Source: Bacteroidales bacterium
GTDB lineage: Bacteria; Bacteroidota; Bacteroidia; Bacteroidales; P3
Direction: 5' to 3'
NCBI GenBank assembly: GCA_017616895.1
Contig: JAFZXE010000031.1
Coordinates: 1-51,336, forward strand
Length of the DNA stretch: 51,336 nucleotides
The notes under the pieces are model-generated. The model was given only the letters and a program-made list of their open reading frames with translations, did no database searches and was not told the DNA's origin. Below, one piece after another: positions 1 to 51,336 of the stretch (position 1 is its first letter; every line of letters starts with the position of its first letter). Made by a program: the position numbers and the translations under genes.

Positions 1-38
1 AATTCACAATTCACAATTCACAATTCACACAATTCAAT
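1..38. repeat. Heptamer tandem repeat AATTCAC at the window edge, inside dapB
   Basis: Four copies of AATTCAC are followed by a degenerate tail. The tract is open in the dapB frame. Similar TTCACAATT sequence is found in the spacer at 274-283, so this is a spacer-type repeat inside a coding frame or at a contig break. Confidence 0.8.
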
Positions 39-231
39 TCCCATCTCCGCCGTCCGCAAAGGCGAAGTGGCCGGCATACACGAGATACGCTACGACAGCC
101 CGCTCGACACCATCACCCTCACCCACGAGGCCAAAGGACGCGAAGGACTCGCCCTCGGCGCCACCCTCGCCGCCGAATTCCTCGCCGGCAAACAGGGATT
201 CTTCACCATGAAAGACCTGCTGGCGAATTAG
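1..231 (+). CDS. dapB: 4-hydroxy-tetrahydrodipicolinate reductase, C-terminal fragment
   Basis: This is the 3' end of dapB, cut by the window edge; 76 codons remain before the TAG stop. DapB reduces the DapA product in the cytoplasm, on the way to lysine and meso-diaminopimelate for peptidoglycan. The visible tail matches the family C-terminus: VRKGEVAGIHEI, then the substrate-domain strand DTITLTHEAKGREGLALGA and the closing GFFTMKDLL. Odd point: the first 38 bases are a tandem AATTCAC repeat that stays in frame (NSQFTIHNSHNS) and falls in the variable loop just before this conserved block. Either the repeat really extends the loop, or it is where the assembly broke. Identity is fairly sure; the first dozen residues are not. 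Confidence 0.85.
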   Translation, partial: NSQFTIHNSHNSIPISAVRKGEVAGIHEIRYDSPLDTITLTHEAKGREGLALGATLAAEFLAGKQGFFTMKDLLAN

Positions 232-239
232 CAGTCAGC

Positions 240-273
240 AAGACCTATAAGACCTATAAGGCCCATAAGACCC
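240..273. repeat. Degenerate 9-bp tandem repeat, dapB-permease spacer
   Basis: About four units of AGACCTATA (the third is AGGCCCATA) fill the short spacer between the dapB stop and the permease start. No promoter box of the TAnnTTTG type is visible here, so the permease is probably read from dapB or from further upstream. Confidence 0.7.
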
Positions 274-281
274 ATTCACAA

Positions 282-1250
282 TTGAACCATAACCGCTCAT
301 CCCTCTGGATCACCGTCACGCTGCTGTGTCTGCTGCTTGTCGCCGCCGTCGTGGCGAGCTCGTTGCTGGGCGTCGCCAAGATACAGCCCTCCGAGCTGCT
401 GCACTCGCAGATTTTCCTCAAACTGCGTCTGCCCCGCATACTCCTCTGCCTCCTGGCCGGAGCCGGCCTGTCGGTGTGCGGCGCCGCCTACCAGTCGGTG
501 TTCCGCAACCCCCTGACCGACCCCTACGTGCTGGGCGTCTCGTCGGGCGCGTCGCTCGGCGCCTCCCTCGCCATCCTCTTCGGACTTCAAAGCCACGTGT
601 GGGGCATCGGCATCTGCGCCCTCGCCACCGCCCTGCTCACCGTGTGGCTCGTCTACCGCATAGCCTCCATCGGCAACCGCCTCCACACCACCACGCTGCT
701 GCTCACCGGCGTATGCCTCACCTTCCTCATCACCGCACTCATCTCGTTCATCATGGTCCTGCGGCAGGACAAGATGGACAGCATCATCTTCTGGACGATG
801 GGCAGCTTCGCCAGCGCCTCGTGGTTCGACATCGCGGTGGTCGCCCCGGTGGTGCTCGTCGGCGTCGTGGTCGTACTCTACTTTTCCAAAGACCTCAACC
901 TGCTGCTCGCCGGCAGCGAGACCGCCAAAAGTCTCGGCGTCGAAGTCGAGAAAGTCAAACGCATACTGCTTTTCTTCACCACCCTCATGGTCGCCTTCGT
1001 GGTGGCCAGCTGCGGCGTCATAGGCTTCGTCGGACTCGTGGTGCCCCACTGCCTGCGACTCGTCCTGGGGCCTGACAACCGCCGTATCGTGCCCTGCTCC
1101 GTCGTCGCCGGAGCGCTCTTCGTGCTGGTTTGCGACACCCTCGCCCGCACCGTCCTGCAGCCATCCGAACTGCCCGTCGGCTCACTCACCGCCCTCGTCG
1201 GCGCCCCCCTCTTCATATACCTCCTCTACAAGAATAAGAAGAAATATTAA
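282..1250 (+). CDS. FecCD/BtuC-family ABC transporter permease (iron-siderophore, haem or cobalamin)
   Basis: An inner-membrane permease of 322 residues, the usual length for the FecCD/BtuC family, which moves ferric siderophores, haem or vitamin B12 from a periplasmic binding protein into the cytoplasm. It is very hydrophobic, with about ten membrane segments. Family hallmarks are visible: LAGAGLSVCGAAYQ near residues 58-71, NPLTDPYVLGVSSGASLGA after it, GVIGFVGLVVPH near 240-255, and the tail ELPVGSLTALVGAPLF. The start is TTG at 282; it places the first membrane helix about 10 residues in, as expected, and no ATG fits as well. The matching ATPase follows 100 bases downstream. No substrate-binding protein or TonB-dependent receptor adjoins it, so the ligand cannot be named. 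Confidence 0.9.
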   Translation: MNHNRSSLWITVTLLCLLLVAAVVASSLLGVAKIQPSELLHSQIFLKLRLPRILLCLLAGAGLSVCGAAYQSVFRNPLTDPYVLGVSSGASLGASLAILFGLQSHVWGIGICALATALLTVWLVYRIASIGNRLHTTTLLLTGVCLTFLITALISFIMVLRQDKMDSIIFWTMGSFASASWFDIAVVAPVVLVGVVVVLYFSKDLNLLLAGSETAKSLGVEVEKVKRILLFFTTLMVAFVVASCGVIGFVGLVVPHCLRLVLGPDNRRIVPCSVVAGALFVLVCDTLARTVLQPSELPVGSLTALVGAPLFIYLLYKNKKKY

Positions 1251-1278
1251 GTAGTCAGTAGTCAGTAGTCAGTAGTCA
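1251..1278. repeat. Heptamer tandem repeat GTAGTCA x4
   Basis: Four perfect GTAGTCA units begin directly after the permease stop codon. Related CAGTAGT/GGTCAGT tracts recur at 30696-30720, 48020-48048 and 51137-51182. Confidence 0.85.
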
Positions 1279-1282
1279 GCAC

Positions 1283-1314
1283 CACTTAAAACTTTAAACT
1301 TACAGCTTAAAACT
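1283..1314. repeat. Dispersed ~30-bp spacer element, copy 1 (CACTTAAAACTT...ACAGCTTAAAACT)
   Basis: Nearly identical sequence occurs at 41910-41942 on the same strand and at 50891-50919 on the opposite strand. It is built of TTAAAAC heptamers with one conserved TTACAGC variant unit, so the copies are related as a whole and not just by base composition. Confidence 0.75.
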
Positions 1315-1335
1315 CAAAATAACATATCAACAAAC

Positions 1336-1363
1336 CTGAAACTTGAAACTTGAAACTTGAAAC
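1336..1363. repeat. Heptamer tandem repeat TTGAAAC x4, running into the ATPase start
   Basis: Units CTGAAAC, TTGAAAC, TTGAAAC, TTGAAAC. The third unit supplies the TTG start codon at 1350, and the first five codons (MKLET) are made of repeat sequence. Confidence 0.8.
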
Positions 1364-2114
1364 CAATAACCTCTCCCTTCGGTTCGGCCACAAAGAAGTG
1401 CTCTCCGACATCAATCTCGCCGTCGAGACCGGCGGCTTCTACGCCATCATGGGTTCCAACGGCTGCGGCAAGACCACCCTTCTGCGCTGCCTCGGAGGAC
1501 TCCTTGAGCCCACGTCGGGCGAAGTGCAGCTGATGTCACGCGACCTGCGCTCCTACAGCGCACGCCAGCTCGCCCAAACCATCGCCGTCGTGCGGCAGCA
1601 CGCCACCACCGACCTCGAGTTCTCCGCCTTCGAGATCGTACTCATGGGGCGCAACCCCTACCAGCACCGCCTCGAAAACGAGTCGCAGGGCGACTACGAC
1701 ATCGTCGAACAAGCCATGCGCATGACCAACATCTGGCATCTGCGCCACTCCAAGCCCCACGAGATGAGCGGCGGCGAGCTGCAGCGCGTCATGCTCGCAC
1801 GAGCCCTCGCACAGCAGACACCCATAATGCTCCTCGACGAACCCACCTCCAACCTCGACATAGCCCACCAATACGAGATTATGTCGCTCCTGCGCGATTT
1901 CAACCGCAACCAGAAGAAGACCATTCTCATCGTCGTCCACGACCTCAACCTCGCCTACCGCTACTGCCCCCAGCTCATACTCCTTGCCGACCGCCACATC
2001 GCCTACCAAGGCCCGATGGCCGAAGGGCTCACCCCCGACCGCATCAAGGAGATCTTCCACGTCCAAGCCACCATCGTAGATGGCAATATCATCAGCAGGC
2101 AGCAGTCGAATTGA
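1350..2114 (+). CDS. ABC transporter ATP-binding protein of the FecE/BtuD type
   Basis: The cytoplasmic ATPase partner of the upstream permease; ATP hydrolysis drives import of a siderophore, haem or cobalamin-type ligand. It has 254 residues, normal for FecE/BtuD. Motifs: Walker A GSNGCGKT at 35-42, Q-loop glutamine near 83, signature MSGGELQ at 139-145, Walker B IMLLDE at 159-164 and switch histidine H197 in VVHDLN. The start is TTG at 1350, which lies inside a TTGAAAC heptamer array; the next residues (TNNLSLRFG) already match the family's first beta-strand, so no later start is possible. Transcription probably ends at the hairpin at 2191-2221. The ligand is unknown. Confidence 0.92.
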   Translation: MKLETNNLSLRFGHKEVLSDINLAVETGGFYAIMGSNGCGKTTLLRCLGGLLEPTSGEVQLMSRDLRSYSARQLAQTIAVVRQHATTDLEFSAFEIVLMGRNPYQHRLENESQGDYDIVEQAMRMTNIWHLRHSKPHEMSGGELQRVMLARALAQQTPIMLLDEPTSNLDIAHQYEIMSLLRDFNRNQKKTILIVVHDLNLAYRYCPQLILLADRHIAYQGPMAEGLTPDRIKEIFHVQATIVDGNIISRQQSN

Positions 2115-2154
2115 AAGATGAAAGTTGAAAGTTGAAAATTAGTAGCCAGTCACC

Positions 2155-2187
2155 GATCACTGATCACTGGTCACTGATCACCAGTCA
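2155..2187. repeat. Heptamer tandem repeat GATCACT
   Basis: Four to five degenerate units (GATCACT, GATCACT, GGTCACT, GATCACC, AGTCAC) lie between the ATPase stop and the terminator. The same unit recurs at 20459-20485 and 30277-30308. Confidence 0.8.
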
Positions 2188-2190
2188 CAA

Positions 2191-2221
2191 AAAAAAGAGG
2201 CTTTTTCGAAGCCTCTTTTTT
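2191..2221. terminator. Bidirectional intrinsic terminator
   Basis: A 13-bp stem (AAAAAAGAGGCTT paired with AAGCCTCTTTTTT) with a 5-base loop and A/T runs on both sides. It would stop the ABC operon on the + strand and the convergent tRNA-Ala transcript on the - strand. Confidence 0.85.
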
Positions 2222-2224
2222 CTG

Positions 2225-2297
2225 TGGAGTAGATGGGACTCGAACCCACTACCTTTTGATTGCGAACCAAATGCTCTACCAGATGAGCTACTACCCC
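2225..2297 (-). tRNA. tRNA-Ala, anticodon CGC
   Basis: A 73-nt cloverleaf without encoded CCA. The acceptor stem is GGGGTAG/CTACTCC with A73 as discriminator and a G3-U70 wobble, the classic alanine identity element. The D arm is GCTC/GAGC, the anticodon stem TTTGG/TCAAA, the loop TTCGCAA with anticodon CGC, and the T arm GTGGG-TTCGAGT-CCCAT. It reads GCG. It has its own promoter box at 2356-2363 and the terminator at 2191-2221. Confidence 0.92.
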
Positions 2298-2355
2298 GCT
2301 TTGTATCACATCGTTGCGCTATCATTAGACATATCGCACCGTTCTTTTCGGCTTG

Positions 2356-2363
2356 CAAAGATA
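2356..2363 (-). promoter_or_regulatory. -7 promoter box of tRNA-Ala (TATCTTTG)
   Basis: On the - strand the sequence TATCTTTG matches the Bacteroidota -7 consensus TAnnTTTG about 60 bases before the tRNA. The -33 box is weak (TTTCG near 2383-2387). Confidence 0.7.
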
Positions 2364-2430
2364 CAAAAAAGTTTAGAATGGACGAAATTAGTTTTAAGCT
2401 GTGATGAGATCGTATGAGCGGACATTAAAA

Positions 2431-2468
2431 AGAAAAACACCACCTTCGGCTGAAGATGGTGTTTTTCT
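2431..2468 (-). terminator. Intrinsic terminator of the 5860-residue gene
   Basis: A 17-bp stem with one mismatch (AGAAAAACACCACCTTC against GAAGATGGTGTTTTTCT) and a 4-base loop, 16 bases beyond the giant gene's stop codon. On the - strand it runs into T-rich sequence. Confidence 0.8.
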
Positions 2469-2483
2469 ATACTGGTTTTCCAA

Positions 2484-5400
2484 TTACCTCAACAGTAGCA
2501 CCTGTCCGACAATCTCATGCGTCACATCAGGATAAACCTCAGTGCTATAGATGATGCGCCACACATAGCTGCCCGAGATGCAGGGCGAACCGTTGTGCGA
2601 GCCGTCCCACCACTCGTTGATGTCCTCGGTGCGGAACACTAGCGCACCTGTGCGGTTGTACACATCCAACTTAAACGAGGTGATGCCCGTGCCAACTGCA
2701 CCGAACTTGCGGTTTATCTTCAAGTCGGGAGTGAACACATTGGGTACAAACAGGCCTTCGCGCAGCATCGGGATTACAACCCGTGAAGTATCAGTACACT
2801 GCTCGGTTCCGACTATCAGCACCAGCACTATCGAGTCGTTGTCCTCGTTTGCCCTGCCACCGATCTCCTTGTCATCACCGTAGAAGAACCCGTCAACATA
2901 CCACTGCCTCCAGGTTTCCGTCTCGGTAAGGTCTGTCGCTGTCCAGTCGAGCATGTCGTGATACACCGCCTGCGGAGTGACCACCATGCGTGCATCCACC
3001 ACAGACACTGGCTCGAGAGAAATAGTGTCTCTCATGGCGCACTGCATCAGGCCTTCGTAGCCGGCCAGCACAGTAAACAGCGTGTGGTGAGTCGGATATA
3101 CCGTTATAGAACGGTTGGTCGCCTGCTCAGGCAGTTCCTCAATAGAAGGCACCGAATGCCACTGGAAATATGTGGCCTGAGATACCGCAGTCAAAGTGTA
3201 GCTAGCCAACTCGCAATCGTAGTCCGCATCGATACTCACACCCGGTCGCGGAACAACCAAGAGATACAGAGTTATAACGCTGTCGCATCCGTTCACACTG
3301 CTTATCGTATGGCTGTATGAGCCTGTCGATGTTAACGTCTGATTGAAGAAACGATACTGCTCGCCCTCACAAATTGTGTCGTCATAGAACGATGCCTGAC
3401 TGTAGTTCACCGTGAGGTGCAGATGCAGCAAACTGTCGCATCCATAACGGTCGGCAAGCGTGTGGTCTGCCTCGGCGCTGCTGTCGAACGACTGTCCGTA
3501 CCACTCGTAGTGGTCGCATACCGACACCACCACATCGGTCTCCGACGGCTGATGAACCGTTATCAGGAAGTTGTCATTGACCGAGCAACCGTTGCCGTCT
3601 ATAAAGTTTACCGTATAGGTGGTGGTCTGAGCTGGTGTCGCGATGGCTGACGCCCCATTTATGGAAAGTCCAGCCGAAGGTGCCCACAGATACTGCCGCT
3701 CGCCGTTGTTCGACGTCGATTGTGCCACCAGCGTCACCGACTCGCCCAAGCATATCGAGGCTGCCTGAGACGCCTGTCCGTTGTCGTCCATACTCACCAT
3801 GTCAACCGAAATCGATGAACCGGGTATCACAATATCTACATACGCTGTGTCTCGGTTCTGACATGCGTCGCGTACTATGAGACGCACATGGACAGTCGAA
3901 TCGTTCATAGGCTGATTGAACAACTGAGTGCTTGGCGGTGTCTGCTCGACGAAGAACACATTATTCGAGCAGTTCTCGCTGGCCACATCGGTTGTCACCT
4001 GCATCGTAGCTTCCGAGAGGTCCGGCATACTGTACTGACAGTTGCCCATCGCCACCGAATTGGTAACACCCATATTGACCAACGCAGCCACGTCTATCTG
4101 AGGAGCAACAGTGTCATGCACAATATAGCGGTAATTCCATACAAACTCTACATTATCGCAATCGACAAAGGTATAACGGAAGTTCTTCCATCCTTCGCAG
4201 TCGGTTCCTCCCTGAGTCACTACAGCCTGCGGACGTTCTATCGTCCTACCGCAAACATCCTCCACCTCCGGTACAACAAATGTTTCGTTGGCATCGGCAA
4301 AGCAAGCCACACTCCTCACCGTGTCGGGTTCTGTTCCAACAATATGAGGGATGGTGGTATGGTGTACCACATGCGTGAAACTCCACTCCAACGTGCTGCC
4401 GCTACAGTCGGTATAAGTGTAGTTATACACTATGTTACCGTGACAACGGTCATGCATCACGTAGTCAGAACTGTCTATCACCAGCGCCGGCGGGTTGGTG
4501 TATGTCGAGTTGATGGTGTCGCCACAGCTGTTTATCACAACTGGCAACGTGGGCAACACATCGGGATCATTCACGTCATAGCACTCAATGGTATCGCGCG
4601 TAGCCACCTCGGGTATTGTAAACTCTGGTGGGTCGAGCGTATAGATGTAGCTCCATGTGTATTGCTCGCCATGTATGGTGTAAGTATAAGTGTAAGTGAT
4701 GGTTCCACAAGTGTCGTTATAATCCACCGAATAGGTCGTGTCAGGGTATTCGCCGCTGTCCCACGGACGGTCAAACGGGATTCGGACACCACACTCCTCG
4801 ATGTCGGGATACTGTGTTGCTGTAGGCACCGTAGCCTGTGCAAGGCAGTTCACCGTGCGGGTACTATCGTCTGGAGCCAGAAACTCATCAGGCTTCACGT
4901 CGCAGATGTAAGCCCAGTCATATACCCTTCCATCGCAGTCGGTATAGGTGTAGTGGTATATTACCGTGCCAGTATCGTGTACGTTGATGTTCTCTATCGG
5001 GTTGTTCGGGTCGGCCACTGGCAATATACTGTCGCCGCACTGGTTGACCAATGTGTCGGGATGTGGCTCGTATGCTCTTGCCGCATTCACACAGGTATAT
5101 GACTCCGTCACCGAATCAGGCACCGTCAAGGCGGGATGTACCACATACCGCGTATATCTTAACGTGTCATACAGTGTGCCCGAACAATCGACATACACAT
5201 ATCTGTATTCTCGCTTGCCCGTGCAGTTAGCCATATCGTCGTTGGTGTGCGTATCGACCGAATCCACAATCGGTTCAATCGCCACTCCGCAGGCATCGAC
5301 CACCACTGGTTGCTGGGTCGGTCTCACTGCATCGGCAAAGCATGCCACCGTGTCGTGGTCGGGGTCAAAGCCCTGCACCACATTCGGCGCCAATGCCTTG

Positions 5401-8400
5401 TCTATGTAGTAGGTGAACGACCAATGATAGACCAGCTCATTTGACGGATCGTCTGTGCCTGGTATATACGACGGGTCATAGTAGTTATAGTAGTAAGTCA
5501 CCGTGTCCTTGCAGTCGTGGTTTGTCCTCACTATCAACGAGTCGGCGTAGGGTTGCAGAACTCCGCCGCACACATCGACCACACGCGGCATCACGGGCCG
5601 CACCACAAGCGTGTCACAATTGACGTAAGCCTCGGTATCAACCTCAGAGTTTCCTACTTCCGGCAACTGTAATGGGTCAGTGTGGCGTATCACTGTGTAA
5701 ACGAAAGTCCAGTCGAAGTCGTTACCCTTGCAATCAGTATATATGAAATGATACGTGCGCGTTCCTGTCACCGTGTCGTGTGTTGCGTCAAACATTGTGT
5801 CGGCGTATGATATCAAACGCGGACTCAAAGTGTCGCCACAAACCGACACTATCACCGGCAAGTCTCCACCGCATACAGTGTCGCCATCGACAAAACACTC
5901 CACAGTTTCGCCCGTTCGTGCATACCTATGCGTTATCGGATTCTCGACCTCGTGTGGCGGTGTCGTCGGGAGCACCACATGCGTGAAGCTCCATTGCTTT
6001 GTGTTACCACCGCAATCGGTGTAGGTGTAGTTATACACAATGTTGCCGTAGCAGTAGTCGTGTGCCACATAGTCGGAACTGTCTATCACCAGCGTCGGTG
6101 GATTGGCCGGCGACAGGTTGATTGTGTCGCCGCAACTGTTTACCACATCAGGCAGCGTTGGCAGCATCGCAGGATCGTTCACGCTGTAACACTCCACCGT
6201 ATCGATTGTGTCAATCTCTGGTATGGTAAACTCCGGCGGCTCGATGGTGTAGATGAAGCTCCAGTCGTACTGCTGACCATAGACGGTGTAAGTGTAGGTA
6301 TAAGTCACAACACCGCAGGTGTCGTTATAATCGACCGAATAGTTTGTGTCGGGATATTCACCACTGTCCCACGGACGGTCAAACGGAATCCGAACACCGC
6401 ACTCCTCGATATCGGGATATTGCGACGCCGTAGGCACCGTCGCCTGTGCCAGACAGTTCACCGTACGAGTGCTGTCGGCTGGCTCGTGGAACTCGTCTGG
6501 ACGCACGTCGCACACATAATACCAGTCATAAGTCCTACCGTCACAGTCGGTGTAGCGATACAAGTACGACACATATCCCGAGTCATGGGCGTTGAGATAC
6601 GAAGTTCTGCTTATCGAATCGGGCACCATAACATCGCCGCAATGGTTAGTCAGCGTGTCAGGTATTGGACGGTAGTCCATAGCCGCATTGGCGCAGACAT
6701 ACGACACCGTATCGTTGGCAGGTACAATCAGTTCAGGATGCTCAACATAGCGTATGTAGTTAAGCGTAATCTGATATGCACCCGAGCAGTCGGTATAAAC
6801 ATAGTGGAATGTGCGGTAACCTGTGCAGTTGTTCAGGTCGTCATTAGTGTGCGTATCGACCGAATCTATGACTGGCGTGAGCTGTTCTCCGCAGGCGTCA
6901 ATCACAATGGGTGTCTGTGTCGGACGGCTGGCCGAGTCGAAACACGGCACCGTGTCATGGTCGGGGTCGAATCCCTGCACCACCGTCGGTACTTCTCCCT
7001 TGTCTATATAGTACCTGAAATACCAGTGGTATGCCAGTTCGTCAGCCGGGTCATCCACTCCTGGTATATACGACGGGTCGTAGTAGTTGTAGTAGTAAGT
7101 CACCGTGTCCTTGCAGTTGTGGTCGGTCCTCACTATCGACGAATCGGCGTAGGGCTCCACCACATTGCCGCACACATCCACCACCGTGGGCAGCGTGGGC
7201 CACACCACCAGCGTGTCGCAGTTCACATACGCCACCGTATCGACAAACGATGTCGGGTTCATCGGGTCTTGCGGCATCTCGTGCGGGTCGGTGTGGCGGC
7301 TCACATCGAAGCGGTAAGTCCACTCGTATGTGTTCTCGCCCGTGCAGTCGGTATATACATAATGGTACGTTCTAGTGCCTGTAACGTTGTCGTGCGTAGC
7401 ATCCGTCAACGTGTCGGCGTAGGTCGGCGTAGGTGTTGCCAACGTGTCGCCGCACTGCGACACGATTATCGGCAGCGTGGCTCCCCATATCGTATCGGCA
7501 TCGGCATAGCACGAGTCGAAGCACTGTGCATCGCCACTCCTCGATGCCATCGTACCTGTCTCGGGATTCATCACCTCATGCGGTACCGTTGTAGGCGCAA
7601 TGTTGTACTGGAAGTGCCAATACTTCTCGCGTCCTGCACAGTCTTTGTAGTGGAAGGTGTATATCACCGTATCTTTACATCCGTTGCTTATAATGGTACG
7701 CGCCGTGTCAAGTGGCTGTAACGTGCCGCCGCAACCGTCCGACACCGCCTCAAGCACTGGCAGCACAGTATCTCTTATACACTCAAGGTCTATGTTCACC
7801 GAATCGGGCGGCAACACAAACTCTGGAGGTTCCACTTCATACACATAGTTCCATTCGTAGGTTATTCCGTGTACATCGTAGTGATACCTGAACGAAACCG
7901 TTCCGCAATGGTTGTCAAAGTCGTTCGACAGAACCACCGTCGAGTCCTTCATCGGTATTATATCCATACAATCCACAAAGTCGGGACGCTGGTCTGCCCG
8001 TGGTGTCGCGGTATCGCTTATGCAGCTCACCTGACGCAAACTGTCAGCCGGCGGATTGAACTGTTCTGGTGTCACATTGCACACATACGCCCAGTCATAC
8101 ACGCTGTCGTCGCAGTCGGTATATGTGTAGTGGTATATCACCGTACCCGTATCATGCACCAGGCTCACTATCGGGTTCAGCGGGTCTGCCACAGGCTTGA
8201 TTGTGTCTCCACACTGGTTAATCAATGTGTCGGGATGCGGTTCGTATGCCATGGCGGCATTCACGCAGGTATATGCCTCCGTCACCGTGTCTGGAACATC
8301 GGGCGTCAACAACGGGTGCGCCACATATCGTGTATATTCCCAAGTAAGGACATTAGTGTTCGTGCAGTCCTTGTACTTGAAGGTGTATCTCACAGAGCCT

Positions 8401-11400
8401 GTACACAGCTCGTTGCCTCCTCTTGTGTCGTGATGTTCATCCACTATCGTATCAAACGGCACCAGAGTGTCAAGACAGCCATCCAAGACCACTGGCATCA
8501 CCGACGGCAGCACAGCATCGGCAAAGCAATTCACCGTGTCGTAGTTCGGCGTCACATCATCCACTATCTCTGGCATCTGAGTGCGGTCAATATAGTATCT
8601 GAAATACCAATGGTAGGCCAGCTCGTTTGCTGGGTCATCCACTCCTGGTATATACGACGGGTCGTAGTAGTTGTAGTAGTAGGTCACCGTGTCTTGGCAG
8701 TGGTGGTTGGTTCTCACCACAGACGAGTCAGCGTAGGGCTGCAGCACATTGCCGCACACATCCACCACCGTGGGCAGCGTCGGACGCACCGCCATCGAGT
8801 CGCACTTCACGTTTGCCACCGTATCGACAAGCGATGTCGGATCCATCGGATCTTGCGGCACCTCGTGTGGGTCGGTATGGCGGCTCACATCGAAGCGGTA
8901 GGTCCACTCGTATGTGTTCGATCCCGTGCAGTCGGTATATACATAATGATACGTTCTCGTACCTGTCACGTTGTCGTGAGTTGCATCCGTCAGCGTGTCG
9001 GCGCGGGTTGGTGTAGGCGTTGCCAGCGTGTCGCCACACTGCGACACTATTATCGGCAGAGTGGCTCCCCATATCGTGTCGGCATCGGCATAGCACGAGT
9101 CGAAGCACTGTGCATCGCCACTCCTCGACGCCATCGTACCAGTCTCTGGATTCAGAACCTCGTGCGGGGCTGTGGTCGGAACTATGTAGTAGATATAGCT
9201 CCAGTCGCCCGAACGTGCGCAGTCCTCATAATGGTATGTGTATATCACCGTGTCGTTGCAGCCGTCACCCTTGATGGTACGTACCGGGCCTGTCGGTGTG
9301 ATATACTCGTCGATGCCGCCCTCGCAGCCCGAATGTATTACTGCTGGCAAATCTCCTGGACCTGGCACCACTGTGTCAGCAATACACTGCAGCGTTCGGT
9401 TCTCCGTGTTGGCGGGTATGGTGAATGCCGGCGGGTTATAAATGTATGCGTAGGTATAGTAGTAGTCTTGTGAAAACACCACATAGTGACTCGTGTAGGT
9501 TATCATGTAGCAACCTCTTTCGCTATCCACGCTGTCTCGCACAAAATCGTCAAACACAACGGCATTTCCGCACACTTCCTCACTTGGCTTCGTCGGCTCA
9601 ACTATTAAACCCACACAGGTTACCGTAACCGTGTCACTCGGGTAGCCGTCAAACGCATCAGGTTTTATCACATGCTTCCTCCTCCATATGTACTCCCTAC
9701 CCGAGCAGTCTGTATATTTCCAATTGTATGATACCGTGCCGTTACCTGTTCCATCTACGTCTATTACCGCCGAAGCATCCGTCAATGGATTGCCTGCTCC
9801 GTCAAGTATCGGGTCGCCATTTTCATCAACGGGTATAGGTGTAACCACACGTCCACAGGCATCTCGCATCTCTCCACTCGGAGTATTGAACGACACCGCA
9901 GCCAATGCTGCGTTCGTACACGGCAACGTATCGACCAGCTCTGTAGGATTGTTCATCGCCAACACTGGCAGTGTTACGTTGTAGGTAAACGTCCACGTTG
10001 TATCGTGATCCTCGCAGTCTCTATATGTATATGTGAATTTCGTGGTGTCCATACATGCGCGTCCCGTCATCACAGGTGTCGGCGTGTAGGTATCTGGTGT
10101 TATCGTATGTCCGCAACCGTCTGTCACCGTAGGCAGCACAATGCGTGTATAGTTATAGTTCAATCCCACCGCACTATCGACACAACCTATCTCCACCTCC
10201 GTCGGCACATCCGATATCGTGAACGCATGCTCTGCTATATGTACGTTGATATGCTGATACACCGAATCCTGGTTGCCGCACGAGTCGGTCACCACATAGT
10301 AACGACGTATCCTGTAGCCGCAGGTAACACTGGCAAACACGCTGTCTCTGTGGCTTACTATCAGCGCCGCGGTCTCTATGCAGTTGTCGTCCAATTCCAC
10401 GCCTAAATCGTTATGCAGTGCAGTCGGAGTGGTAACTGCTGGATAGAGAGTCGTCAAATCCGAAGTACATCCGTCAATGTTCACCTCGTCGAGTTCCTTG
10501 CCTCCGCCAGCTGCAGTCACCGCAGGTGCTGTGGTGTCTATGGCGCTTATAGTCATGCTGTCCGTCACCGAGCAGCCGTGGTTGTCCATAACCGTAACCC
10601 CTACCCTGTAATCAACTCCGCAGGTATGCGGTATCGTAGCAGTGTCGCGGCTGTCGAGTGCCTGCTGCACAAAGGTCACACCCGTTCCTCCGTATGTATA
10701 GGTATATGTCGCCGTCGGGTCTGAACCTCCAAGCGTCGAGTTAAACGACAGAGTATCTCTATTTGGACATATTGGGTAGGTATCCGTGCCTGCATCATAT
10801 TCTGCCGAGGCGGCATTGTCCATCGTCAGCGTCGGCACTGGCTGGACATATATATGTTTCACAGCCTTCGACGTACATGCGCCTCTCGTCACGCTCACCG
10901 TCACCGTCTTGTCGCCTTCCGTGGCCCAGGCTACAGTTATCTCCCTCGTTCCCGCACCGCTCGTTATCGTGCCACCATCGACAGTCCACGCATAGCTGTC
11001 ACCCACCATCGTCGCCGTTTCTCTTATAGTCATCTCGTTGTTGGTCAGCGACGTGCTTGAACTGATACACACCGTGTCTTTGTCGGCCACACCGCCAACT
11101 TCTGTCACTATCACTGGTTTCACCGTGTCGGCTACGTTGAACGTTATCTTCACCGAGTCTTTGTTACATGCCGGCGACTGGTCGCTCAGCACCCTTATCC
11201 AGTACTCGTTCGTGTCTTTCGGGTTGCCAAGCACTAGCACCGTGTCATATACTCCAGCCTCATCGTGGTGCCTGTTCACCACCGTCACTCTCTCCGCCGA
11301 TGCTATGCTGCTCGTCGGGTCAAAAGTGCCGTATCTTATCTCTACCTTTATCGTGTCTATCGAGTCGCCAAGGCATATATCCTGTGTCAACTCGTTATAT

Positions 11401-14400
11401 CCCGCCAATGGCGTTATCACTGGCGACGGGTTCAAATCAACCCTTATCTTCGCCGTGTCCGTACAGCCATTGTTGTCTATCACCACTGCCTGGTACGTCG
11501 TGTCCGGTCCCAGTCCTATCGGATTGGCTGGGTCGGTATGCGTGAATCCTGCAGGCGTCGAAGTCCAATACACATGCTCCGAGCCGTTAGGCTGCGTCAC
11601 CGTAGCCGTCAACGACACCTGCTCACCATGACAAGCCGACGTATCCACCCTGTTCGTCGTCAGCGACAGGTTCGTCATCAGGTGCACCGTGTCTTGCGGT
11701 ATAACCACCTTCACATGCACTTGCGCGCTGTCGCTGCAGGTGTCCTTAACCGCTATCATCACATCTATCGTATCGTTCTGGAGCGGGTTTTGCAGATATT
11801 CGCTCAGCGCTGCCGGACTCTGCTCGATGATGCGCAGATATGCATCGCTGCAGTTGCCGTGGGCATTGGTGAGTACCGTTGCGCTCAAGTCTGGTATGAG
11901 ATATTTACATTCGCTGTTTTTAGGTGTTGCGGTTACCGCAGCGATAGCATCCACTGTCGGCTTGGTCGATGGGAACTGTACATATATCTCTTCGTATATC
12001 GAGTCTTTGTTGCCGCAGAGGTCGGTCACCACATAGTATCTCCTTATCTTGTTGCCGCAGGTCACTCCTTCAGTCATCACGCTGTCGCGGTGTGAGAGTG
12101 CGAGCTGCGATACTGGCGTACATTCGTCAGCAACCGTCACATTGAGTGTATCCTGCAGTCCTGCCGCCGTCTGCACCGTCGGGTGCAAGGTGGTCAGTGC
12201 CGAGAGGTCGCAGCCTGTCACCGTCACTGGCGAGAGTACATTGGTTCCAGTCGGAGTGGTGAAGGTCGGCGCCATCACATCGCTGGCATGCACCGTCATG
12301 CTGTCCGTCACCGAGCAGCCGTGATTGTCCATCGCCGTCACACCTACCCTGTAATCAACGCCGCAGACATTGGGTATCGTCGCCGTGTCGCGGCTGTCGT
12401 GCACCACCTGCGCAAACGTCAGGTCGCCTCCGTAGGTATAGGTGTATGTCGCTGTGCCGTCAGCGCCGCCAAGCGTCGTGTTGAACGACAACGTGTCGCG
12501 GTTCGGGCATATCGTCACCTCGTCGCCACCGCCTGTTATCGAACTCATATCTATCGTCGGCACAAGCTGAACATGTATTATCTTGCTCTTCACAGACGTG
12601 CATGCTCCTCTAGTCACACTCACCGTCACAGTCTTGTCGCCATCCGAAGTCCACATCACCGTTATCTCTCTCGTTCCTGCACCGCTCGTTATCGTGCCAC
12701 CATCGACGGTCCACGCATAGCTGTCACCCACCATCGCTGCCGTCTCTCTTATGGTCATCTCGCTATTGGTCAGCGACGTGCTTGAACTGATACAAACAGT
12801 GTCCTTGTCGGCCACTCCACCCACTTCTGTCACTATCACTGGCTGCACCGTGTCGGCCACATTGAAGGTGACGGTGACGCTCTTTGCGTCGCACACAGGC
12901 GACTGGTCACTCAGCATATTAAGCACGTAGCTGGCGGTGTCCGAAGGATGTCCCGAGATGATGAGGGTGTCGGGAGCGTCGGCGTGGTGATGCACATCGA
13001 CAGTCACACCACCGTCGGTTATGGTGTTTGCCTCAAGATAGGCATTTTCCACCTTTATCTTAATAGGTGTAATAGACTCGCCCAAGCAAATCGACTGCTC
13101 GTAAGCGCCGCTGCCCTCGGCCTGGCTTATCACTGGGTCGGGGTTGAGTGCGATGTGTATCTTGGCAGAGTCGGTACAGCCGTTGCCGTCGGTCACCACC
13201 ACCCGATAAGTAGTGTCGGGTGTACCCGGGTTGAGCGAGAGCGGATAGGTCGGGTCGGTGCTGGTGAAGCCTGTGGGAGTCGACGTCCACTCGCTGTGGG
13301 CTGTGCCGCTGGGGTTGTTCACCGTCACCGTGGTAGCCACATTGTAGCCATCGCAAGCCGAGGTGTCGATAATGTTAGAGGTTGCCGAGAGGTTGGTGGA
13401 GATGGTCAGCTTGTTCTGCGGTATCACCACCTTCACATGAACTTGTGCGCTGTCGCTGCAGGTGTCCTTAACCGCTATCATCACATCTATCGTATCGTTC
13501 TTGAGCGGGTTTTGCAGATATTCGCTCAGCGCTGCCGGACTCTGCTCGATGATGCGCAGATAGGCATCGCTGCAGTTGCCGTGGGCATTGGCGAGTACCG
13601 TGGCACTCAGGTCGGGTATGAGATATTTACATTCGCTGTTCTTAGGTGTTGCGGTTACCGCAGCAATAGCATCGACGGTCGGTTTGGTCGATGGGAACTG
13701 GACATATATCTCTTCGTATATCGAGTCTTTGTTGCCGCAGAGGTCGGTCACAACATAGTATCTCCTTATCTTGTTGCCGCAGGTCACGCCTTCGGTCATC
13801 ACGCTGTCTCTGTGCGTCAGCGCCAGCTGGTTCACTGGCGTACATTCGTCAGATACCGTCACATTGAGTGTATCCTGCAGTCCTGCCGCCGTCTGCACCG
13901 TCGGGTGCAAGGTGGTCAATGCCGAGAGGTCGCAGCCTGTCACCGTCACTGGCGAGAGTGCATTGGTTCCAGTCGGCGTTGTGAAGGTCGGCGCCGCCAC
14001 GTCGCTGGCATGCACCGTCATGCTGTCCGTCACCGAGCAGCCATGGTTGTCCATCGCCGTCACACCTACCCTGTAGTCAACTCCGCAGACGTTGGGTATC
14101 GTAGCAGTGTCGCGGCTGTCGTTCACCACCTGCGCAAAGGTCAGGTCGCCTCCGTAAGTATAGCTGTATGTCGCTGTGCCGTCAGCGCCTCCCAGCGTCG
14201 TGTTGAACGACAGCGTGTCGCGGTTCGGGCATATCGTCACCTCATCGCCACCGCCTGCTATCGAACTCACATCTATCGTCGGCACTGGCTGCACATATAT
14301 TATCTTGCTCTTCACCGACGTGCAGTTCAACGCTCCGTGCGTCACCGTAACTGTCACCGTCTTGTTGCCACCTGATGTCCACTTCACCGTTATCTCTCTC

Positions 14401-17400
14401 GTGTCATTGCCGCTTACTATCGTGCCGCCATCGACTGTCCAACTCCAAGAGTCGCCATCGACACCTGCGGTCTCACGGATGGTCATCACAGTGTCGGTCA
14501 ACGACGTACTGCTCGTGATACACACCGTGTCCTTCCCACTCGTTCCGCCTACTGCGGTCACTATCACCGGCTCGATGGTGTCAGTCACGTTGAATTTTAT
14601 CTCCGCCGACTTCGCATCGCACACTGGCGACTGGTTGCTGATGGTCGCAAGAGAATAGGTGCCTGAACCCACAGGCTTGCCTGTTATAATCACAGTGTCG
14701 GGAGCTGCATCGTGGTGGCGCACCGTCACCGTCACACCTGCCGCTGAACCAATGGTGCTCGACGCATCGTAGGTAGCGTTCTCTATCTTAACCTTTATCG
14801 TGTCTATAGCCTTACCCTCGCATATCGACTGTTCCAACTCGTCATATCCCGTCACTGGCGTAATAACAGGATCGGGGTTCAACGCCACATGCACGTCAGC
14901 TGAAGCCGTACAGCCATTCGCATCCGTAACTACCACATGATAGGTCGTGTCGGGGTTGCCAGGTTTCAACGCCAACGGATAGGTCGGATCTGTCTCGCTG
15001 AAGCCCGCTGGTGTTGAACTCCACTCACTGTGAGCCGTGCCACTGGGGTTGTTCACCGTCACCGTTGTCGAAACCGCATAGCCCGTGCAGGCCGAAGTGT
15101 CGATGGTATTGGATGTAGTCGAGAGATTTGTTTCGATTGTCAATTCGTTCTGAGGTATGACCACCTTCACATGAGCATGAGCCGTGTCGCCACAGGTGTC
15201 TCTAACTACAACCGTCACATCTATCGTGTCGTTCCTATCGGCACGCTGCAGATATTCCGCCAACGAAGCAGGTGTCTGCGACAACACCCGCAGGCTTGAG
15301 TTCTCACAGCCGTGAGTGCGTGGCAACACCGTGTCGGTCAAGTCGGGTATCGTGTATTTACATTCGCTGCCTTTAGCCTCCGCCGTAACCACCGGCATGA
15401 CGTCGAATGTAGGTTTCGTGGTCACCAGCCAGGCGTGGCGTATTGTGTCGCCCGCTGCTGCCATTCCACACGAGTTCGTGTAGGCCGCCGCCCAGTAGTT
15501 AGAGTGGTGGCAACCGTTGACCACCTCCGTGCCGGCCGTCACAGTGGCAACTGCCGACGGGTTACAGGCATCCGTCACCGTAAAGCTCGCAGCCGTGGGA
15601 GTAAACATACCATCACCGCATCCCCAATCCTTGTTGGCATCCACCCCCGCCTTCACAGCAATAGTAGGCGGCGTGGCAATGGTTATAAAAGAACTGGTGA
15701 ATGTATCGACGCAGTGGTGTAATGTCTCGGTCACAATAAGGGTGTCGTAGTAAGTGCCGCACGAGCCATCGCTGGCAATCGTCGCCGACACATGGTTGCC
15801 CGACGGGGTGCCAGGCGTTATAGTATGCGACGAGCGCCACTCGTAGCTGTAGGAACCTGTTCCAACAACATCGGCACTGACAGCATAGCTGCCAGTCAAC
15901 AACGGACATCCACTCACCATAGGCTGCACCAAAGTGTCATTCTCAAGGGTTGGCGATGGAATCGTTATACCTATAACAACCGCCAACTGTTCCTCCGGAC
16001 AGGAGTTGTGACTATCTGTTATCTTCACAACATAATTGCCAGCCGGAACATTGTTAAAGACTCCAGTAGTATTAGTGTCAAGTCCATCTACTGCATAAGT
16101 AAAAACATTACCCGCTATTGGTTGTGCCAACGACGCTGTCACTACGAAGCTACCATCCCCAGAGGTTCTGCATGTGGCATTGCTATACGATGTCACACTG
16201 GATTCAATCTGATTCATGCCAATGACGACATTCTGCATCTTGATACAGCCTTCGTTGTCCATCACCAACACCTCATGGGGGCCATCTGACACATCTCTAA
16301 ATCGACGGCTATCCCACGGGCCTTGCGCCGCACTTTCTAAACTATCTATCGAATGCACATCAGAACGGAACACCGGATCAAGCGCATAGACCATATCATC
16401 TCCATGATAGTCAGTGACATCAACCTCAATAAAACCATGTTCTCCGTTGCAATCTGCATTTGAGTCAATAGTTTCGACTATTATGTTCTTGACAATGAAA
16501 TTGAGATCAACTGGGTTTTCTCTTTCACATCCATACTCATCTATAGTATGCACATTACAGGGAACAATACCACCAGTGAAACCATCCGGAGCCAGTACAG
16601 TGAAATGATCGTTGTATTTTGTAGAGGATGGCCACGAACACTCTGCCCACGAACTGTCGAGAGCAATACTGTATGTCCAACTTTCACGCATCTGATCCTC
16701 GTTCAAAGCAAGGGACCAATTAAAAATCCAGCCGTTGTCTAGTTTCCATCCATCAATTACTGTTATGGTCCAAGCTTGGTCGGGGTCGTTGGGATCGCCG
16801 TTCAGCGGACATCCTACCAAACCCGACAAGCTCTGGTCTGGGTGATATATCTGCCGTCTATGACTAAGGTCGGACGAATCGACTATTGCAGTAGCACTGG
16901 TGGATGGGCTCACCGACGCACCTGATGGAGTATGCTGGTTTACTTTCCTGTATATATATCCATCGTTCCCTGCGTACGTAAAGCCTAAATCATTATTGTT
17001 CGACCACACATAGTTCCATCCTGTTCCCGGCCTGTTTTCGGGATGAGTCACAACCCCCAATTCATTTTTATACTTACATAAATCATCATTCGTATAATTA
17101 TAGCTGTCAGGATCGTAAACCTGACCCAAACGAGCTCTACGGTTGTTTTTATTGTTGCTGTTTGTATGCTGGTTATCCGTCCATATTTCACCACCACTTG
17201 CCCATCCTGTCATTTCTGCGGTAATTGAGGATGCACACTCGGTAGCCGTTCCTCCGTTGTATTTTTTTAGTATTGCAACCTCTCTTCGTCTGCCAATCAA
17301 AGGGTCGTATGGACATTTAAGTGTTATCACCAAATCGCCGATATATGAATGTTCTATATTCATTTTCAAATATAGAATGTCATCTGCACTTCGAACCCTT

Positions 17401-20066
17401 GCATCATCCTGAAAGTCCGTGAACCATACAGACGATTCATATTCGCAACCCGTAGGTGGACAACTACGTCCGTCAGGAAGAAATACGGTGTCTCCAACAG
17501 ACTGGATTGAGGTTGTCTGAGGATGTTGACGATCAACCATCACGTAGTCCTTTTGATCTTTGGCATACCCTATAGTCACATCTGTTGGACTACCTGGACA
17601 TATCTTGAACGGCTCATCGCCACAATCAGCCACATAGATGCCTTTTGACACTCTTACACGACCAGGCACCTGCAATTCACAACCACCAGGACCCGTTGCC
17701 GAAAACACCAAATCAAAACCTGACATTGTGTCGAATTTGGCATCGTATGGTGCAGGAGGTGTAAAAGTATTACCACCAACTCTTCGCAATGTTTCACCAC
17801 TACCATAACAGAATGACCAATCCCCTCCTGTAAATGAACATCCAGTCTTCGACTGAACATTGGCTGTAAAATCAGTCTCATTATTAATCTGGAAATGGCA
17901 GATGTTGAAATTGTAGAAGCCATCCCTGTCACGCTCAACAGTATGCGTTGAACCACCACGAGTGTATGTAACCGTCAAAGCCGAGTCGGCCACACAACAG
18001 CGATTCCTGTATATGGCATAGAGCACGGTGTCCTTCAATAGCGGGAATGGACTTCCAGGATAATAAGCATCGCCAGAACCGTCGGCCTTTGTATTCCAAT
18101 GCATGAATATCGTGCCATCTTCCGAGCAGGTGGGAACTTCCGACGACAAAGTTACCGTGCCCAAGCCCATCTGTTCATCAGGTGGGTCAGATGGTGTTCC
18201 ACCACATGTTGCACCGCTGGTCTGGTATCTGAGTTTTACATACTTTCGAGCACGAACGATATATTGTGAACTGCTTGTGCAATAGCCTCCAGCTGCATCT
18301 ATTGTAGCAGATATAATAGCCTCTCCCGTCTGCGTAGGGCTCATCGTAACGGTTCCGTCAGACGAGACTGTGGCGACCGACACATCAGACGACTCATAGT
18401 GGACATCCGAACTTCCTGTTGTGTTAGTAAGAACAGGAGCATTGAATGGTGTCCCAACAACATGGTTGGCCTCATTGGTATCGTAGGCAAACACATTCGG
18501 TCGCAACGAACAGCAATAAACGCAAATATCAATCTGAGGGAGTGATTGAACTCTACCAACAAATCTCTGAAGTGCAGCATTGGGGAACTCATCCCAATGC
18601 CCATCGTAATACCCAGGTTCCGGCTCTTCTCTCCAGTTGTCGGTATATGCGTATATCGAAGTATAACCTGTGGTTTCATCATTCTTAAAGCTTGTCGGCG
18701 TCACATAAGAGCCCTCCAGAAACTCGGAATATATGGCAACTACAAGATTTTTAGTGTTGTCAAAATCGAACGACTCCGCCTCATTGAATTCAAATCGGTT
18801 CCAACCCGCTTCTATCTTCCAACGCCCACTATACACCATCGTGAACTGGTCAATCGGAATGAAATCTGCATCATTGTCAAACTGTTCCTTGGTAGTCTGC
18901 GCAAGTAAAACGCTCACCTTACGCATATATGGATTAGCAGCGAATGCCTGGAATGACAATGCATGGATTCGGCATGACTCCCCAACTTCGGAGCCCTTGT
19001 ATATCATCTGGTTCCATGAGTAATTATAGCCTGCCGCCACCGGAGTATAATTGTTAGCCTCAGCGCCAGTTCCAATCACATTACAATTATCCCTAACATT
19101 GAGTTTATAACTTGCAAATTTTGCACACTTTCCACCCGAAGCAGGCCACTCTACCGTGATGCTGTCAATACCCACAGCACCAGTAAAAGAAACTCTTCCA
19201 GATGATGAGTTCACTGTTGCAACGTATGGGTTTGATGCTGTATAGTAAAGCTGTGTGCTCCCATAGGCTCCAGTTGGAGTGGGCGATGTAAAAGGATCGC
19301 CAGGGTCAATTTCATAGTAGTTTGGCGAAAAAGAGAATGCGCCTGTTCGAGCGGTGCAGTTCACTTGGTAGAACTTCAGGTTTGGACGGTAATTACGCAC
19401 AACGGTTGTCACATCGCCCGACGAGATCTGAGGCACGTTAGTAAGACGCAACGGCACTGTGGCATCATCGTTAAGTGACGTGACCGACATATTCGGCATC
19501 GCTGTACAGAAGAAATCACAGTCCAAACGGTCGGATACATTAAGCTGCTGGATTGAAACTGCAATATTAGAGACACCGTCCCAACTAAAAGGCTCATCAA
19601 GAATTATCTCTATTGGAACGCCTGATTCATCGGGCAATGGATTTCTCAACTGAAGATTATAGCTTTGAGCCACACGCCTCAAACCAGATGTGTAATATCC
19701 ATTGGAAAGGTCGTCGTGATCGGCAGGCACAAGAACCATATAGACATCCACCAAAACACTGAGGCTCTCCGTTCCGTAGTAGTTAAATGCAATCTTGGTA
19801 ATAGTCTTATTGGTCGCCAATCCTGCAGATGCAAGTTCCTCTTTTAAGTACAATTGCTGCGTATAAGGATACTCCGTATACCACGAGTAGATTGGCACCG
19901 TCGATTCCTTCTGCATTCCCGTACCGACCCAACTTGTCCACGCACCTTGCGCCTGCAAAGTCTGCTGGAACGACAGTGTTAGAAACATCAGGAAGAGCGG
20001 GAGGGCTTTCGACACTACTCCCACTATTTTTCGCATCCGACTGCAACTAATACTTTTTATATTCAT
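2484..20066 (-). CDS. Giant multidomain surface protein, type IX secretion substrate (type B sorting domain), 5860 aa
   Basis: One uninterrupted 17.6-kb gene. A Sec signal peptide lies at about residues 11-40 (VVSKALPLFLMFLTLSF...LQAQ). Domains in order: an N-terminal beta module (~45-235) present again at ~330-510, with Ig-like stretches between and after; an InlB-like repeat near 600-690 (MHWNTKADGSG); a P-domain-like module ~875-1120 (HSYIGDLVITLKCP ... VIDGWKLDNGW); SprB-like repeats ~1190-1370; three ~575-residue super-repeats of Ig/PKD-like domains ~1550-3280; 23 Tyr/Cys modules of ~88 residues ~3300-5320; an HYR-like domain; two CDS-type repeats ~5515-5605; and a C-terminal gliding-motility-type domain from 5770 (FVPNVFTPD ... 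GSYVWRI). It should cross the outer membrane through the type IX machine and stay at the surface, as SprB-type adhesins do. Start 20066 was chosen; M11 at 20036 is possible. No PorP/SprF partner is in the window. Confidence 0.9.
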   Translation of the reverse strand: MNIKSISCSRMRKIVGVVSKALPLFLMFLTLSFQQTLQAQGAWTSWVGTGMQKESTVPIYSWYTEYPYTQQLYLKEELASAGLATNKTITKIAFNYYGTESLSVLVDVYMVLVPADHDDLSNGYYTSGLRRVAQSYNLQLRNPLPDESGVPIEIILDEPFSWDGVSNIAVSIQQLNVSDRLDCDFFCTAMPNMSVTSLNDDATVPLRLTNVPQISSGDVTTVVRNYRPNLKFYQVNCTARTGAFSFSPNYYEIDPGDPFTSPTPTGAYGSTQLYYTASNPYVATVNSSSGRVSFTGAVGIDSITVEWPASGGKCAKFASYKLNVRDNCNVIGTGAEANNYTPVAAGYNYSWNQMIYKGSEVGESCRIHALSFQAFAANPYMRKVSVLLAQTTKEQFDNDADFIPIDQFTMVYSGRWKIEAGWNRFEFNEAESFDFDNTKNLVVAIYSEFLEGSYVTPTSFKNDETTGYTSIYAYTDNWREEPEPGYYDGHWDEFPNAALQRFVGRVQSLPQIDICVYCCSLRPNVFAYDTNEANHVVGTPFNAPVLTNTTGSSDVHYESSDVSVATVSSDGTVTMSPTQTGEAIISATIDAAGGYCTSSSQYIVRARKYVKLRYQTSGATCGGTPSDPPDEQMGLGTVTLSSEVPTCSEDGTIFMHWNTKADGSGDAYYPGSPFPLLKDTVLYAIYRNRCCVADSALTVTYTRGGSTHTVERDRDGFYNFNICHFQINNETDFTANVQSKTGCSFTGGDWSFCYGSGETLRRVGGNTFTPPAPYDAKFDTMSGFDLVFSATGPGGCELQVPGRVRVSKGIYVADCGDEPFKICPGSPTDVTIGYAKDQKDYVMVDRQHPQTTSIQSVGDTVFLPDGRSCPPTGCEYESSVWFTDFQDDARVRSADDILYLKMNIEHSYIGDLVITLKCPYDPLIGRRREVAILKKYNGGTATECASSITAEMTGWASGGEIWTDNQHTNSNNKNNRRARLGQVYDPDSYNYTNDDLCKYKNELGVVTHPENRPGTGWNYVWSNNNDLGFTYAGNDGYIYRKVNQHTPSGASVSPSTSATAIVDSSDLSHRRQIYHPDQSLSGLVGCPLNGDPNDPDQAWTITVIDGWKLDNGWIFNWSLALNEDQMRESWTYSIALDSSWAECSWPSSTKYNDHFTVLAPDGFTGGIVPCNVHTIDEYGCERENPVDLNFIVKNIIVETIDSNADCNGEHGFIEVDVTDYHGDDMVYALDPVFRSDVHSIDSLESAAQGPWDSRRFRDVSDGPHEVLVMDNEGCIKMQNVVIGMNQIESSVTSYSNATCRTSGDGSFVVTASLAQPIAGNVFTYAVDGLDTNTTGVFNNVPAGNYVVKITDSHNSCPEEQLAVVIGITIPSPTLENDTLVQPMVSGCPLLTGSYAVSADVVGTGSYSYEWRSSHTITPGTPSGNHVSATIASDGSCGTYYDTLIVTETLHHCVDTFTSSFITIATPPTIAVKAGVDANKDWGCGDGMFTPTAASFTVTDACNPSAVATVTAGTEVVNGCHHSNYWAAAYTNSCGMAAAGDTIRHAWLVTTKPTFDVMPVVTAEAKGSECKYTIPDLTDTVLPRTHGCENSSLRVLSQTPASLAEYLQRADRNDTIDVTVVVRDTCGDTAHAHVKVVIPQNELTIETNLSTTSNTIDTSACTGYAVSTTVTVNNPSGTAHSEWSSTPAGFSETDPTYPLALKPGNPDTTYHVVVTDANGCTASADVHVALNPDPVITPVTGYDELEQSICEGKAIDTIKVKIENATYDASSTIGSAAGVTVTVRHHDAAPDTVIITGKPVGSGTYSLATISNQSPVCDAKSAEIKFNVTDTIEPVIVTAVGGTSGKDTVCITSSTSLTDTVMTIRETAGVDGDSWSWTVDGGTIVSGNDTREITVKWTSGGNKTVTVTVTHGALNCTSVKSKIIYVQPVPTIDVSSIAGGGDEVTICPNRDTLSFNTTLGGADGTATYSYTYGGDLTFAQVVNDSRDTATIPNVCGVDYRVGVTAMDNHGCSVTDSMTVHASDVAAPTFTTPTGTNALSPVTVTGCDLSALTTLHPTVQTAAGLQDTLNVTVSDECTPVNQLALTHRDSVMTEGVTCGNKIRRYYVVTDLCGNKDSIYEEIYVQFPSTKPTVDAIAAVTATPKNSECKYLIPDLSATVLANAHGNCSDAYLRIIEQSPAALSEYLQNPLKNDTIDVMIAVKDTCSDSAQVHVKVVIPQNKLTISTNLSATSNIIDTSACDGYNVATTVTVNNPSGTAHSEWTSTPTGFTSTDPTYPLSLNPGTPDTTYRVVVTDGNGCTDSAKIHIALNPDPVISQAEGSGAYEQSICLGESITPIKIKVENAYLEANTITDGGVTVDVHHHADAPDTLIISGHPSDTASYVLNMLSDQSPVCDAKSVTVTFNVADTVQPVIVTEVGGVADKDTVCISSSTSLTNSEMTIRETAAMVGDSYAWTVDGGTITSGAGTREITVMWTSDGDKTVTVSVTRGACTSVKSKIIHVQLVPTIDMSSITGGGDEVTICPNRDTLSFNTTLGGADGTATYTYTYGGDLTFAQVVHDSRDTATIPNVCGVDYRVGVTAMDNHGCSVTDSMTVHASDVMAPTFTTPTGTNVLSPVTVTGCDLSALTTLHPTVQTAAGLQDTLNVTVADECTPVSQLALSHRDSVMTEGVTCGNKIRRYYVVTDLCGNKDSIYEEIYVQFPSTKPTVDAIAAVTATPKNSECKYLIPDLSATVLTNAHGNCSDAYLRIIEQSPAALSEYLQNPLQNDTIDVMIAVKDTCSDSAQVHVKVVIPQDTVHLMTNLSLTTNRVDTSACHGEQVSLTATVTQPNGSEHVYWTSTPAGFTHTDPANPIGLGPDTTYQAVVIDNNGCTDTAKIRVDLNPSPVITPLAGYNELTQDICLGDSIDTIKVEIRYGTFDPTSSIASAERVTVVNRHHDEAGVYDTVLVLGNPKDTNEYWIRVLSDQSPACNKDSVKITFNVADTVKPVIVTEVGGVADKDTVCISSSTSLTNNEMTIRETATMVGDSYAWTVDGGTITSGAGTREITVAWATEGDKTVTVSVTRGACTSKAVKHIYVQPVPTLTMDNAASAEYDAGTDTYPICPNRDTLSFNSTLGGSDPTATYTYTYGGTGVTFVQQALDSRDTATIPHTCGVDYRVGVTVMDNHGCSVTDSMTISAIDTTAPAVTAAGGGKELDEVNIDGCTSDLTTLYPAVTTPTALHNDLGVELDDNCIETAALIVSHRDSVFASVTCGYRIRRYYVVTDSCGNQDSVYQHINVHIAEHAFTISDVPTEVEIGCVDSAVGLNYNYTRIVLPTVTDGCGHTITPDTYTPTPVMTGRACMDTTKFTYTYRDCEDHDTTWTFTYNVTLPVLAMNNPTELVDTLPCTNAALAAVSFNTPSGEMRDACGRVVTPIPVDENGDPILDGAGNPLTDASAVIDVDGTGNGTVSYNWKYTDCSGREYIWRRKHVIKPDAFDGYPSDTVTVTCVGLIVEPTKPSEEVCGNAVVFDDFVRDSVDSERGCYMITYTSHYVVFSQDYYYTYAYIYNPPAFTIPANTENRTLQCIADTVVPGPGDLPAVIHSGCEGGIDEYITPTGPVRTIKGDGCNDTVIYTYHYEDCARSGDWSYIYYIVPTTAPHEVLNPETGTMASRSGDAQCFDSCYADADTIWGATLPIIVSQCGDTLATPTPTRADTLTDATHDNVTGTRTYHYVYTDCTGSNTYEWTYRFDVSRHTDPHEVPQDPMDPTSLVDTVANVKCDSMAVRPTLPTVVDVCGNVLQPYADSSVVRTNHHCQDTVTYYYNYYDPSYIPGVDDPANELAYHWYFRYYIDRTQMPEIVDDVTPNYDTVNCFADAVLPSVMPVVLDGCLDTLVPFDTIVDEHHDTRGGNELCTGSVRYTFKYKDCTNTNVLTWEYTRYVAHPLLTPDVPDTVTEAYTCVNAAMAYEPHPDTLINQCGDTIKPVADPLNPIVSLVHDTGTVIYHYTYTDCDDSVYDWAYVCNVTPEQFNPPADSLRQVSCISDTATPRADQRPDFVDCMDIIPMKDSTVVLSNDFDNHCGTVSFRYHYDVHGITYEWNYVYEVEPPEFVLPPDSVNIDLECIRDTVLPVLEAVSDGCGGTLQPLDTARTIISNGCKDTVIYTFHYKDCAGREKYWHFQYNIAPTTVPHEVMNPETGTMASRSGDAQCFDSCYADADTIWGATLPIIVSQCGDTLATPTPTYADTLTDATHDNVTGTRTYHYVYTDCTGENTYEWTYRFDVSRHTDPHEMPQDPMNPTSFVDTVAYVNCDTLVVWPTLPTVVDVCGNVVEPYADSSIVRTDHNCKDTVTYYYNYYDPSYIPGVDDPADELAYHWYFRYYIDKGEVPTVVQGFDPDHDTVPCFDSASRPTQTPIVIDACGEQLTPVIDSVDTHTNDDLNNCTGYRTFHYVYTDCSGAYQITLNYIRYVEHPELIVPANDTVSYVCANAAMDYRPIPDTLTNHCGDVMVPDSISRTSYLNAHDSGYVSYLYRYTDCDGRTYDWYYVCDVRPDEFHEPADSTRTVNCLAQATVPTASQYPDIEECGVRIPFDRPWDSGEYPDTNYSVDYNDTCGVVTYTYTYTVYGQQYDWSFIYTIEPPEFTIPEIDTIDTVECYSVNDPAMLPTLPDVVNSCGDTINLSPANPPTLVIDSSDYVAHDYCYGNIVYNYTYTDCGGNTKQWSFTHVVLPTTPPHEVENPITHRYARTGETVECFVDGDTVCGGDLPVIVSVCGDTLSPRLISYADTMFDATHDTVTGTRTYHFIYTDCKGNDFDWTFVYTVIRHTDPLQLPEVGNSEVDTEAYVNCDTLVVRPVMPRVVDVCGGVLQPYADSLIVRTNHDCKDTVTYYYNYYDPSYIPGTDDPSNELVYHWSFTYYIDKALAPNVVQGFDPDHDTVACFADAVRPTQQPVVVDACGVAIEPIVDSVDTHTNDDMANCTGKREYRYVYVDCSGTLYDTLRYTRYVVHPALTVPDSVTESYTCVNAARAYEPHPDTLVNQCGDSILPVADPNNPIENINVHDTGTVIYHYTYTDCDGRVYDWAYICDVKPDEFLAPDDSTRTVNCLAQATVPTATQYPDIEECGVRIPFDRPWDSGEYPDTTYSVDYNDTCGTITYTYTYTIHGEQYTWSYIYTLDPPEFTIPEVATRDTIECYDVNDPDVLPTLPVVINSCGDTINSTYTNPPALVIDSSDYVMHDRCHGNIVYNYTYTDCSGSTLEWSFTHVVHHTTIPHIVGTEPDTVRSVACFADANETFVVPEVEDVCGRTIERPQAVVTQGGTDCEGWKNFRYTFVDCDNVEFVWNYRYIVHDTVAPQIDVAALVNMGVTNSVAMGNCQYSMPDLSEATMQVTTDVASENCSNNVFFVEQTPPSTQLFNQPMNDSTVHVRLIVRDACQNRDTAYVDIVIPGSSISVDMVSMDDNGQASQAASICLGESVTLVAQSTSNNGERQYLWAPSAGLSINGASAIATPAQTTTYTVNFIDGNGCSVNDNFLITVHQPSETDVVVSVCDHYEWYGQSFDSSAEADHTLADRYGCDSLLHLHLTVNYSQASFYDDTICEGEQYRFFNQTLTSTGSYSHTISSVNGCDSVITLYLLVVPRPGVSIDADYDCELASYTLTAVSQATYFQWHSVPSIEELPEQATNRSITVYPTHHTLFTVLAGYEGLMQCAMRDTISLEPVSVVDARMVVTPQAVYHDMLDWTATDLTETETWRQWYVDGFFYGDDKEIGGRANEDNDSIVLVLIVGTEQCTDTSRVVIPMLREGLFVPNVFTPDLKINRKFGAVGTGITSFKLDVYNRTGALVFRTEDINEWWDGSHNGSPCISGSYVWRIIYSTEVYPDVTHEIVGQVLLLR
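4270..9260 (-). repeat. Coding array of ~1.58-1.61 kb super-repeats, three full copies
   Basis: Within the giant gene, near-identical stretches recur at offsets of about 1584 bases (for example 7501 and 9085) and 1608 bases (4468 and 6076). Each super-repeat encodes six ~88-residue modules with a fixed order of distinguishable types: TYHYVYTDC, YYNYYDPSYIPG, a KDC/VDC type, YHYTYTDCD and a YTYTVYG type that lacks the DC motif. Three full sets and a partial fourth can be followed. Confidence 0.8.
10230..15930 (-). repeat. Coding array of three ~1.72-1.73 kb super-repeats
   Basis: A landmark (ACCACCTTCACATG) at 11704, 13426 and 15160 gives offsets of 1722 and 1734 bases, i.e. 574 and 578 residues. 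The 11.7-kb and 13.4-kb copies are almost identical at the DNA level over several hundred bases, while the 15.2-kb copy has diverged, so the last duplication or conversion event looks recent. Confidence 0.85.
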
Positions 20067-20144
20067 ATATAGCTATTTTTTACAACAAACAATACGCTTA
20101 TTTTCAGCCTTTCACGGACATAATAAGCATAATATGAGATACTA

Positions 20145-20152
20145 CAAATATA
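20145..20152 (-). promoter_or_regulatory. -7 promoter box of the 5860-residue gene (TATATTTG)
   Basis: TATATTTG on the - strand fits TAnnTTTG and would give a leader of about 70 bases. A -33 TTTG is not obvious. Confidence 0.55.
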
Positions 20153-20348
20153 CGTAATATTTCTGCATCTTGTTATATAAAAAACATTAAATAAACCTAA
20201 TGCATTTTAACACTCTAGTGTTCAAAACTTTATAACAACACCCATCCTCACATTCCTCAAACTATAAATTAGTCCTTTTTCAAGGCTAATTATTACGATA
20301 AAGTTATCAACCAAAGTTGCAAAACCGAAAGTTGACTGATGACTGCCG

Positions 20349-20414
20349 TATCAAAGTCATGGTAAAGTCATATCAAAGTCATGGTAAAGTCATATCAAAG
20401 TCATGGTAAAGTCA
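20349..20414. repeat. 22-bp perfect tandem repeat, three copies
   Basis: Three exact, directly adjoining copies of TATCAAAGTCATGGTAAAGT plus CA, at 20349-20370, 20371-20392 and 20393-20414. Each unit is itself two near-repeats of about 11 bases (ATCAAAGTCAT, GGTAAAGTCAT). It lies just beyond the terminator of the upstream giant gene. Confidence 0.9.
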
Positions 20415-20417
20415 CTG

Positions 20418-20450
20418 CAAAAAAATAGCCGATGGAAACCCACCGGCTAT
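20418..20450 (-). terminator. Intrinsic terminator of the 2218-residue gene
   Basis: An 11-bp stem (ATAGCCGATGG with CCACCGGCTAT, one mismatch) and 4-base loop, followed on the - strand by a run of seven T. Confidence 0.8.
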
Positions 20451-20484
20451 TATCATTGGTCTCTGACCACTGGTCACTCGATCA

Positions 20485-23400
20485 TCACCTCATCAGTATC
20501 ACCGTACCGATCTGACTATGCCAGACATCTGGCTCAATCTCGTTACGATAGCGAGCGATATAGGTGTAGGCTGCACGGGGACACTCTACGCCGTTGTGGT
20601 CGCCCTTCCATCCCTCTTCGAGAGTAGTGGTGTGGAACACTAGCAGACCCTCGCGAGTATAAACGTAGAGCTCGTACTCGACGATGCCATGTCCGATGGC
20701 GTTGAATGTCTTGTTGATGTTGAGGTTAGGAGTAAACACATTGGGGAACCAAAGCTGGCTCTTGCGGACGTAGATGACCGTGTCGTGCACATCTGTGCAG
20801 ATGCCGTTGACTGCCACTATCGAAATACGCACGGAGTCGTCGTCACATTCTGCTCTTCCATTAATAGTTTCATCATGGGAAACCTCGATATCGTTGACAT
20901 ACCACGTCACCGATTCGGCGTTCTGACTAGCAGAGTGGGCCGTCCAGTCAAGGCTTTCGCAAGTGAGGAATGTGGGATTGAATGTGAGGTCAGCTATCGG
21001 TAGGTCAAGCGGTGTAAGGTTGATGGCCTGCGACACTGCACACAGCCTGTTAGGACCATAGCCCGCCGTGATAGTATATTCAGTATTTCGTGTCGGGTTC
21101 ACCATTATTTCGAGGTCGTTGCTTTGTGGCGCAACATCCGGGTCATTGGGACGCGACGTCCATACATGACTGATGTTACTATTAGTACTGTTGAGTGTAG
21201 CGGTAACATGATAGTGCCCCAGCTCACACGAATGGAACTCCTCAATGCTGATAGAGAGGGGCTGACGAGCCACAACCTGCAGTGCCACGACACTGTCGCA
21301 GCCGTTGGTGCCAGGGATGGTCACAGTGTGCTGGCCAGCAGGATAGCGGTTGCCACGGTAAGTCAGCTGCTCACCCGAGCAGACGGTGTCGATATATGAG
21401 CCATAACGCGTGTTGTTGATGGTCAAACGCAGCGTTACTGTACTGTCGCAGCCCGCACGGTTGGTTATCACCACCTCAGGCTCGTTGGTCGAATAGGTGT
21501 AGGTCTGTCCGTTGAGCGGCCAGGTGTAGCTGTCGCATGCGGTATGCACGTCGTTGCTGGCAGTGCTGTGGTTGATGGTCAGATGAAGCGTCACAGTTGA
21601 GTCGCAACCCGCAGCATTCAGTCCTGCCGAAACCGTAGGTGCAGTAGTAGGAGTCTCATAGTATTCACGACTGTTCATAGGCCACATGTAGTGGTCGCAC
21701 TCGGTTACAGTGAACACTCCCGACGTGCTGTGATTAATGGTCAGGTTAAGCACGATGGTCGAGTCGCAACCATATTGGTTGGCGTTCTGCATCGTCACCC
21801 TCGGGGCTGACGGACTGGTAGCCGAGATTGAAGATGTGTAAGTTTGCCCGTTGAGAGACCACGGATACTGGTCACAGGCCTCCTCATTGTCAATACCAGT
21901 CGATGAGTTGTTTATTGTCAGGTGAAGAATGTCGGTACCTGTACAGGTTCCTATTGTATAGGTGTCGGTCACATCGCATGAAGAAGTGCGTGTATATGAA
22001 TTGCCACGAATCGTCCATGTGTATGTGTCACAGGCAGTCACATTGTGCTCAATTGTTTCACTGTGATACACCGTCAAATGCAGAGTTGTCACCGAATCAC
22101 ACCCTGCCGCGTTCGTACTTGTGAACGTGGGCGTTGTGGTGCTTTGCGTGTATGTATTTCCGTGCCAATCGTATGTCTCGCACGCCTCAGCCTCAAACAC
22201 CGCAACGTTGGAGTAGTTGATGGTAAGGTTAAGCGTAACTATTGAGTCACAACCCGCCGCACTTGTAGTGGTGTACGTAGCAGTATTGTTAGAGGCTGTA
22301 AATGTTTGACCATGCCATGTAAAACTGTTGCAAGCCGTCTGGACATCTACACTTGCAGTATTCTGTGTCACATTGACCGTGGTTTCGGCTGTAGCCGTAC
22401 ATTCATTGGCATCCGTAACCGTTACAGAATATACAGTGGTGTTACTGGGCGAAACGACCTGTGCAGCCTGAGTGGAGCCATTACTCCATAGGTAATCATA
22501 GTGTGTGGGCAAGCCACCTTGTGCCGTCACCGAAATGGTGACACTGGTGCCCGTACATATCGGATTAGCAGTGGCTGACGCACCTGCCGTCAATGGATCC
22601 GGGACCTTTACAAAAACCCGTTTTTCCACAACGTTACCACAACGATCCTCGATAGTCACTGTCACAGAATCGCTAACTAAGATATCGTTTCCAGGCAGAG
22701 GTGTCTGTGTCTGAATCGCAAGACCGCAATTGTCGGCCGGTGAAAGCATTCCTATCAAGTCAGGAATACGGTAACGGCAGTCATAGCCCATAGGCTCCGC
22801 ATCAACTTCTTCAATATTGGGATTCTGGAAATAGGGTGGTTGATCATCAATAGCGCTGAACTGGACCGATGCCGTGTCCTTGCATCCATGCGCATCAGTG
22901 AAATACAATGTCTCTTCAAAGTCTCCACAGGTGCCAGTGGCAGGAATCGACGCAGTGGCAGCTGTGCCTGTGTAGCTGTTTGCGTTACCGATCCAGTTAT
23001 ATATATAAGGTGTGGTAGCACCAGTAATCGTTGGCGTAATGACATAGCTGCCAGCCGTGATAGGACAACTATTGGCTCCCGTCGGCAACGGTAGTGTGAC
23101 ATTGGGTTTGGAATAGGCGCGTACATGCAAGACCACCAGCGAGTCACATCCACTTGATGTTGTGAAATGTTGCTGCAAATCTCCAGCCGCAGTAAAATCA
23201 CCCCAATCTCCGTGCCAGTTGTTAAGCGGGAAATTGTCTGGGCAGATGGTGGTATCAAACTCCACCGTTATTTCGTTGCTGATTGTAAGGTTGAGAGTCA
23301 AATTGCTATCACACCCCATTGCTGTGGTCAAATGAGCCTCATACGTACCAGACTGTGTATATGTTTGACCGTTGGCATCCCATGTGTAGGATTCGCACGC

Positions 23401-26400
23401 CTGAGCGTTAATAGTTTCATTGATTGAGCCTGCAACAGTGAGAACCAATGTTGCAGTGTCTGGGCAACCCTGAGGTGTCAAGCCTGCGTCAACATAGGTA
23501 CCAGACACCGAATAGGTCTGGTTGTTACGAGCCCATGTATAGGGTTCGCACTGCCCCTCATCCACAACCAATTCGGAGTGGACTGTTGGATTCATCGTGA
23601 CTGTGACAATATTCTCGTATGTGCTGACACAACCGTATTCGTCGCGGAGGAAAAGGTCGCACGTCTCGGTTCCGTTGAAGTTGTCCGGCGGTGTGATTTC
23701 CATATATACGCCGCTCTTGGTGGAGTTCCAACCGCAGGTAACCCACGAGGAATCAAGGTCAACCTCATAGCTCCAACTGTCTGGCAACAGTTCCTCGTTA
23801 AGGCCAAGCTCCCAGTGAAAAATATTGCCATCATCAATAGACCATCCGTCAACAACCTCTATCGACCACGTACCGTTCAATGGGCAGGTTACTAAGTTCG
23901 AAAAAGGCTCGTAAGGATGGTATATCTGTGTCATATCCTCATAATGCGAAGAGTCTATGGAACTGCTGTTGTCGTGCCCCACATTGGCACCCTCATAAAC
24001 ATAGCCGTAGGTCCCGCCCGCATATACATAGCCGCGGTCGGTGTTGTTCGACCAGATGTAGTTCCACCCCGTGCCTATCGTACTTGGGGAATCGCAACTG
24101 GATGAATACCCTGATCCAGATATTCCAAAATCATAATTATCATACGTAGTTGCAACATCACCCCACGAATTGTATCCAGACGGAACAAGATCATGACATG
24201 TTGTACTACTTGAACTACCACCACCACTCTGAGGTAAAATTACAGCTGTGCGTCCACTAGGACAGGTCAATGCAATATAAATATCACCAATATAAGAATG
24301 TTCAAGATTAAGCAAAACATACAGAATATCGTTTGCATTACGCACCGTGGCATTTGACGAAAAGTCGGTAAACGTCACACTTGAACGGTATGTACATTCA
24401 CCATTGCAGGGAACATTATCTGGAATCCAAACTGTGTCGGTGACACCAAGTGTGGTGGACGCACCACCACTGGGACGTACCACATCGATAGCTCCAACAC
24501 CATCGGTCGACACATATATATTAAAGGGTTCGCCATGACAGAGGTTAAAGCTGGGACGTGTAGCGACCTGGAATACACCAGCCACTCGTACACGCACTGG
24601 AATTGAAACACAGTCAGAATTGTTTCTTCTGACCTGAAGAGTAACACCATAACCTGCAGTACGATCGTAGGTATAGGTCATCTGGGTGCCGGTAGTTTCC
24701 TGAATAAGACCGCCAGTGGAGGATGCCAGCTTCCATGTGTAGGTGTAGGTACCGTTGCAGGTGTTCAGTTTCTGCACACGGAGCGTCATCGGCGTATTAA
24801 GACAGACATCGGCATAGTAGTAACCGTCGTCAGCAAGATGCAACGGGAATGGTTTGTTGTCCTGATAGATGTAGAACGACTCGAAGTCGCAGCATCCAAG
24901 GTTGTTGGCCGTCACCGTCCAGTTGATGATGCGTGTAACGGAACAGCCCATCGCATTGGTGGCGGTAATGGTGAACGAGCCAGAGCCAGCTGCCGTAGGT
25001 GTGCCAGTGAAGGAGCCGTCGCTGTTCAATGTCAACCAAGCAGGCATTCCATTGGCGGTGAAGGTTGCACCCTCATGAGAGCCTTCGGGAGGATAGCCGT
25101 ACATAGGTACTCCCACATAACCGCTCACATTGGTCGTGGTTGCATCATATTGCACATCGAATACGTGAACCGTAGATGGCACCCTCGAGCTGTAGCAATG
25201 CTGATCAGTATTGTAAGCTGCCACATAGTATGTCGTCGTGGTAGTTGCATTCGTGTGATAAGTGCCGCCAGTGTTGACATACGTATCAGCCAGCACATTG
25301 TCAAACCAACGCAACTCCAAATTACCATCGTCGTCACGCACTGTGGCGGTGAGGTCCACCGCCTGCGGGGCACACACCCATACACTCTGGGCCGACGGAA
25401 TTGCAGCCGGGCATATCACCTCCAAGTCATAAGAATCCCGCGCCGAACAGATATCTCCGTCAATCGGTGCTATCACTGAAATCGTCGTAGTTCCCAACGA
25501 ATGAGTGGTGATGACTCCGTTTTCATCAACGGTTGCAACCGACGGATCGGACGACGACCATACCAGAACTCCATTGTTGCCGTCACGGTCGAGAGTAATG
25601 GTCGGCTGACCTCCAAGATAGCACATCGCCAACGAGTTCGAGAAGCCGAAATTCTCAGGACGTGTATGGCACGGTTCAATACATATCTTGACATTGGGAC
25701 GCGAAGAACTCGTGCTCGTAGATCCCGAATAACTGGATATCGTGGACGGCACAGCGTCGTATGTGTCATCGTATGCGTATATTACCGTTGTACCGCTGGT
25801 TGATGTATAATAGAAAGAGTGTGAGCTATAACTCGTTGTAGCGCAGTCCATGGCTATCACCAAATTGCCAACTCCCGAGTAAACGAAAGGCTCGTCAAGC
25901 GAGAACATGTTCCACCCATCAGATATTGTCCACGACACCGGACCATAAACATGCTCCAGCTGGTTGACTGGTATCCAATCCGAGGATGACGAGAAGGTGC
26001 TGCGGGTGGTCTCGCCTATGTATATATCTACCGTTCTCGGTTGCGTGTTGTTCCCAGAAGCATTAAAACCGATAGAAGTGATGAGTCCAGCCGTACCTAT
26101 CTCGTCGGCAGTGTAAATTATCTGGTCATAACTATTCCTGTATAGGCCATACAACGGAGCTGTACTCTGCGTACTTGAGCCCGTACCGATTTTACGGCAG
26201 CCATCGCCAGAATTGATAGTATAGGAAACAGACTTAGGACAGGTACTGCCACTACCGGCAATGTATGCGGTTATAACTGCAAGACCCTCAACATCATGAA
26301 AAGTCAATGCACCTGTGTTGGGGTTCACTTCGACAACATCAGGATTCGAGGAGGTAAAGGTCGGTGTACCAGCCGGAGTCAGGTTGTTCACGAGAGTAGG

Positions 26401-27141
26401 TGCCACAAACGGACTACCAATAATGTAATCAACGTAGGTCACAGGATTGTTTGATTCATTGCGGAACTCAAAAATACCAGTGCGCTGCACTGTACAACAG
26501 TTTGAGTATGTAAACCTCGTATTTGCACGGTATCCATACTGCGAGCCTGTATTTGAACCAGGGTGAGTGGTTCCATAGGTACCGTCGCTGTCATTTCCTC
26601 GATAAAGGCCAGGATACTGCGAACCGGTAACCTCGGAGTAATAATAGGTCACGCTACTTGTCCAGCCAGAGCCTGCGGTCTTCGCCACCACAACCACCAA
26701 ATTCTCATCCCCATCGTATGCAAATGGGGTGTCAAGGGTGAAGGTATGCCAACCATCGACACCACCAATTGTGGTTGTGCCATGGTTATACACTAGCTGC
26801 AAATTGCTTACAGGGGTCCAATCCGACGTGCTTTCATGCGTTGCTGTTGGACGCGTTCCCATGTAAATTCTCAATCCCGATAGCGACATCGTACTCGATG
26901 GACTTGCACACTGGAAAGCAATCTTTGTAATAGAGCATCCAGCGGCCGCACCAAGCTCAGACGGCTGATAAATCATTTCGTGCCACGAATTGTTGTATAG
27001 ACAATAGAACGGCGATGTGTAACTCGACGCTGTGCCCGTACCGCACGTAATAGTTTGGGCACTTGTTGTTGCCACAAAAACACCAATCATCAGCGCAAGC
27101 GCGAAAATAAACTTGTTAAAACGCATAGTAGTGCTTCTCAT
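20485..27141 (-). CDS. Large multidomain surface protein, type IX secretion substrate (type B sorting domain), 2218 aa
   Basis: A smaller relative of the neighbouring giant. Signal peptide FNKFIFALALMIGVF...TTSA at about residues 8-28. Domains: two N-terminal beta modules (~33-205 and ~315-490), Ig-like stretches, a P-domain-like module ~911-1130 (HSYIGDIYIALTCP ... VVDGWSIDDGN), about ten Cys repeats of 45-60 residues of the form C..YTW..NGQTY ... GCDSTVTLHLTIN, and a C-terminal gliding-motility-type domain from ~2128 (LWFPNVFTPNLNINKTF) ending TVILMR. Every Cys repeat carries one Cys near its start and one in GCDS, consistent with oxidised surface modules. Predicted to be exported by Sec, then by type IX secretion, and kept at the surface. 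The start could equally be M6 at 27126, which gives a more standard signal peptide. It has its own promoter and terminator. Function unknown; adhesion is an inference. Confidence 0.9.
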   Translation of the reverse strand: MRSTTMRFNKFIFALALMIGVFVATTSAQTITCGTGTASSYTSPFYCLYNNSWHEMIYQPSELGAAAGCSITKIAFQCASPSSTMSLSGLRIYMGTRPTATHESTSDWTPVSNLQLVYNHGTTTIGGVDGWHTFTLDTPFAYDGDENLVVVVAKTAGSGWTSSVTYYYSEVTGSQYPGLYRGNDSDGTYGTTHPGSNTGSQYGYRANTRFTYSNCCTVQRTGIFEFRNESNNPVTYVDYIIGSPFVAPTLVNNLTPAGTPTFTSSNPDVVEVNPNTGALTFHDVEGLAVITAYIAGSGSTCPKSVSYTINSGDGCRKIGTGSSTQSTAPLYGLYRNSYDQIIYTADEIGTAGLITSIGFNASGNNTQPRTVDIYIGETTRSTFSSSSDWIPVNQLEHVYGPVSWTISDGWNMFSLDEPFVYSGVGNLVIAMDCATTSYSSHSFYYTSTSGTTVIYAYDDTYDAVPSTISSYSGSTSTSSSRPNVKICIEPCHTRPENFGFSNSLAMCYLGGQPTITLDRDGNNGVLVWSSSDPSVATVDENGVITTHSLGTTTISVIAPIDGDICSARDSYDLEVICPAAIPSAQSVWVCAPQAVDLTATVRDDDGNLELRWFDNVLADTYVNTGGTYHTNATTTTTYYVAAYNTDQHCYSSRVPSTVHVFDVQYDATTTNVSGYVGVPMYGYPPEGSHEGATFTANGMPAWLTLNSDGSFTGTPTAAGSGSFTITATNAMGCSVTRIINWTVTANNLGCCDFESFYIYQDNKPFPLHLADDGYYYADVCLNTPMTLRVQKLNTCNGTYTYTWKLASSTGGLIQETTGTQMTYTYDRTAGYGVTLQVRRNNSDCVSIPVRVRVAGVFQVATRPSFNLCHGEPFNIYVSTDGVGAIDVVRPSGGASTTLGVTDTVWIPDNVPCNGECTYRSSVTFTDFSSNATVRNANDILYVLLNLEHSYIGDIYIALTCPSGRTAVILPQSGGGSSSSTTCHDLVPSGYNSWGDVATTYDNYDFGISGSGYSSSCDSPSTIGTGWNYIWSNNTDRGYVYAGGTYGYVYEGANVGHDNSSSIDSSHYEDMTQIYHPYEPFSNLVTCPLNGTWSIEVVDGWSIDDGNIFHWELGLNEELLPDSWSYEVDLDSSWVTCGWNSTKSGVYMEITPPDNFNGTETCDLFLRDEYGCVSTYENIVTVTMNPTVHSELVVDEGQCEPYTWARNNQTYSVSGTYVDAGLTPQGCPDTATLVLTVAGSINETINAQACESYTWDANGQTYTQSGTYEAHLTTAMGCDSNLTLNLTISNEITVEFDTTICPDNFPLNNWHGDWGDFTAAGDLQQHFTTSSGCDSLVVLHVRAYSKPNVTLPLPTGANSCPITAGSYVITPTITGATTPYIYNWIGNANSYTGTAATASIPATGTCGDFEETLYFTDAHGCKDTASVQFSAIDDQPPYFQNPNIEEVDAEPMGYDCRYRIPDLIGMLSPADNCGLAIQTQTPLPGNDILVSDSVTVTIEDRCGNVVEKRVFVKVPDPLTAGASATANPICTGTSVTISVTAQGGLPTHYDYLWSNGSTQAAQVVSPSNTTVYSVTVTDANECTATAETTVNVTQNTASVDVQTACNSFTWHGQTFTASNNTATYTTTSAAGCDSIVTLNLTINYSNVAVFEAEACETYDWHGNTYTQSTTTPTFTSTNAAGCDSVTTLHLTVYHSETIEHNVTACDTYTWTIRGNSYTRTSSCDVTDTYTIGTCTGTDILHLTINNSSTGIDNEEACDQYPWSLNGQTYTSSISATSPSAPRVTMQNANQYGCDSTIVLNLTINHSTSGVFTVTECDHYMWPMNSREYYETPTTAPTVSAGLNAAGCDSTVTLHLTINHSTASNDVHTACDSYTWPLNGQTYTYSTNEPEVVITNRAGCDSTVTLRLTINNTRYGSYIDTVCSGEQLTYRGNRYPAGQHTVTIPGTNGCDSVVALQVVARQPLSISIEEFHSCELGHYHVTATLNSTNSNISHVWTSRPNDPDVAPQSNDLEIMVNPTRNTEYTITAGYGPNRLCAVSQAINLTPLDLPIADLTFNPTFLTCESLDWTAHSASQNAESVTWYVNDIEVSHDETINGRAECDDDSVRISIVAVNGICTDVHDTVIYVRKSQLWFPNVFTPNLNINKTFNAIGHGIVEYELYVYTREGLLVFHTTTLEEGWKGDHNGVECPRAAYTYIARYRNEIEPDVWHSQIGTVILMR

Positions 27142-27201
27142 ATCGTTGATTGTTTATTAGTTACGCAACAATTAATTATTTTATTCTATATATAGTCGGG
27201 G

Positions 27202-27209
27202 CAAAGATA
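27202..27209 (-). promoter_or_regulatory. -7 promoter box of the 2218-residue gene (TATCTTTG)
   Basis: A perfect TAnnTTTG on the - strand, about 60 bases before the start codon. Confidence 0.7.
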
Positions 27210-27473
27210 GGAATTATTTCTGACAATTGCAAGATTTGCCGTGTTTTTTTCACTTTATTTCATTTAACGTAAAAAAAAACTGTATGGTAGTTAATTTTTA
27301 GTTAAAAGTGAGTACCTGTTTGAAAAGCTGTTTTTCGAAACTGTTTTGAAGCCTATCCAACGATTTCCGAACTGTCGGTCCTCAGCCGGGATGACACCCT
27401 GATTTCCGTAGAACAGGAACAAAGGCGGAGATTTGGAACTGAACTGGGAACGGGCTTGGGATGGGGATAATCC

Positions 27474-27497
27474 GCAATCACTACTTTTAGTGATTGC
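27474..27497 (+). promoter_or_regulatory. Perfect inverted repeat overlapping the feoAB -33 region, candidate operator
   Basis: GCAATCACTA - CTTT - TAGTGATTGC: a 10-bp perfect dyad with a 4-base centre, ending 19 bases before the -7 box. The half-site ATCACTAC is found again at 27537-27544, just before the feoAB start codon. The position suits a repressor site for iron or another metal. It does not resemble the classic Fur 19-mer, so the regulator cannot be named. It is not followed by a T run, so it is unlikely to be a terminator. Confidence 0.5.
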
Positions 27498-27516
27498 GAT
27501 GTAGGGTTATAGTTAT

Positions 27517-27524
27517 TATCTTTG
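27517..27524 (+). promoter_or_regulatory. -7 promoter box of feoAB (TATCTTTG)
   Basis: A perfect TAnnTTTG, 27 bases before the ATG. The ATTG at 27493-27496, 20 bases upstream, may serve as the -33 box and lies inside the inverted repeat. Confidence 0.75.
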
Positions 27525-27551
27525 CAAAACGCAAGAATCACTACATAAGAT

Positions 27552-30071
27552 ATGTTACTTTCTGAATTACAAACAGGTGAACGCGGTGTCGTTGTTCGTG
27601 TCGCTGGTCACGGGGCCTTCCGCAAACGCATCATCGAGATGGGATTCATCAAGGGTGCCACCGTGGAGTCGGTTCAGAACGCTCCTCTCAACGACCCGAT
27701 AAAATACCGCATATTGAATTTCGAGGTGTCGCTGCGCCGCAGCGATGCCGAAAAGGTTGAAATTGTCAGCGAACATGAGGCCGAACGCGAGATTGTAAAC
27801 CACGACGACTACCGCCCCATCGACAACCCCGACTGCGACGCCATGCACCATATCGCCGAAGAACGTGGCAAGACTATAAACGTGGCGTTGGTTGGCAACC
27901 CTAACTGCGGCAAGACTTCCATCTTCAACATTGCCGCCCACGCCCACGAGCGCGTCGGAAACTACAGCGGAGTCACCGTCGATGAGAAGGTCGGCACCTT
28001 CCAGCACGGCGGCTACACATTCAACCTCATCGACCTTCCAGGAACCTACTCACTCAGCGCCTACTCGCCCGAAGAACTCTACGTGCGCAAACACATCTTG
28101 GAGAAGAACCCCGACATCATACTCAACGTGGTCGATGGCTCCAACCTCGAGCGAAACCTCTACCTCACCACTCAGCTCATCGATATGGACATCACGATGG
28201 TGATGGCGCTCAACATGTACGACGAGCTGCAACGCAGCGGCGACAAACTCGACATCGACCAACTCTCCACCCTGCTTGGAATGCCCATAGAGCCCACCAC
28301 CGGACGCAACGGCGACGGAATCGACCGACTCTTCGACACGATAATCGAAGTATTTCTGGGTAATCGGAGTGGTCTGAGTGATCGGAGTAATCTGAATAAT
28401 CAGAGCTTTCGCCATATTCATGTCAACCACGGGCGCGAGCTGGAACGCTGCATAACAACCCTGCGCTCCGAACTCCGCGATCACGGTTTCAGCGACACCC
28501 TCTCGACCCGTTTTCTCGCCATCAAACTGTTGGAAAACGATAAACAACTCGAACAGTATGTTGAAGAACGCGACCCCGACGGCAGCGTGCTGAAGATGCG
28601 CGACGAAATCGCCGACAAATTCCAGAAAGAAATCGGGCGACGACTGGTGGACAAAGAGATAAGCAACGGACACCAGGTCACAGTCGAAGATGAGCATCAG
28701 GATATCGAGAGTGCCATAACCGATGCAAAATACGCTTTCGTGCGCGGAGCCTTGGCCGAGTGCTACGTGAAAAACAAAAAGAGCACACTACATGCCCACA
28801 CCGACAAAATCGACGCCATTGCCACACACAAGTGGCTTGGGTACCCGGTATTCCTGTGTGTACTTTTCTTCACATTTTTCTGCACCTTCTTCATCGGGCA
28901 GTATCCCATGAATTGGATAGATGCACTGTTCGAATGGATTGGCTCGTTGGTGGAGAAAGCCATGCCCGACGGGCCTCTGCAAAGCCTTCTGGTTGACGGC
29001 ATCATTAGCGGCGTTGGCTCGGTGATTGTCTTCCTGCCGCAGATACTCATTCTCTACCTCTTCATCTCGGCGATGGAAGACAGCGGTTATATGGCACGCG
29101 CGGCGTTTATCATGGACAAGTTCATGCACAGGATGGGGTTGCACGGCAAGAGTTTCATACCCATGATTATGGGCTTCGGATGCAACGTGCCCGCCATCAT
29201 GGCGACCCGCACCATCGAGGACCGCAAGAGCCGCCTGCTCACCATGCTGATAATCCCGATGATGAGTTGCTCTGCCCGCATTCCCGTCTATGTCATACTT
29301 ACCGGTGCATTCTTCGGCGGCGTGAAGGCTGCATTCATCATGATGGGCCTGTATATGATAGGCATGATTATGGCAGTGCTGATGGCGAAATTGTTCAGCC
29401 GTTTCTTCGTCAAAGGCGAAAGCCTGCCCTTCGTGATGGAACTGCCGCCCTACCGCATGCCTACGGCAAAAGCCGTCCTGCGCCACACCTGGGAGAAAGG
29501 CAAGGAATACCTCAAGAAGATGGCAACCATCATACTCGGCGCAAGCATCATCGTATGGGCGCTGAGCTACTACCCCACCCACGAGAATCCACACTATCAA
29601 GCCGAACACAGCTATATGGCGCAAATCGGAAAGGCGATCGAACCCGCCATGAAACCCTGCGGCTTCGACTGGCGCCAGAGCGTGTCGCTGCTCGCTGGAG
29701 TAGGTGCCAAAGAGGTGGTGGCCAGCACGATGGGAGTGCTGTACAGCACTGGGGCAGAACTGTCCGACCCGTCCAACCTGTCCTATCTGTCCGACTCGTC
29801 TGACTCGTCCGACTCGTCTGACAAGTCAGACCTCTCTGACCAGGCTAACAAGGCCGAGCTGTCAGACCTTATCCGCCACAATATGACCCCCCTATCGGCA
29901 CTCTCGATGCTACTGTTCATACTGCTATACATGCCATGCGTGAGCACTATCGTAGCCATCAAGAACGAAAGCGGAAAGTGGAAATGGGCGTTGTTCACGG
30001 TGGCATATACCATCATACTGGCATGGGTGGCTGCAACAGCGTTCTACCAACTCGGTTCACTAATCGTTTAA
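27552..30071 (+). CDS. feoB: Ferrous iron transporter, FeoA-FeoB fusion
   Basis: An inner-membrane Fe(II) importer with its accessory FeoA domain fused in front, 839 residues, a common arrangement in Bacteroidota. The FeoA SH3-like domain is residues 1-75 (GFIKGATVES, NFEVSLRRSDAEKVEIV). The G domain follows: G1 GNPNCGKTS 115-123, G2 VGNYSGVTV, G3 DLPG 161-164, G4 NMYD 221-224. The membrane part from ~430 contains the two Gate-type repeats (SGYMARAAFIMDKFMHR, GFGCNVPAIMATRTIEDRKSR). Odd: two stretches are made of 9-bp DNA repeats, residues 269-284 (R/L-S-N/D type) and 737-772 (L-S-D type); the second widens a loop before the last helices. Start ATG 27552 follows the promoter at 27517-27524. 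The small Cys-rich gene 53 bases downstream is its usual partner. Confidence 0.96.
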   Translation: MLLSELQTGERGVVVRVAGHGAFRKRIIEMGFIKGATVESVQNAPLNDPIKYRILNFEVSLRRSDAEKVEIVSEHEAEREIVNHDDYRPIDNPDCDAMHHIAEERGKTINVALVGNPNCGKTSIFNIAAHAHERVGNYSGVTVDEKVGTFQHGGYTFNLIDLPGTYSLSAYSPEELYVRKHILEKNPDIILNVVDGSNLERNLYLTTQLIDMDITMVMALNMYDELQRSGDKLDIDQLSTLLGMPIEPTTGRNGDGIDRLFDTIIEVFLGNRSGLSDRSNLNNQSFRHIHVNHGRELERCITTLRSELRDHGFSDTLSTRFLAIKLLENDKQLEQYVEERDPDGSVLKMRDEIADKFQKEIGRRLVDKEISNGHQVTVEDEHQDIESAITDAKYAFVRGALAECYVKNKKSTLHAHTDKIDAIATHKWLGYPVFLCVLFFTFFCTFFIGQYPMNWIDALFEWIGSLVEKAMPDGPLQSLLVDGIISGVGSVIVFLPQILILYLFISAMEDSGYMARAAFIMDKFMHRMGLHGKSFIPMIMGFGCNVPAIMATRTIEDRKSRLLTMLIIPMMSCSARIPVYVILTGAFFGGVKAAFIMMGLYMIGMIMAVLMAKLFSRFFVKGESLPFVMELPPYRMPTAKAVLRHTWEKGKEYLKKMATIILGASIIVWALSYYPTHENPHYQAEHSYMAQIGKAIEPAMKPCGFDWRQSVSLLAGVGAKEVVASTMGVLYSTGAELSDPSNLSYLSDSSDSSDSSDKSDLSDQANKAELSDLIRHNMTPLSALSMLLFILLYMPCVSTIVAIKNESGKWKWALFTVAYTIILAWVAATAFYQLGSLIV
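28356..28400 (+). repeat. In-frame 9-bp tandem repeat inside feoB, tract 1
   Basis: Units CTGGGTAAT, CGGAGTGGT, CTGAGTGAT, CGGAGTAAT, CTGAATAAT start exactly on a codon boundary and encode LGN-RSG-LSD-RSN-LNN. The unit is the same as in the DUF5683 gene (33488-33568). The tract lies after the G domain, where FeoB length varies. Confidence 0.85.
29760..29867 (+). repeat. In-frame 9-bp tandem repeat inside feoB, tract 2
   Basis: Nine clear and about three degenerate 9-bp units (CTGTCCGAC, CCGTCCAAC, CTGTCCTAT, TCGTCTGAC and variants), starting on a codon boundary and encoding LSD/SSD-like tripeptides. They insert a hydrophilic acidic Ser-rich loop between the conserved VVASTMGVLY and PLSALSMLLF segments. 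Confidence 0.85.
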
Positions 30072-30124
30072 CGACAACCGGTATAACGGAATAACGATAT
30101 ATCGGGATAACGAATCCCAAAAGG

Positions 30125-30265
30125 ATGCTCCAAACAATCATAGTAATCCTGATAGTAGTAACGGCGGTGGTGTTCGCCGTGCGAGGATTGGTGCGCACCA
30201 TAAAAGGAAAACGCAGCTGCAACTGCAACTGCGATAACTGTCCAAACAAATCCTGCAACAAGTAA
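30125..30265 (+). CDS. FeoB-associated Cys-rich membrane protein, 46 aa
   Basis: A small gene 53 bases after feoB: MLQTIIVILIVVTAVVFAVR forms one membrane helix, then a basic stretch (TIKGKR) and a Cys cluster SCNCNCDNCPNKSC with five cysteines. This layout, one N-terminal helix and a short cytoplasmic CxCxC..C..C tail directly behind feoB, is that of the FeoB-associated Cys-rich membrane proteins of Bacteroidota and Firmicutes, which may act as a FeoC substitute or bind Fe(II) or an Fe-S cluster. The spacer in between has degenerate ATAACG repeats but no terminator, so co-transcription with feoB is likely. The ATG has AAAGG three bases upstream. Confidence 0.88.
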   Translation: MLQTIIVILIVVTAVVFAVRGLVRTIKGKRSCNCNCDNCPNKSCNK

Positions 30266-30276
30266 AAAGTAACCCC

Positions 30277-30308
30277 ATACAGGTCACAGATCACTGGTCA
30301 CAGGTCAC
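30277..30308. repeat. Heptamer repeat GATCACT/GGTCACA in a convergent spacer
   Basis: Degenerate units AGGTCAC, AGATCAC, TGGTCAC, AGGTCAC lie between the feo operon and the convergent S4 gene, the same family as 2155-2187. No strong hairpin terminator was found between these convergent genes. Confidence 0.7.
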
Positions 30309-30691
30309 TTGTACTTAAACTCCTCTATCTCTCGCCTATCCCGTTTGGTAGGTCTCCCCGACCCTCTGTCACGTTTTTCGAAGCCGTACTGCCGCACCAT
30401 CTGTATGCGCTCGTATTCCTCCTGCGGGGTGAGGTCGGTCATATAGTCGGGCACCAGCTTTGCCGCCACACGGTTATGCAGCAGCGCTTTGACTTCGATG
30501 ACCTTATGCACCTGCTCGATGGAGAGCTCATACCTCTCTCCTACCCTCACAACATGCGACGCCTTCAGTGTCTGCTCACCCATCTTCACCTTACCCGCAC
30601 GGCAAGCATCGGAGGCGTTGCTGCGAGTCTTGTACAGCCTCACCGACCAAAGATACTTGTCTAACCGTAAAGGTTCCTGTTCTTTATCCAT
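30305..30691 (-). CDS. S4-domain RNA-binding protein, Hsp15/HslR-like
   Basis: A cytoplasmic protein of 128 residues. The S4 fold fills residues ~8-65 (LRLDKYLWSVRLYKTRSNA, then GKVKMGEQTLKASHVVRVG), as in Hsp15, which binds 50S subunits carrying a stranded nascent chain and helps recycle them. The C-terminal third is strongly basic and charged (EKRDRGSGRPTKRDRREIEEF), as in HslR relatives. ATG 30691 is the only reasonable start. It is the last gene of the exbB-exbD-tonB direction and lies 29 bases after tonB, so it may be read through from there. Orthology to hslR itself is not certain, because short S4 proteins form several subfamilies. Confidence 0.85.
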   Translation of the reverse strand: MDKEQEPLRLDKYLWSVRLYKTRSNASDACRAGKVKMGEQTLKASHVVRVGERYELSIEQVHKVIEVKALLHNRVAAKLVPDYMTDLTPQEEYERIQMVRQYGFEKRDRGSGRPTKRDRREIEEFKYK

Positions 30692-30720
30692 TCTGACAGA
30701 TGACTACTGACCACTAACCA

Positions 30721-31524
30721 CTATCTATTCACATAATTATAACGAATGCGTCCTTTCTGACGTTCTGGTGCTTTGGAATCAGGCTTAAACGTAGTGCGCT
30801 TGGCAGCCGCCACGGCCTCATCACGGAGAGAACTCACTGGAGGGTCATACTTGTCAACATAAGCATCTACAACCTTTCCTTCTCTGTCCACCAACACAAC
30901 TACTTCTATTGAGCCTTCTTTCCCTCTGTTTTCCGACGGGCGAGATTTGTTGACCACACTTCGACCCGCAAGATAATAGGAATCCCCGCCACCACCGTTG
31001 CCAGTATAGTTTGTCGAGTTGGGGTTACCGTTGGGCTTACCCATATTGCCGCTGCCGTAGGTGTTGCCACTGCTGCCGGCATTGGAGTTTGAGCCCGTGT
31101 TTGAGGAAGAATTACGATTGCCTGGGAACAGAGCATTCTTGTTAATCTCAGGCTCCTTAGGTTTCTCGGGTTGCTTGGTTTCAGTGGGAGTAGTTGTAGG
31201 CTTCTCGGTAGGCTTGGTCTTGTCGGTTTTCTTAGGCATTGCTACAGTCTCTTCTGTTGACTGCGTTGCCACGTTGTCGTTAGACGCGGCTGGTGTAGGT
31301 TGCGGTGCTGCCGTGGTGTTCTGAGCCAGCGCTGGCATGGGATTGTCTCCCAAGCCGAAGTCGGTATTGCCCAAAGCCACCTCCACGCCGCGCTCGGCGA
31401 TAGGCGGGTCGGGCGGGAAATGCTTGACCAAAATCAAAATAACGACAGTGAGAGCCGTGACAAAGAGAGTCACCGCCGCCGCTATCAGCTTATTTTTATT
31501 GGAATTAAAGTCGATATGTGGCAT
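30721..31524 (-). CDS. TonB-family energy-transducing protein
   Basis: A periplasm-spanning protein of 267 residues that carries proton-motive energy from ExbB/ExbD to TonB-dependent outer-membrane receptors. One membrane anchor lies at ~12-33 (KLIAAAVTLFVTALTVVILIL). A long Pro/Lys/Thr-rich linker follows (~95-125, KPTEKPTTTPTETKQPEKP), then a Gly/Asn/Ser-rich stretch (~130-180), then the TonB C-terminal domain ~195-267 (GSIEVVVLVDREGKVVDAYV ... AAAKRTTFKPD). The Asn/Gly segment between linker and domain is long for the family. ATG 31524 lies eight bases from the edge of a MITE-like insertion that separates it from exbD, so its expression may depend on read-through or on a signal inside that element. 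Confidence 0.9.
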   Translation of the reverse strand: MPHIDFNSNKNKLIAAAVTLFVTALTVVILILVKHFPPDPPIAERGVEVALGNTDFGLGDNPMPALAQNTTAAPQPTPAASNDNVATQSTEETVAMPKKTDKTKPTEKPTTTPTETKQPEKPKEPEINKNALFPGNRNSSSNTGSNSNAGSSGNTYGSGNMGKPNGNPNSTNYTGNGGGGDSYYLAGRSVVNKSRPSENRGKEGSIEVVVLVDREGKVVDAYVDKYDPPVSSLRDEAVAAAKRTTFKPDSKAPERQKGRIRYNYVNR

Positions 31525-31532
31525 ATACTCTT

Positions 31533-31696
31533 AGAAGCTGTTTAGATTTGATTGATGGATTTTGTTATGGACATGGACGAGCAGATTTTCTGCCTTATCG
31601 AAGGCGCAATGAGTGCCCATTGTAACTGAGATAAGGTGGGAAATATGCCGTTCATGTTCTTTAAGAAAAACATTGAATTAAATTTAAACAGTTTCT
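31533..31696. mobile_element. MITE-like 164-bp element with imperfect 21-bp terminal inverted repeats
   Basis: The left end AGAAGCTGTTTAGATTTGAT plus T and the reverse complement of the right end AGAAACTGTTTAAATTTAAT plus T agree at 18 of 21 positions; all three differences are A/G. There is no real gene inside. It separates exbD from tonB in an otherwise tight operon, and its right end coincides with the exbD stop codon (TGA at 31696-31698). No clear target duplication is visible, so the insertion is probably old, or the boundaries differ by a few bases. Confidence 0.55.
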
Positions 31697-32106
31697 CATT
31701 TTGATGCTGTTGCCAAGATAACCTTGTGCTGGGTGCCAAACTGCTCGTTTATGGCGTTGACGGCGTCGATTACGGTAACAACACACTGAACAGGCACCTT
31801 GCGGTCAGAACGTAGCACTACGCAGGCGTTCTGCACGGTGTCGATGCCACTGACAATAAGCGACTGAAGGCTTGCCGAGTCGGCTGGCACATCGCCCACC
31901 TGATAGTTCTGGTTCTCATCGATATACACCGTTACATTCTGCTTGGCCATCGTCTTGCTGTTGTTGGCAGTAGGAAGCAGCAACTTCACCGCATTAGGGC
32001 TGATAAGCGTCGAGGTTATCATGAAGAAAATCAGCAGCAGAAACACCAAGTCCGACATCGACGAACTCGACATTTCCACATTGATTTTATTTCTGGATTT
32101 TATCAT
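31696..32106 (-). CDS. exbD: Biopolymer transport protein ExbD/TolR family
   Basis: An inner-membrane stator partner of ExbB, 136 residues, normal for the family. One N-terminal helix (SDLVFLLLIFFMITSTL, ~18-34) contains the proton-pathway aspartate of ExbD/TolR, here D19 in SSSMSDLVFLL. The rest is the periplasmic domain (NVTVYIDENQNYQVGDVPAD ... VVLRSDRKVPVQCVVTVIDA). The start ATG 32106 follows exbB by a 57-base spacer filled with GGTTTAAAA-like repeats. The stop codon overlaps the right end of the MITE-like element, so the last residues (ATASK) could have been altered by the insertion. ExbD and TolR cannot be told apart from sequence alone; adjacency to tonB favours ExbD. Confidence 0.92.
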   Translation of the reverse strand: MIKSRNKINVEMSSSSMSDLVFLLLIFFMITSTLISPNAVKLLLPTANNSKTMAKQNVTVYIDENQNYQVGDVPADSASLQSLIVSGIDTVQNACVVLRSDRKVPVQCVVTVIDAVNAINEQFGTQHKVILATASK

Positions 32107-32147
32107 GAAACGGTTGGAAGGTTTAAAAGGTTAAAAAGTTGGAAAGG
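32107..32147. repeat. Degenerate GGTTTAAAA/GGTTGGAA repeat in the exbB-exbD spacer
   Basis: Short units GGTTGGAA, GGTTTAAAA, GGTTAAAAA, GTTGGAAA fill the spacer inside the operon. The same unit type is found at 47976-48022. Confidence 0.7.
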
Positions 32148-32163
32148 TATGAGACTATGTTCA

Positions 32164-32877
32164 TCAACCATTGACCGGTTCGTGGAGAAGGTCCATAAAC
32201 TCGGTGGCACGCGTTTCAAGCGCGAACACCACCTTGTTGATACGGGTGATAAGAATATTGTAAAGGAAGTAGCAGATGATACCGACAATAAGACCGCCGA
32301 CGGTGGTGACCATAGCGGTATAGATACCCGATGCCAACACTCCTATCTCGATATTGTTGCCAGCCTCGGCCATATCGCGGAATGCAACAATCATACCTGT
32401 TACTGTGCCGAGGAAACCAATCATGGGTCCCAACGAAGCCACTGTGGCGACCAGCGACACTCCTTTCTCAAGGCGTGCGACCTCCATCTGACCTTCATTC
32501 TCGATGGCAGCCTGGATGTCGGGCAGCGGACGACCAAGACGCGAAAGACCCTTATCGACCATACGTCCGATTGGTGTCTGCGTATGTTTTGCCAACGAAC
32601 GGGCTTCGTCTATCTTGTCCTCGTGAATATACTGACGTATGTTGTTCATGAACTGGTTGTCCGATTCGGCTTTCATGGCATTGCGGAGTGCAAGGTAGCG
32701 CTCAACCGAAATATAGATAGCCAAAATAAGCAGCAAAACCAGCACACCCATAATCCAGCCTCCCTTCAAGGCCATATCCCACATAGAAGTACCGCCGACT
32801 TTTTCTGCGGCACCAGCCACCGCCTGAGCTGTCTCTTCGGTGGCAACCTGATTAAGAATCAACAAAATAGAATTCAT
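32164..32877 (-). CDS. exbB: MotA/TolQ/ExbB proton channel family protein
   Basis: The inner-membrane proton channel of the TonB motor, 237 residues. The start at 32877 (MNSILLILNQ) was chosen over the longer open frame from 32955, whose extra 26 residues (YDFYLMYFYVK) do not resemble the family and come from AT-rich leader. Three membrane segments: ~45-65 (WIMGVLVLLLILAIYISVERY), ~138-160 and ~178-200, the last two in the conserved TolQ/ExbB core (SLGPMIGFLGTVTGMIVAF, then GIYTAMVTTVGGLIVGIICYF). exbD and tonB follow, making a complete ExbB-ExbD-TonB set. The N-terminal Ala/Glu-rich segment (~12-27) is periplasmic and variable in this phylum. Confidence 0.93.
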   Translation of the reverse strand: MNSILLILNQVATEETAQAVAGAAEKVGGTSMWDMALKGGWIMGVLVLLLILAIYISVERYLALRNAMKAESDNQFMNNIRQYIHEDKIDEARSLAKHTQTPIGRMVDKGLSRLGRPLPDIQAAIENEGQMEVARLEKGVSLVATVASLGPMIGFLGTVTGMIVAFRDMAEAGNNIEIGVLASGIYTAMVTTVGGLIVGIICYFLYNILITRINKVVFALETRATEFMDLLHEPVNG

Positions 32878-32962
32878 AGTATAACTTTTAATTTTGACGT
32901 AAAAATACATCAAATAAAAATCATACAAACGCACGCCTGCGTTTAATATCAACACACCTCTG

Positions 32963-33730
32963 TTAAAATGTGAGCGTGAGCGACAAGCCGGGCGCCGAGG
33001 GCAACGGATAATCGGGCAACGTCAGCATGGTCGGACTCGCCCGAAGCGAGATATCATCCGAGATATCGTAGTCAAAAAGATGTCCGAAAACGTATGCATC
33101 AATAAGGTTGAGGCCATAGAATGCGGCTGCTACTATAATGCTCAACTGAAAATACTGGTTATACGACTGATAGAGGTTGTAGATATTCGACGTGGGATAG
33201 TTGGCATAGCTTGCCAACCGCGTCGCACCGCCGTTGTTGACCCTATAAAGATACTCTTTCTTGAACTTCACCATATTGGTGCCGTTGGTGTAGATGAAAT
33301 AACCCGCACCAGCAAAGCAAGTATATATAATAGGTATCTTCCAAGCCTGATGGTTATAGACCTGACCTGCACCTGGAATCAAAGACCAAAGAAGAGCCTT
33401 CGTGGCGGAATGTTCTTTCTTGACTGTGGTGGTGGATTGCTTGGGTGTCACCCGATTTTTCTTAGATCTCGGTACTGGCTGGTCTTTCTGAGTTATCTGA
33501 GTGTTCTGAGTAATCTGAGCGTTCTGAATGTTCTGAGTAATCTGATTGTTCTGAGTATTCAGAGTATCTTGCACTCCCTGAATAGACTCCGAACCATGAT
33601 TTTTCACCCATCCAGTCACCGTGTCCTGACCGAACATCACGCCGCCTCCAACAACCAAAAACAAAGCCAGAAGAAAAACTCTGGCTCTGCTCGTTCTCAT
33701 TATGTTTACAATCTGTATGATACCTATCAA
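32963..33730 (-). CDS. DUF5683 domain-containing protein with an intragenic repeat tract
   Basis: An exported or membrane protein of up to 255 residues, unknown function, of the Bacteroidota DUF5683 family often found next to parAB. A signal sequence (RVFLLALFLVVGGGVMFGQ) fits best with a start at M11 (33700); the frame opens at 33730, just past the parB stop. Residues ~57-85 are a Gln/Asn/Thr/Ile-rich stretch (ITQ/NTQ/NIQ tripeptides) encoded by a 9-bp DNA repeat. The conserved part starts at ~108 (ATKALLWSLIPGAGQVYNHQ, WKIPIIYTCFAGAGYFIY) and ends in a hydrophobic segment (LSIIVAAAFYGLNLIDAYV) and a beta-like tail. It overlaps nothing and may be co-transcribed with parA-parB. Confidence 0.85.
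   Translation of the reverse strand: MIGIIQIVNIMRTSRARVFLLALFLVVGGGVMFGQDTVTGWVKNHGSESIQGVQDTLNTQNNQITQNIQNAQITQNTQITQKDQPVPRSKKNRVTPKQSTTTVKKEHSATKALLWSLIPGAGQVYNHQAWKIPIIYTCFAGAGYFIYTNGTNMVKFKKEYLYRVNNGGATRLASYANYPTSNIYNLYQSYNQYFQLSIIVAAAFYGLNLIDAYVFGHLFDYDISDDISLRASPTMLTLPDYPLPSAPGLSLTLTF
33488..33568 (-). repeat. In-frame 9-bp tandem repeat inside the DUF5683 gene
   Basis: Nine units, read on the + strand as CTGAGTTAT, CTGAGTGTT, CTGAGTAAT, CTGAGCGTT, CTGAATGTT, CTGAGTAAT, CTGATTGTT, CTGAGTATT, CAGAGTATC. Translated on the - strand they give N/I-x-Q tripeptides in a linker after the signal peptide. The CTGAGTAAT unit also occurs in feoB at 28356-28400. Confidence 0.88.
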
Positions 33731-33732
33731 GA

Positions 33733-34614
33733 TTATTTTTTCAATAGCCCTATCAGCCTCTCGAAGTCGGCATCGGTATTGAAATGAATGGTCAAAGTAC
33801 CCTTGCCTCGGTTGTTGCGTTTCACCTCAACCTCGGACTGCAGATATTTCTTCAACCCGCTGCACGCCTCGGTATAGGCTTTCGGCAACGACTGCTTTTT
33901 ATCAGCCTTTGCCGTAACCTTGGGTTTTGCTGTAACCTTGGCCATCTCCTCGGTGTCGTGAACCGAGAGCCCTTTCTCTATGACAGCGTGTAGAATAGCG
34001 GTATGCCTGTCAATATCCTTCACGCCCGCAAGCACACGCGCGTGAGCCATACTAATAGCATCTTGCTGGAGAGCCAGTTGTGTCTCGGCAGGCAACGCAA
34101 GCAGACGCAGATAGTTGGTGATTACCGAGCGTGATTTTCCAAGACGCTCACTGAGCTGCTCATGGGTAAGGCTGCACTCCTCTATCAAAGCGTTATAGGA
34201 GAAAGCCACCTCCATCGCGTTAAGGTTCTCGCGTTGTATGTTCTCGACAAGTGCCATCTCCATCATCTGGCCGTCGGTGGCAACGCGCACGTATGCCGGG
34301 ACCTCTTTCAAACCCGCCATCTTGGACGCACGAATACGACGCTCGCCGGCGATAAGCTGGTATTTGCCGTCGGGCATCTGACGAACAGTTACAGGAGTGA
34401 TGACACCCTGCTGCTTTATCGACTGCGACAACTCTTTGAGCGCATCCTCGTCAAACTCCTTGCGGGGTTGGAAAGGGTTCGCCTCAATCTTGTCGATAGG
34501 AATCAAAGATATGGCGGCTGTGACAGATGCCTTCGTCTGTATGGCATCGATGTTGATATCGCCCAAAATAGCGTCAAGGCCGCGGCCTTTCACGGGAGGT
34601 TTCTTTGTGGCCAT
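33733..34614 (-). CDS. parB: Chromosome partitioning protein ParB/Spo0J
   Basis: A CTP-dependent DNA clamp that loads at parS and, with ParA, segregates the origin region; 293 residues, normal length. The N-terminal ParB/Srx domain shows IEANPFQPRKEFDEDALKEL (~39-58) and the GERRIRASKMAGLKEVPAYV box (~89-108), then ENIQRENLNAMEVAFSYNAL (~127) and the HTH region LSERLGKSRSVITNYLRLLA (~147). A Lys-rich linker leads to a C-terminal dimerisation segment (RGKGTLTIHFNTDADFERLI). Its ATG overlaps the parA stop as TAATG, so the pair is translationally coupled. No parS-like palindrome (GTTTCACGTGAAAC) was seen in the window. Confidence 0.96.
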   Translation of the reverse strand: MATKKPPVKGRGLDAILGDINIDAIQTKASVTAAISLIPIDKIEANPFQPRKEFDEDALKELSQSIKQQGVITPVTVRQMPDGKYQLIAGERRIRASKMAGLKEVPAYVRVATDGQMMEMALVENIQRENLNAMEVAFSYNALIEECSLTHEQLSERLGKSRSVITNYLRLLALPAETQLALQQDAISMAHARVLAGVKDIDRHTAILHAVIEKGLSVHDTEEMAKVTAKPKVTAKADKKQSLPKAYTEACSGLKKYLQSEVEVKRNNRGKGTLTIHFNTDADFERLIGLLKK

Positions 34615-35387
34615 TATTTCTTGAGATTGTTTCTACGCAAAATCTCGTTTGCGAGATTGATGTAGTTTATGGCGCCGCTACAGGTGGCGTCGTACATTAT
34701 GACTGATTTGCCGTAGCTCGGAGCCTCGGCCAGTTTGGTGTTACGGTAGATAAGTGTGTCGAAAACCATGTGCTTGAAGTGTCCGCGCACATCGTCAACG
34801 ACCTGACGGGCAAGACGCAGACGAGAGTCATACATGGTGATAAGCAGGCCTTCTATGCCAAGCTGCGGGTTGAGCCGTGTCTGCACAATACGGATGGTAT
34901 TGAGCAGCTTGCCAAGACCTTCCAATGCGAAATACTCGCTCTGGATGGGTATGATGACCGAGTCGCTGGCTGCAAGTGCGTTGAGGGTAATAAGGCCCAA
35001 AGAAGGGCTGCAGTCAATAATGACAAAATCATAGTTTTCCTTAATCGGCTCAATAGCTTTCTTGAGGAAGTACTCACGCTGTTTCTCGTTGACCAGTTCC
35101 AACTCTGCTCCCACCAAGTCGATGCGCGTGGGCAACAGTGAGAGATTCGGGGTATCGGTGTCGATGATACAGTCGTCGGCAGATGCGTGCCCGAGCAGGC
35201 ACTCATAGACGCCTTTGTCAACAGATTCGGGATCGATACCGAGACCCGATGTGGCGTTTGCCTGCGGGTCGGCGTCGATAAGCAGCACCTGATACTCCAA
35301 CACCGCAAGAGCGGCGCTGAGGTTGGTTGCCGTTGTTGTTTTACCCACTCCGCCTTTTTGGTTGGCGATTGATATGATTTTACCCAT
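34614..35387 (-). CDS. parA: Chromosome partitioning ATPase ParA/Soj
   Basis: A cytoplasmic deviant-Walker ATPase, 257 residues. Motifs: deviant Walker A KGGVGKTTTATN at 11-22, switch I DADPQANATSGLG (~39-51), Walker B DFVIIDCSPSLGLIT (~120-134). It binds DNA non-specifically in the ATP dimer and moves ParB-parS complexes. ATG 35387 is followed directly by the family's first strand (KIISIANQKGG), so the start is firm. It is the first gene of parA-parB(-DUF5683). The 65 bases upstream have no clear TAnnTTTG box and end at the terminator of the DUF3276 gene. Confidence 0.97.
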   Translation of the reverse strand: MGKIISIANQKGGVGKTTTATNLSAALAVLEYQVLLIDADPQANATSGLGIDPESVDKGVYECLLGHASADDCIIDTDTPNLSLLPTRIDLVGAELELVNEKQREYFLKKAIEPIKENYDFVIIDCSPSLGLITLNALAASDSVIIPIQSEYFALEGLGKLLNTIRIVQTRLNPQLGIEGLLITMYDSRLRLARQVVDDVRGHFKHMVFDTLIYRNTKLAEAPSYGKSVIMYDATCSGAINYINLANEILRRNNLKK

Positions 35388-35452
35388 AGTTTCGATGTTC
35401 TCGCATTAAGACAGCCACTGCTGCCAGCCCGACCACGTCGGAAAAAGTCAAT

Positions 35453-35476
35453 GCGCCGACACCAAAGCATCGGCGC
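35453..35476 (-). terminator. GC-rich hairpin after the DUF3276 gene
   Basis: On the - strand GCGCCGATGC - TTTG - GTGTCGGCGC, ten pairs with two G-U wobbles, then CATTGACTTTTT. It lies 8 bases after the stop codon, a probable terminator with a short T run. Confidence 0.6.
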
Positions 35477-35484
35477 AAAGGAAT

Positions 35485-35832
35485 TTAGTAAGAGAGGTTC
35501 ATATCGTCGAGCGGAGCCGAACCGTCAATATTGATAGGTTCGTTGTGACGCTCTTCAACGACGACTGGAGGAGGAACGATACCTGTCTCGATGAACGAGA
35601 AGGCATTCTCAAGGCCCTGTTTGAACTTCTCGAAATCCTCTTTGTAGAGGAACATCTTGTTTTTGTCGATATAGAATTGGCCCGTGGCGTTGTCAAACAC
35701 CTTGCGGCTTTCTGCAATGGTAATGAATTTATCACCACCTCTAGTCTCCTTCACGTCAAAGAAATAGCGGCGTTTGCCCGCAGGAATCGACTGTGAATAC
35801 AACTCTTCTTTTCTGTTTTCTGTGTAATCCAT
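35485..35832 (-). CDS. DUF3276 family protein (PUR-type nucleic-acid-binding fold)
   Basis: A small cytoplasmic protein of 115 residues, nearly universal in Bacteroidota and related to the PUR-alpha fold that binds single-stranded DNA or RNA. The PUR-like core covers ~14-85: SIPAGKRRYFFDVKETRGGDKFITIAES, then GQFYIDKNKMFLYKEDFEKF. A Pro/Val-rich, acidic tail (~92-115) follows. The start at 35832 (MDYTENRKEEL) was chosen over the longer frame from 35919: a -7 box at 35864-35871 would place the transcript start inside that longer frame, and its extra residues look like untranslated AT-rich sequence. Single-gene unit with its own hairpin. Role unknown; RNA binding is inferred from the family. 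Confidence 0.88.
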   Translation of the reverse strand: MDYTENRKEELYSQSIPAGKRRYFFDVKETRGGDKFITIAESRKVFDNATGQFYIDKNKMFLYKEDFEKFKQGLENAFSFIETGIVPPPVVVEERHNEPINIDGSAPLDDMNLSY

Positions 35833-35863
35833 TTCTACTTGTTTATATACGTTGAACGAAATG

Positions 35864-35871
35864 CAAAAGTA
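35864..35871 (-). promoter_or_regulatory. -7 promoter box of the DUF3276 gene (TACTTTTG)
   Basis: TACTTTTG on the - strand matches TAnnTTTG, about 32 bases before the chosen start. An A/T-rich tract lies just upstream. Confidence 0.6.
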
Positions 35872-35956
35872 AATATTTTTTTTAACATTATAGGCACTAG
35901 CCTGCAAAAATATCAACAACCACCGTTTAGAACCTCAACACGTCTCCTGTAACTAA

Positions 35957-37240
35957 TCACATCCTCTTGTGCGTCATGATGTCCAACACGACGTCGTCGG
36001 TTTCGTTCATTCCGTCGTGGCCTAGGCGGCCGAGATTGGAGATGGAGCAGTCAACATCGCGCTCCGACAAGCCGTCGGTTGCATCGACCACCTTGTCATG
36101 ACAGGCGAGCTCGGCGCTGACGAAGGCGCTGTACAATCCTGTGGACATCTTGAGTGCGCAGCTGGGTTTGGCTCCGTCACAAACCATTCCGGCTATCGTG
36201 TTTATGAGGTTTTTCACCGCATAGCACACCTGCTCGTAACCGCCACCTTGTAGGTAGGTGATGGCAGAGGTCACTCCTATCGAGGCGTTGACGATGCCGC
36301 AGAGCGCCGACAGGCGCCCTATGCCCTGTTTGACATATATCGACATCAGGTGACTGATAATCAGCGCACGAATCATGCGTTCCTCATCGACGCCGTTGAT
36401 TTTGGCATACTCATAGACGGGCAACGTGCAGCAGATGCCCTGGTTGCCAGAACCCGAATTGCTATAGACGGGCAAGGTGCAGCCATCCATACGGGCGTCG
36501 CTGGCAGCCACGGTGTTGGAAACCACAGTGTGGACGACGTCGCCGCTACGGTTTGCCTCCATCAATATCTTGCCGACGCAGAGGCCGTAGCCTTTCTTAC
36601 CCTCTTCGGCAGCGGCGGCGTTGTAGCGCACGGTGTCGTGTATGAAACGGAGCTCGTCGATGGGGCTTGTGGTCGCAAACTCGAGGACTTTCTCAACCGA
36701 AAGTTTGCAGCAACCCTCTTCGTCTTCGCCGCATGGCATGGAGCCAGCATCCTGCGTCAACGAATGCTTCTTCTCGCCGTTCTTCTCGACCAAGGTAAAG
36801 TTTGTATGGCGACCTGAGATGACGGCACGGGCGGTATCATCGCCAGACGTGCAGACGCACTCGATATAGAGCTTGTCGCAGATAACCTTTACCCCGATAG
36901 AGACATCGTCCGCATGGCGTTCGAGCCATCGTTTGGCTTTCAACACTTCGTACTCGTCAACATTGAGCACTTCGAGCTGTCGGTCGGAGTCGCCCGCCAC
37001 AATGCCTATGGCTACCGCAATGGGAAGGCCTATCATCCCCGTGCCGGGTATTCCGACTCCCATAGCGTTCTTATAGACGTTCTTGCTCAGAAAGAGTTCA
37101 ACCTTCTCTGGCTCTCTACCAAGCACTTCCCGAGCCTTGGTGGCACACAGCGCCACCGCCACTGGCTCGGTACAGCCGGTCGCTAGCACGACTTCTCTCT
37201 TAATGAGGTCTATCAGTTGTCGGCGGGTACAGTCGTCCAT
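35957..37240 (-). CDS. L-cysteine desulfidase / L-serine dehydratase-like Fe-S enzyme (UPF0597, YhaM/CdsB type)
   Basis: A cytoplasmic enzyme of 427 residues. UPF0597 proteins break L-cysteine into pyruvate, ammonia and sulfide, or deaminate serine, using a [4Fe-4S] cluster in the serine-dehydratase alpha fold. Visible: the N-terminal VVLATGCTEPVAVALC (~16-31), GVGIPGTGMIGLPIA (~60-75), the Gly/Cys block SGSGNQGICCTLPV (~282) and the cluster motif MVCDGAKPSCALK (~355-367). The start at 37240 (MDDCTRRQL) was chosen; the frame opens at 37411, but the extra 57 residues come from GTTGATAT repeat DNA and overlap the 3' end of the upstream gene. It follows the deoxyhypusine-synthase-like gene by 64 bases. 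True substrate (Cys or Ser) not decided by sequence. Confidence 0.88.
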   Translation of the reverse strand: MDDCTRRQLIDLIKREVVLATGCTEPVAVALCATKAREVLGREPEKVELFLSKNVYKNAMGVGIPGTGMIGLPIAVAIGIVAGDSDRQLEVLNVDEYEVLKAKRWLERHADDVSIGVKVICDKLYIECVCTSGDDTARAVISGRHTNFTLVEKNGEKKHSLTQDAGSMPCGEDEEGCCKLSVEKVLEFATTSPIDELRFIHDTVRYNAAAAEEGKKGYGLCVGKILMEANRSGDVVHTVVSNTVAASDARMDGCTLPVYSNSGSGNQGICCTLPVYEYAKINGVDEERMIRALIISHLMSIYVKQGIGRLSALCGIVNASIGVTSAITYLQGGGYEQVCYAVKNLINTIAGMVCDGAKPSCALKMSTGLYSAFVSAELACHDKVVDATDGLSERDVDCSISNLGRLGHDGMNETDDVVLDIMTHKRM

Positions 37241-37244
37241 GGGT

Positions 37245-37301
37245 TTTTGTTGATATGTTTTATGTTGATATGTTGATATGTTGATACGTTGATATGTTTT
37301 T
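37245..37301. repeat. Octamer tandem repeat GTTGATAT
   Basis: Units GTTGATAT, GTTGATAT, GTTGATAC, GTTGATAT plus degenerate flanks fill the spacer between two - strand genes. Similar units appear at 47967-47980. Confidence 0.75.
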
Positions 37302-37304
37302 TGC

Positions 37305-38342
37305 TTATTTGTTGAATATCTTCTGCCAGTTCTTGTATTCGCGATCTTTCCATGCGCCGTTGTGATAGACGTAGGAGGCAATAGCGGGGATAACGGTGGT
37401 ACCTTCGGCATAGACCATCTGCTGCAGTTCTTCGCTCACCTTGCCCCAGCTGCCGGCTTCGAGCAGAGTGCTGGAAGAGCAGGCACCGTCACGCACGTCG
37501 GCAACGGTTATCTGGATGGCGTATTTGTGCATAGGCACCTCGTGTCCGAGAATCTCGGCGCACACAACGGTGTCCTGTGCGAAGTTCTTAGGCGTACCGC
37601 CGCCCACCATGAACAATCCCGTCTGCGAGGCGGACATCTTGATACGGGTAAGTTCGACGAAGTCGCACACCGAGTCGATGCTCAGGTATTTCTCGCCCTT
37701 GTTGGCGCGCTCCCACTGGTGTTTTCCGATGCCGAAACCTGCGCTGCTGTCGCTGAAAGCGGGGCAGAAGATAGGCACTCCGCACTCGTAGCAGGTCTGT
37801 ATCAGGCTGTCTTTCTTCACGGCGCGGCCGTTGTGCAGCCATTTACCCAGCTCATACAGGAACTCGCGGCTGCTGTACGGACGAGCTTCAAGCATGTTGG
37901 AAAGCTCGTAGGTGGCGTTGTCGCAAGCCTGCAGCTCTTCCTCGTCGATGAAGGTATCGTAGATACGGTCGATATAAAGCTCACGCAGAACGGTGTCGGG
38001 TATGACATTCTCCTTTGTGCCCACATAGTGTTTGAAGCCCAAGGCCTCGAAGAGGTCCATATCGATGATTGAGGCGCCGGTGGAAACGACGACGTCGATC
38101 ATCTTGTTTTTCACCATATCCACATAAACCTGCATGCAGCCAGCGGCACTGGTCGAGCCGGCGAGGGTGAGGATGTTGGTGCAGTCATGCTCTTTGCACA
38201 TCATGGTCAGGATGTCGGCAGCACGGGCGGTGTCGCGACTGGTGAACGACATACCGCGCATAGCGTCGATAAGTTCTGTGGAATCGTACTTCTTGATGTC
38301 GATGTGTTTGATGGTTTCTTTTAAAAGATCTTTCTTTTCCAT
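37305..38342 (-). CDS. Deoxyhypusine synthase family protein
   Basis: 345 residues of the deoxyhypusine synthase (DHS) fold. In eukaryotes and archaea DHS uses NAD and spermidine to modify a lysine of eIF5A; bacteria have no eIF5A, and bacterial homologues are thought to make homospermidine or other polyamines. NAD-binding features are present (LTLAGSTSAAGCMQVYVDMV ~59-78, VSTGASIIDMD ~86-96, FMVGGGTPKNFAQD ~244-257). The catalytic lysine that forms the enzyme-butylimine intermediate is conserved as K301 in AGSWGKVS. The usual DHS loop before it is changed to ACSSSTLLE. ATG 38342 is clear. It lies 73 bases after dnaB and before the desulfidase gene. Substrate unknown. Confidence 0.9.
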   Translation of the reverse strand: MEKKDLLKETIKHIDIKKYDSTELIDAMRGMSFTSRDTARAADILTMMCKEHDCTNILTLAGSTSAAGCMQVYVDMVKNKMIDVVVSTGASIIDMDLFEALGFKHYVGTKENVIPDTVLRELYIDRIYDTFIDEEELQACDNATYELSNMLEARPYSSREFLYELGKWLHNGRAVKKDSLIQTCYECGVPIFCPAFSDSSAGFGIGKHQWERANKGEKYLSIDSVCDFVELTRIKMSASQTGLFMVGGGTPKNFAQDTVVCAEILGHEVPMHKYAIQITVADVRDGACSSSTLLEAGSWGKVSEELQQMVYAEGTTVIPAIASYVYHNGAWKDREYKNWQKIFNK

Positions 38343-38388
38343 ATTGTGTTATTTTTGATTATTTCAACTTGAAACCTGAATTCCAATC

Positions 38389-38410
38389 GCCCTGTGCGGG
38401 CACGCACCTA
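38389..38410 (-). repeat. 22-bp palindromic repeat after dnaB, copy 1
   Basis: On the - strand TAGGTGCGTGCCCGCACAGG plus GC, five bases after the dnaB stop. It holds the stem GTGCG-TGCC-CGCAC. An identical copy follows the TPR gene at 41791-41812 in the same orientation relative to its gene. Confidence 0.85.
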
Positions 38411-38415
38411 AAAAC

Positions 38416-39966
38416 TTAGAACGGAACATCGCCGTCGATAGGTGGCGTGTCGTCGTCGGGTGAACTTAAACCGTCTGGGTTGTCGTAATTCACGTCGTTC
38501 ATCTTCGACTCGAATATCTGGATGTGACCGCCGCCACCTTGGTCGAAGCCCTCGTTGACAGGCATCGAGAAAGGACTTGAGTCGTGGTTTTCATCCTCTG
38601 GCAGGTTCTCGAAACGCGCATACTCGCCCACGAAGCGCAGCTGCACCTTGGCCTGCGCACCACTGCGGTGCTTTGCCAAGTTAACCTCGGCAAGTCCTTC
38701 AACCGAATGTCCATCCGCATCCTGGTCGAGGTGGTAGTACTCCGGACGGTATATGAACATCACTATGTCGGCGTCCTGCTCTATGGCGCCCGACTCGCGG
38801 AGGTCGCTAAGCTGTGGTTCCTTCGACCCGCCTCGCGTCTCAACCGCACGGCTGAGCTGCGAAAGTGCCAGTACGGGCAGCGAAAGCTCCTTCGAGAGGG
38901 CTTTAAGCTGACGCGAGATTGTGCTTATCTCCTGCTCGCGGTTGCCGCCGCGCACCATATCGCCGCCTGCCTGCATAAGCTGGAGGTAGTCGATGATGAC
39001 CATCGCCAGGTCGGGATGCTGCTGCTTCAGTCGGCGGCACTTGGCACGAAGCTCGAATATGGTAAGCTGCGGGGTGTCGTCGATGAACAGCGGGGCGTCG
39101 TTGAGCGCCTCCACTCGTGCCGCCATCACTTCACGCTCGCGGTCGGTGAGGAGGTCGCCTTTCTTGAGTCGTGCACCCGATATTTCGGCCGTGCTGGAGA
39201 TAAGTCGCATGGCCAGATCGACGCCCGACATCTCGAGAGAAAAAACGGCGACGGGCTTTCTGAAATCGACGGCTATGTTTTTAGCTATGCTGAGGGCAAA
39301 GGCGGTCTTACCCATACCCGGACGAGCGGCCAAAATGATGAGGGTGCCTGGCTGAAAGCCTGCGGTAACGCGGTCGAGCGCGGTGAAACCCGTCTGCTGA
39401 CCGCTCACGCCACCCTCTTTTTTCTTAAGCTCTTCAATCTGCTTTATGGCGGAAGCCACCAACGAGCCGACCGGCTGGTAGTCGGTGCGGAAGTTCTTGT
39501 CGTTGATGTCCATCAGCTTCTGCTCGGTCGAGTCGAGGAGCCAGACGACATCCGTCGTTTCGTCGTAAGCCTTGGTGATGGTCTCCGTAGAGGTGCGTAT
39601 CAGCTCGCGCTGGATGTATTTCTCGCTGAGGATTCGTGCGTGATACTCGATATGCGCGCTGCTGACAACGTTGTTGGTAAGCTGCGCCACATTGTAGGCT
39701 CCGCCTGCGAGTTCAAGCGTGCCGTCTTTACGGAGCCGCTCGACTACCGTCTGAAGGTCAACCGGATAGGACTCCTGAAAAAGCCTCATGATAGCATCGA
39801 AAATATACTGATGCTCAGGCTTATAGAAATACTCGCGATGCAGGGATTCTATGGAAGTGTTGAGCGCGTTGCTGTCGAGCATGAGCGCACCCAAAACGGC
39901 CTCCTCAATCTCAATAGCCTGCGGCGGTGTCTTACCGTTGAGGTCAAACACCGTGTTGTAATTCAT
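38416..39966 (-). CDS. dnaB: Replicative DNA helicase DnaB
   Basis: A hexameric 5'-3' helicase at the replication fork, 516 residues from the chosen start. The N-terminal domain (PPQAIEIEEAVLGALMLDS, HQYIFDAI) is followed by the RecA-like core: Walker A ARPGMGKTAF near residues 214-223, Walker B MVIIDYLQLM, the QLSRAVETR and LRESGAIEQDADIVMFIYRPEYY segments. The C-terminal tail is acidic (SSPDDDTPPIDGDVPF), a feature of many Bacteroidota DnaB proteins. Start: the frame also has an ATG at 40008, but a -7 box lies at 40014-40021, so transcription would begin at about that codon; M15 at 39966, with AAGGGATAAGAAAAG before it, is preferred. If the RNA is leaderless the protein has 530 residues. 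No intein is present. Confidence 0.96.
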   Translation of the reverse strand: MNYNTVFDLNGKTPPQAIEIEEAVLGALMLDSNALNTSIESLHREYFYKPEHQYIFDAIMRLFQESYPVDLQTVVERLRKDGTLELAGGAYNVAQLTNNVVSSAHIEYHARILSEKYIQRELIRTSTETITKAYDETTDVVWLLDSTEQKLMDINDKNFRTDYQPVGSLVASAIKQIEELKKKEGGVSGQQTGFTALDRVTAGFQPGTLIILAARPGMGKTAFALSIAKNIAVDFRKPVAVFSLEMSGVDLAMRLISSTAEISGARLKKGDLLTDREREVMAARVEALNDAPLFIDDTPQLTIFELRAKCRRLKQQHPDLAMVIIDYLQLMQAGGDMVRGGNREQEISTISRQLKALSKELSLPVLALSQLSRAVETRGGSKEPQLSDLRESGAIEQDADIVMFIYRPEYYHLDQDADGHSVEGLAEVNLAKHRSGAQAKVQLRFVGEYARFENLPEDENHDSSPFSMPVNEGFDQGGGGHIQIFESKMNDVNYDNPDGLSSPDDDTPPIDGDVPF

Positions 39967-40013
39967 TCTTTTCTTATCCCTTACACTAGTTGCCGTTGTG
40001 TTTTCCATAAGTG

Positions 40014-40021
40014 CAAAGGTA
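40014..40021 (-). promoter_or_regulatory. -7 promoter box of dnaB (TACCTTTG)
   Basis: TACCTTTG on the - strand fits TAnnTTTG. It lies 5 bases from the upstream ATG at 40008 and 47 bases from the preferred start, which decides the start choice. Confidence 0.65.
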
Positions 40022-40135
40022 CAACTTTTTTCTTAATTACATTTTCAATCACAATATTTATTTATTGACATGAGGAGAGTGGATATTTATTGAAAAAAAA
40101 TATGTTTTTTTCTTGTTTATGGCGGGAAAAGTTAG

Positions 40136-40143
40136 TATATTTG
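40136..40143 (+). promoter_or_regulatory. -7 promoter box of a small ORF (TATATTTG)
   Basis: TATATTTG with CTTG about 20 bases upstream (40112-40115) as a possible -33 box, 19 bases before an ATG. Confidence 0.5.
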
Positions 40144-40162
40144 TAAGGTCGAAAGGATTATT

Positions 40163-40279
40163 ATGACATATTCCAACGAGATAAATATCAGCCGATTGGA
40201 GTGTATTCTAAGAATACAGCCAATGACTGTGGTCGATTTTTCAGCATTACAAGAAGCTGAAAGACAGTGCCAAGAATAG
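40163..40279 (+). CDS. Possible small protein, 38 aa, unknown
   Basis: An open frame of 38 codons starting MTYSNEINISRLECIL and ending EAERQCQE. Support: a good TATATTTG -7 box 19 bases upstream, an AAAGGA ribosome-binding-like stretch six bases before the ATG, and ordinary codon choice. Against: it is short, has no known motif or membrane helix, and is followed directly by repeat DNA. It could also be the remnant of a longer gene whose 3' part was replaced by repeats, or chance. No function proposed. Confidence 0.35.
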   Translation: MTYSNEINISRLECILRIQPMTVVDFSALQEAERQCQE

Positions 40280-40287
40280 TTCCCCTC

Positions 40288-40340
40288 CGTATCAACGCCG
40301 TATCAACTACGTATTAACTCCGTATCAAGTACGTATCACC
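40288..40340. repeat. 11-bp tandem repeat CGTATCAACTA
   Basis: Units CGTATCAACGC, CGTATCAACTA, CGTATTAACTC, CGTATCAAGTA and a short CGTATCACC, perfectly spaced at 11 bp. Another 11-bp array lies at 50779-50822. Confidence 0.85.
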
Positions 40341-40405
40341 TCTAAGACCCCTTCTATACCCCTCCTATACCCCTTCAGGGTTTCTCCATGGTTGGCTTTA
40401 GGGAG

Positions 40406-40558
40406 GTGTGAAGATGTGAAGATGTGAAGATGTTGAGATGTTAAGATGTTAAGATGTTAAGGTGTGAATGCGTTAGTGCGTTAATGTGTTAGTGCGTTAG
40501 CGTGGGATTGTGGGATTGTGTTAATGCGTTATTGCGTTAGGGGGTTATTGTGTTAGGG
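40406..40558. repeat. Degenerate 8-bp tandem repeats (GATGTGAA, GATGTTAA, GTGCGTTA)
   Basis: An 8-bp array drifts along its length from GATGTGAA through GATGTTAA to GTGCGTTA/GTGTTAAT, ending in GTTAGGGGG-type units. It is G/T-rich on the + strand, about 150 bases just before the TPR promoter. Confidence 0.8.
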
Positions 40559-40621
40559 GGGATTGTTGGCGGATTTGTGGGGTTGGGGAGGGACAAAGTG
40601 TGGCGGTTGTGTTTTTTTTCG

Positions 40622-40629
40622 TATCTTTG
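40622..40629 (+). promoter_or_regulatory. -7 promoter box of the TPR gene (TATCTTTG)
   Basis: A perfect TAnnTTTG 27 bases before the ATG. Confidence 0.75.
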
Positions 40630-40656
40630 CAATTTGTTTGGAACTACGAGCGATAA

Positions 40657-41793
40657 ATGAAACGTGCGCTAACCATACTTGCAGCCATACTGTGGCTTGT
40701 GCCGTACCAACTTGCGGCACAGGAGGATACCATCGTTTCGGGTCTTATAAAGAAGGCCAAGAACGCCGAGGGATTGCACCTTATCGACCTGGCTCAACAA
40801 TACTATGAACAGGCGGTGGCGCTGGAACCTACGACGGCTGAGCCTTACGTGAGCCTCGGGAAACTGATGGAACGGCAGGAGCACTACCAGAACGCGATTG
40901 ACCTTTACCGCAAGGCGATTGGCTACGACGCGAACTCGGCTGAGGCCTACGAACACCTCGCCTACTGCCTGACGGAGAAAGAGAAATACGACGAGGCGGA
41001 ACAGGCGGCACAGAAAGCGATTGAACTGAACCCCAAGTCGGCGTCGGCAATGGCGTCGATGGCGCTGGTGTTCAACTCGCGAGGCAGCAACACCAACGCG
41101 CTGACTTGGGCGAAACGCGCGGTGGAGGCCGACCCGAAATACAGCCGCGGGTATAACGTGTGGGGCATAATCTGCTACAGCCGAGGCAACGACGCGGAGG
41201 CGATAGGACACTTCAAGAAGGCCATAGCCACAGAGCCAGAGAACATAGACGCATACGCCAACATCGGCACCATGTTCTGCATCCGCAACAACTTCGAATC
41301 GGCGCTGATATATCTGAAGAAGGGTTTGCAGAAAGAGCCAAAGTCGATAAAGCTGTACTACTGCCTGGGGTGGGCATACCGACTCAAGGGCGACCGTGCG
41401 ATGGCGATACAATGCTATGAGACCATCATCAACTACGACAGCCTTTACGTCAAGGCTTATAACCGCCTGGGCGAAATATACAACGACAAAGCCGACTACG
41501 ACCGCTCTATCGCCTACCACAAGAAGGCAACCCGCATAGCGCCCGACGACCCCAACGGTTTCAAGGGCATGGGCAAGACCTACTCGGACAAGGGCGACTA
41601 CCCGAAGGCACTCCACTCCTACCAGAAGGCGGTGCTGATAAACGACAAAGACCACGAGACATACTGCCTGATGGCGGAACTATACCAAAGACAGGGCAAC
41701 AGCCAGAGAGAGATGAACTCGTACAAGAAAGCGGCCAAACTGGGCAACAAAAAAGCCCAACAATGGCTGGTGAAACGCGGAGCAACGTGGTAG
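40657..41793 (+). CDS. Exported tetratricopeptide-repeat protein
   Basis: 378 residues. A signal peptide (RALTILAAILWLVPYQLAAQ) is followed by tandem TPR units over ~25-370, each with the usual A/Y/G pattern, for example AEAYEHLAYCLTEKEKYDEA, IDAYANIGTMFCIRNNFESA and VKAYNRLGEIYNDKADYDRS; about ten units can be counted. It probably acts as a periplasmic protein-protein scaffold; partner unknown. ATG 40657 follows the TATCTTTG box by 27 bases. The stop codon TAG is the first triplet of the 22-bp palindromic repeat (41791-41812). der follows after a repeat-filled 150-base spacer and may or may not be co-transcribed. Confidence 0.9.
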   Translation: MKRALTILAAILWLVPYQLAAQEDTIVSGLIKKAKNAEGLHLIDLAQQYYEQAVALEPTTAEPYVSLGKLMERQEHYQNAIDLYRKAIGYDANSAEAYEHLAYCLTEKEKYDEAEQAAQKAIELNPKSASAMASMALVFNSRGSNTNALTWAKRAVEADPKYSRGYNVWGIICYSRGNDAEAIGHFKKAIATEPENIDAYANIGTMFCIRNNFESALIYLKKGLQKEPKSIKLYYCLGWAYRLKGDRAMAIQCYETIINYDSLYVKAYNRLGEIYNDKADYDRSIAYHKKATRIAPDDPNGFKGMGKTYSDKGDYPKALHSYQKAVLINDKDHETYCLMAELYQRQGNSQREMNSYKKAAKLGNKKAQQWLVKRGATW

Positions 41794-41812
41794 GTGCGTG
41801 CCCGCACAGGGC
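41791..41812 (+). repeat. 22-bp palindromic repeat after the TPR gene, copy 2
   Basis: TAGGTGCGTGCCCGCACAGG plus GC, identical to the copy after dnaB. Here the gene's own stop codon is the first TAG of the repeat. Confidence 0.85.
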
Positions 41813-41813
41813 A

Positions 41814-41853
41814 ATTTTGAATTTTGAACTTTGAATTTTGAATTTTTGAACCC
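41814..41853. repeat. Heptamer repeat TTTTGAA
   Basis: Units ATTTTGA, ATTTTGA, ACTTTGA, ATTTTGA and a longer variant. The same unit recurs at 48250-48282, 50838-50860 and 51190-51222. Confidence 0.8.
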
Positions 41854-41909
41854 TTAAACACTCGCCCCCCTTGAACTCTTTGAACTCTTGAACAAAAACA
41901 CCCGCAACT

Positions 41910-41942
41910 CACTTAAAACTTAAAACTTACAGCTTAAAACTT
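41910..41942. repeat. Dispersed ~30-bp spacer element, copy 2
   Basis: CACTTAAAACTTAAAACTTA followed by CAGCTTAAAACTT, ending 3 bases before the der ATG; related to 1283-1314 and, inverted, to 50891-50919. Confidence 0.75.
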
Positions 41943-41945
41943 AAC

Positions 41946-43253
41946 ATGAGCAACATAGTAGCAATAGTAGGACGGCCTAATGTGGGCAAATCGACGCTTT
42001 TCAACCGCCTGACGGGCGAGCGAAAGGCTATTGTCGATAGCGTGAGCGGCGTGACAAGAGACCGCCAGTACGGCCACAGCGACTGGAACGGCAAGCAGTT
42101 CTCCGTCATAGACACGGGCGGCTATGTGGTCGGCGGCGACGACACGTTTGAGACGGAAATAAGGCGGCAGGTACAGCTGGCAATCGACGAGGCCGACGTG
42201 ATACTCTTCTTGGTGGATGTGCGCGAAGGGCTCACCCCGATGGACGAAGACGTGGCGGCTATGCTGCGCAAGACAACGAAGAAGGTGCTGCTGGTGGCGA
42301 ACAAGGTTGACGACACCAACGTTGCAAACGACGTGGCCGAGTTCTACCAGCTGGGGCTTGGCGAGATATATCCCATCGCAGGCATCAGCGGAAGCGGCAC
42401 GGGCGACCTGCTCGACGAGGTGGTCAAAGACTTCAAAGATGTGGAAATCGACAACGGCGACAATCTGCCGAGAATAGCGGTGGTGGGAAGGCCCAACGTG
42501 GGCAAGTCGTCGTTTATCAACATGATAACCGGACAGGACCGCAATATCGTGACACCGATTGCTGGCACCACTCGCGACTCGATATACACCCACTACAACA
42601 TGTTCGGCTTCGACTTCAACTTCGTCGATACCGCCGGCCTCCGCAAGAAAAGCAAGGTGGAGGAAGACCTGGAGTTCTACTCGGTGATGAGGTCGATACG
42701 CGCCATAGAGAACAGCGACGTCTGCATCCTTATGCTCGACGCTTCGCAAGGCATTGAACAACAGGATTTGAACATATTCTCGCTGGTGAGCCGCAACAAC
42801 AAAGGCGTGGTGGTGGTTGCCAACAAATGGGACCTGATTGAGAAAAGCAACCAGACCCACAAGGAGTTCGAGCAGATGATACGCGAACGCATCTCACCCT
42901 TCGAGGATGTTCCCATCATCTTCACGTCAGTCATAAACAAACAACGCATATTCAAGGTATTGGAAGCAGCCAAACAGGTATATGAGGCCCGCAGTCGCAG
43001 GATAAGCACCGCCGAGCTGAACGAAAAGCTGCTACCGATTGTAAAGGAACAGAACCCACCGCCGGCAGTCAAAGGCAAATGGGTAAAAATAAAATACATC
43101 ACACAACTGCCAACCGCCTACCCACAATTCGTGTTTTTCTGCAACCTACCGCAGTATGTCAGAGACCCTTACAAACGATTTGTAGAGAATCGGATGAGAG
43201 AGCTGTGGGATTTCCACGGGGTTCCGATGACAATTTATTTCAGAGAAAAATAA
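41946..43253 (+). CDS. der: Ribosome biogenesis GTPase Der (EngA)
   Basis: A double-GTPase of 435 residues that acts in 50S subunit maturation. G domain 1: G1 GRPNVGKST at 9-17, SGVTRD switch, DTGGY G3, NKVD G4 at ~118. G domain 2: GRPNVGKSS at ~181-189, [18 protein letters not shown] at ~297. A KH-like C-terminal domain follows ([15 protein letters not shown] ... [11 protein letters not shown]). ATG 41946 is followed at once by [11 protein letters not shown], so the start is firm. No promoter box is visible in the repeat-filled spacer; it may be read from the TPR promoter. The sigma factor gene starts 52 bases after its stop. Confidence 0.97.
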
Positions 43254-43305
43254 TAAAAGTTGCAAGTTTTTTCGCAATAGTAGTACTTATAATAAGCAAA
43301 GGCCA

Positions 43306-43836
43306 GTGAGCGAACAAGAACTCATACAGAAAATCCTGGACGGAAAGACAGACCTTTTTGCACAGATAGTGGATGAGAATCAGATGAATGTGGTGAATCT
43401 GTGCTACAAGCTGTGCGGAAACAGGCTGGACATAGACGAGGTGACACAACAGGTGTTCGTTGAGCTATACCAAGCGCTGCCAAGATTCAGGAACGAGTCG
43501 AAACTGAGCACGTTCATATACCGGATAACGGTGAACGTAGTGTCGAAAATGCTCTCGAGAGAGAAAAGGATAGTGCCGGAGGACGACAGCTCCAGATTCG
43601 ACCAAATGAGCGAGGACAGAAACATTGAAGAGGACATCATATACAACGAGAAAGTAACACAACTGCAAAACGCAATACAAAAACTAAAAGAAGACCAGAG
43701 AACAGCCCTAGTGCTCTACACATTTGAAGAAAAGTCGTACAACGAGATAGCCGAATCGATGGGCTGGAGCCTGGCAAAAGTGGAATCGCTGATATTCCGC
43801 GCAAAGAATAACCTAAGAAAAATGCTAGTGAAATGA
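43306..43836 (+). CDS. RNA polymerase ECF sigma factor
   Basis: 176 residues with the two-domain sigma-70 layout: region 2 at ~20-90 (LCYKLCGNRLDIDEVTQQVFVELYQALPRF, KLSTFIYRITVNVV) and region 4 at ~120-172 (LKEDQRTALVLYTFEEKSYNEIAE, SLAKVESLIFRAKNNLRKML). The start is GTG at 43306, the only one that keeps region 2 intact. Its stop overlaps the next gene's start as ATGA, so production of the sigma factor and its likely anti-sigma factor is coupled. With the downstream Spy/CpxP-like gene this is a probable envelope stress unit. No own promoter is obvious, so it may depend on der transcription or on autoregulation. Confidence 0.93.
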   Translation: MSEQELIQKILDGKTDLFAQIVDENQMNVVNLCYKLCGNRLDIDEVTQQVFVELYQALPRFRNESKLSTFIYRITVNVVSKMLSREKRIVPEDDSSRFDQMSEDRNIEEDIIYNEKVTQLQNAIQKLKEDQRTALVLYTFEEKSYNEIAESMGWSLAKVESLIFRAKNNLRKMLVK

Positions 43837-44195
43837 AATACACTGAAACAGAACTGGAAAAAGCACTCAACGAACTGGCCAAGGCTAAGTATGCCAGACA
43901 GGTAGATGTGGTGGACCAGGTGATGGAGCGCCTGAAAGAGGCTGAAAACAAAGAAAAATTCAGCATAAAGAGAGAACGTCGCGTGCGCTGGACAATCGGA
44001 ACCATGAGCCTCGCAGCCGCATCGGTGGCCCTGCTGCTGTTTATCGGAAACAGCTCTTCGTCGCAGGCTCAGAACGAGAACGACGGCATGGCGAAATTCA
44101 TCTCTGAGATTTACAACCGCCAAAACCAGGCCGACGTGGTCTATTACGCACCCGACTATATCGACATACTCCTGGATATAGACGAAACTATCTGA
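43833..44195 (+). CDS. Putative anti-sigma factor, single-pass membrane protein
   Basis: 120 residues; no named domain recognised. Residues 1-55 are charged and helical (ALNELAKAKYARQVDVVDQV, ERLKEAENKEKF) and would lie in the cytoplasm; one membrane helix covers ~53-72 (IGTMSLAAASVALLLFIGN); the rest (~75-120) would be periplasmic, ending YYAPDYIDILLDIDETI. This topology and the 4-base overlap with the ECF sigma gene are typical of anti-sigma factors. It lacks the zinc-binding HxxxCxxC motif of the ZAS group. Annotated from topology and context only. Confidence 0.65.
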   Translation: MKYTETELEKALNELAKAKYARQVDVVDQVMERLKEAENKEKFSIKRERRVRWTIGTMSLAAASVALLLFIGNSSSSQAQNENDGMAKFISEIYNRQNQADVVYYAPDYIDILLDIDETI

Positions 44196-44209
44196 CCGTA
44201 GATTGAGTC

Positions 44210-44662
44210 ATGAAAAGAATTGCAGCGATAGTACTTTTCTGCGCGATAGCCAGCGTGACTATGGCGCAGTCAGGATATGACAACGCCTATACGCCGCCTG
44301 ATGTTGCAAAATTTGTGAAAACTCTGACGAAGCAACAGCAGGAAGAGCTGAAAGCGGTTACAACTGAAAGCAAGAAAACGCTGGAAGAATACCGCAGGCA
44401 ACTGATCGATATGCACAAAGAGATTCAGCACTACTACGGCTTGCCGGGCGACAGAAGCTCGGAGCTGTTTCCTCTTTATGCCCAACGGTCAGCCCTATAC
44501 GTCAAAATCGACCAGGCGAAATACCGCACAAAGATGCGCATTGACAAAATCCTGACCGAAGATCAACAGAAAGAGCTACGGGAAAACCTCGAACATGAGC
44601 GTCAGAAACGCGAAATCAAAAAGCAGCTGACCATGTTCCTGCACCCCTCAACCCAGAAATAG
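44210..44662 (+). CDS. Spy/CpxP-like periplasmic protein with LTxxQ motifs
   Basis: 150 residues. Signal peptide KRIAAIVLFCAIASVTMAQ, then a mostly helical, highly charged chain with two LTxxQ motifs, LTKQQQEEL (~39-47) and LTEDQQKEL (~117-125), the hallmark of the CpxP/Spy/ZraP family of periplasmic chaperones and metal or envelope-stress sensors. Between them lies a coiled-coil-like segment (ESKKTLEEYRRQLIDMHKEI). It is third in the sigma/anti-sigma unit, 14 bases after the second gene, with a terminator 29 bases downstream. It is a plausible feedback sensor or effector of the sigma factor. Confidence 0.75.
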   Translation: MKRIAAIVLFCAIASVTMAQSGYDNAYTPPDVAKFVKTLTKQQQEELKAVTTESKKTLEEYRRQLIDMHKEIQHYYGLPGDRSSELFPLYAQRSALYVKIDQAKYRTKMRIDKILTEDQQKELRENLEHERQKREIKKQLTMFLHPSTQK

Positions 44663-44691
44663 CAGACAAAGAAAACAATAGCAGACACAAT

Positions 44692-44727
44692 AAAAAAGAG
44701 AGGACAGCAAAACTGCCTCTCTTTTTT
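44692..44727. terminator. Bidirectional intrinsic terminator
   Basis: AAAAAAGAGAGG-A-CAG paired with CTG-CCTCTCTTTTTT around a CAAAA loop, with A/T runs on both sides, between the convergent Spy-like and DUF3267 genes. Confidence 0.85.
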
Positions 44728-44743
44728 ATTTCCTTCCCATATA

Positions 44744-45331
44744 TTACATCGTACATCCAACATCAGACTTCTTACGATACACCACATATCCGGCTTCGGT
44801 AGGGTGGTCGTAGATGAGTGCGTCTTTCGGCTCGTGGCGGATTTTCCATATTATCATTATGTCGCCTATCGCACAAACGATAAATATGACTCCGAACACA
44901 AGCCAGAAGGTACTACCTACGGCGATAGCGATTATTGTCGGCATGATGCCCAACAGAAGCAGCGGCATAAGGCCACCTATGACGTAATGGTTCTTCCGCA
45001 TCGGCACATCGATGTGACAGTAAACCGCTCCCGACATCGTACCGAAAGCCAGATGGCTGAACGACTGACGAGTGACCAGAATCCAAGTCAAGCCGTGAAT
45101 CAACTCGTGTACGACAATTCCAACCACTATCGCGATAAATAGCCATAAGGCGTTACCCATACCGTTCCACTCGAAAGAGTGCCACACCTTATAGTATATG
45201 TATGCACACAAGCCGCCAACGATGATGAGAAAAGGGATGCTGATGAGATTGGCTGCAAGTATGCTTATCGTTTTCTGTTCATATTCATAGCCCTCGACGT
45301 CGGGTATCGGTTCTGCCTGTTTTGTGCGCAT
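44744..45331 (-). CDS. DUF3267 membrane protein, putative zinc metalloprotease
   Basis: A membrane protein of 195 residues with four hydrophobic segments. The second ends in VGIVVHELIHGLTW, an HExxH zinc-protease motif (H75, E76, H79) buried at the membrane face, as in the DUF3267 family and site-2-type proteases. A later segment GGLMPLLLLGIMPTIIAIAVG could carry the third ligand region, but no clear third metal ligand can be named. The start at 45331 was chosen because the -7 box at 45365-45372 overlaps the first codons of the longer frame (45367), so the transcript cannot include them. Substrate unknown. A divergent promoter for the lipoprotein gene lies 30 bases away. Confidence 0.82.
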   Translation of the reverse strand: MRTKQAEPIPDVEGYEYEQKTISILAANLISIPFLIIVGGLCAYIYYKVWHSFEWNGMGNALWLFIAIVVGIVVHELIHGLTWILVTRQSFSHLAFGTMSGAVYCHIDVPMRKNHYVIGGLMPLLLLGIMPTIIAIAVGSTFWLVFGVIFIVCAIGDIMIIWKIRHEPKDALIYDHPTEAGYVVYRKKSDVGCTM

Positions 45332-45364
45332 AATGCCAAGTTTTTTGGGGAATTCTGTTTTTTG

Positions 45365-45372
45365 CAAAGATA
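45365..45372 (-). promoter_or_regulatory. -7 promoter box of the DUF3267 gene (TATCTTTG)
   Basis: A perfect TAnnTTTG on the - strand, 34 bases before the chosen start. Confidence 0.7.
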
Positions 45373-45403
45373 CACCATATTTCCGTATATCGAATAATTT
45401 GTT

Positions 45404-45411
45404 TATCTTTG
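45404..45411 (+). promoter_or_regulatory. -7 promoter box of the lipoprotein gene (TATCTTTG)
   Basis: A perfect TAnnTTTG, 41 bases before the ATG, divergent to the box at 45365-45372. The two promoters are only 31 bases apart and probably interfere. Confidence 0.75.
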
Positions 45412-45452
45412 CAGTGTTGAAAGATTATTATTAACCCATAAAACTAACTATT

Positions 45453-46076
45453 ATGAAAAAGACATTTTACGTTTTAGCATGCATTATGGCAGTTGCGGCA
45501 ATGGTCATGACCGGCTGCCAGAAAGACAACGATGGCGACAACAACGGTGGTAACGGCGGTACAAATACCGACACGCCAACCACACCTGACACACCCGGCG
45601 GTGGACAGACCACGACATTCAACGAATGGACCGTAGGTGCCGACAGCATGGCGGTTGCCAACGGCAACGGCACACTCACTATCGGCGGCCAGACGCACAG
45701 CATCGTAATCGGTCACCTATCGGAAGTCAATGTCGGCGGCTCGGTGCACACAACACTACAATTCTACGATTCGTACAAACCTTCCATTTACCTTGCGGGC
45801 GACTACAGCGTTTCGTTCAGTCTCGACCAGGCTCTTGAGACCGGCACTTACACCTGCGACAACACGGAGACTAATTATGTCAACGACAAAAATGTCGGCA
45901 CATACAGGTTCCCGGCTGGCACGACCTTCAATGTCACCCGCATAGGAAACTATGTGACGGTCTCGATCGAGGCAACAAATGTGGGAGCCTCCAACATGAG
46001 CGGCAATGAGGTTGCGAGAAACGACATCAGCTTCAGCTATTCTGGCTCGGTTTACTATATGAGTTACGGAATGTAG
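45453..46076 (+). CDS. Lipoprotein with Gly/Asn/Thr-rich linker, unknown function
   Basis: 207 residues. A lipoprotein signal (KKTFYVLACIMAVAAMVMTGC) with lipidated C22, then an acidic and flexible linker (~25-50, DNDGDNNGGNGGTNTD, TPTTPDTPGGG), which suits a surface-exposed Bacteroidota lipoprotein, since acidic residues after the Cys act as an export signal in this phylum. The remaining ~150 residues are beta-rich (NGTLTIGGQTHSIVIGHLSE ... RIGNYVTVSIEATNVG) with no family I can name. Single-gene unit with its own promoter and the strong terminator at 46098-46124. Confidence 0.8.
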   Translation: MKKTFYVLACIMAVAAMVMTGCQKDNDGDNNGGNGGTNTDTPTTPDTPGGGQTTTFNEWTVGADSMAVANGNGTLTIGGQTHSIVIGHLSEVNVGGSVHTTLQFYDSYKPSIYLAGDYSVSFSLDQALETGTYTCDNTETNYVNDKNVGTYRFPAGTTFNVTRIGNYVTVSIEATNVGASNMSGNEVARNDISFSYSGSVYYMSYGM

Positions 46077-46097
46077 GCAATTGACTCAATAAAGAGA

Positions 46098-46124
46098 GCG
46101 CCCCGTGCCGACGGCACGGGGCGC
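46098..46124. terminator. GC-rich perfect 12-bp hairpin
   Basis: GCGCCCCGTGCC - GAC - GGCACGGGGCGC, followed by TTCTTGTTTAT. It sits between the convergent lipoprotein and ilvE genes. The T run is interrupted, but the stem is very strong and on the - strand is followed by TCTCTTTATT, so it can serve both. Confidence 0.75.
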
Positions 46125-46150
46125 TTCTTGTTTATGTGGCCGCTGGTGGA

Positions 46151-47164
46151 TTAATCCATCACGGTGTTCCAGTTGTGCTTGTCTTCGGCTTCGCCGAGCT
46201 GGATAGCACGGAGAGCGTGATAGAGCTTGGTGCTGATAGGACCGGGCTCCTTGCCGAATTTGTAAGACTTGCCTGTCTCGGGGTCGTCAAGACGCTCGAT
46301 GGGGCTTATGACGGCAGCTGTGCCGCAAGCGCCGGCTTCCTGGAAGGTGGCAAGCTCCTCGACGTCGATAGGACGACGCTCGACCTTCATGCCCATATCC
46401 TCGGCAAGCTGCATGAGGCTCTTGTTGGTGATGGAGGGAAGTATGGAGGTTGATTTCGGAGTGACATAGACACCGTCCTTGATGCCGAAGAAGTTGGCAG
46501 CGCCGGCTTCGTCAACATATTTCTTCTCCTTGGCGTCGAGATAGAACTCGCAGGCGTATTCGCCACCGTGACAAGCTTCGACGTGAGCGCGGAGGGAAGC
46601 AGCGTAGTTGCCGCCGACCTTATAGACACCAGTTCCGAGAGGAGCGGAACGGTCGAACTTGCGGGTGATGACGTAGGGGTTGGCTTTGAAGCCGCCTTTG
46701 AAGTAAGGTCCCACGGGGGTGACGAAAATCATGAACAGATACTCGTCGGCGGGTTTCACACCCACGGTGATGCCGGTGCCGATGAGCAGCGGACGCAGGT
46801 AGAGGCTGGCGCCGGTGCCGTAAGGCGGGATGAAACGCTCGTTGAGTTTGACGACCTGTTTGCACATCTCGACGAATTTCTCAGTTGAGAGTTCGGGCAT
46901 CATGATGCCGCGACAGGTGCTCTGCAGACGCTCGGCGTTAGCTTCGGGGCGGAAGATGCGGATTTTGCCGTCTTTGCAGCGATAGGCTTTGAGACCTTCG
47001 AAAGCCTCCTGACCGTAGTGAAGGCTCGAAGCAGCCATGTGCATCTCGATATGTTCGGAGGAAGAGACCTCGACTTCACCCCAAGCACCGTTGCGGTACC
47101 AGCAGCGAACATTGTAATCCGTTTTCACATAACCAAACGGAAGGTTTTGCCAATCTATATTCAT
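46151..47164 (-). CDS. ilvE: Branched-chain amino acid aminotransferase
   Basis: A cytoplasmic PLP enzyme of 337 residues, the last step of leucine, isoleucine and valine synthesis (and first of their breakdown), using glutamate. It has the class IV fold typical of the eukaryote-like BCAT group: LHYGQEAFEGLKAYR (~48-62), YLRPLLIGTG (~122-131), the PLP lysine K182 in GVYKVGGNYAAS, VDEAGAANFFGIKDG (~217) and the SITNKSLMQLAEDMG and EAGACGTAAVISPI boxes near the C-terminus. ATG 47164 is preceded by a -7 box at 47209-47216. It stands alone, with no other ilv or leu gene near. Confidence 0.96.
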   Translation of the reverse strand: MNIDWQNLPFGYVKTDYNVRCWYRNGAWGEVEVSSSEHIEMHMAASSLHYGQEAFEGLKAYRCKDGKIRIFRPEANAERLQSTCRGIMMPELSTEKFVEMCKQVVKLNERFIPPYGTGASLYLRPLLIGTGITVGVKPADEYLFMIFVTPVGPYFKGGFKANPYVITRKFDRSAPLGTGVYKVGGNYAASLRAHVEACHGGEYACEFYLDAKEKKYVDEAGAANFFGIKDGVYVTPKSTSILPSITNKSLMQLAEDMGMKVERRPIDVEELATFQEAGACGTAAVISPIERLDDPETGKSYKFGKEPGPISTKLYHALRAIQLGEAEDKHNWNTVMD

Positions 47165-47208
47165 GTTTTTTAATTTGTTAGGTATTAAACAAAGATGATT
47201 GATAGTCG

Positions 47209-47216
47209 CAAAGGTA
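47209..47216 (-). promoter_or_regulatory. -7 promoter box of ilvE (TACCTTTG)
   Basis: TACCTTTG on the - strand, 45 bases before the ATG. A poly-T/A tract lies just upstream at 47219-47230. Confidence 0.7.
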
Positions 47217-47389
47217 CGAAAAAAAAAACGTTAATACCACATGTACGTTCCCTATTTTTATCTGTAATGTGAATAATTTTTTTTGACGTACTGAAAATCA
47301 AACATTTTAAGTCGTAGTAAAAAATCTCCATAAATTGGGCCAAACGTACAGGCTCGGATTAATCGGATAGATACAAGATATTGTAACCA

Positions 47390-47959
47390 CTACTCATAGT
47401 ATTCGATGATGCGAGTGGTGGTTCCGGCGGTATATTCGTAGCCCTCGCTGGTACGTTTCGTCCAGTTGCCTTGTTTGTCCACTTCGGGATAGGAGAACGC
47501 CTCGACCGACACTTCGCCATCGTCAGAGTGATTTATCTCCACCACAAAACCACGCTCGTCGTATGTATAGGACTCCCTAAGGGTCATCCCTTCGGCTTGC
47601 GCCTCGCTTCCAACGGGACGCTCATCGCCCCATTCATAAACGACATGATTCTCATAGCCGTTCATTTCGACTATACGCCCCTGTTTGTCGCGATTGTATC
47701 GCTGCGATGCCGGAGTGCCGAAAACAGACACCAACAAGCCGTTTTGGTCAAATTCCAAACTCAAAACCCCATCCTCAGTCACCGATTTCACACGGCCGTA
47801 AAGCCCGAAGAAAGCGAGGTCTGAAGACAAGTAGCGAGGATTTTCAGCGCCAACGGCGGTTGAATCAGAGGTTTCGTCTGCAGATTTTGAGACAGAAGAC
47901 GTGCAAGAGACACAAACCAATCCGATTAAAGCAATGATTGCGAGAATGTATTTTTTCAT
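47390..47959 (-). CDS. Lipoprotein with YD/RHS-like motifs, unknown function
   Basis: 189 residues. Lipoprotein signal KKYILAIIALIGLVCVSC with lipidated C19, then an acidic Ser/Thr stretch (SADETSDSTAVGAEN) that suits surface export. The body has short repeated strands such as YNRDKQGRIVEMNGYENHVV and YTYDERGFVVEINHSDDGEV, resembling single YD/RHS-type beta units found in many Bacteroidota lipoproteins; no toxin domain follows. ATG 47959; no clear -7 box upstream, where GGTTTAAAA repeats begin. The 225 bases between it and ilvE hold only the ilvE promoter and leader and AT-rich sequence. Confidence 0.78.
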   Translation of the reverse strand: MKKYILAIIALIGLVCVSCTSSVSKSADETSDSTAVGAENPRYLSSDLAFFGLYGRVKSVTEDGVLSLEFDQNGLLVSVFGTPASQRYNRDKQGRIVEMNGYENHVVYEWGDERPVGSEAQAEGMTLRESYTYDERGFVVEINHSDDGEVSVEAFSYPEVDKQGNWTKRTSEGYEYTAGTTTRIIEYYE

Positions 47960-47975
47960 AGGAAATATGTTGATA

Positions 47976-48022
47976 TGATTAAATGTTTAAAAGGTTTAAA
48001 AGGTTTGAAAGGTTTAAAAGGT
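47976..48022. repeat. 9-bp tandem repeat GGTTTAAAA
   Basis: Units GTTTAAAAG, GTTTAAAAG, GTTTGAAAG, GTTTAAAAG, followed at 48020-48048 by degenerate heptamers of the CTGACTA/CTGACCA kind. It lies upstream of the - strand lipoprotein gene. Confidence 0.8.
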
Positions 48023-48067
48023 AACTGACTGCTGACTACTGACCACAAACAGCTACCGCCTTAAAAA

Positions 48068-48097
48068 AATCTCATAAATCAAACGACTTATGAGATT
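48068..48097 (-). terminator. Terminator of tRNA-Ser
   Basis: AATCTCATAA and TTATGAGATT pair perfectly around a 10-base loop; on the - strand the stem is followed by a run of T. It begins 8 bases after the tRNA. Confidence 0.8.
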
Positions 48098-48104
48098 CTG
48101 TGGG

Positions 48105-48189
48105 CGGAAAGAGAGGGATTCGAACCCCCGGACCCGTGAAGGTCAACGGTTTTCAAGACCGCCGCATTCGACCACTCTGCCATCTTTCC
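48105..48189 (-). tRNA. tRNA-Ser, anticodon TGA
   Basis: An 85-nt type II tRNA with a long variable arm. Acceptor GGAAAGA/TCTTTCC with G73 (serine discriminator), D arm GCAGAGTGGTCGAATGC, anticodon loop CTTGAAA with TGA, variable arm about CCTTCACGGGTC, T arm GGGGG-TTCGAAT-CCCTC. No CCA is encoded. It reads TCA and related codons. Confidence 0.94.
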
Positions 48190-48229
48190 AATGCTTTAAG
48201 GACGAAGATTGATGTCCCGAATGCGGATG

Positions 48230-48237
48230 CAAAGATA
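48230..48237 (-). promoter_or_regulatory. -7 promoter box of tRNA-Ser (TATCTTTG)
   Basis: A perfect TAnnTTTG on the - strand, 41 bases before the tRNA. Confidence 0.75.
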
Positions 48238-48521
48238 CGAAATATTCTTGAATTTTGAATTTAGAAAGTTGAATTTTGAATATAGAAAAACGAAAACTGT
48301 TAGCATTCAGCGCACTTACGCGATGTGTACCGACGGTACACTACAATTGAATTGCAAAATTGTTTAAGGGGTTACAAATCCCACGAAAAAAAGTGCCGGA
48401 TTTTTCGCTTGATTTAATTTATTAAGCGGTGCTCAAGGTCGTGACCTACGGCCAGACAGACAAATCCGGCACAACTGGAAAAGTAAAAACAAGAATATTC
48501 CTCAATACAAAACAAATTTAG
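48238..48521. other. Spacer with repeats and two inverted repeats, no gene
   Basis: TTTTGAA-type repeats (48250-48282), a perfect hairpin GTGTACC-GAC-GGTACAC (48325-48341) and a long-range inverted repeat AGTGCCGGATT / AATCCGGCACA (about 48390-48475), which encloses about 65 bases including GGTCGTGACC. The open frames here are short and have no gene-like features. Confidence 0.6.
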
Positions 48522-48529
48522 TATCTTTG
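48522..48529 (+). promoter_or_regulatory. -7 promoter box of the leader RNA and paralogue pair (TATCTTTG)
   Basis: A perfect TAnnTTTG. Transcription would begin near 48536, about 230 bases before the first ATG, which makes a long leader. Confidence 0.7.
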
Positions 48530-48534
48530 CAATC

Positions 48535-48717
48535 GGTTTCAAAGGAAACCACGAAGCGTTATGCTCGTTCTGCGTATGGGAACGTAGGAAATTCCAAAGT
48601 GATGCAGAATCAGTGTAATGGCTCTTCGCTGTCAAGCGTGGGCTTATTGCATCTTCTCATCACAAGGTTATTCCTACGACCTCCATACAGGAAGCTGCAT
48701 CCAGTACCACGCTTCGT
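48535..48717 (+). ncRNA. Putative structured leader or small RNA, unassigned
   Basis: The first ~180 bases after the promoter can fold into one long rod. A 5' hairpin GGTTTC-AAAG-GAAACC (48535-48550) is followed by nested pairings: ACGAAGCG 48551-48558 with CGCTTCGT 48710-48717; GTATGG 48574-48579 with CCATAC 48683-48688; CGTAGGAA 48583-48590 with TTCCTACG 48671-48678; GTGATG 48599-48604 with CATCAC 48658-48663; and an apical CGCT-GTCA-AGCG. Pairing order and distances are consistent with a single structure. No T run follows, so it reads into the gene at 48764. I do not recognise it as a known riboswitch, 6S RNA or SRP RNA. Confidence 0.5.
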
Positions 48718-48763
48718 TATTATCAACCATATAGACATTGGTGCTGTGTCTAATGAGGCAGTT

Positions 48764-49468
48764 ATGAAGAAAATTTGTCTATTATTTTCTCTATTCCTAT
48801 TTGCAAATCTTCTGTCCAATGCTCAGGATACGATAATCTTCCGTAATGGGGATGAGGTTGTTTCAAAGATATTGGAAGTTAGTGACTCCGAAATCAAATA
48901 CCACTTATGGAAAAATCAGGATGGACCACTGTTTATAAAGAAAGTGGCTGATATCTTTATGGTGAAATATAGAGGAGGTCACAAAGAGGTTTATGACAAA
49001 GTGGGTTATACATCCACAAAAGATGAATTCTCCGAAATGTATTTAAGAGCAGGTTACTTAAGAATAGGCGACGAAATATTAAGTGATGAGGAATTGAAAA
49101 AAATCCTCACGCCTGATGAGTTTAATACCTATAAGTCGGCAAGCGTGCAAAGGAAAATAAGTTCTGCTATTTTTACAACAGGAATTGTATTAGATATCGT
49201 TGGCGGTTTTATAGTTGCAGATATTGGTAATGCTTCCAATCAAAATACACTAGGGATAACATTTATCATAGTAGGTTCAGTTTTGGAGTTGGCTGGTTTT
49301 CCTGCGTTTTTCATTAATAACAGCCGACTACATTGGGTTGTTAGAAGTTATAATGGGAGGATTTCTGGGGACAATGTGTCTCTTTCAATCGAACCTACAT
49401 TTTTCCATGATTATAATATTGGCGGTCAATCATCCGCCTATGGGGTGGGGATCACTTTGAATTTTTAA
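48764..49468 (+). CDS. Envelope/membrane protein, first of a tandem paralogous pair
   Basis: 234 residues. The start at 48764 (MKKICLLFSLFLFANLLSNA, a clean signal peptide) was chosen over the longer frame from 48527, whose first 79 codons cover the structured leader and begin inside the promoter. The mature N-terminus has a conserved block, QDTIIFRNGDEVVSKILEVS, SEIKYHLWKNQDGPLFIKK and DIFMVKYRGGHKEVY, seen in many Bacteroidota envelope proteins. Two hydrophobic segments follow (~135-155, ~165-185), then a C-terminal part ending AYGVGITLNF, like a terminal beta-strand. Function unknown. It is about half identical to the next gene over aligned segments. Confidence 0.82.
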   Translation: MKKICLLFSLFLFANLLSNAQDTIIFRNGDEVVSKILEVSDSEIKYHLWKNQDGPLFIKKVADIFMVKYRGGHKEVYDKVGYTSTKDEFSEMYLRAGYLRIGDEILSDEELKKILTPDEFNTYKSASVQRKISSAIFTTGIVLDIVGGFIVADIGNASNQNTLGITFIIVGSVLELAGFPAFFINNSRLHWVVRSYNGRISGDNVSLSIEPTFFHDYNIGGQSSAYGVGITLNF

Positions 49469-49478
49469 TCTTTATGCT

Positions 49479-50201
49479 ATGAATAAAACCTTTTTTGGCT
49501 TTCATTTTTTTTTGTTTATTGGTATTTTGTCATTTGCACAAGACACCATAATATTCCGCAACGGAGACGAAGTTGTGGCAAAAGTCGCAGAAGTAAGTGA
49601 CTCTGAAATAAAATATCATTTATGGAACAATCAAAGTGGCCCGATATATGTTAAAAAGACTTCCGACATATTTATGGTGAAGTATGAAGGAGGTTACAAA
49701 GAAGTATATGGTAACAACATTTCTCATACAGAGGATGATGACTTAAGGGCCTATGCGATATCAAAGTATGGGTCAAGTCCTATTTATATGCGAGCTGGGT
49801 ATCTAAGGATCGGTGGTAGAACATTGAGTAGGGAAGAGTTGTCTAGCATCCTTATGTCTGATGAATTGAATACTTATTATTCTGCAATAGGACAATCAAC
49901 AGCAGGCGCGATAATGACATTGTTTGGATTGGCTGTCGGAATTACTGGTGGAATTCTTACATTTGCGGCCATAAACACTAAAGTTGGCTTGCCATTATTC
50001 ATAGTTGGTGATGTTTTGACAACTGTGGGGATTCCTCTATGGGCAATAGGGGGCGCTCGCTTGAATTGGGTAATTGATAGCTATAATAATCGAGTTGCCG
50101 GAAGGCCCTATTCTATGTATGTAGAACCTCGTATAATGAACTATCGCAATATAGGTGGTCATAATACTGCTTACGGATTAGGACTTACCTTGAATTTTTA
50201 A
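49479..50201 (+). CDS. Envelope/membrane protein, second of a tandem paralogous pair
   Basis: 240 residues. Signal peptide FGFHFFLFIGILSFAQ, then the same N-terminal block (DTIIFRNGDEVVAKVAEVSD, SEIKYHLWNNQSGPIYVKK, DIFMVKYEGGYKEVYG), a YMRAGYLRIGGRTLSREEL segment shared with its neighbour, two hydrophobic helices (~140-160, ~170-190) and the closing TAYGLGLTLNF. It starts 10 bases after the first gene's stop, with no promoter between, so the two form an operon that arose by tandem duplication. The cytoplasmic or periplasmic location of the central part is not clear. Function unknown. Confidence 0.82.
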   Translation: MNKTFFGFHFFLFIGILSFAQDTIIFRNGDEVVAKVAEVSDSEIKYHLWNNQSGPIYVKKTSDIFMVKYEGGYKEVYGNNISHTEDDDLRAYAISKYGSSPIYMRAGYLRIGGRTLSREELSSILMSDELNTYYSAIGQSTAGAIMTLFGLAVGITGGILTFAAINTKVGLPLFIVGDVLTTVGIPLWAIGGARLNWVIDSYNNRVAGRPYSMYVEPRIMNYRNIGGHNTAYGLGLTLNF

Positions 50202-50349
50202 CAAGGATTTAGTAACTTTCATTGTTCCTTGTAATAATCCTGGGACAAGCCTACATTATTATCAGTCGACGGTCAGCAAAGTAGGAAGACATATTCAACG
50301 TAGTACCAACTCCGTAGTTTGTCAAAATTTATGGGGATTATGGGTTATA

Positions 50350-50440
50350 AGCGGTGTGTCTTCGACACACTTTTGCTTGGGTTGGCGATACCCCACACTA
50401 CGAGTGCGGGGTTAATAGGATGGTGTGTCTTCGACACACC
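50350..50440. repeat. REP-like three-hairpin element, copy 1
   Basis: Hairpin A (GTGTGTC-TTC-GACACAC), linker TTTTGCTTGGGTTGGCGATA, hairpin B (CCCCACACT-ACG-AGTGCGGGG), linker TTAATAGGATG, and hairpin A again. About 87 bp. Confidence 0.85.
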
Positions 50441-50620
50441 TGTCCGTGTGTGCCAAGTGGAAAAAATCACCGAATCTGACAAAAAACAACAAAAAAGCGT
50501 CAAAAGAACAGTAAAAAACTGTTAAAATTCTGTTAAAACAACGGCTAAAAACAGGGATTTTTTGCATTTGAAAATCAACCGCAACGGCACAATCTTCTTA
50601 AAATCAACAATTGACGCCTT

Positions 50621-50673
50621 ACCGTTGCAGTTAGTTTTTCCTTAAAGGGAATTTTGAGTCGAACTGCAACGGT
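50621..50673. repeat. Perfect 12-bp inverted repeat (ACCGTTGCAGTT / AACTGCAACGGT)
   Basis: Arms at 50621-50632 and 50662-50673, separated by 29 bases. A further CGCAACGG lies at 50580 and GTAACGG at 50674, so the core motif CAACGG is repeated beyond the palindrome. Confidence 0.75.
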
Positions 50674-50778
50674 GTAACGGTCATATTCTGTCTTTAAGCT
50701 TTAGATTTTGAGTTTCAAGTGATTAGTATCCAGTGGTCAGCATTGTTGATTTCAATTATGAAAGTTGGGAGGATATAG

Positions 50779-50822
50779 GGAGTTTATTCGGAGTTAGTGC
50801 GGAGTTTATTCGGAGTTACTAG
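50779..50822. repeat. 11-bp tandem repeat GGAGTTTATTC x4
   Basis: GGAGTTTATTC, GGAGTTAGTGC, GGAGTTTATTC, GGAGTTACTAG, spaced exactly 11 bp. Confidence 0.85.
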
Positions 50823-50890
50823 GGAGGAGATTTTTCTAATGTTGAATTTTGAATTTTGAAAGGGAGGTGGTTGATAGGTTATTTGATAGC

Positions 50891-50919
50891 TTCAAGTTTT
50901 AGGCTGTAAGTTTTAAGTG
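50891..50919 (-). repeat. Dispersed ~30-bp spacer element, copy 3 (inverted)
   Basis: The - strand reads CACTTAAAACTTACAGCCTA then AAACTTGAA, matching the copies at 1283-1314 and 41910-41942, including the odd TTACAGC unit. It directly adjoins REP-like copy 2. Confidence 0.75.
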
Positions 50920-51007
50920 GCGTACCTTCGGCACGCTTTTGCATGGGTTGGCTAATCCCCACACTTGGAGTGTGGGGTTAATAGGATAGTGTGTCTTCGA
51001 CACACGT
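50919..51007. repeat. REP-like three-hairpin element, copy 2
   Basis: Hairpin A variant GCGTACC-TTC-GGCACGC, linker TTTTGCATGGGTTGGCTAAT, hairpin B variant CCCCACACT-TGG-AGTGTGGGG, linker TTAATAGGATA, hairpin A GTGTGTC-TTC-GACACAC. Sequence changes largely keep pairing. Confidence 0.85.
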
Positions 51008-51088
51008 GGTCGGTGGCTGATGCTCGCTCAGCGATACCCCACACTACGAGTGTGGGGTTAATAGGATGGTGCGTCTTCGACACTCTTG
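51008..51088. repeat. REP-like element, copy 3 (shares its first hairpin with copy 2)
   Basis: After the last hairpin of copy 2 comes a different stem GCTGA-TGCTCGC-TCAGC, then hairpin B CCCCACACT-ACG-AGTGTGGGG, linker TTAATAGGATG, and a degenerate hairpin A (GTGCGTC-TTC-GACACTC). Confidence 0.8.
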
Positions 51089-51288
51089 ATCTTGTGGGAT
51101 TAATTGAATAGAGCGAAACGCAATCTAATGACATATTGTCAGTGGTTAGTAGTTAGTGGTCAGTGGTTAGTAGTCAGTAGTCGGAGATGATTAATTTTGA
51201 ATTTTGAAAGTTGAATTTTGAAGTGCCGACGAATCACACATGTCATTTTGTCATAAAATATAATAATGGTGTTGAAATTGTGGGAAAC

Positions 51289-51336
51289 GATAACGATAAC
51301 GTTAACGATAACGATAACGATAAAAATAACAATAAC
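51289..51336. repeat. Hexamer tandem repeat GATAAC at the window end
   Basis: About eight units of ACGATA/GATAAC with few changes (one GTTAAC, last units AAATAAC) running off the window. The spacer at 30080-30115 has a degenerate form of the same unit. Confidence 0.85.

Follow-up and report, generated by a model that had tools for sequence, protein, structure and literature searches.

Tandem arrays in feoB, a DUF5683 gene and the spacers of the window

The window (the whole 51,336-bp stretch of Bacteroidales DNA analysed here) carries feoB and a DUF5683 gene that together hold three in-frame arrays of 9-bp units (best TRF scores 63, 57 and 111), and further arrays lie outside these genes (Table 1). 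The first feoB array follows the G domain (Pfam FeoB_N, 110-264), precedes FeoB_Cyto (294-405) and is translated as LGN RSG LSD RSN LNN, while the DUF5683 array, on the minus strand, is translated as ITQ/NTQ/NIQ. As a sequence-only reading of this DNA had proposed, the two genes share one 9-bp unit, which we term unit A (CNGAGTRAT on the plus strand). The second 9-mer array that it had placed in feoB was recovered as well; its unit is a different one, unit B, with exact places at 29789-29831. In the same loop two relatives, G014 and G041, carry shorter arrays. The DUF5683 linker of G014 holds 9/18-mers unlike those of this genome, and in that of G041 TRF finds no array.

Table 1. Genes and tandem arrays of the window
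Feature	Position	Strand	Evidence
feoB, FeoA-FeoB fusion, 839 aa	27552..30071	+	ORF; Pfam FeoA, FeoB_N, Gate, FeoB_C, FeoB_Cyto
feoB array 1, five 9-mers of unit A	28356..28400	+	sequence, TRF, codon view vs relatives, Pfam coordinates
feoB array 2, 9-mers of unit B (GTCNGACNN), read xSD	~29762..29867	+	TRF 29762-29822, codon view
DUF5683 gene	32963..33730	-	Pfam PF18935, E 1.8e-37
DUF5683 array, N-terminal linker, ~nine 9-mers, unit A antisense	33486..33566	-	TRF, translation, linker comparison
Octamer array TGTTGATA, near start of 35957-37411 ORF	37248..37298		TRF, ORF comparison
Spacer mosaic, 11-mers CTCCGTATCAA then ACCCCTTCTAT, then 8-mers TGTGAAGA, GTGCGTTA	40285..40566		TRF, sequences, blastn
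Spacer heptamer arrays AATTTTG, ACTTAAA	41813..41944		TRF, orthologous spacer comparison, unit identity
Spacer 9-mer array AAAGGTTTA	47981..48022		TRF
Spacer heptamer arrays GTCAGTA, AATTTTG	51138..51222		TRF

The octamer array probably lies upstream of the true gene start, judging from the later start of the ORF in G014, and neither G014 nor G041 has a TRF array there. In the spacer orthologous to that with AATTTTG and ACTTAAA arrays, G014 carries AATTTTG units on the opposite strand as a weak array, and G041 has a 24-mer.

Array load and periods

In a 436-kb sample 165 arrays were found (37.8 per 100 kb); in six stretches of this genome (G000, 88% complete) block shuffling left 0.7 per 100 kb at score 45. 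Spacers made up 11.5% of the sample, yet they held 116 of the 165 arrays. By minimum period these spacer arrays included 35 of 7, 20 of 8, 33 of 11 and 7 of 9 bp, bearing out the earlier statement that 7, 8 and 11 bp predominate among spacer units, and none of the 116 was of period 10. Across the genus the density ranged from 15.8 to 40.5 arrays per 100 kb. For the density control, five other families contributed just 40 kb apiece; among these, G072 had 20 arrays per 100 kb, and six of its eight arrays were of period 10. A fixed array length was considered as proof of copied elements and set aside: period 7 arrays are rarer above 35 bp, which is a weak signal.

Units A and B recur as DNA

Three tandem copies of unit A were found in 18 of 59 genus genomes and three of unit B in 25 of 59, the reversed-pattern control giving 0 for each. 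A two-unit search for A in this genome alone (up to 2 mismatches) proves nothing, because it returned 3 places and the reversed control also 3; three units with at most 1 mismatch gave 2 windows, both in feoB, with 0 in the control. By pattern search unit A is confined here to feoB and DUF5683, and it is the relatives, not this genome, that support A as a dispersed unit. A lack of other arrays of the unit in the genome had been named in advance as evidence against the sequence-only reading; taken literally, such a lack holds for A outside feoB and DUF5683, yet A occurs in 17 other genus genomes and B at 8 places here.

In ORFs of the genus (a list that includes ORFs outside the Pfam test), unit A was read as xSN and GVI and, antisense, as ITx and SDY, while unit B was read as xSD and xPT. 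Because the units are thus read in several frames, and A on both strands, the DNA is what recurs; the earlier view that the DNA unit, not the peptide, is held in common therefore stands.

Repeated entry of arrays into loops of FeoB and other proteins

Loop 1 was compared among 84 distinct FeoBs, 26 of 110 loci having been dropped as duplicates. It was 15 residues long in 61 of the 84; unit A was present in six, unit B in two, a heptamer pair in one and a double palindrome in one. A quickly built tree (81 forks, 24 of them open) implied at least seven gains or losses of arrays, with six changes for unit A, in counts that take 73 of the 84 FeoBs and leave unscored 11 with long loops and no clear array. 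The loop arrays are missing in most relatives and are true insertions, as had been supposed from the sequence, and the same loop residues encoded by non-repetitive DNA were not found in distant relatives. Both FeoB loops encode xS(D/N) with either unit.

Arrays also lie in other genes, named here only with a Pfam match because some array ORFs are small or start-extended: gene calls were ORF-based, and several "coding" arrays fall in such ORFs. Among ten array ORFs checked by Pfam, one (from L072) was without a match. The array-bearing genes include those for FtsK, TopA, DsbD, CinA, radical SAM, amidohydrolase, MutS_V and RNase R proteins and others, and heptamers and octamers were found in frame in real, Pfam-supported genes. 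In the dxs loop, for example, G014 and G041 have octamers and G000 has heptamers, and the loop is short in four relatives. In the genes examined the arrays occupied loops, linkers and tails, the strand and frame were stop-free, and the total length was in frame. The earlier rule that coding copies survive only when the unit is divisible by three is thus too narrow, and becomes "stop-free, total length in frame".

Unit sharing within and between genomes

With one genome taken per species, sharing of units between unlinked loci of G000 was far above that in shuffles at all four periods: 84 versus 10.6 for period 7, 22 versus 0.7 for period 8, 6 versus 0.2 for period 9 and 35 versus 0.2 for period 11. 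In G014, octamers were common to several of its own loci (24 versus 0.8 in shuffles). Heptamers within a genome matched in 0 of 45 pairs in G014 and 0 of 28 in G041, and 11-mers in no more than 2 of 153 (G014) and 1 of 45 (G041) pairs. Strong within-genome sharing is therefore shown only for G000 and the G014 octamers.

Between G000 and G014, matches at period 7 (1 of 530 pairs, 0.5 expected) and period 11 (2 of 684, 0.5 expected) were few, and octamers were shared above chance (12 of 725, 0.9 expected). With the nearer G041, G000 shared 11-mers in 18 of 380 pairs (0.2 expected) and heptamers in 8 of 424 (2.4 expected). The members of this genus are uncultured gut and rumen bacteria, and their unit sets differ largely between close species. 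Such species "dialects" are not clean, however, because of the octamers common to G000 and G014, the heptamers common to G000 and G041, and the one matching heptamer in a G014 spacer.

Folding of spacer arrays

In some spacers an array of unit A abuts an inverted one, and the two fold into a long hairpin; units of type B are self-complementary. Five A and seven B spacers were folded first, the A ones chosen for a visible inverted copy, and the remaining two A and three B spacers later. Overall, five of seven A spacers folded better than shuffles (z -4.7 to -8.6), the two later ones (z -0.15 and -1.4) not standing out, and so did all ten B spacers (z -2.3 to -5.3). For arrays of period 7, 8 and 11 an inverted partner was not clearly above expectation. 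Thus hairpins are no general cause of the arrays, since two A spacers fall near shuffles and the period 7, 8 and 11 arrays go without a clear inverted partner.

Origin of the arrays

We put at about even the chance that the three coding arrays are survivors of repeats dispersed across the lineage, with units of 7, 8, 9 and 11 bp. The mechanism that we infer as part of this reading is copying between arrays combined with slippage, with coding constraint acting as a filter. Existing arrays would seed new ones by copying, most likely through microhomology-driven template switching in replication or repair, and the seeded arrays would then lengthen and shorten by slippage, so that each genome would drift to its own unit set. 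Loops that tolerate insertions, FeoB loop 1 among them, would take up whatever unit is current. The hairpins of A and the self-complementary units of B may help replication to stall and thereby trigger switching. A bolder proposal, which we think improbable, is that an active process in these genomes fills chromosomal breaks or stalled forks with short arrays, drawn from a small set of units peculiar to each genome, through templated addition or through template switching that is obligate; if so, the same loops of housekeeping enzymes would be rewritten with a new unit whenever the set of the genome changes.

Bacterial short tandem repeats are usually viewed as products of local slippage, and here each array might have been born in place from a chance seed, with unit sharing reflecting composition or a motif preference of the polymerase. 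Relatives differ in array number and length, in G014 and G041 no heptamer is shared between a genome's own loci, and a published survey reports that in most of its genomes no long simple repeats are commoner than heptamers, and proposes polymerase slippage (PMC4679880). We nonetheless hold local birth to be rather unlikely, since loci of G000 share exact units, and loci of G014 exact octamers, many-fold more than with letter-shuffled units, and few heptamers or 11-mers are common to G000 and G014. Selection for the peptide, favouring hydrophilic xSD/xSN/xTQ linkers with the DNA likeness secondary, would suit the xS(D/N) of both FeoB loops under either unit; however, the same units stand in other frames, on other strands and in spacers, including TAG-containing variants of B, and CTGAGTAAT has a single open sense frame, LSN, which is enough to explain xSN. 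Because the units are read in several frames and strands, peptide-only selection is disfavoured, and we regard it as highly improbable.

Movement of the arrays as REP, MITE or RPE-like non-autonomous elements, with RAYT or another transposase as the enzyme, would account for the many A and B spacer arrays that fold as hairpins and for the 11-mers of the mosaic, which blastn finds in the same order at other loci of the genome. Three of these 11-mer composites have a common flank of ~180 bp at 89-91% identity, so that family at least may travel as a larger element. Y1_Tnp (PF01797) was found in 39 of 58 genomes, among them the B-rich G044, G022 and G027, but it had no match in the array-bearing G000 (88% complete), G014, G041, G017, G043 and G006. 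RAYT mobilisation was therefore rejected as a general cause, PF01797 being missing in several array-bearing genomes and present in others. In the arrays read, moreover, unit number, period and sequence all vary, and neither constant ends nor target duplications were seen, in a set without a recent empty site. On balance such elements seem a poor explanation, one to which we give little probability. Of the earlier description of a "mobile or expanding" repeat, dispersal and turnover hold, while mobility does not follow, no transposase being tied to the arrays. It is very unlikely, finally, that the arrays in spacers work as 3' hairpins or regulators and that the gene copies are their accidental by-products. 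Hairpin z for A does reach -8.6 and some hairpins lie between convergent genes; on the other hand, the 103 spacer arrays of G000 (61 co-directional, 25 divergent, 9 convergent, 8 unclassified) follow the share of spacer sequence in each class (29.8, 11.3 and 6.0 kb co-directional, divergent and convergent, respectively), no orientation bias relative to genes or GC skew was visible in small counts, and Rfam gave only two tRNAs and no other match in the window and 8 loci.

The significance of the arrays is that i) their units are spread within a genome, largely differ from one close species to the next and have come time and again into the same loops of housekeeping enzymes, so that the genus is a natural experiment on repeat dispersal and on new protein loops made from non-coding DNA; and ii) loops of these proteins that read, for instance, NSKFKIQ or SDKSD mirror the repeat set of the genome, not protein function.

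Relation to known repeats

Dispersed short tandem repeats as a class (STRR or long simple sequence repeats) have head-to-tail units of 5-11 bp at many loci, mainly between genes, and the arrays here conform to both features, in number above chance. The cyanobacterial STRR, families of short tandem heptamers in spacers, resemble the arrays in these respects. Rickettsia palindromic elements are a small repeat that stands in frame within unrelated protein genes, and in-frame insertion into unrelated genes is likewise seen here. Those elements, however, are one homologous single palindromic element of about 100-150 bp, whereas the present arrays consist of variable numbers of 7 to 11 bp units of largely species-specific sequence, the coding ones spanning tens of bp and being built of repeated 7-9-mers whose units are of several unrelated kinds.

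Closer in kind are the TAACTGA heptamers, described in one report (PMC4679880) as intergenic direct repeats of Beggiatoaceae, cyanobacteria and five Bacteroidetes: they too are dispersed short direct repeats, with few copies per set, mostly intergenic and scattered among lineages. That account concerns one heptamer, lying in its main genome mostly just upstream of start codons, whereas here units of 7, 8, 9 and 11 bp occur in one genome, differ between species and have in-frame copies in housekeeping genes. The GGGAATC-type heptamers of Xanthomonas and Nostoc likewise form genome-wide arrays over-represented in non-coding DNA, with four units preferred, according to their description (PMC4692102), which links these G-rich repeats to the formation of quadruplexes; in the present genomes the common units lack such G-richness, and the spacer arrays are without location preference. 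Both the TAACTGA and GGGAATC cases have one dominant unit per genome, whereas G000 has no dominant single unit and carries many units of periods 7, 8, 9 and 11.

One 9-bp unit in two genes of opposite strand

The three 9-mer arrays of feoB and the DUF5683 gene all keep frame within Pfam-supported genes. The first feoB array and the DUF5683 array share an identical plus-strand unit (unit A, CNGAGTRAT), so the sequence-only reading was right that one DNA unit is common to both genes, in sense in feoB and in antisense in the DUF5683 gene. The second feoB array that it described does exist in frame, but consists of a distinct unit (unit B). By Pfam coordinates array 1, with the peptide LGN RSG LSD RSN LNN, separates the FeoB G domain from the cytosolic helical domain. 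The sequence CTGAGTAAT can be read without a stop in a single sense frame (LSN) and in all three antisense frames, which fits the readings in the two genes. Adjoining feoB are two very long minus-strand ORFs (2484-20066, 5860 residues; 20485-27141, 2218 residues), perhaps encoding giant surface proteins.

Genes and 9-mer arrays in the window
Feature	Position	Description
feoB	27552-30071	Pfam-supported
feoB array 1	28356-28400	Five 9-mers: CTGGGTAAT CGGAGTGGT CTGAGTGAT CGGAGTAAT CTGAATAAT
feoB array 2	about 29762-29867	Unit B (GTCNGACNN), mostly xSD when translated
DUF5683 gene	32963-33730	Strand opposite to feoB; Pfam-supported
DUF5683 gene array	33486-33566	About nine 9-mers; peptide ITQ, NTQ, NIQ

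Among 59 genomes of the genus, three tandem copies of unit A (one mismatch allowed) were found in 18 and of unit B (exact) in 25, while reversed-pattern controls gave 0 in all 59. Unit A also occurred in four of 294 other genomes sampled from the order (arrays in G169, G247, G269 and G303), all from other families, as if independently acquired or transferred. Unit B was counted in 18 windows at eight places in the genome under study (G000) and in 51 windows in its close relative G014. In ORFs, unit A is translated as xSN, GVI, ITL/ITP/ITQ (antisense) and SDY (antisense), and unit B as xSD and xPT, the latter in the linker of a Fer4_20/Pyr_redox protein in G000 and its counterpart in G041, another close relative; TAG variants of B among spacer copies would stop the xSD frame. 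Further B arrays occupy two places each in FtsK and in TopA (the latter of G041), and are present in DsbD, a chromate transporter and a subtilase; other members of the genus have A arrays in CinA and in a radical SAM protein. G041 has a degraded A-like array within a 900-residue ORF. Three B arrays match in spacing (equal) and sequence (near-equal) between G041 (C31, L142) and G014 (C19), so stable arrays also exist. Of the three, only the middle one is seen in the homologous stretch of G000 (L146).

Repeated insertion into the same FeoB loops

We compared 110 FeoB loci (30 and 80 from two collections), 84 of them distinct, the nearest being from uncultured rumen and gut Bacteroidales. Loop 1, which holds array 1, has 15 residues (EGRDTKTRH-like) in 61/84; the arrays in the FeoB loops are insertions. 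Unit A occupied loop 1 in six FeoBs (G000, G004, L161, L168, L216, L220), unit B in two (G014, G041), a heptamer array and, after it, an inverted one in a single FeoB (L178) and a palindrome in two copies in one (L191), the last two in frame; loop 1 was longer without a clear array in 11 and one or two residues shorter in two. On a quick FeoB tree that excluded the loops (73 rows scored), array presence in loop 1 required at least seven changes, array kinds at least eight, and unit A alone six. Because A and B both occur within the clade of G000, L161, G014 and G041 (support 97), replacement of one unit by another at this one site is suggested. Loop 2, the site of array 2, carried unit B in G000, G014 and G041, TATTCTGAW-like 9-mers in L220 and weaker ones in L213.

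Coding units not divisible by three

The proposal that coding copies survive only when divisible by three proved too narrow. In G000, AATTCAA heptamers lie in Pfam-supported amidohydrolase, MutS_V and Fn3-associated protein genes (peptide NSKFKIQNSKF-like), ACAGGTC heptamers in a phosphopantetheinyl transferase gene and octamers in a GAF-PMSR protein gene, both also Pfam-supported; G014 carries the octamer GCAATCAA (peptide AIKQSSNQ-like) in its dxs, RNase R, PagL-like and beta-galactosidase genes. AATTCAA, ACAGGTC and GCAATCAA are each stop-free in one orientation only, and this is the orientation used. In dxs, the loop consists of octamers in G014 and G041 and of heptamers in G000; G022, G023, G008 and G047 have a short loop instead. 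At the amidohydrolase loop, G000 has heptamers, G041 a decayed version and G014 a stretch resembling octamers, and three relatives have a short loop. In RNase R, the G014 loop alone has octamers, and seven other genomes show no clear array there. One study describes heptamers as common, and units divisible by three as likeliest in coding regions (PMC4679880).

Repeat load and unit sharing

In a G000 sample of the window plus 20 stretches (436,271 bp; TRF score 45), 116 of 165 arrays lay in spacers (11.5% of bases), 39 in ORFs and 10 were mixed. Minimum periods of spacer arrays were mostly 7 (35), 11 (33) and 8 (20), as had been read from the window, with seven of period 9 and none of 10. Array density per 100 kb was 37.8 in G000, 32.2 in G041 and 40.5 in G014, lower in G044 and G028 (15.8), and 0 to 20 in five other families (40 kb each). 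Among 103 G000 spacer arrays, 61 were co-directional, 25 divergent, nine convergent and eight unclassified, close to proportional to spacer length (29.8, 11.3 and 6.0 kb for the first three).

Same-unit array pairs within G000 far exceeded the means from shuffled units: 84 vs 10.6 for period 7, 22 vs 0.7 for period 8, 6 vs 0.2 for period 9 and 35 vs 0.2 for period 11. Within G014, octamers shared units (24/406 pairs vs 0.8 expected), 11-mers barely (2/153) and heptamers in 0/45 pairs; no such sharing was seen within G041, which has few arrays (0/28, 0/1 and 1/45 pairs). Between G000 and G014, same-unit pairs numbered 1/530 for period 7 (expected 0.5), 12/725 for octamers (0.9) and 2/684 for period 11 (0.5); for G000 paired with G041, the nearer relative, they numbered 8/424 (2.4), 0/50 (0) and 18/380 (0.2) for periods 7, 8 and 11. 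Therefore units are dispersed in G000 and shift with descent, octamers being partly shared. Arrays also turn over in orthologous spacers: that at 41793-41945 has AATTTTG and ACTTAAA in G000, whereas its G014 counterpart has a weak AATTTTG array on the opposite strand and its G041 counterpart a 24-mer. At the 40285 spacer, the G041 orthologue carries CCGTATCAACG and the G014 orthologue a 22-mer.

Of seven A spacer arrays, five continue into an inverted copy, folding at z -4.7 to -8.6; the remaining two, L094 and L111, have z -0.15 and -1.4. Each of the ten B spacers folds (z -2.3 to -5.3). Other array families differ in this respect: in the G000 sample, inverted partners within 150 bp accompanied 4/43 period 7 arrays (2.7 expected) and 0/32, 0/20 and 0/8 arrays of periods 11, 8 and 9.

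Possible modes of spread

Units recur, their sets are largely species-specific, the same loops are entered repeatedly and a coding filter operates. Local slippage alone, by which each array would arise in place, does not readily account for the unit sharing in G000, and a RAYT as mover is unnecessary in genomes without one. We infer instead that arrays would be copied from other arrays by template switching and then altered by slippage within them. Cyanobacterial STRRs and Rickettsia palindromic elements are repeat systems for comparison. In literature searches on Bacteroidetes/Bacteroidales repeats, no title or abstract was found to describe such arrays, which is not proof that they are unpublished. 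Earlier reports describe the heptamer TAACTGA from Beggiatoaceae, cyanobacteria and five Bacteroidetes (PMC4679880) and GGGAATC heptamers with four units preferred (PMC4692102).

At least one 11-mer composite may travel as a larger element, because three G000 loci with (CTCCGTATCAA)n followed by (ACCCCTCCTAT)n (L072 17596-17881, L074 17949-18231, L075 12101-12420) are alike over a flank of about 180 bp (89-91% identity); without that flank, the array part recurs at window 40285, in L077 and partly in L065. A second dispersed composite (G000; L070 7011-7265, L069 18720-18932, L081 9880-10059) has a GTA-like motif every ~11 bp, drifting along the array. Two minus-strand tRNA genes of the window (2225-2297 and 48105-48189) each lie at most about 100 bp from a short tandem array.
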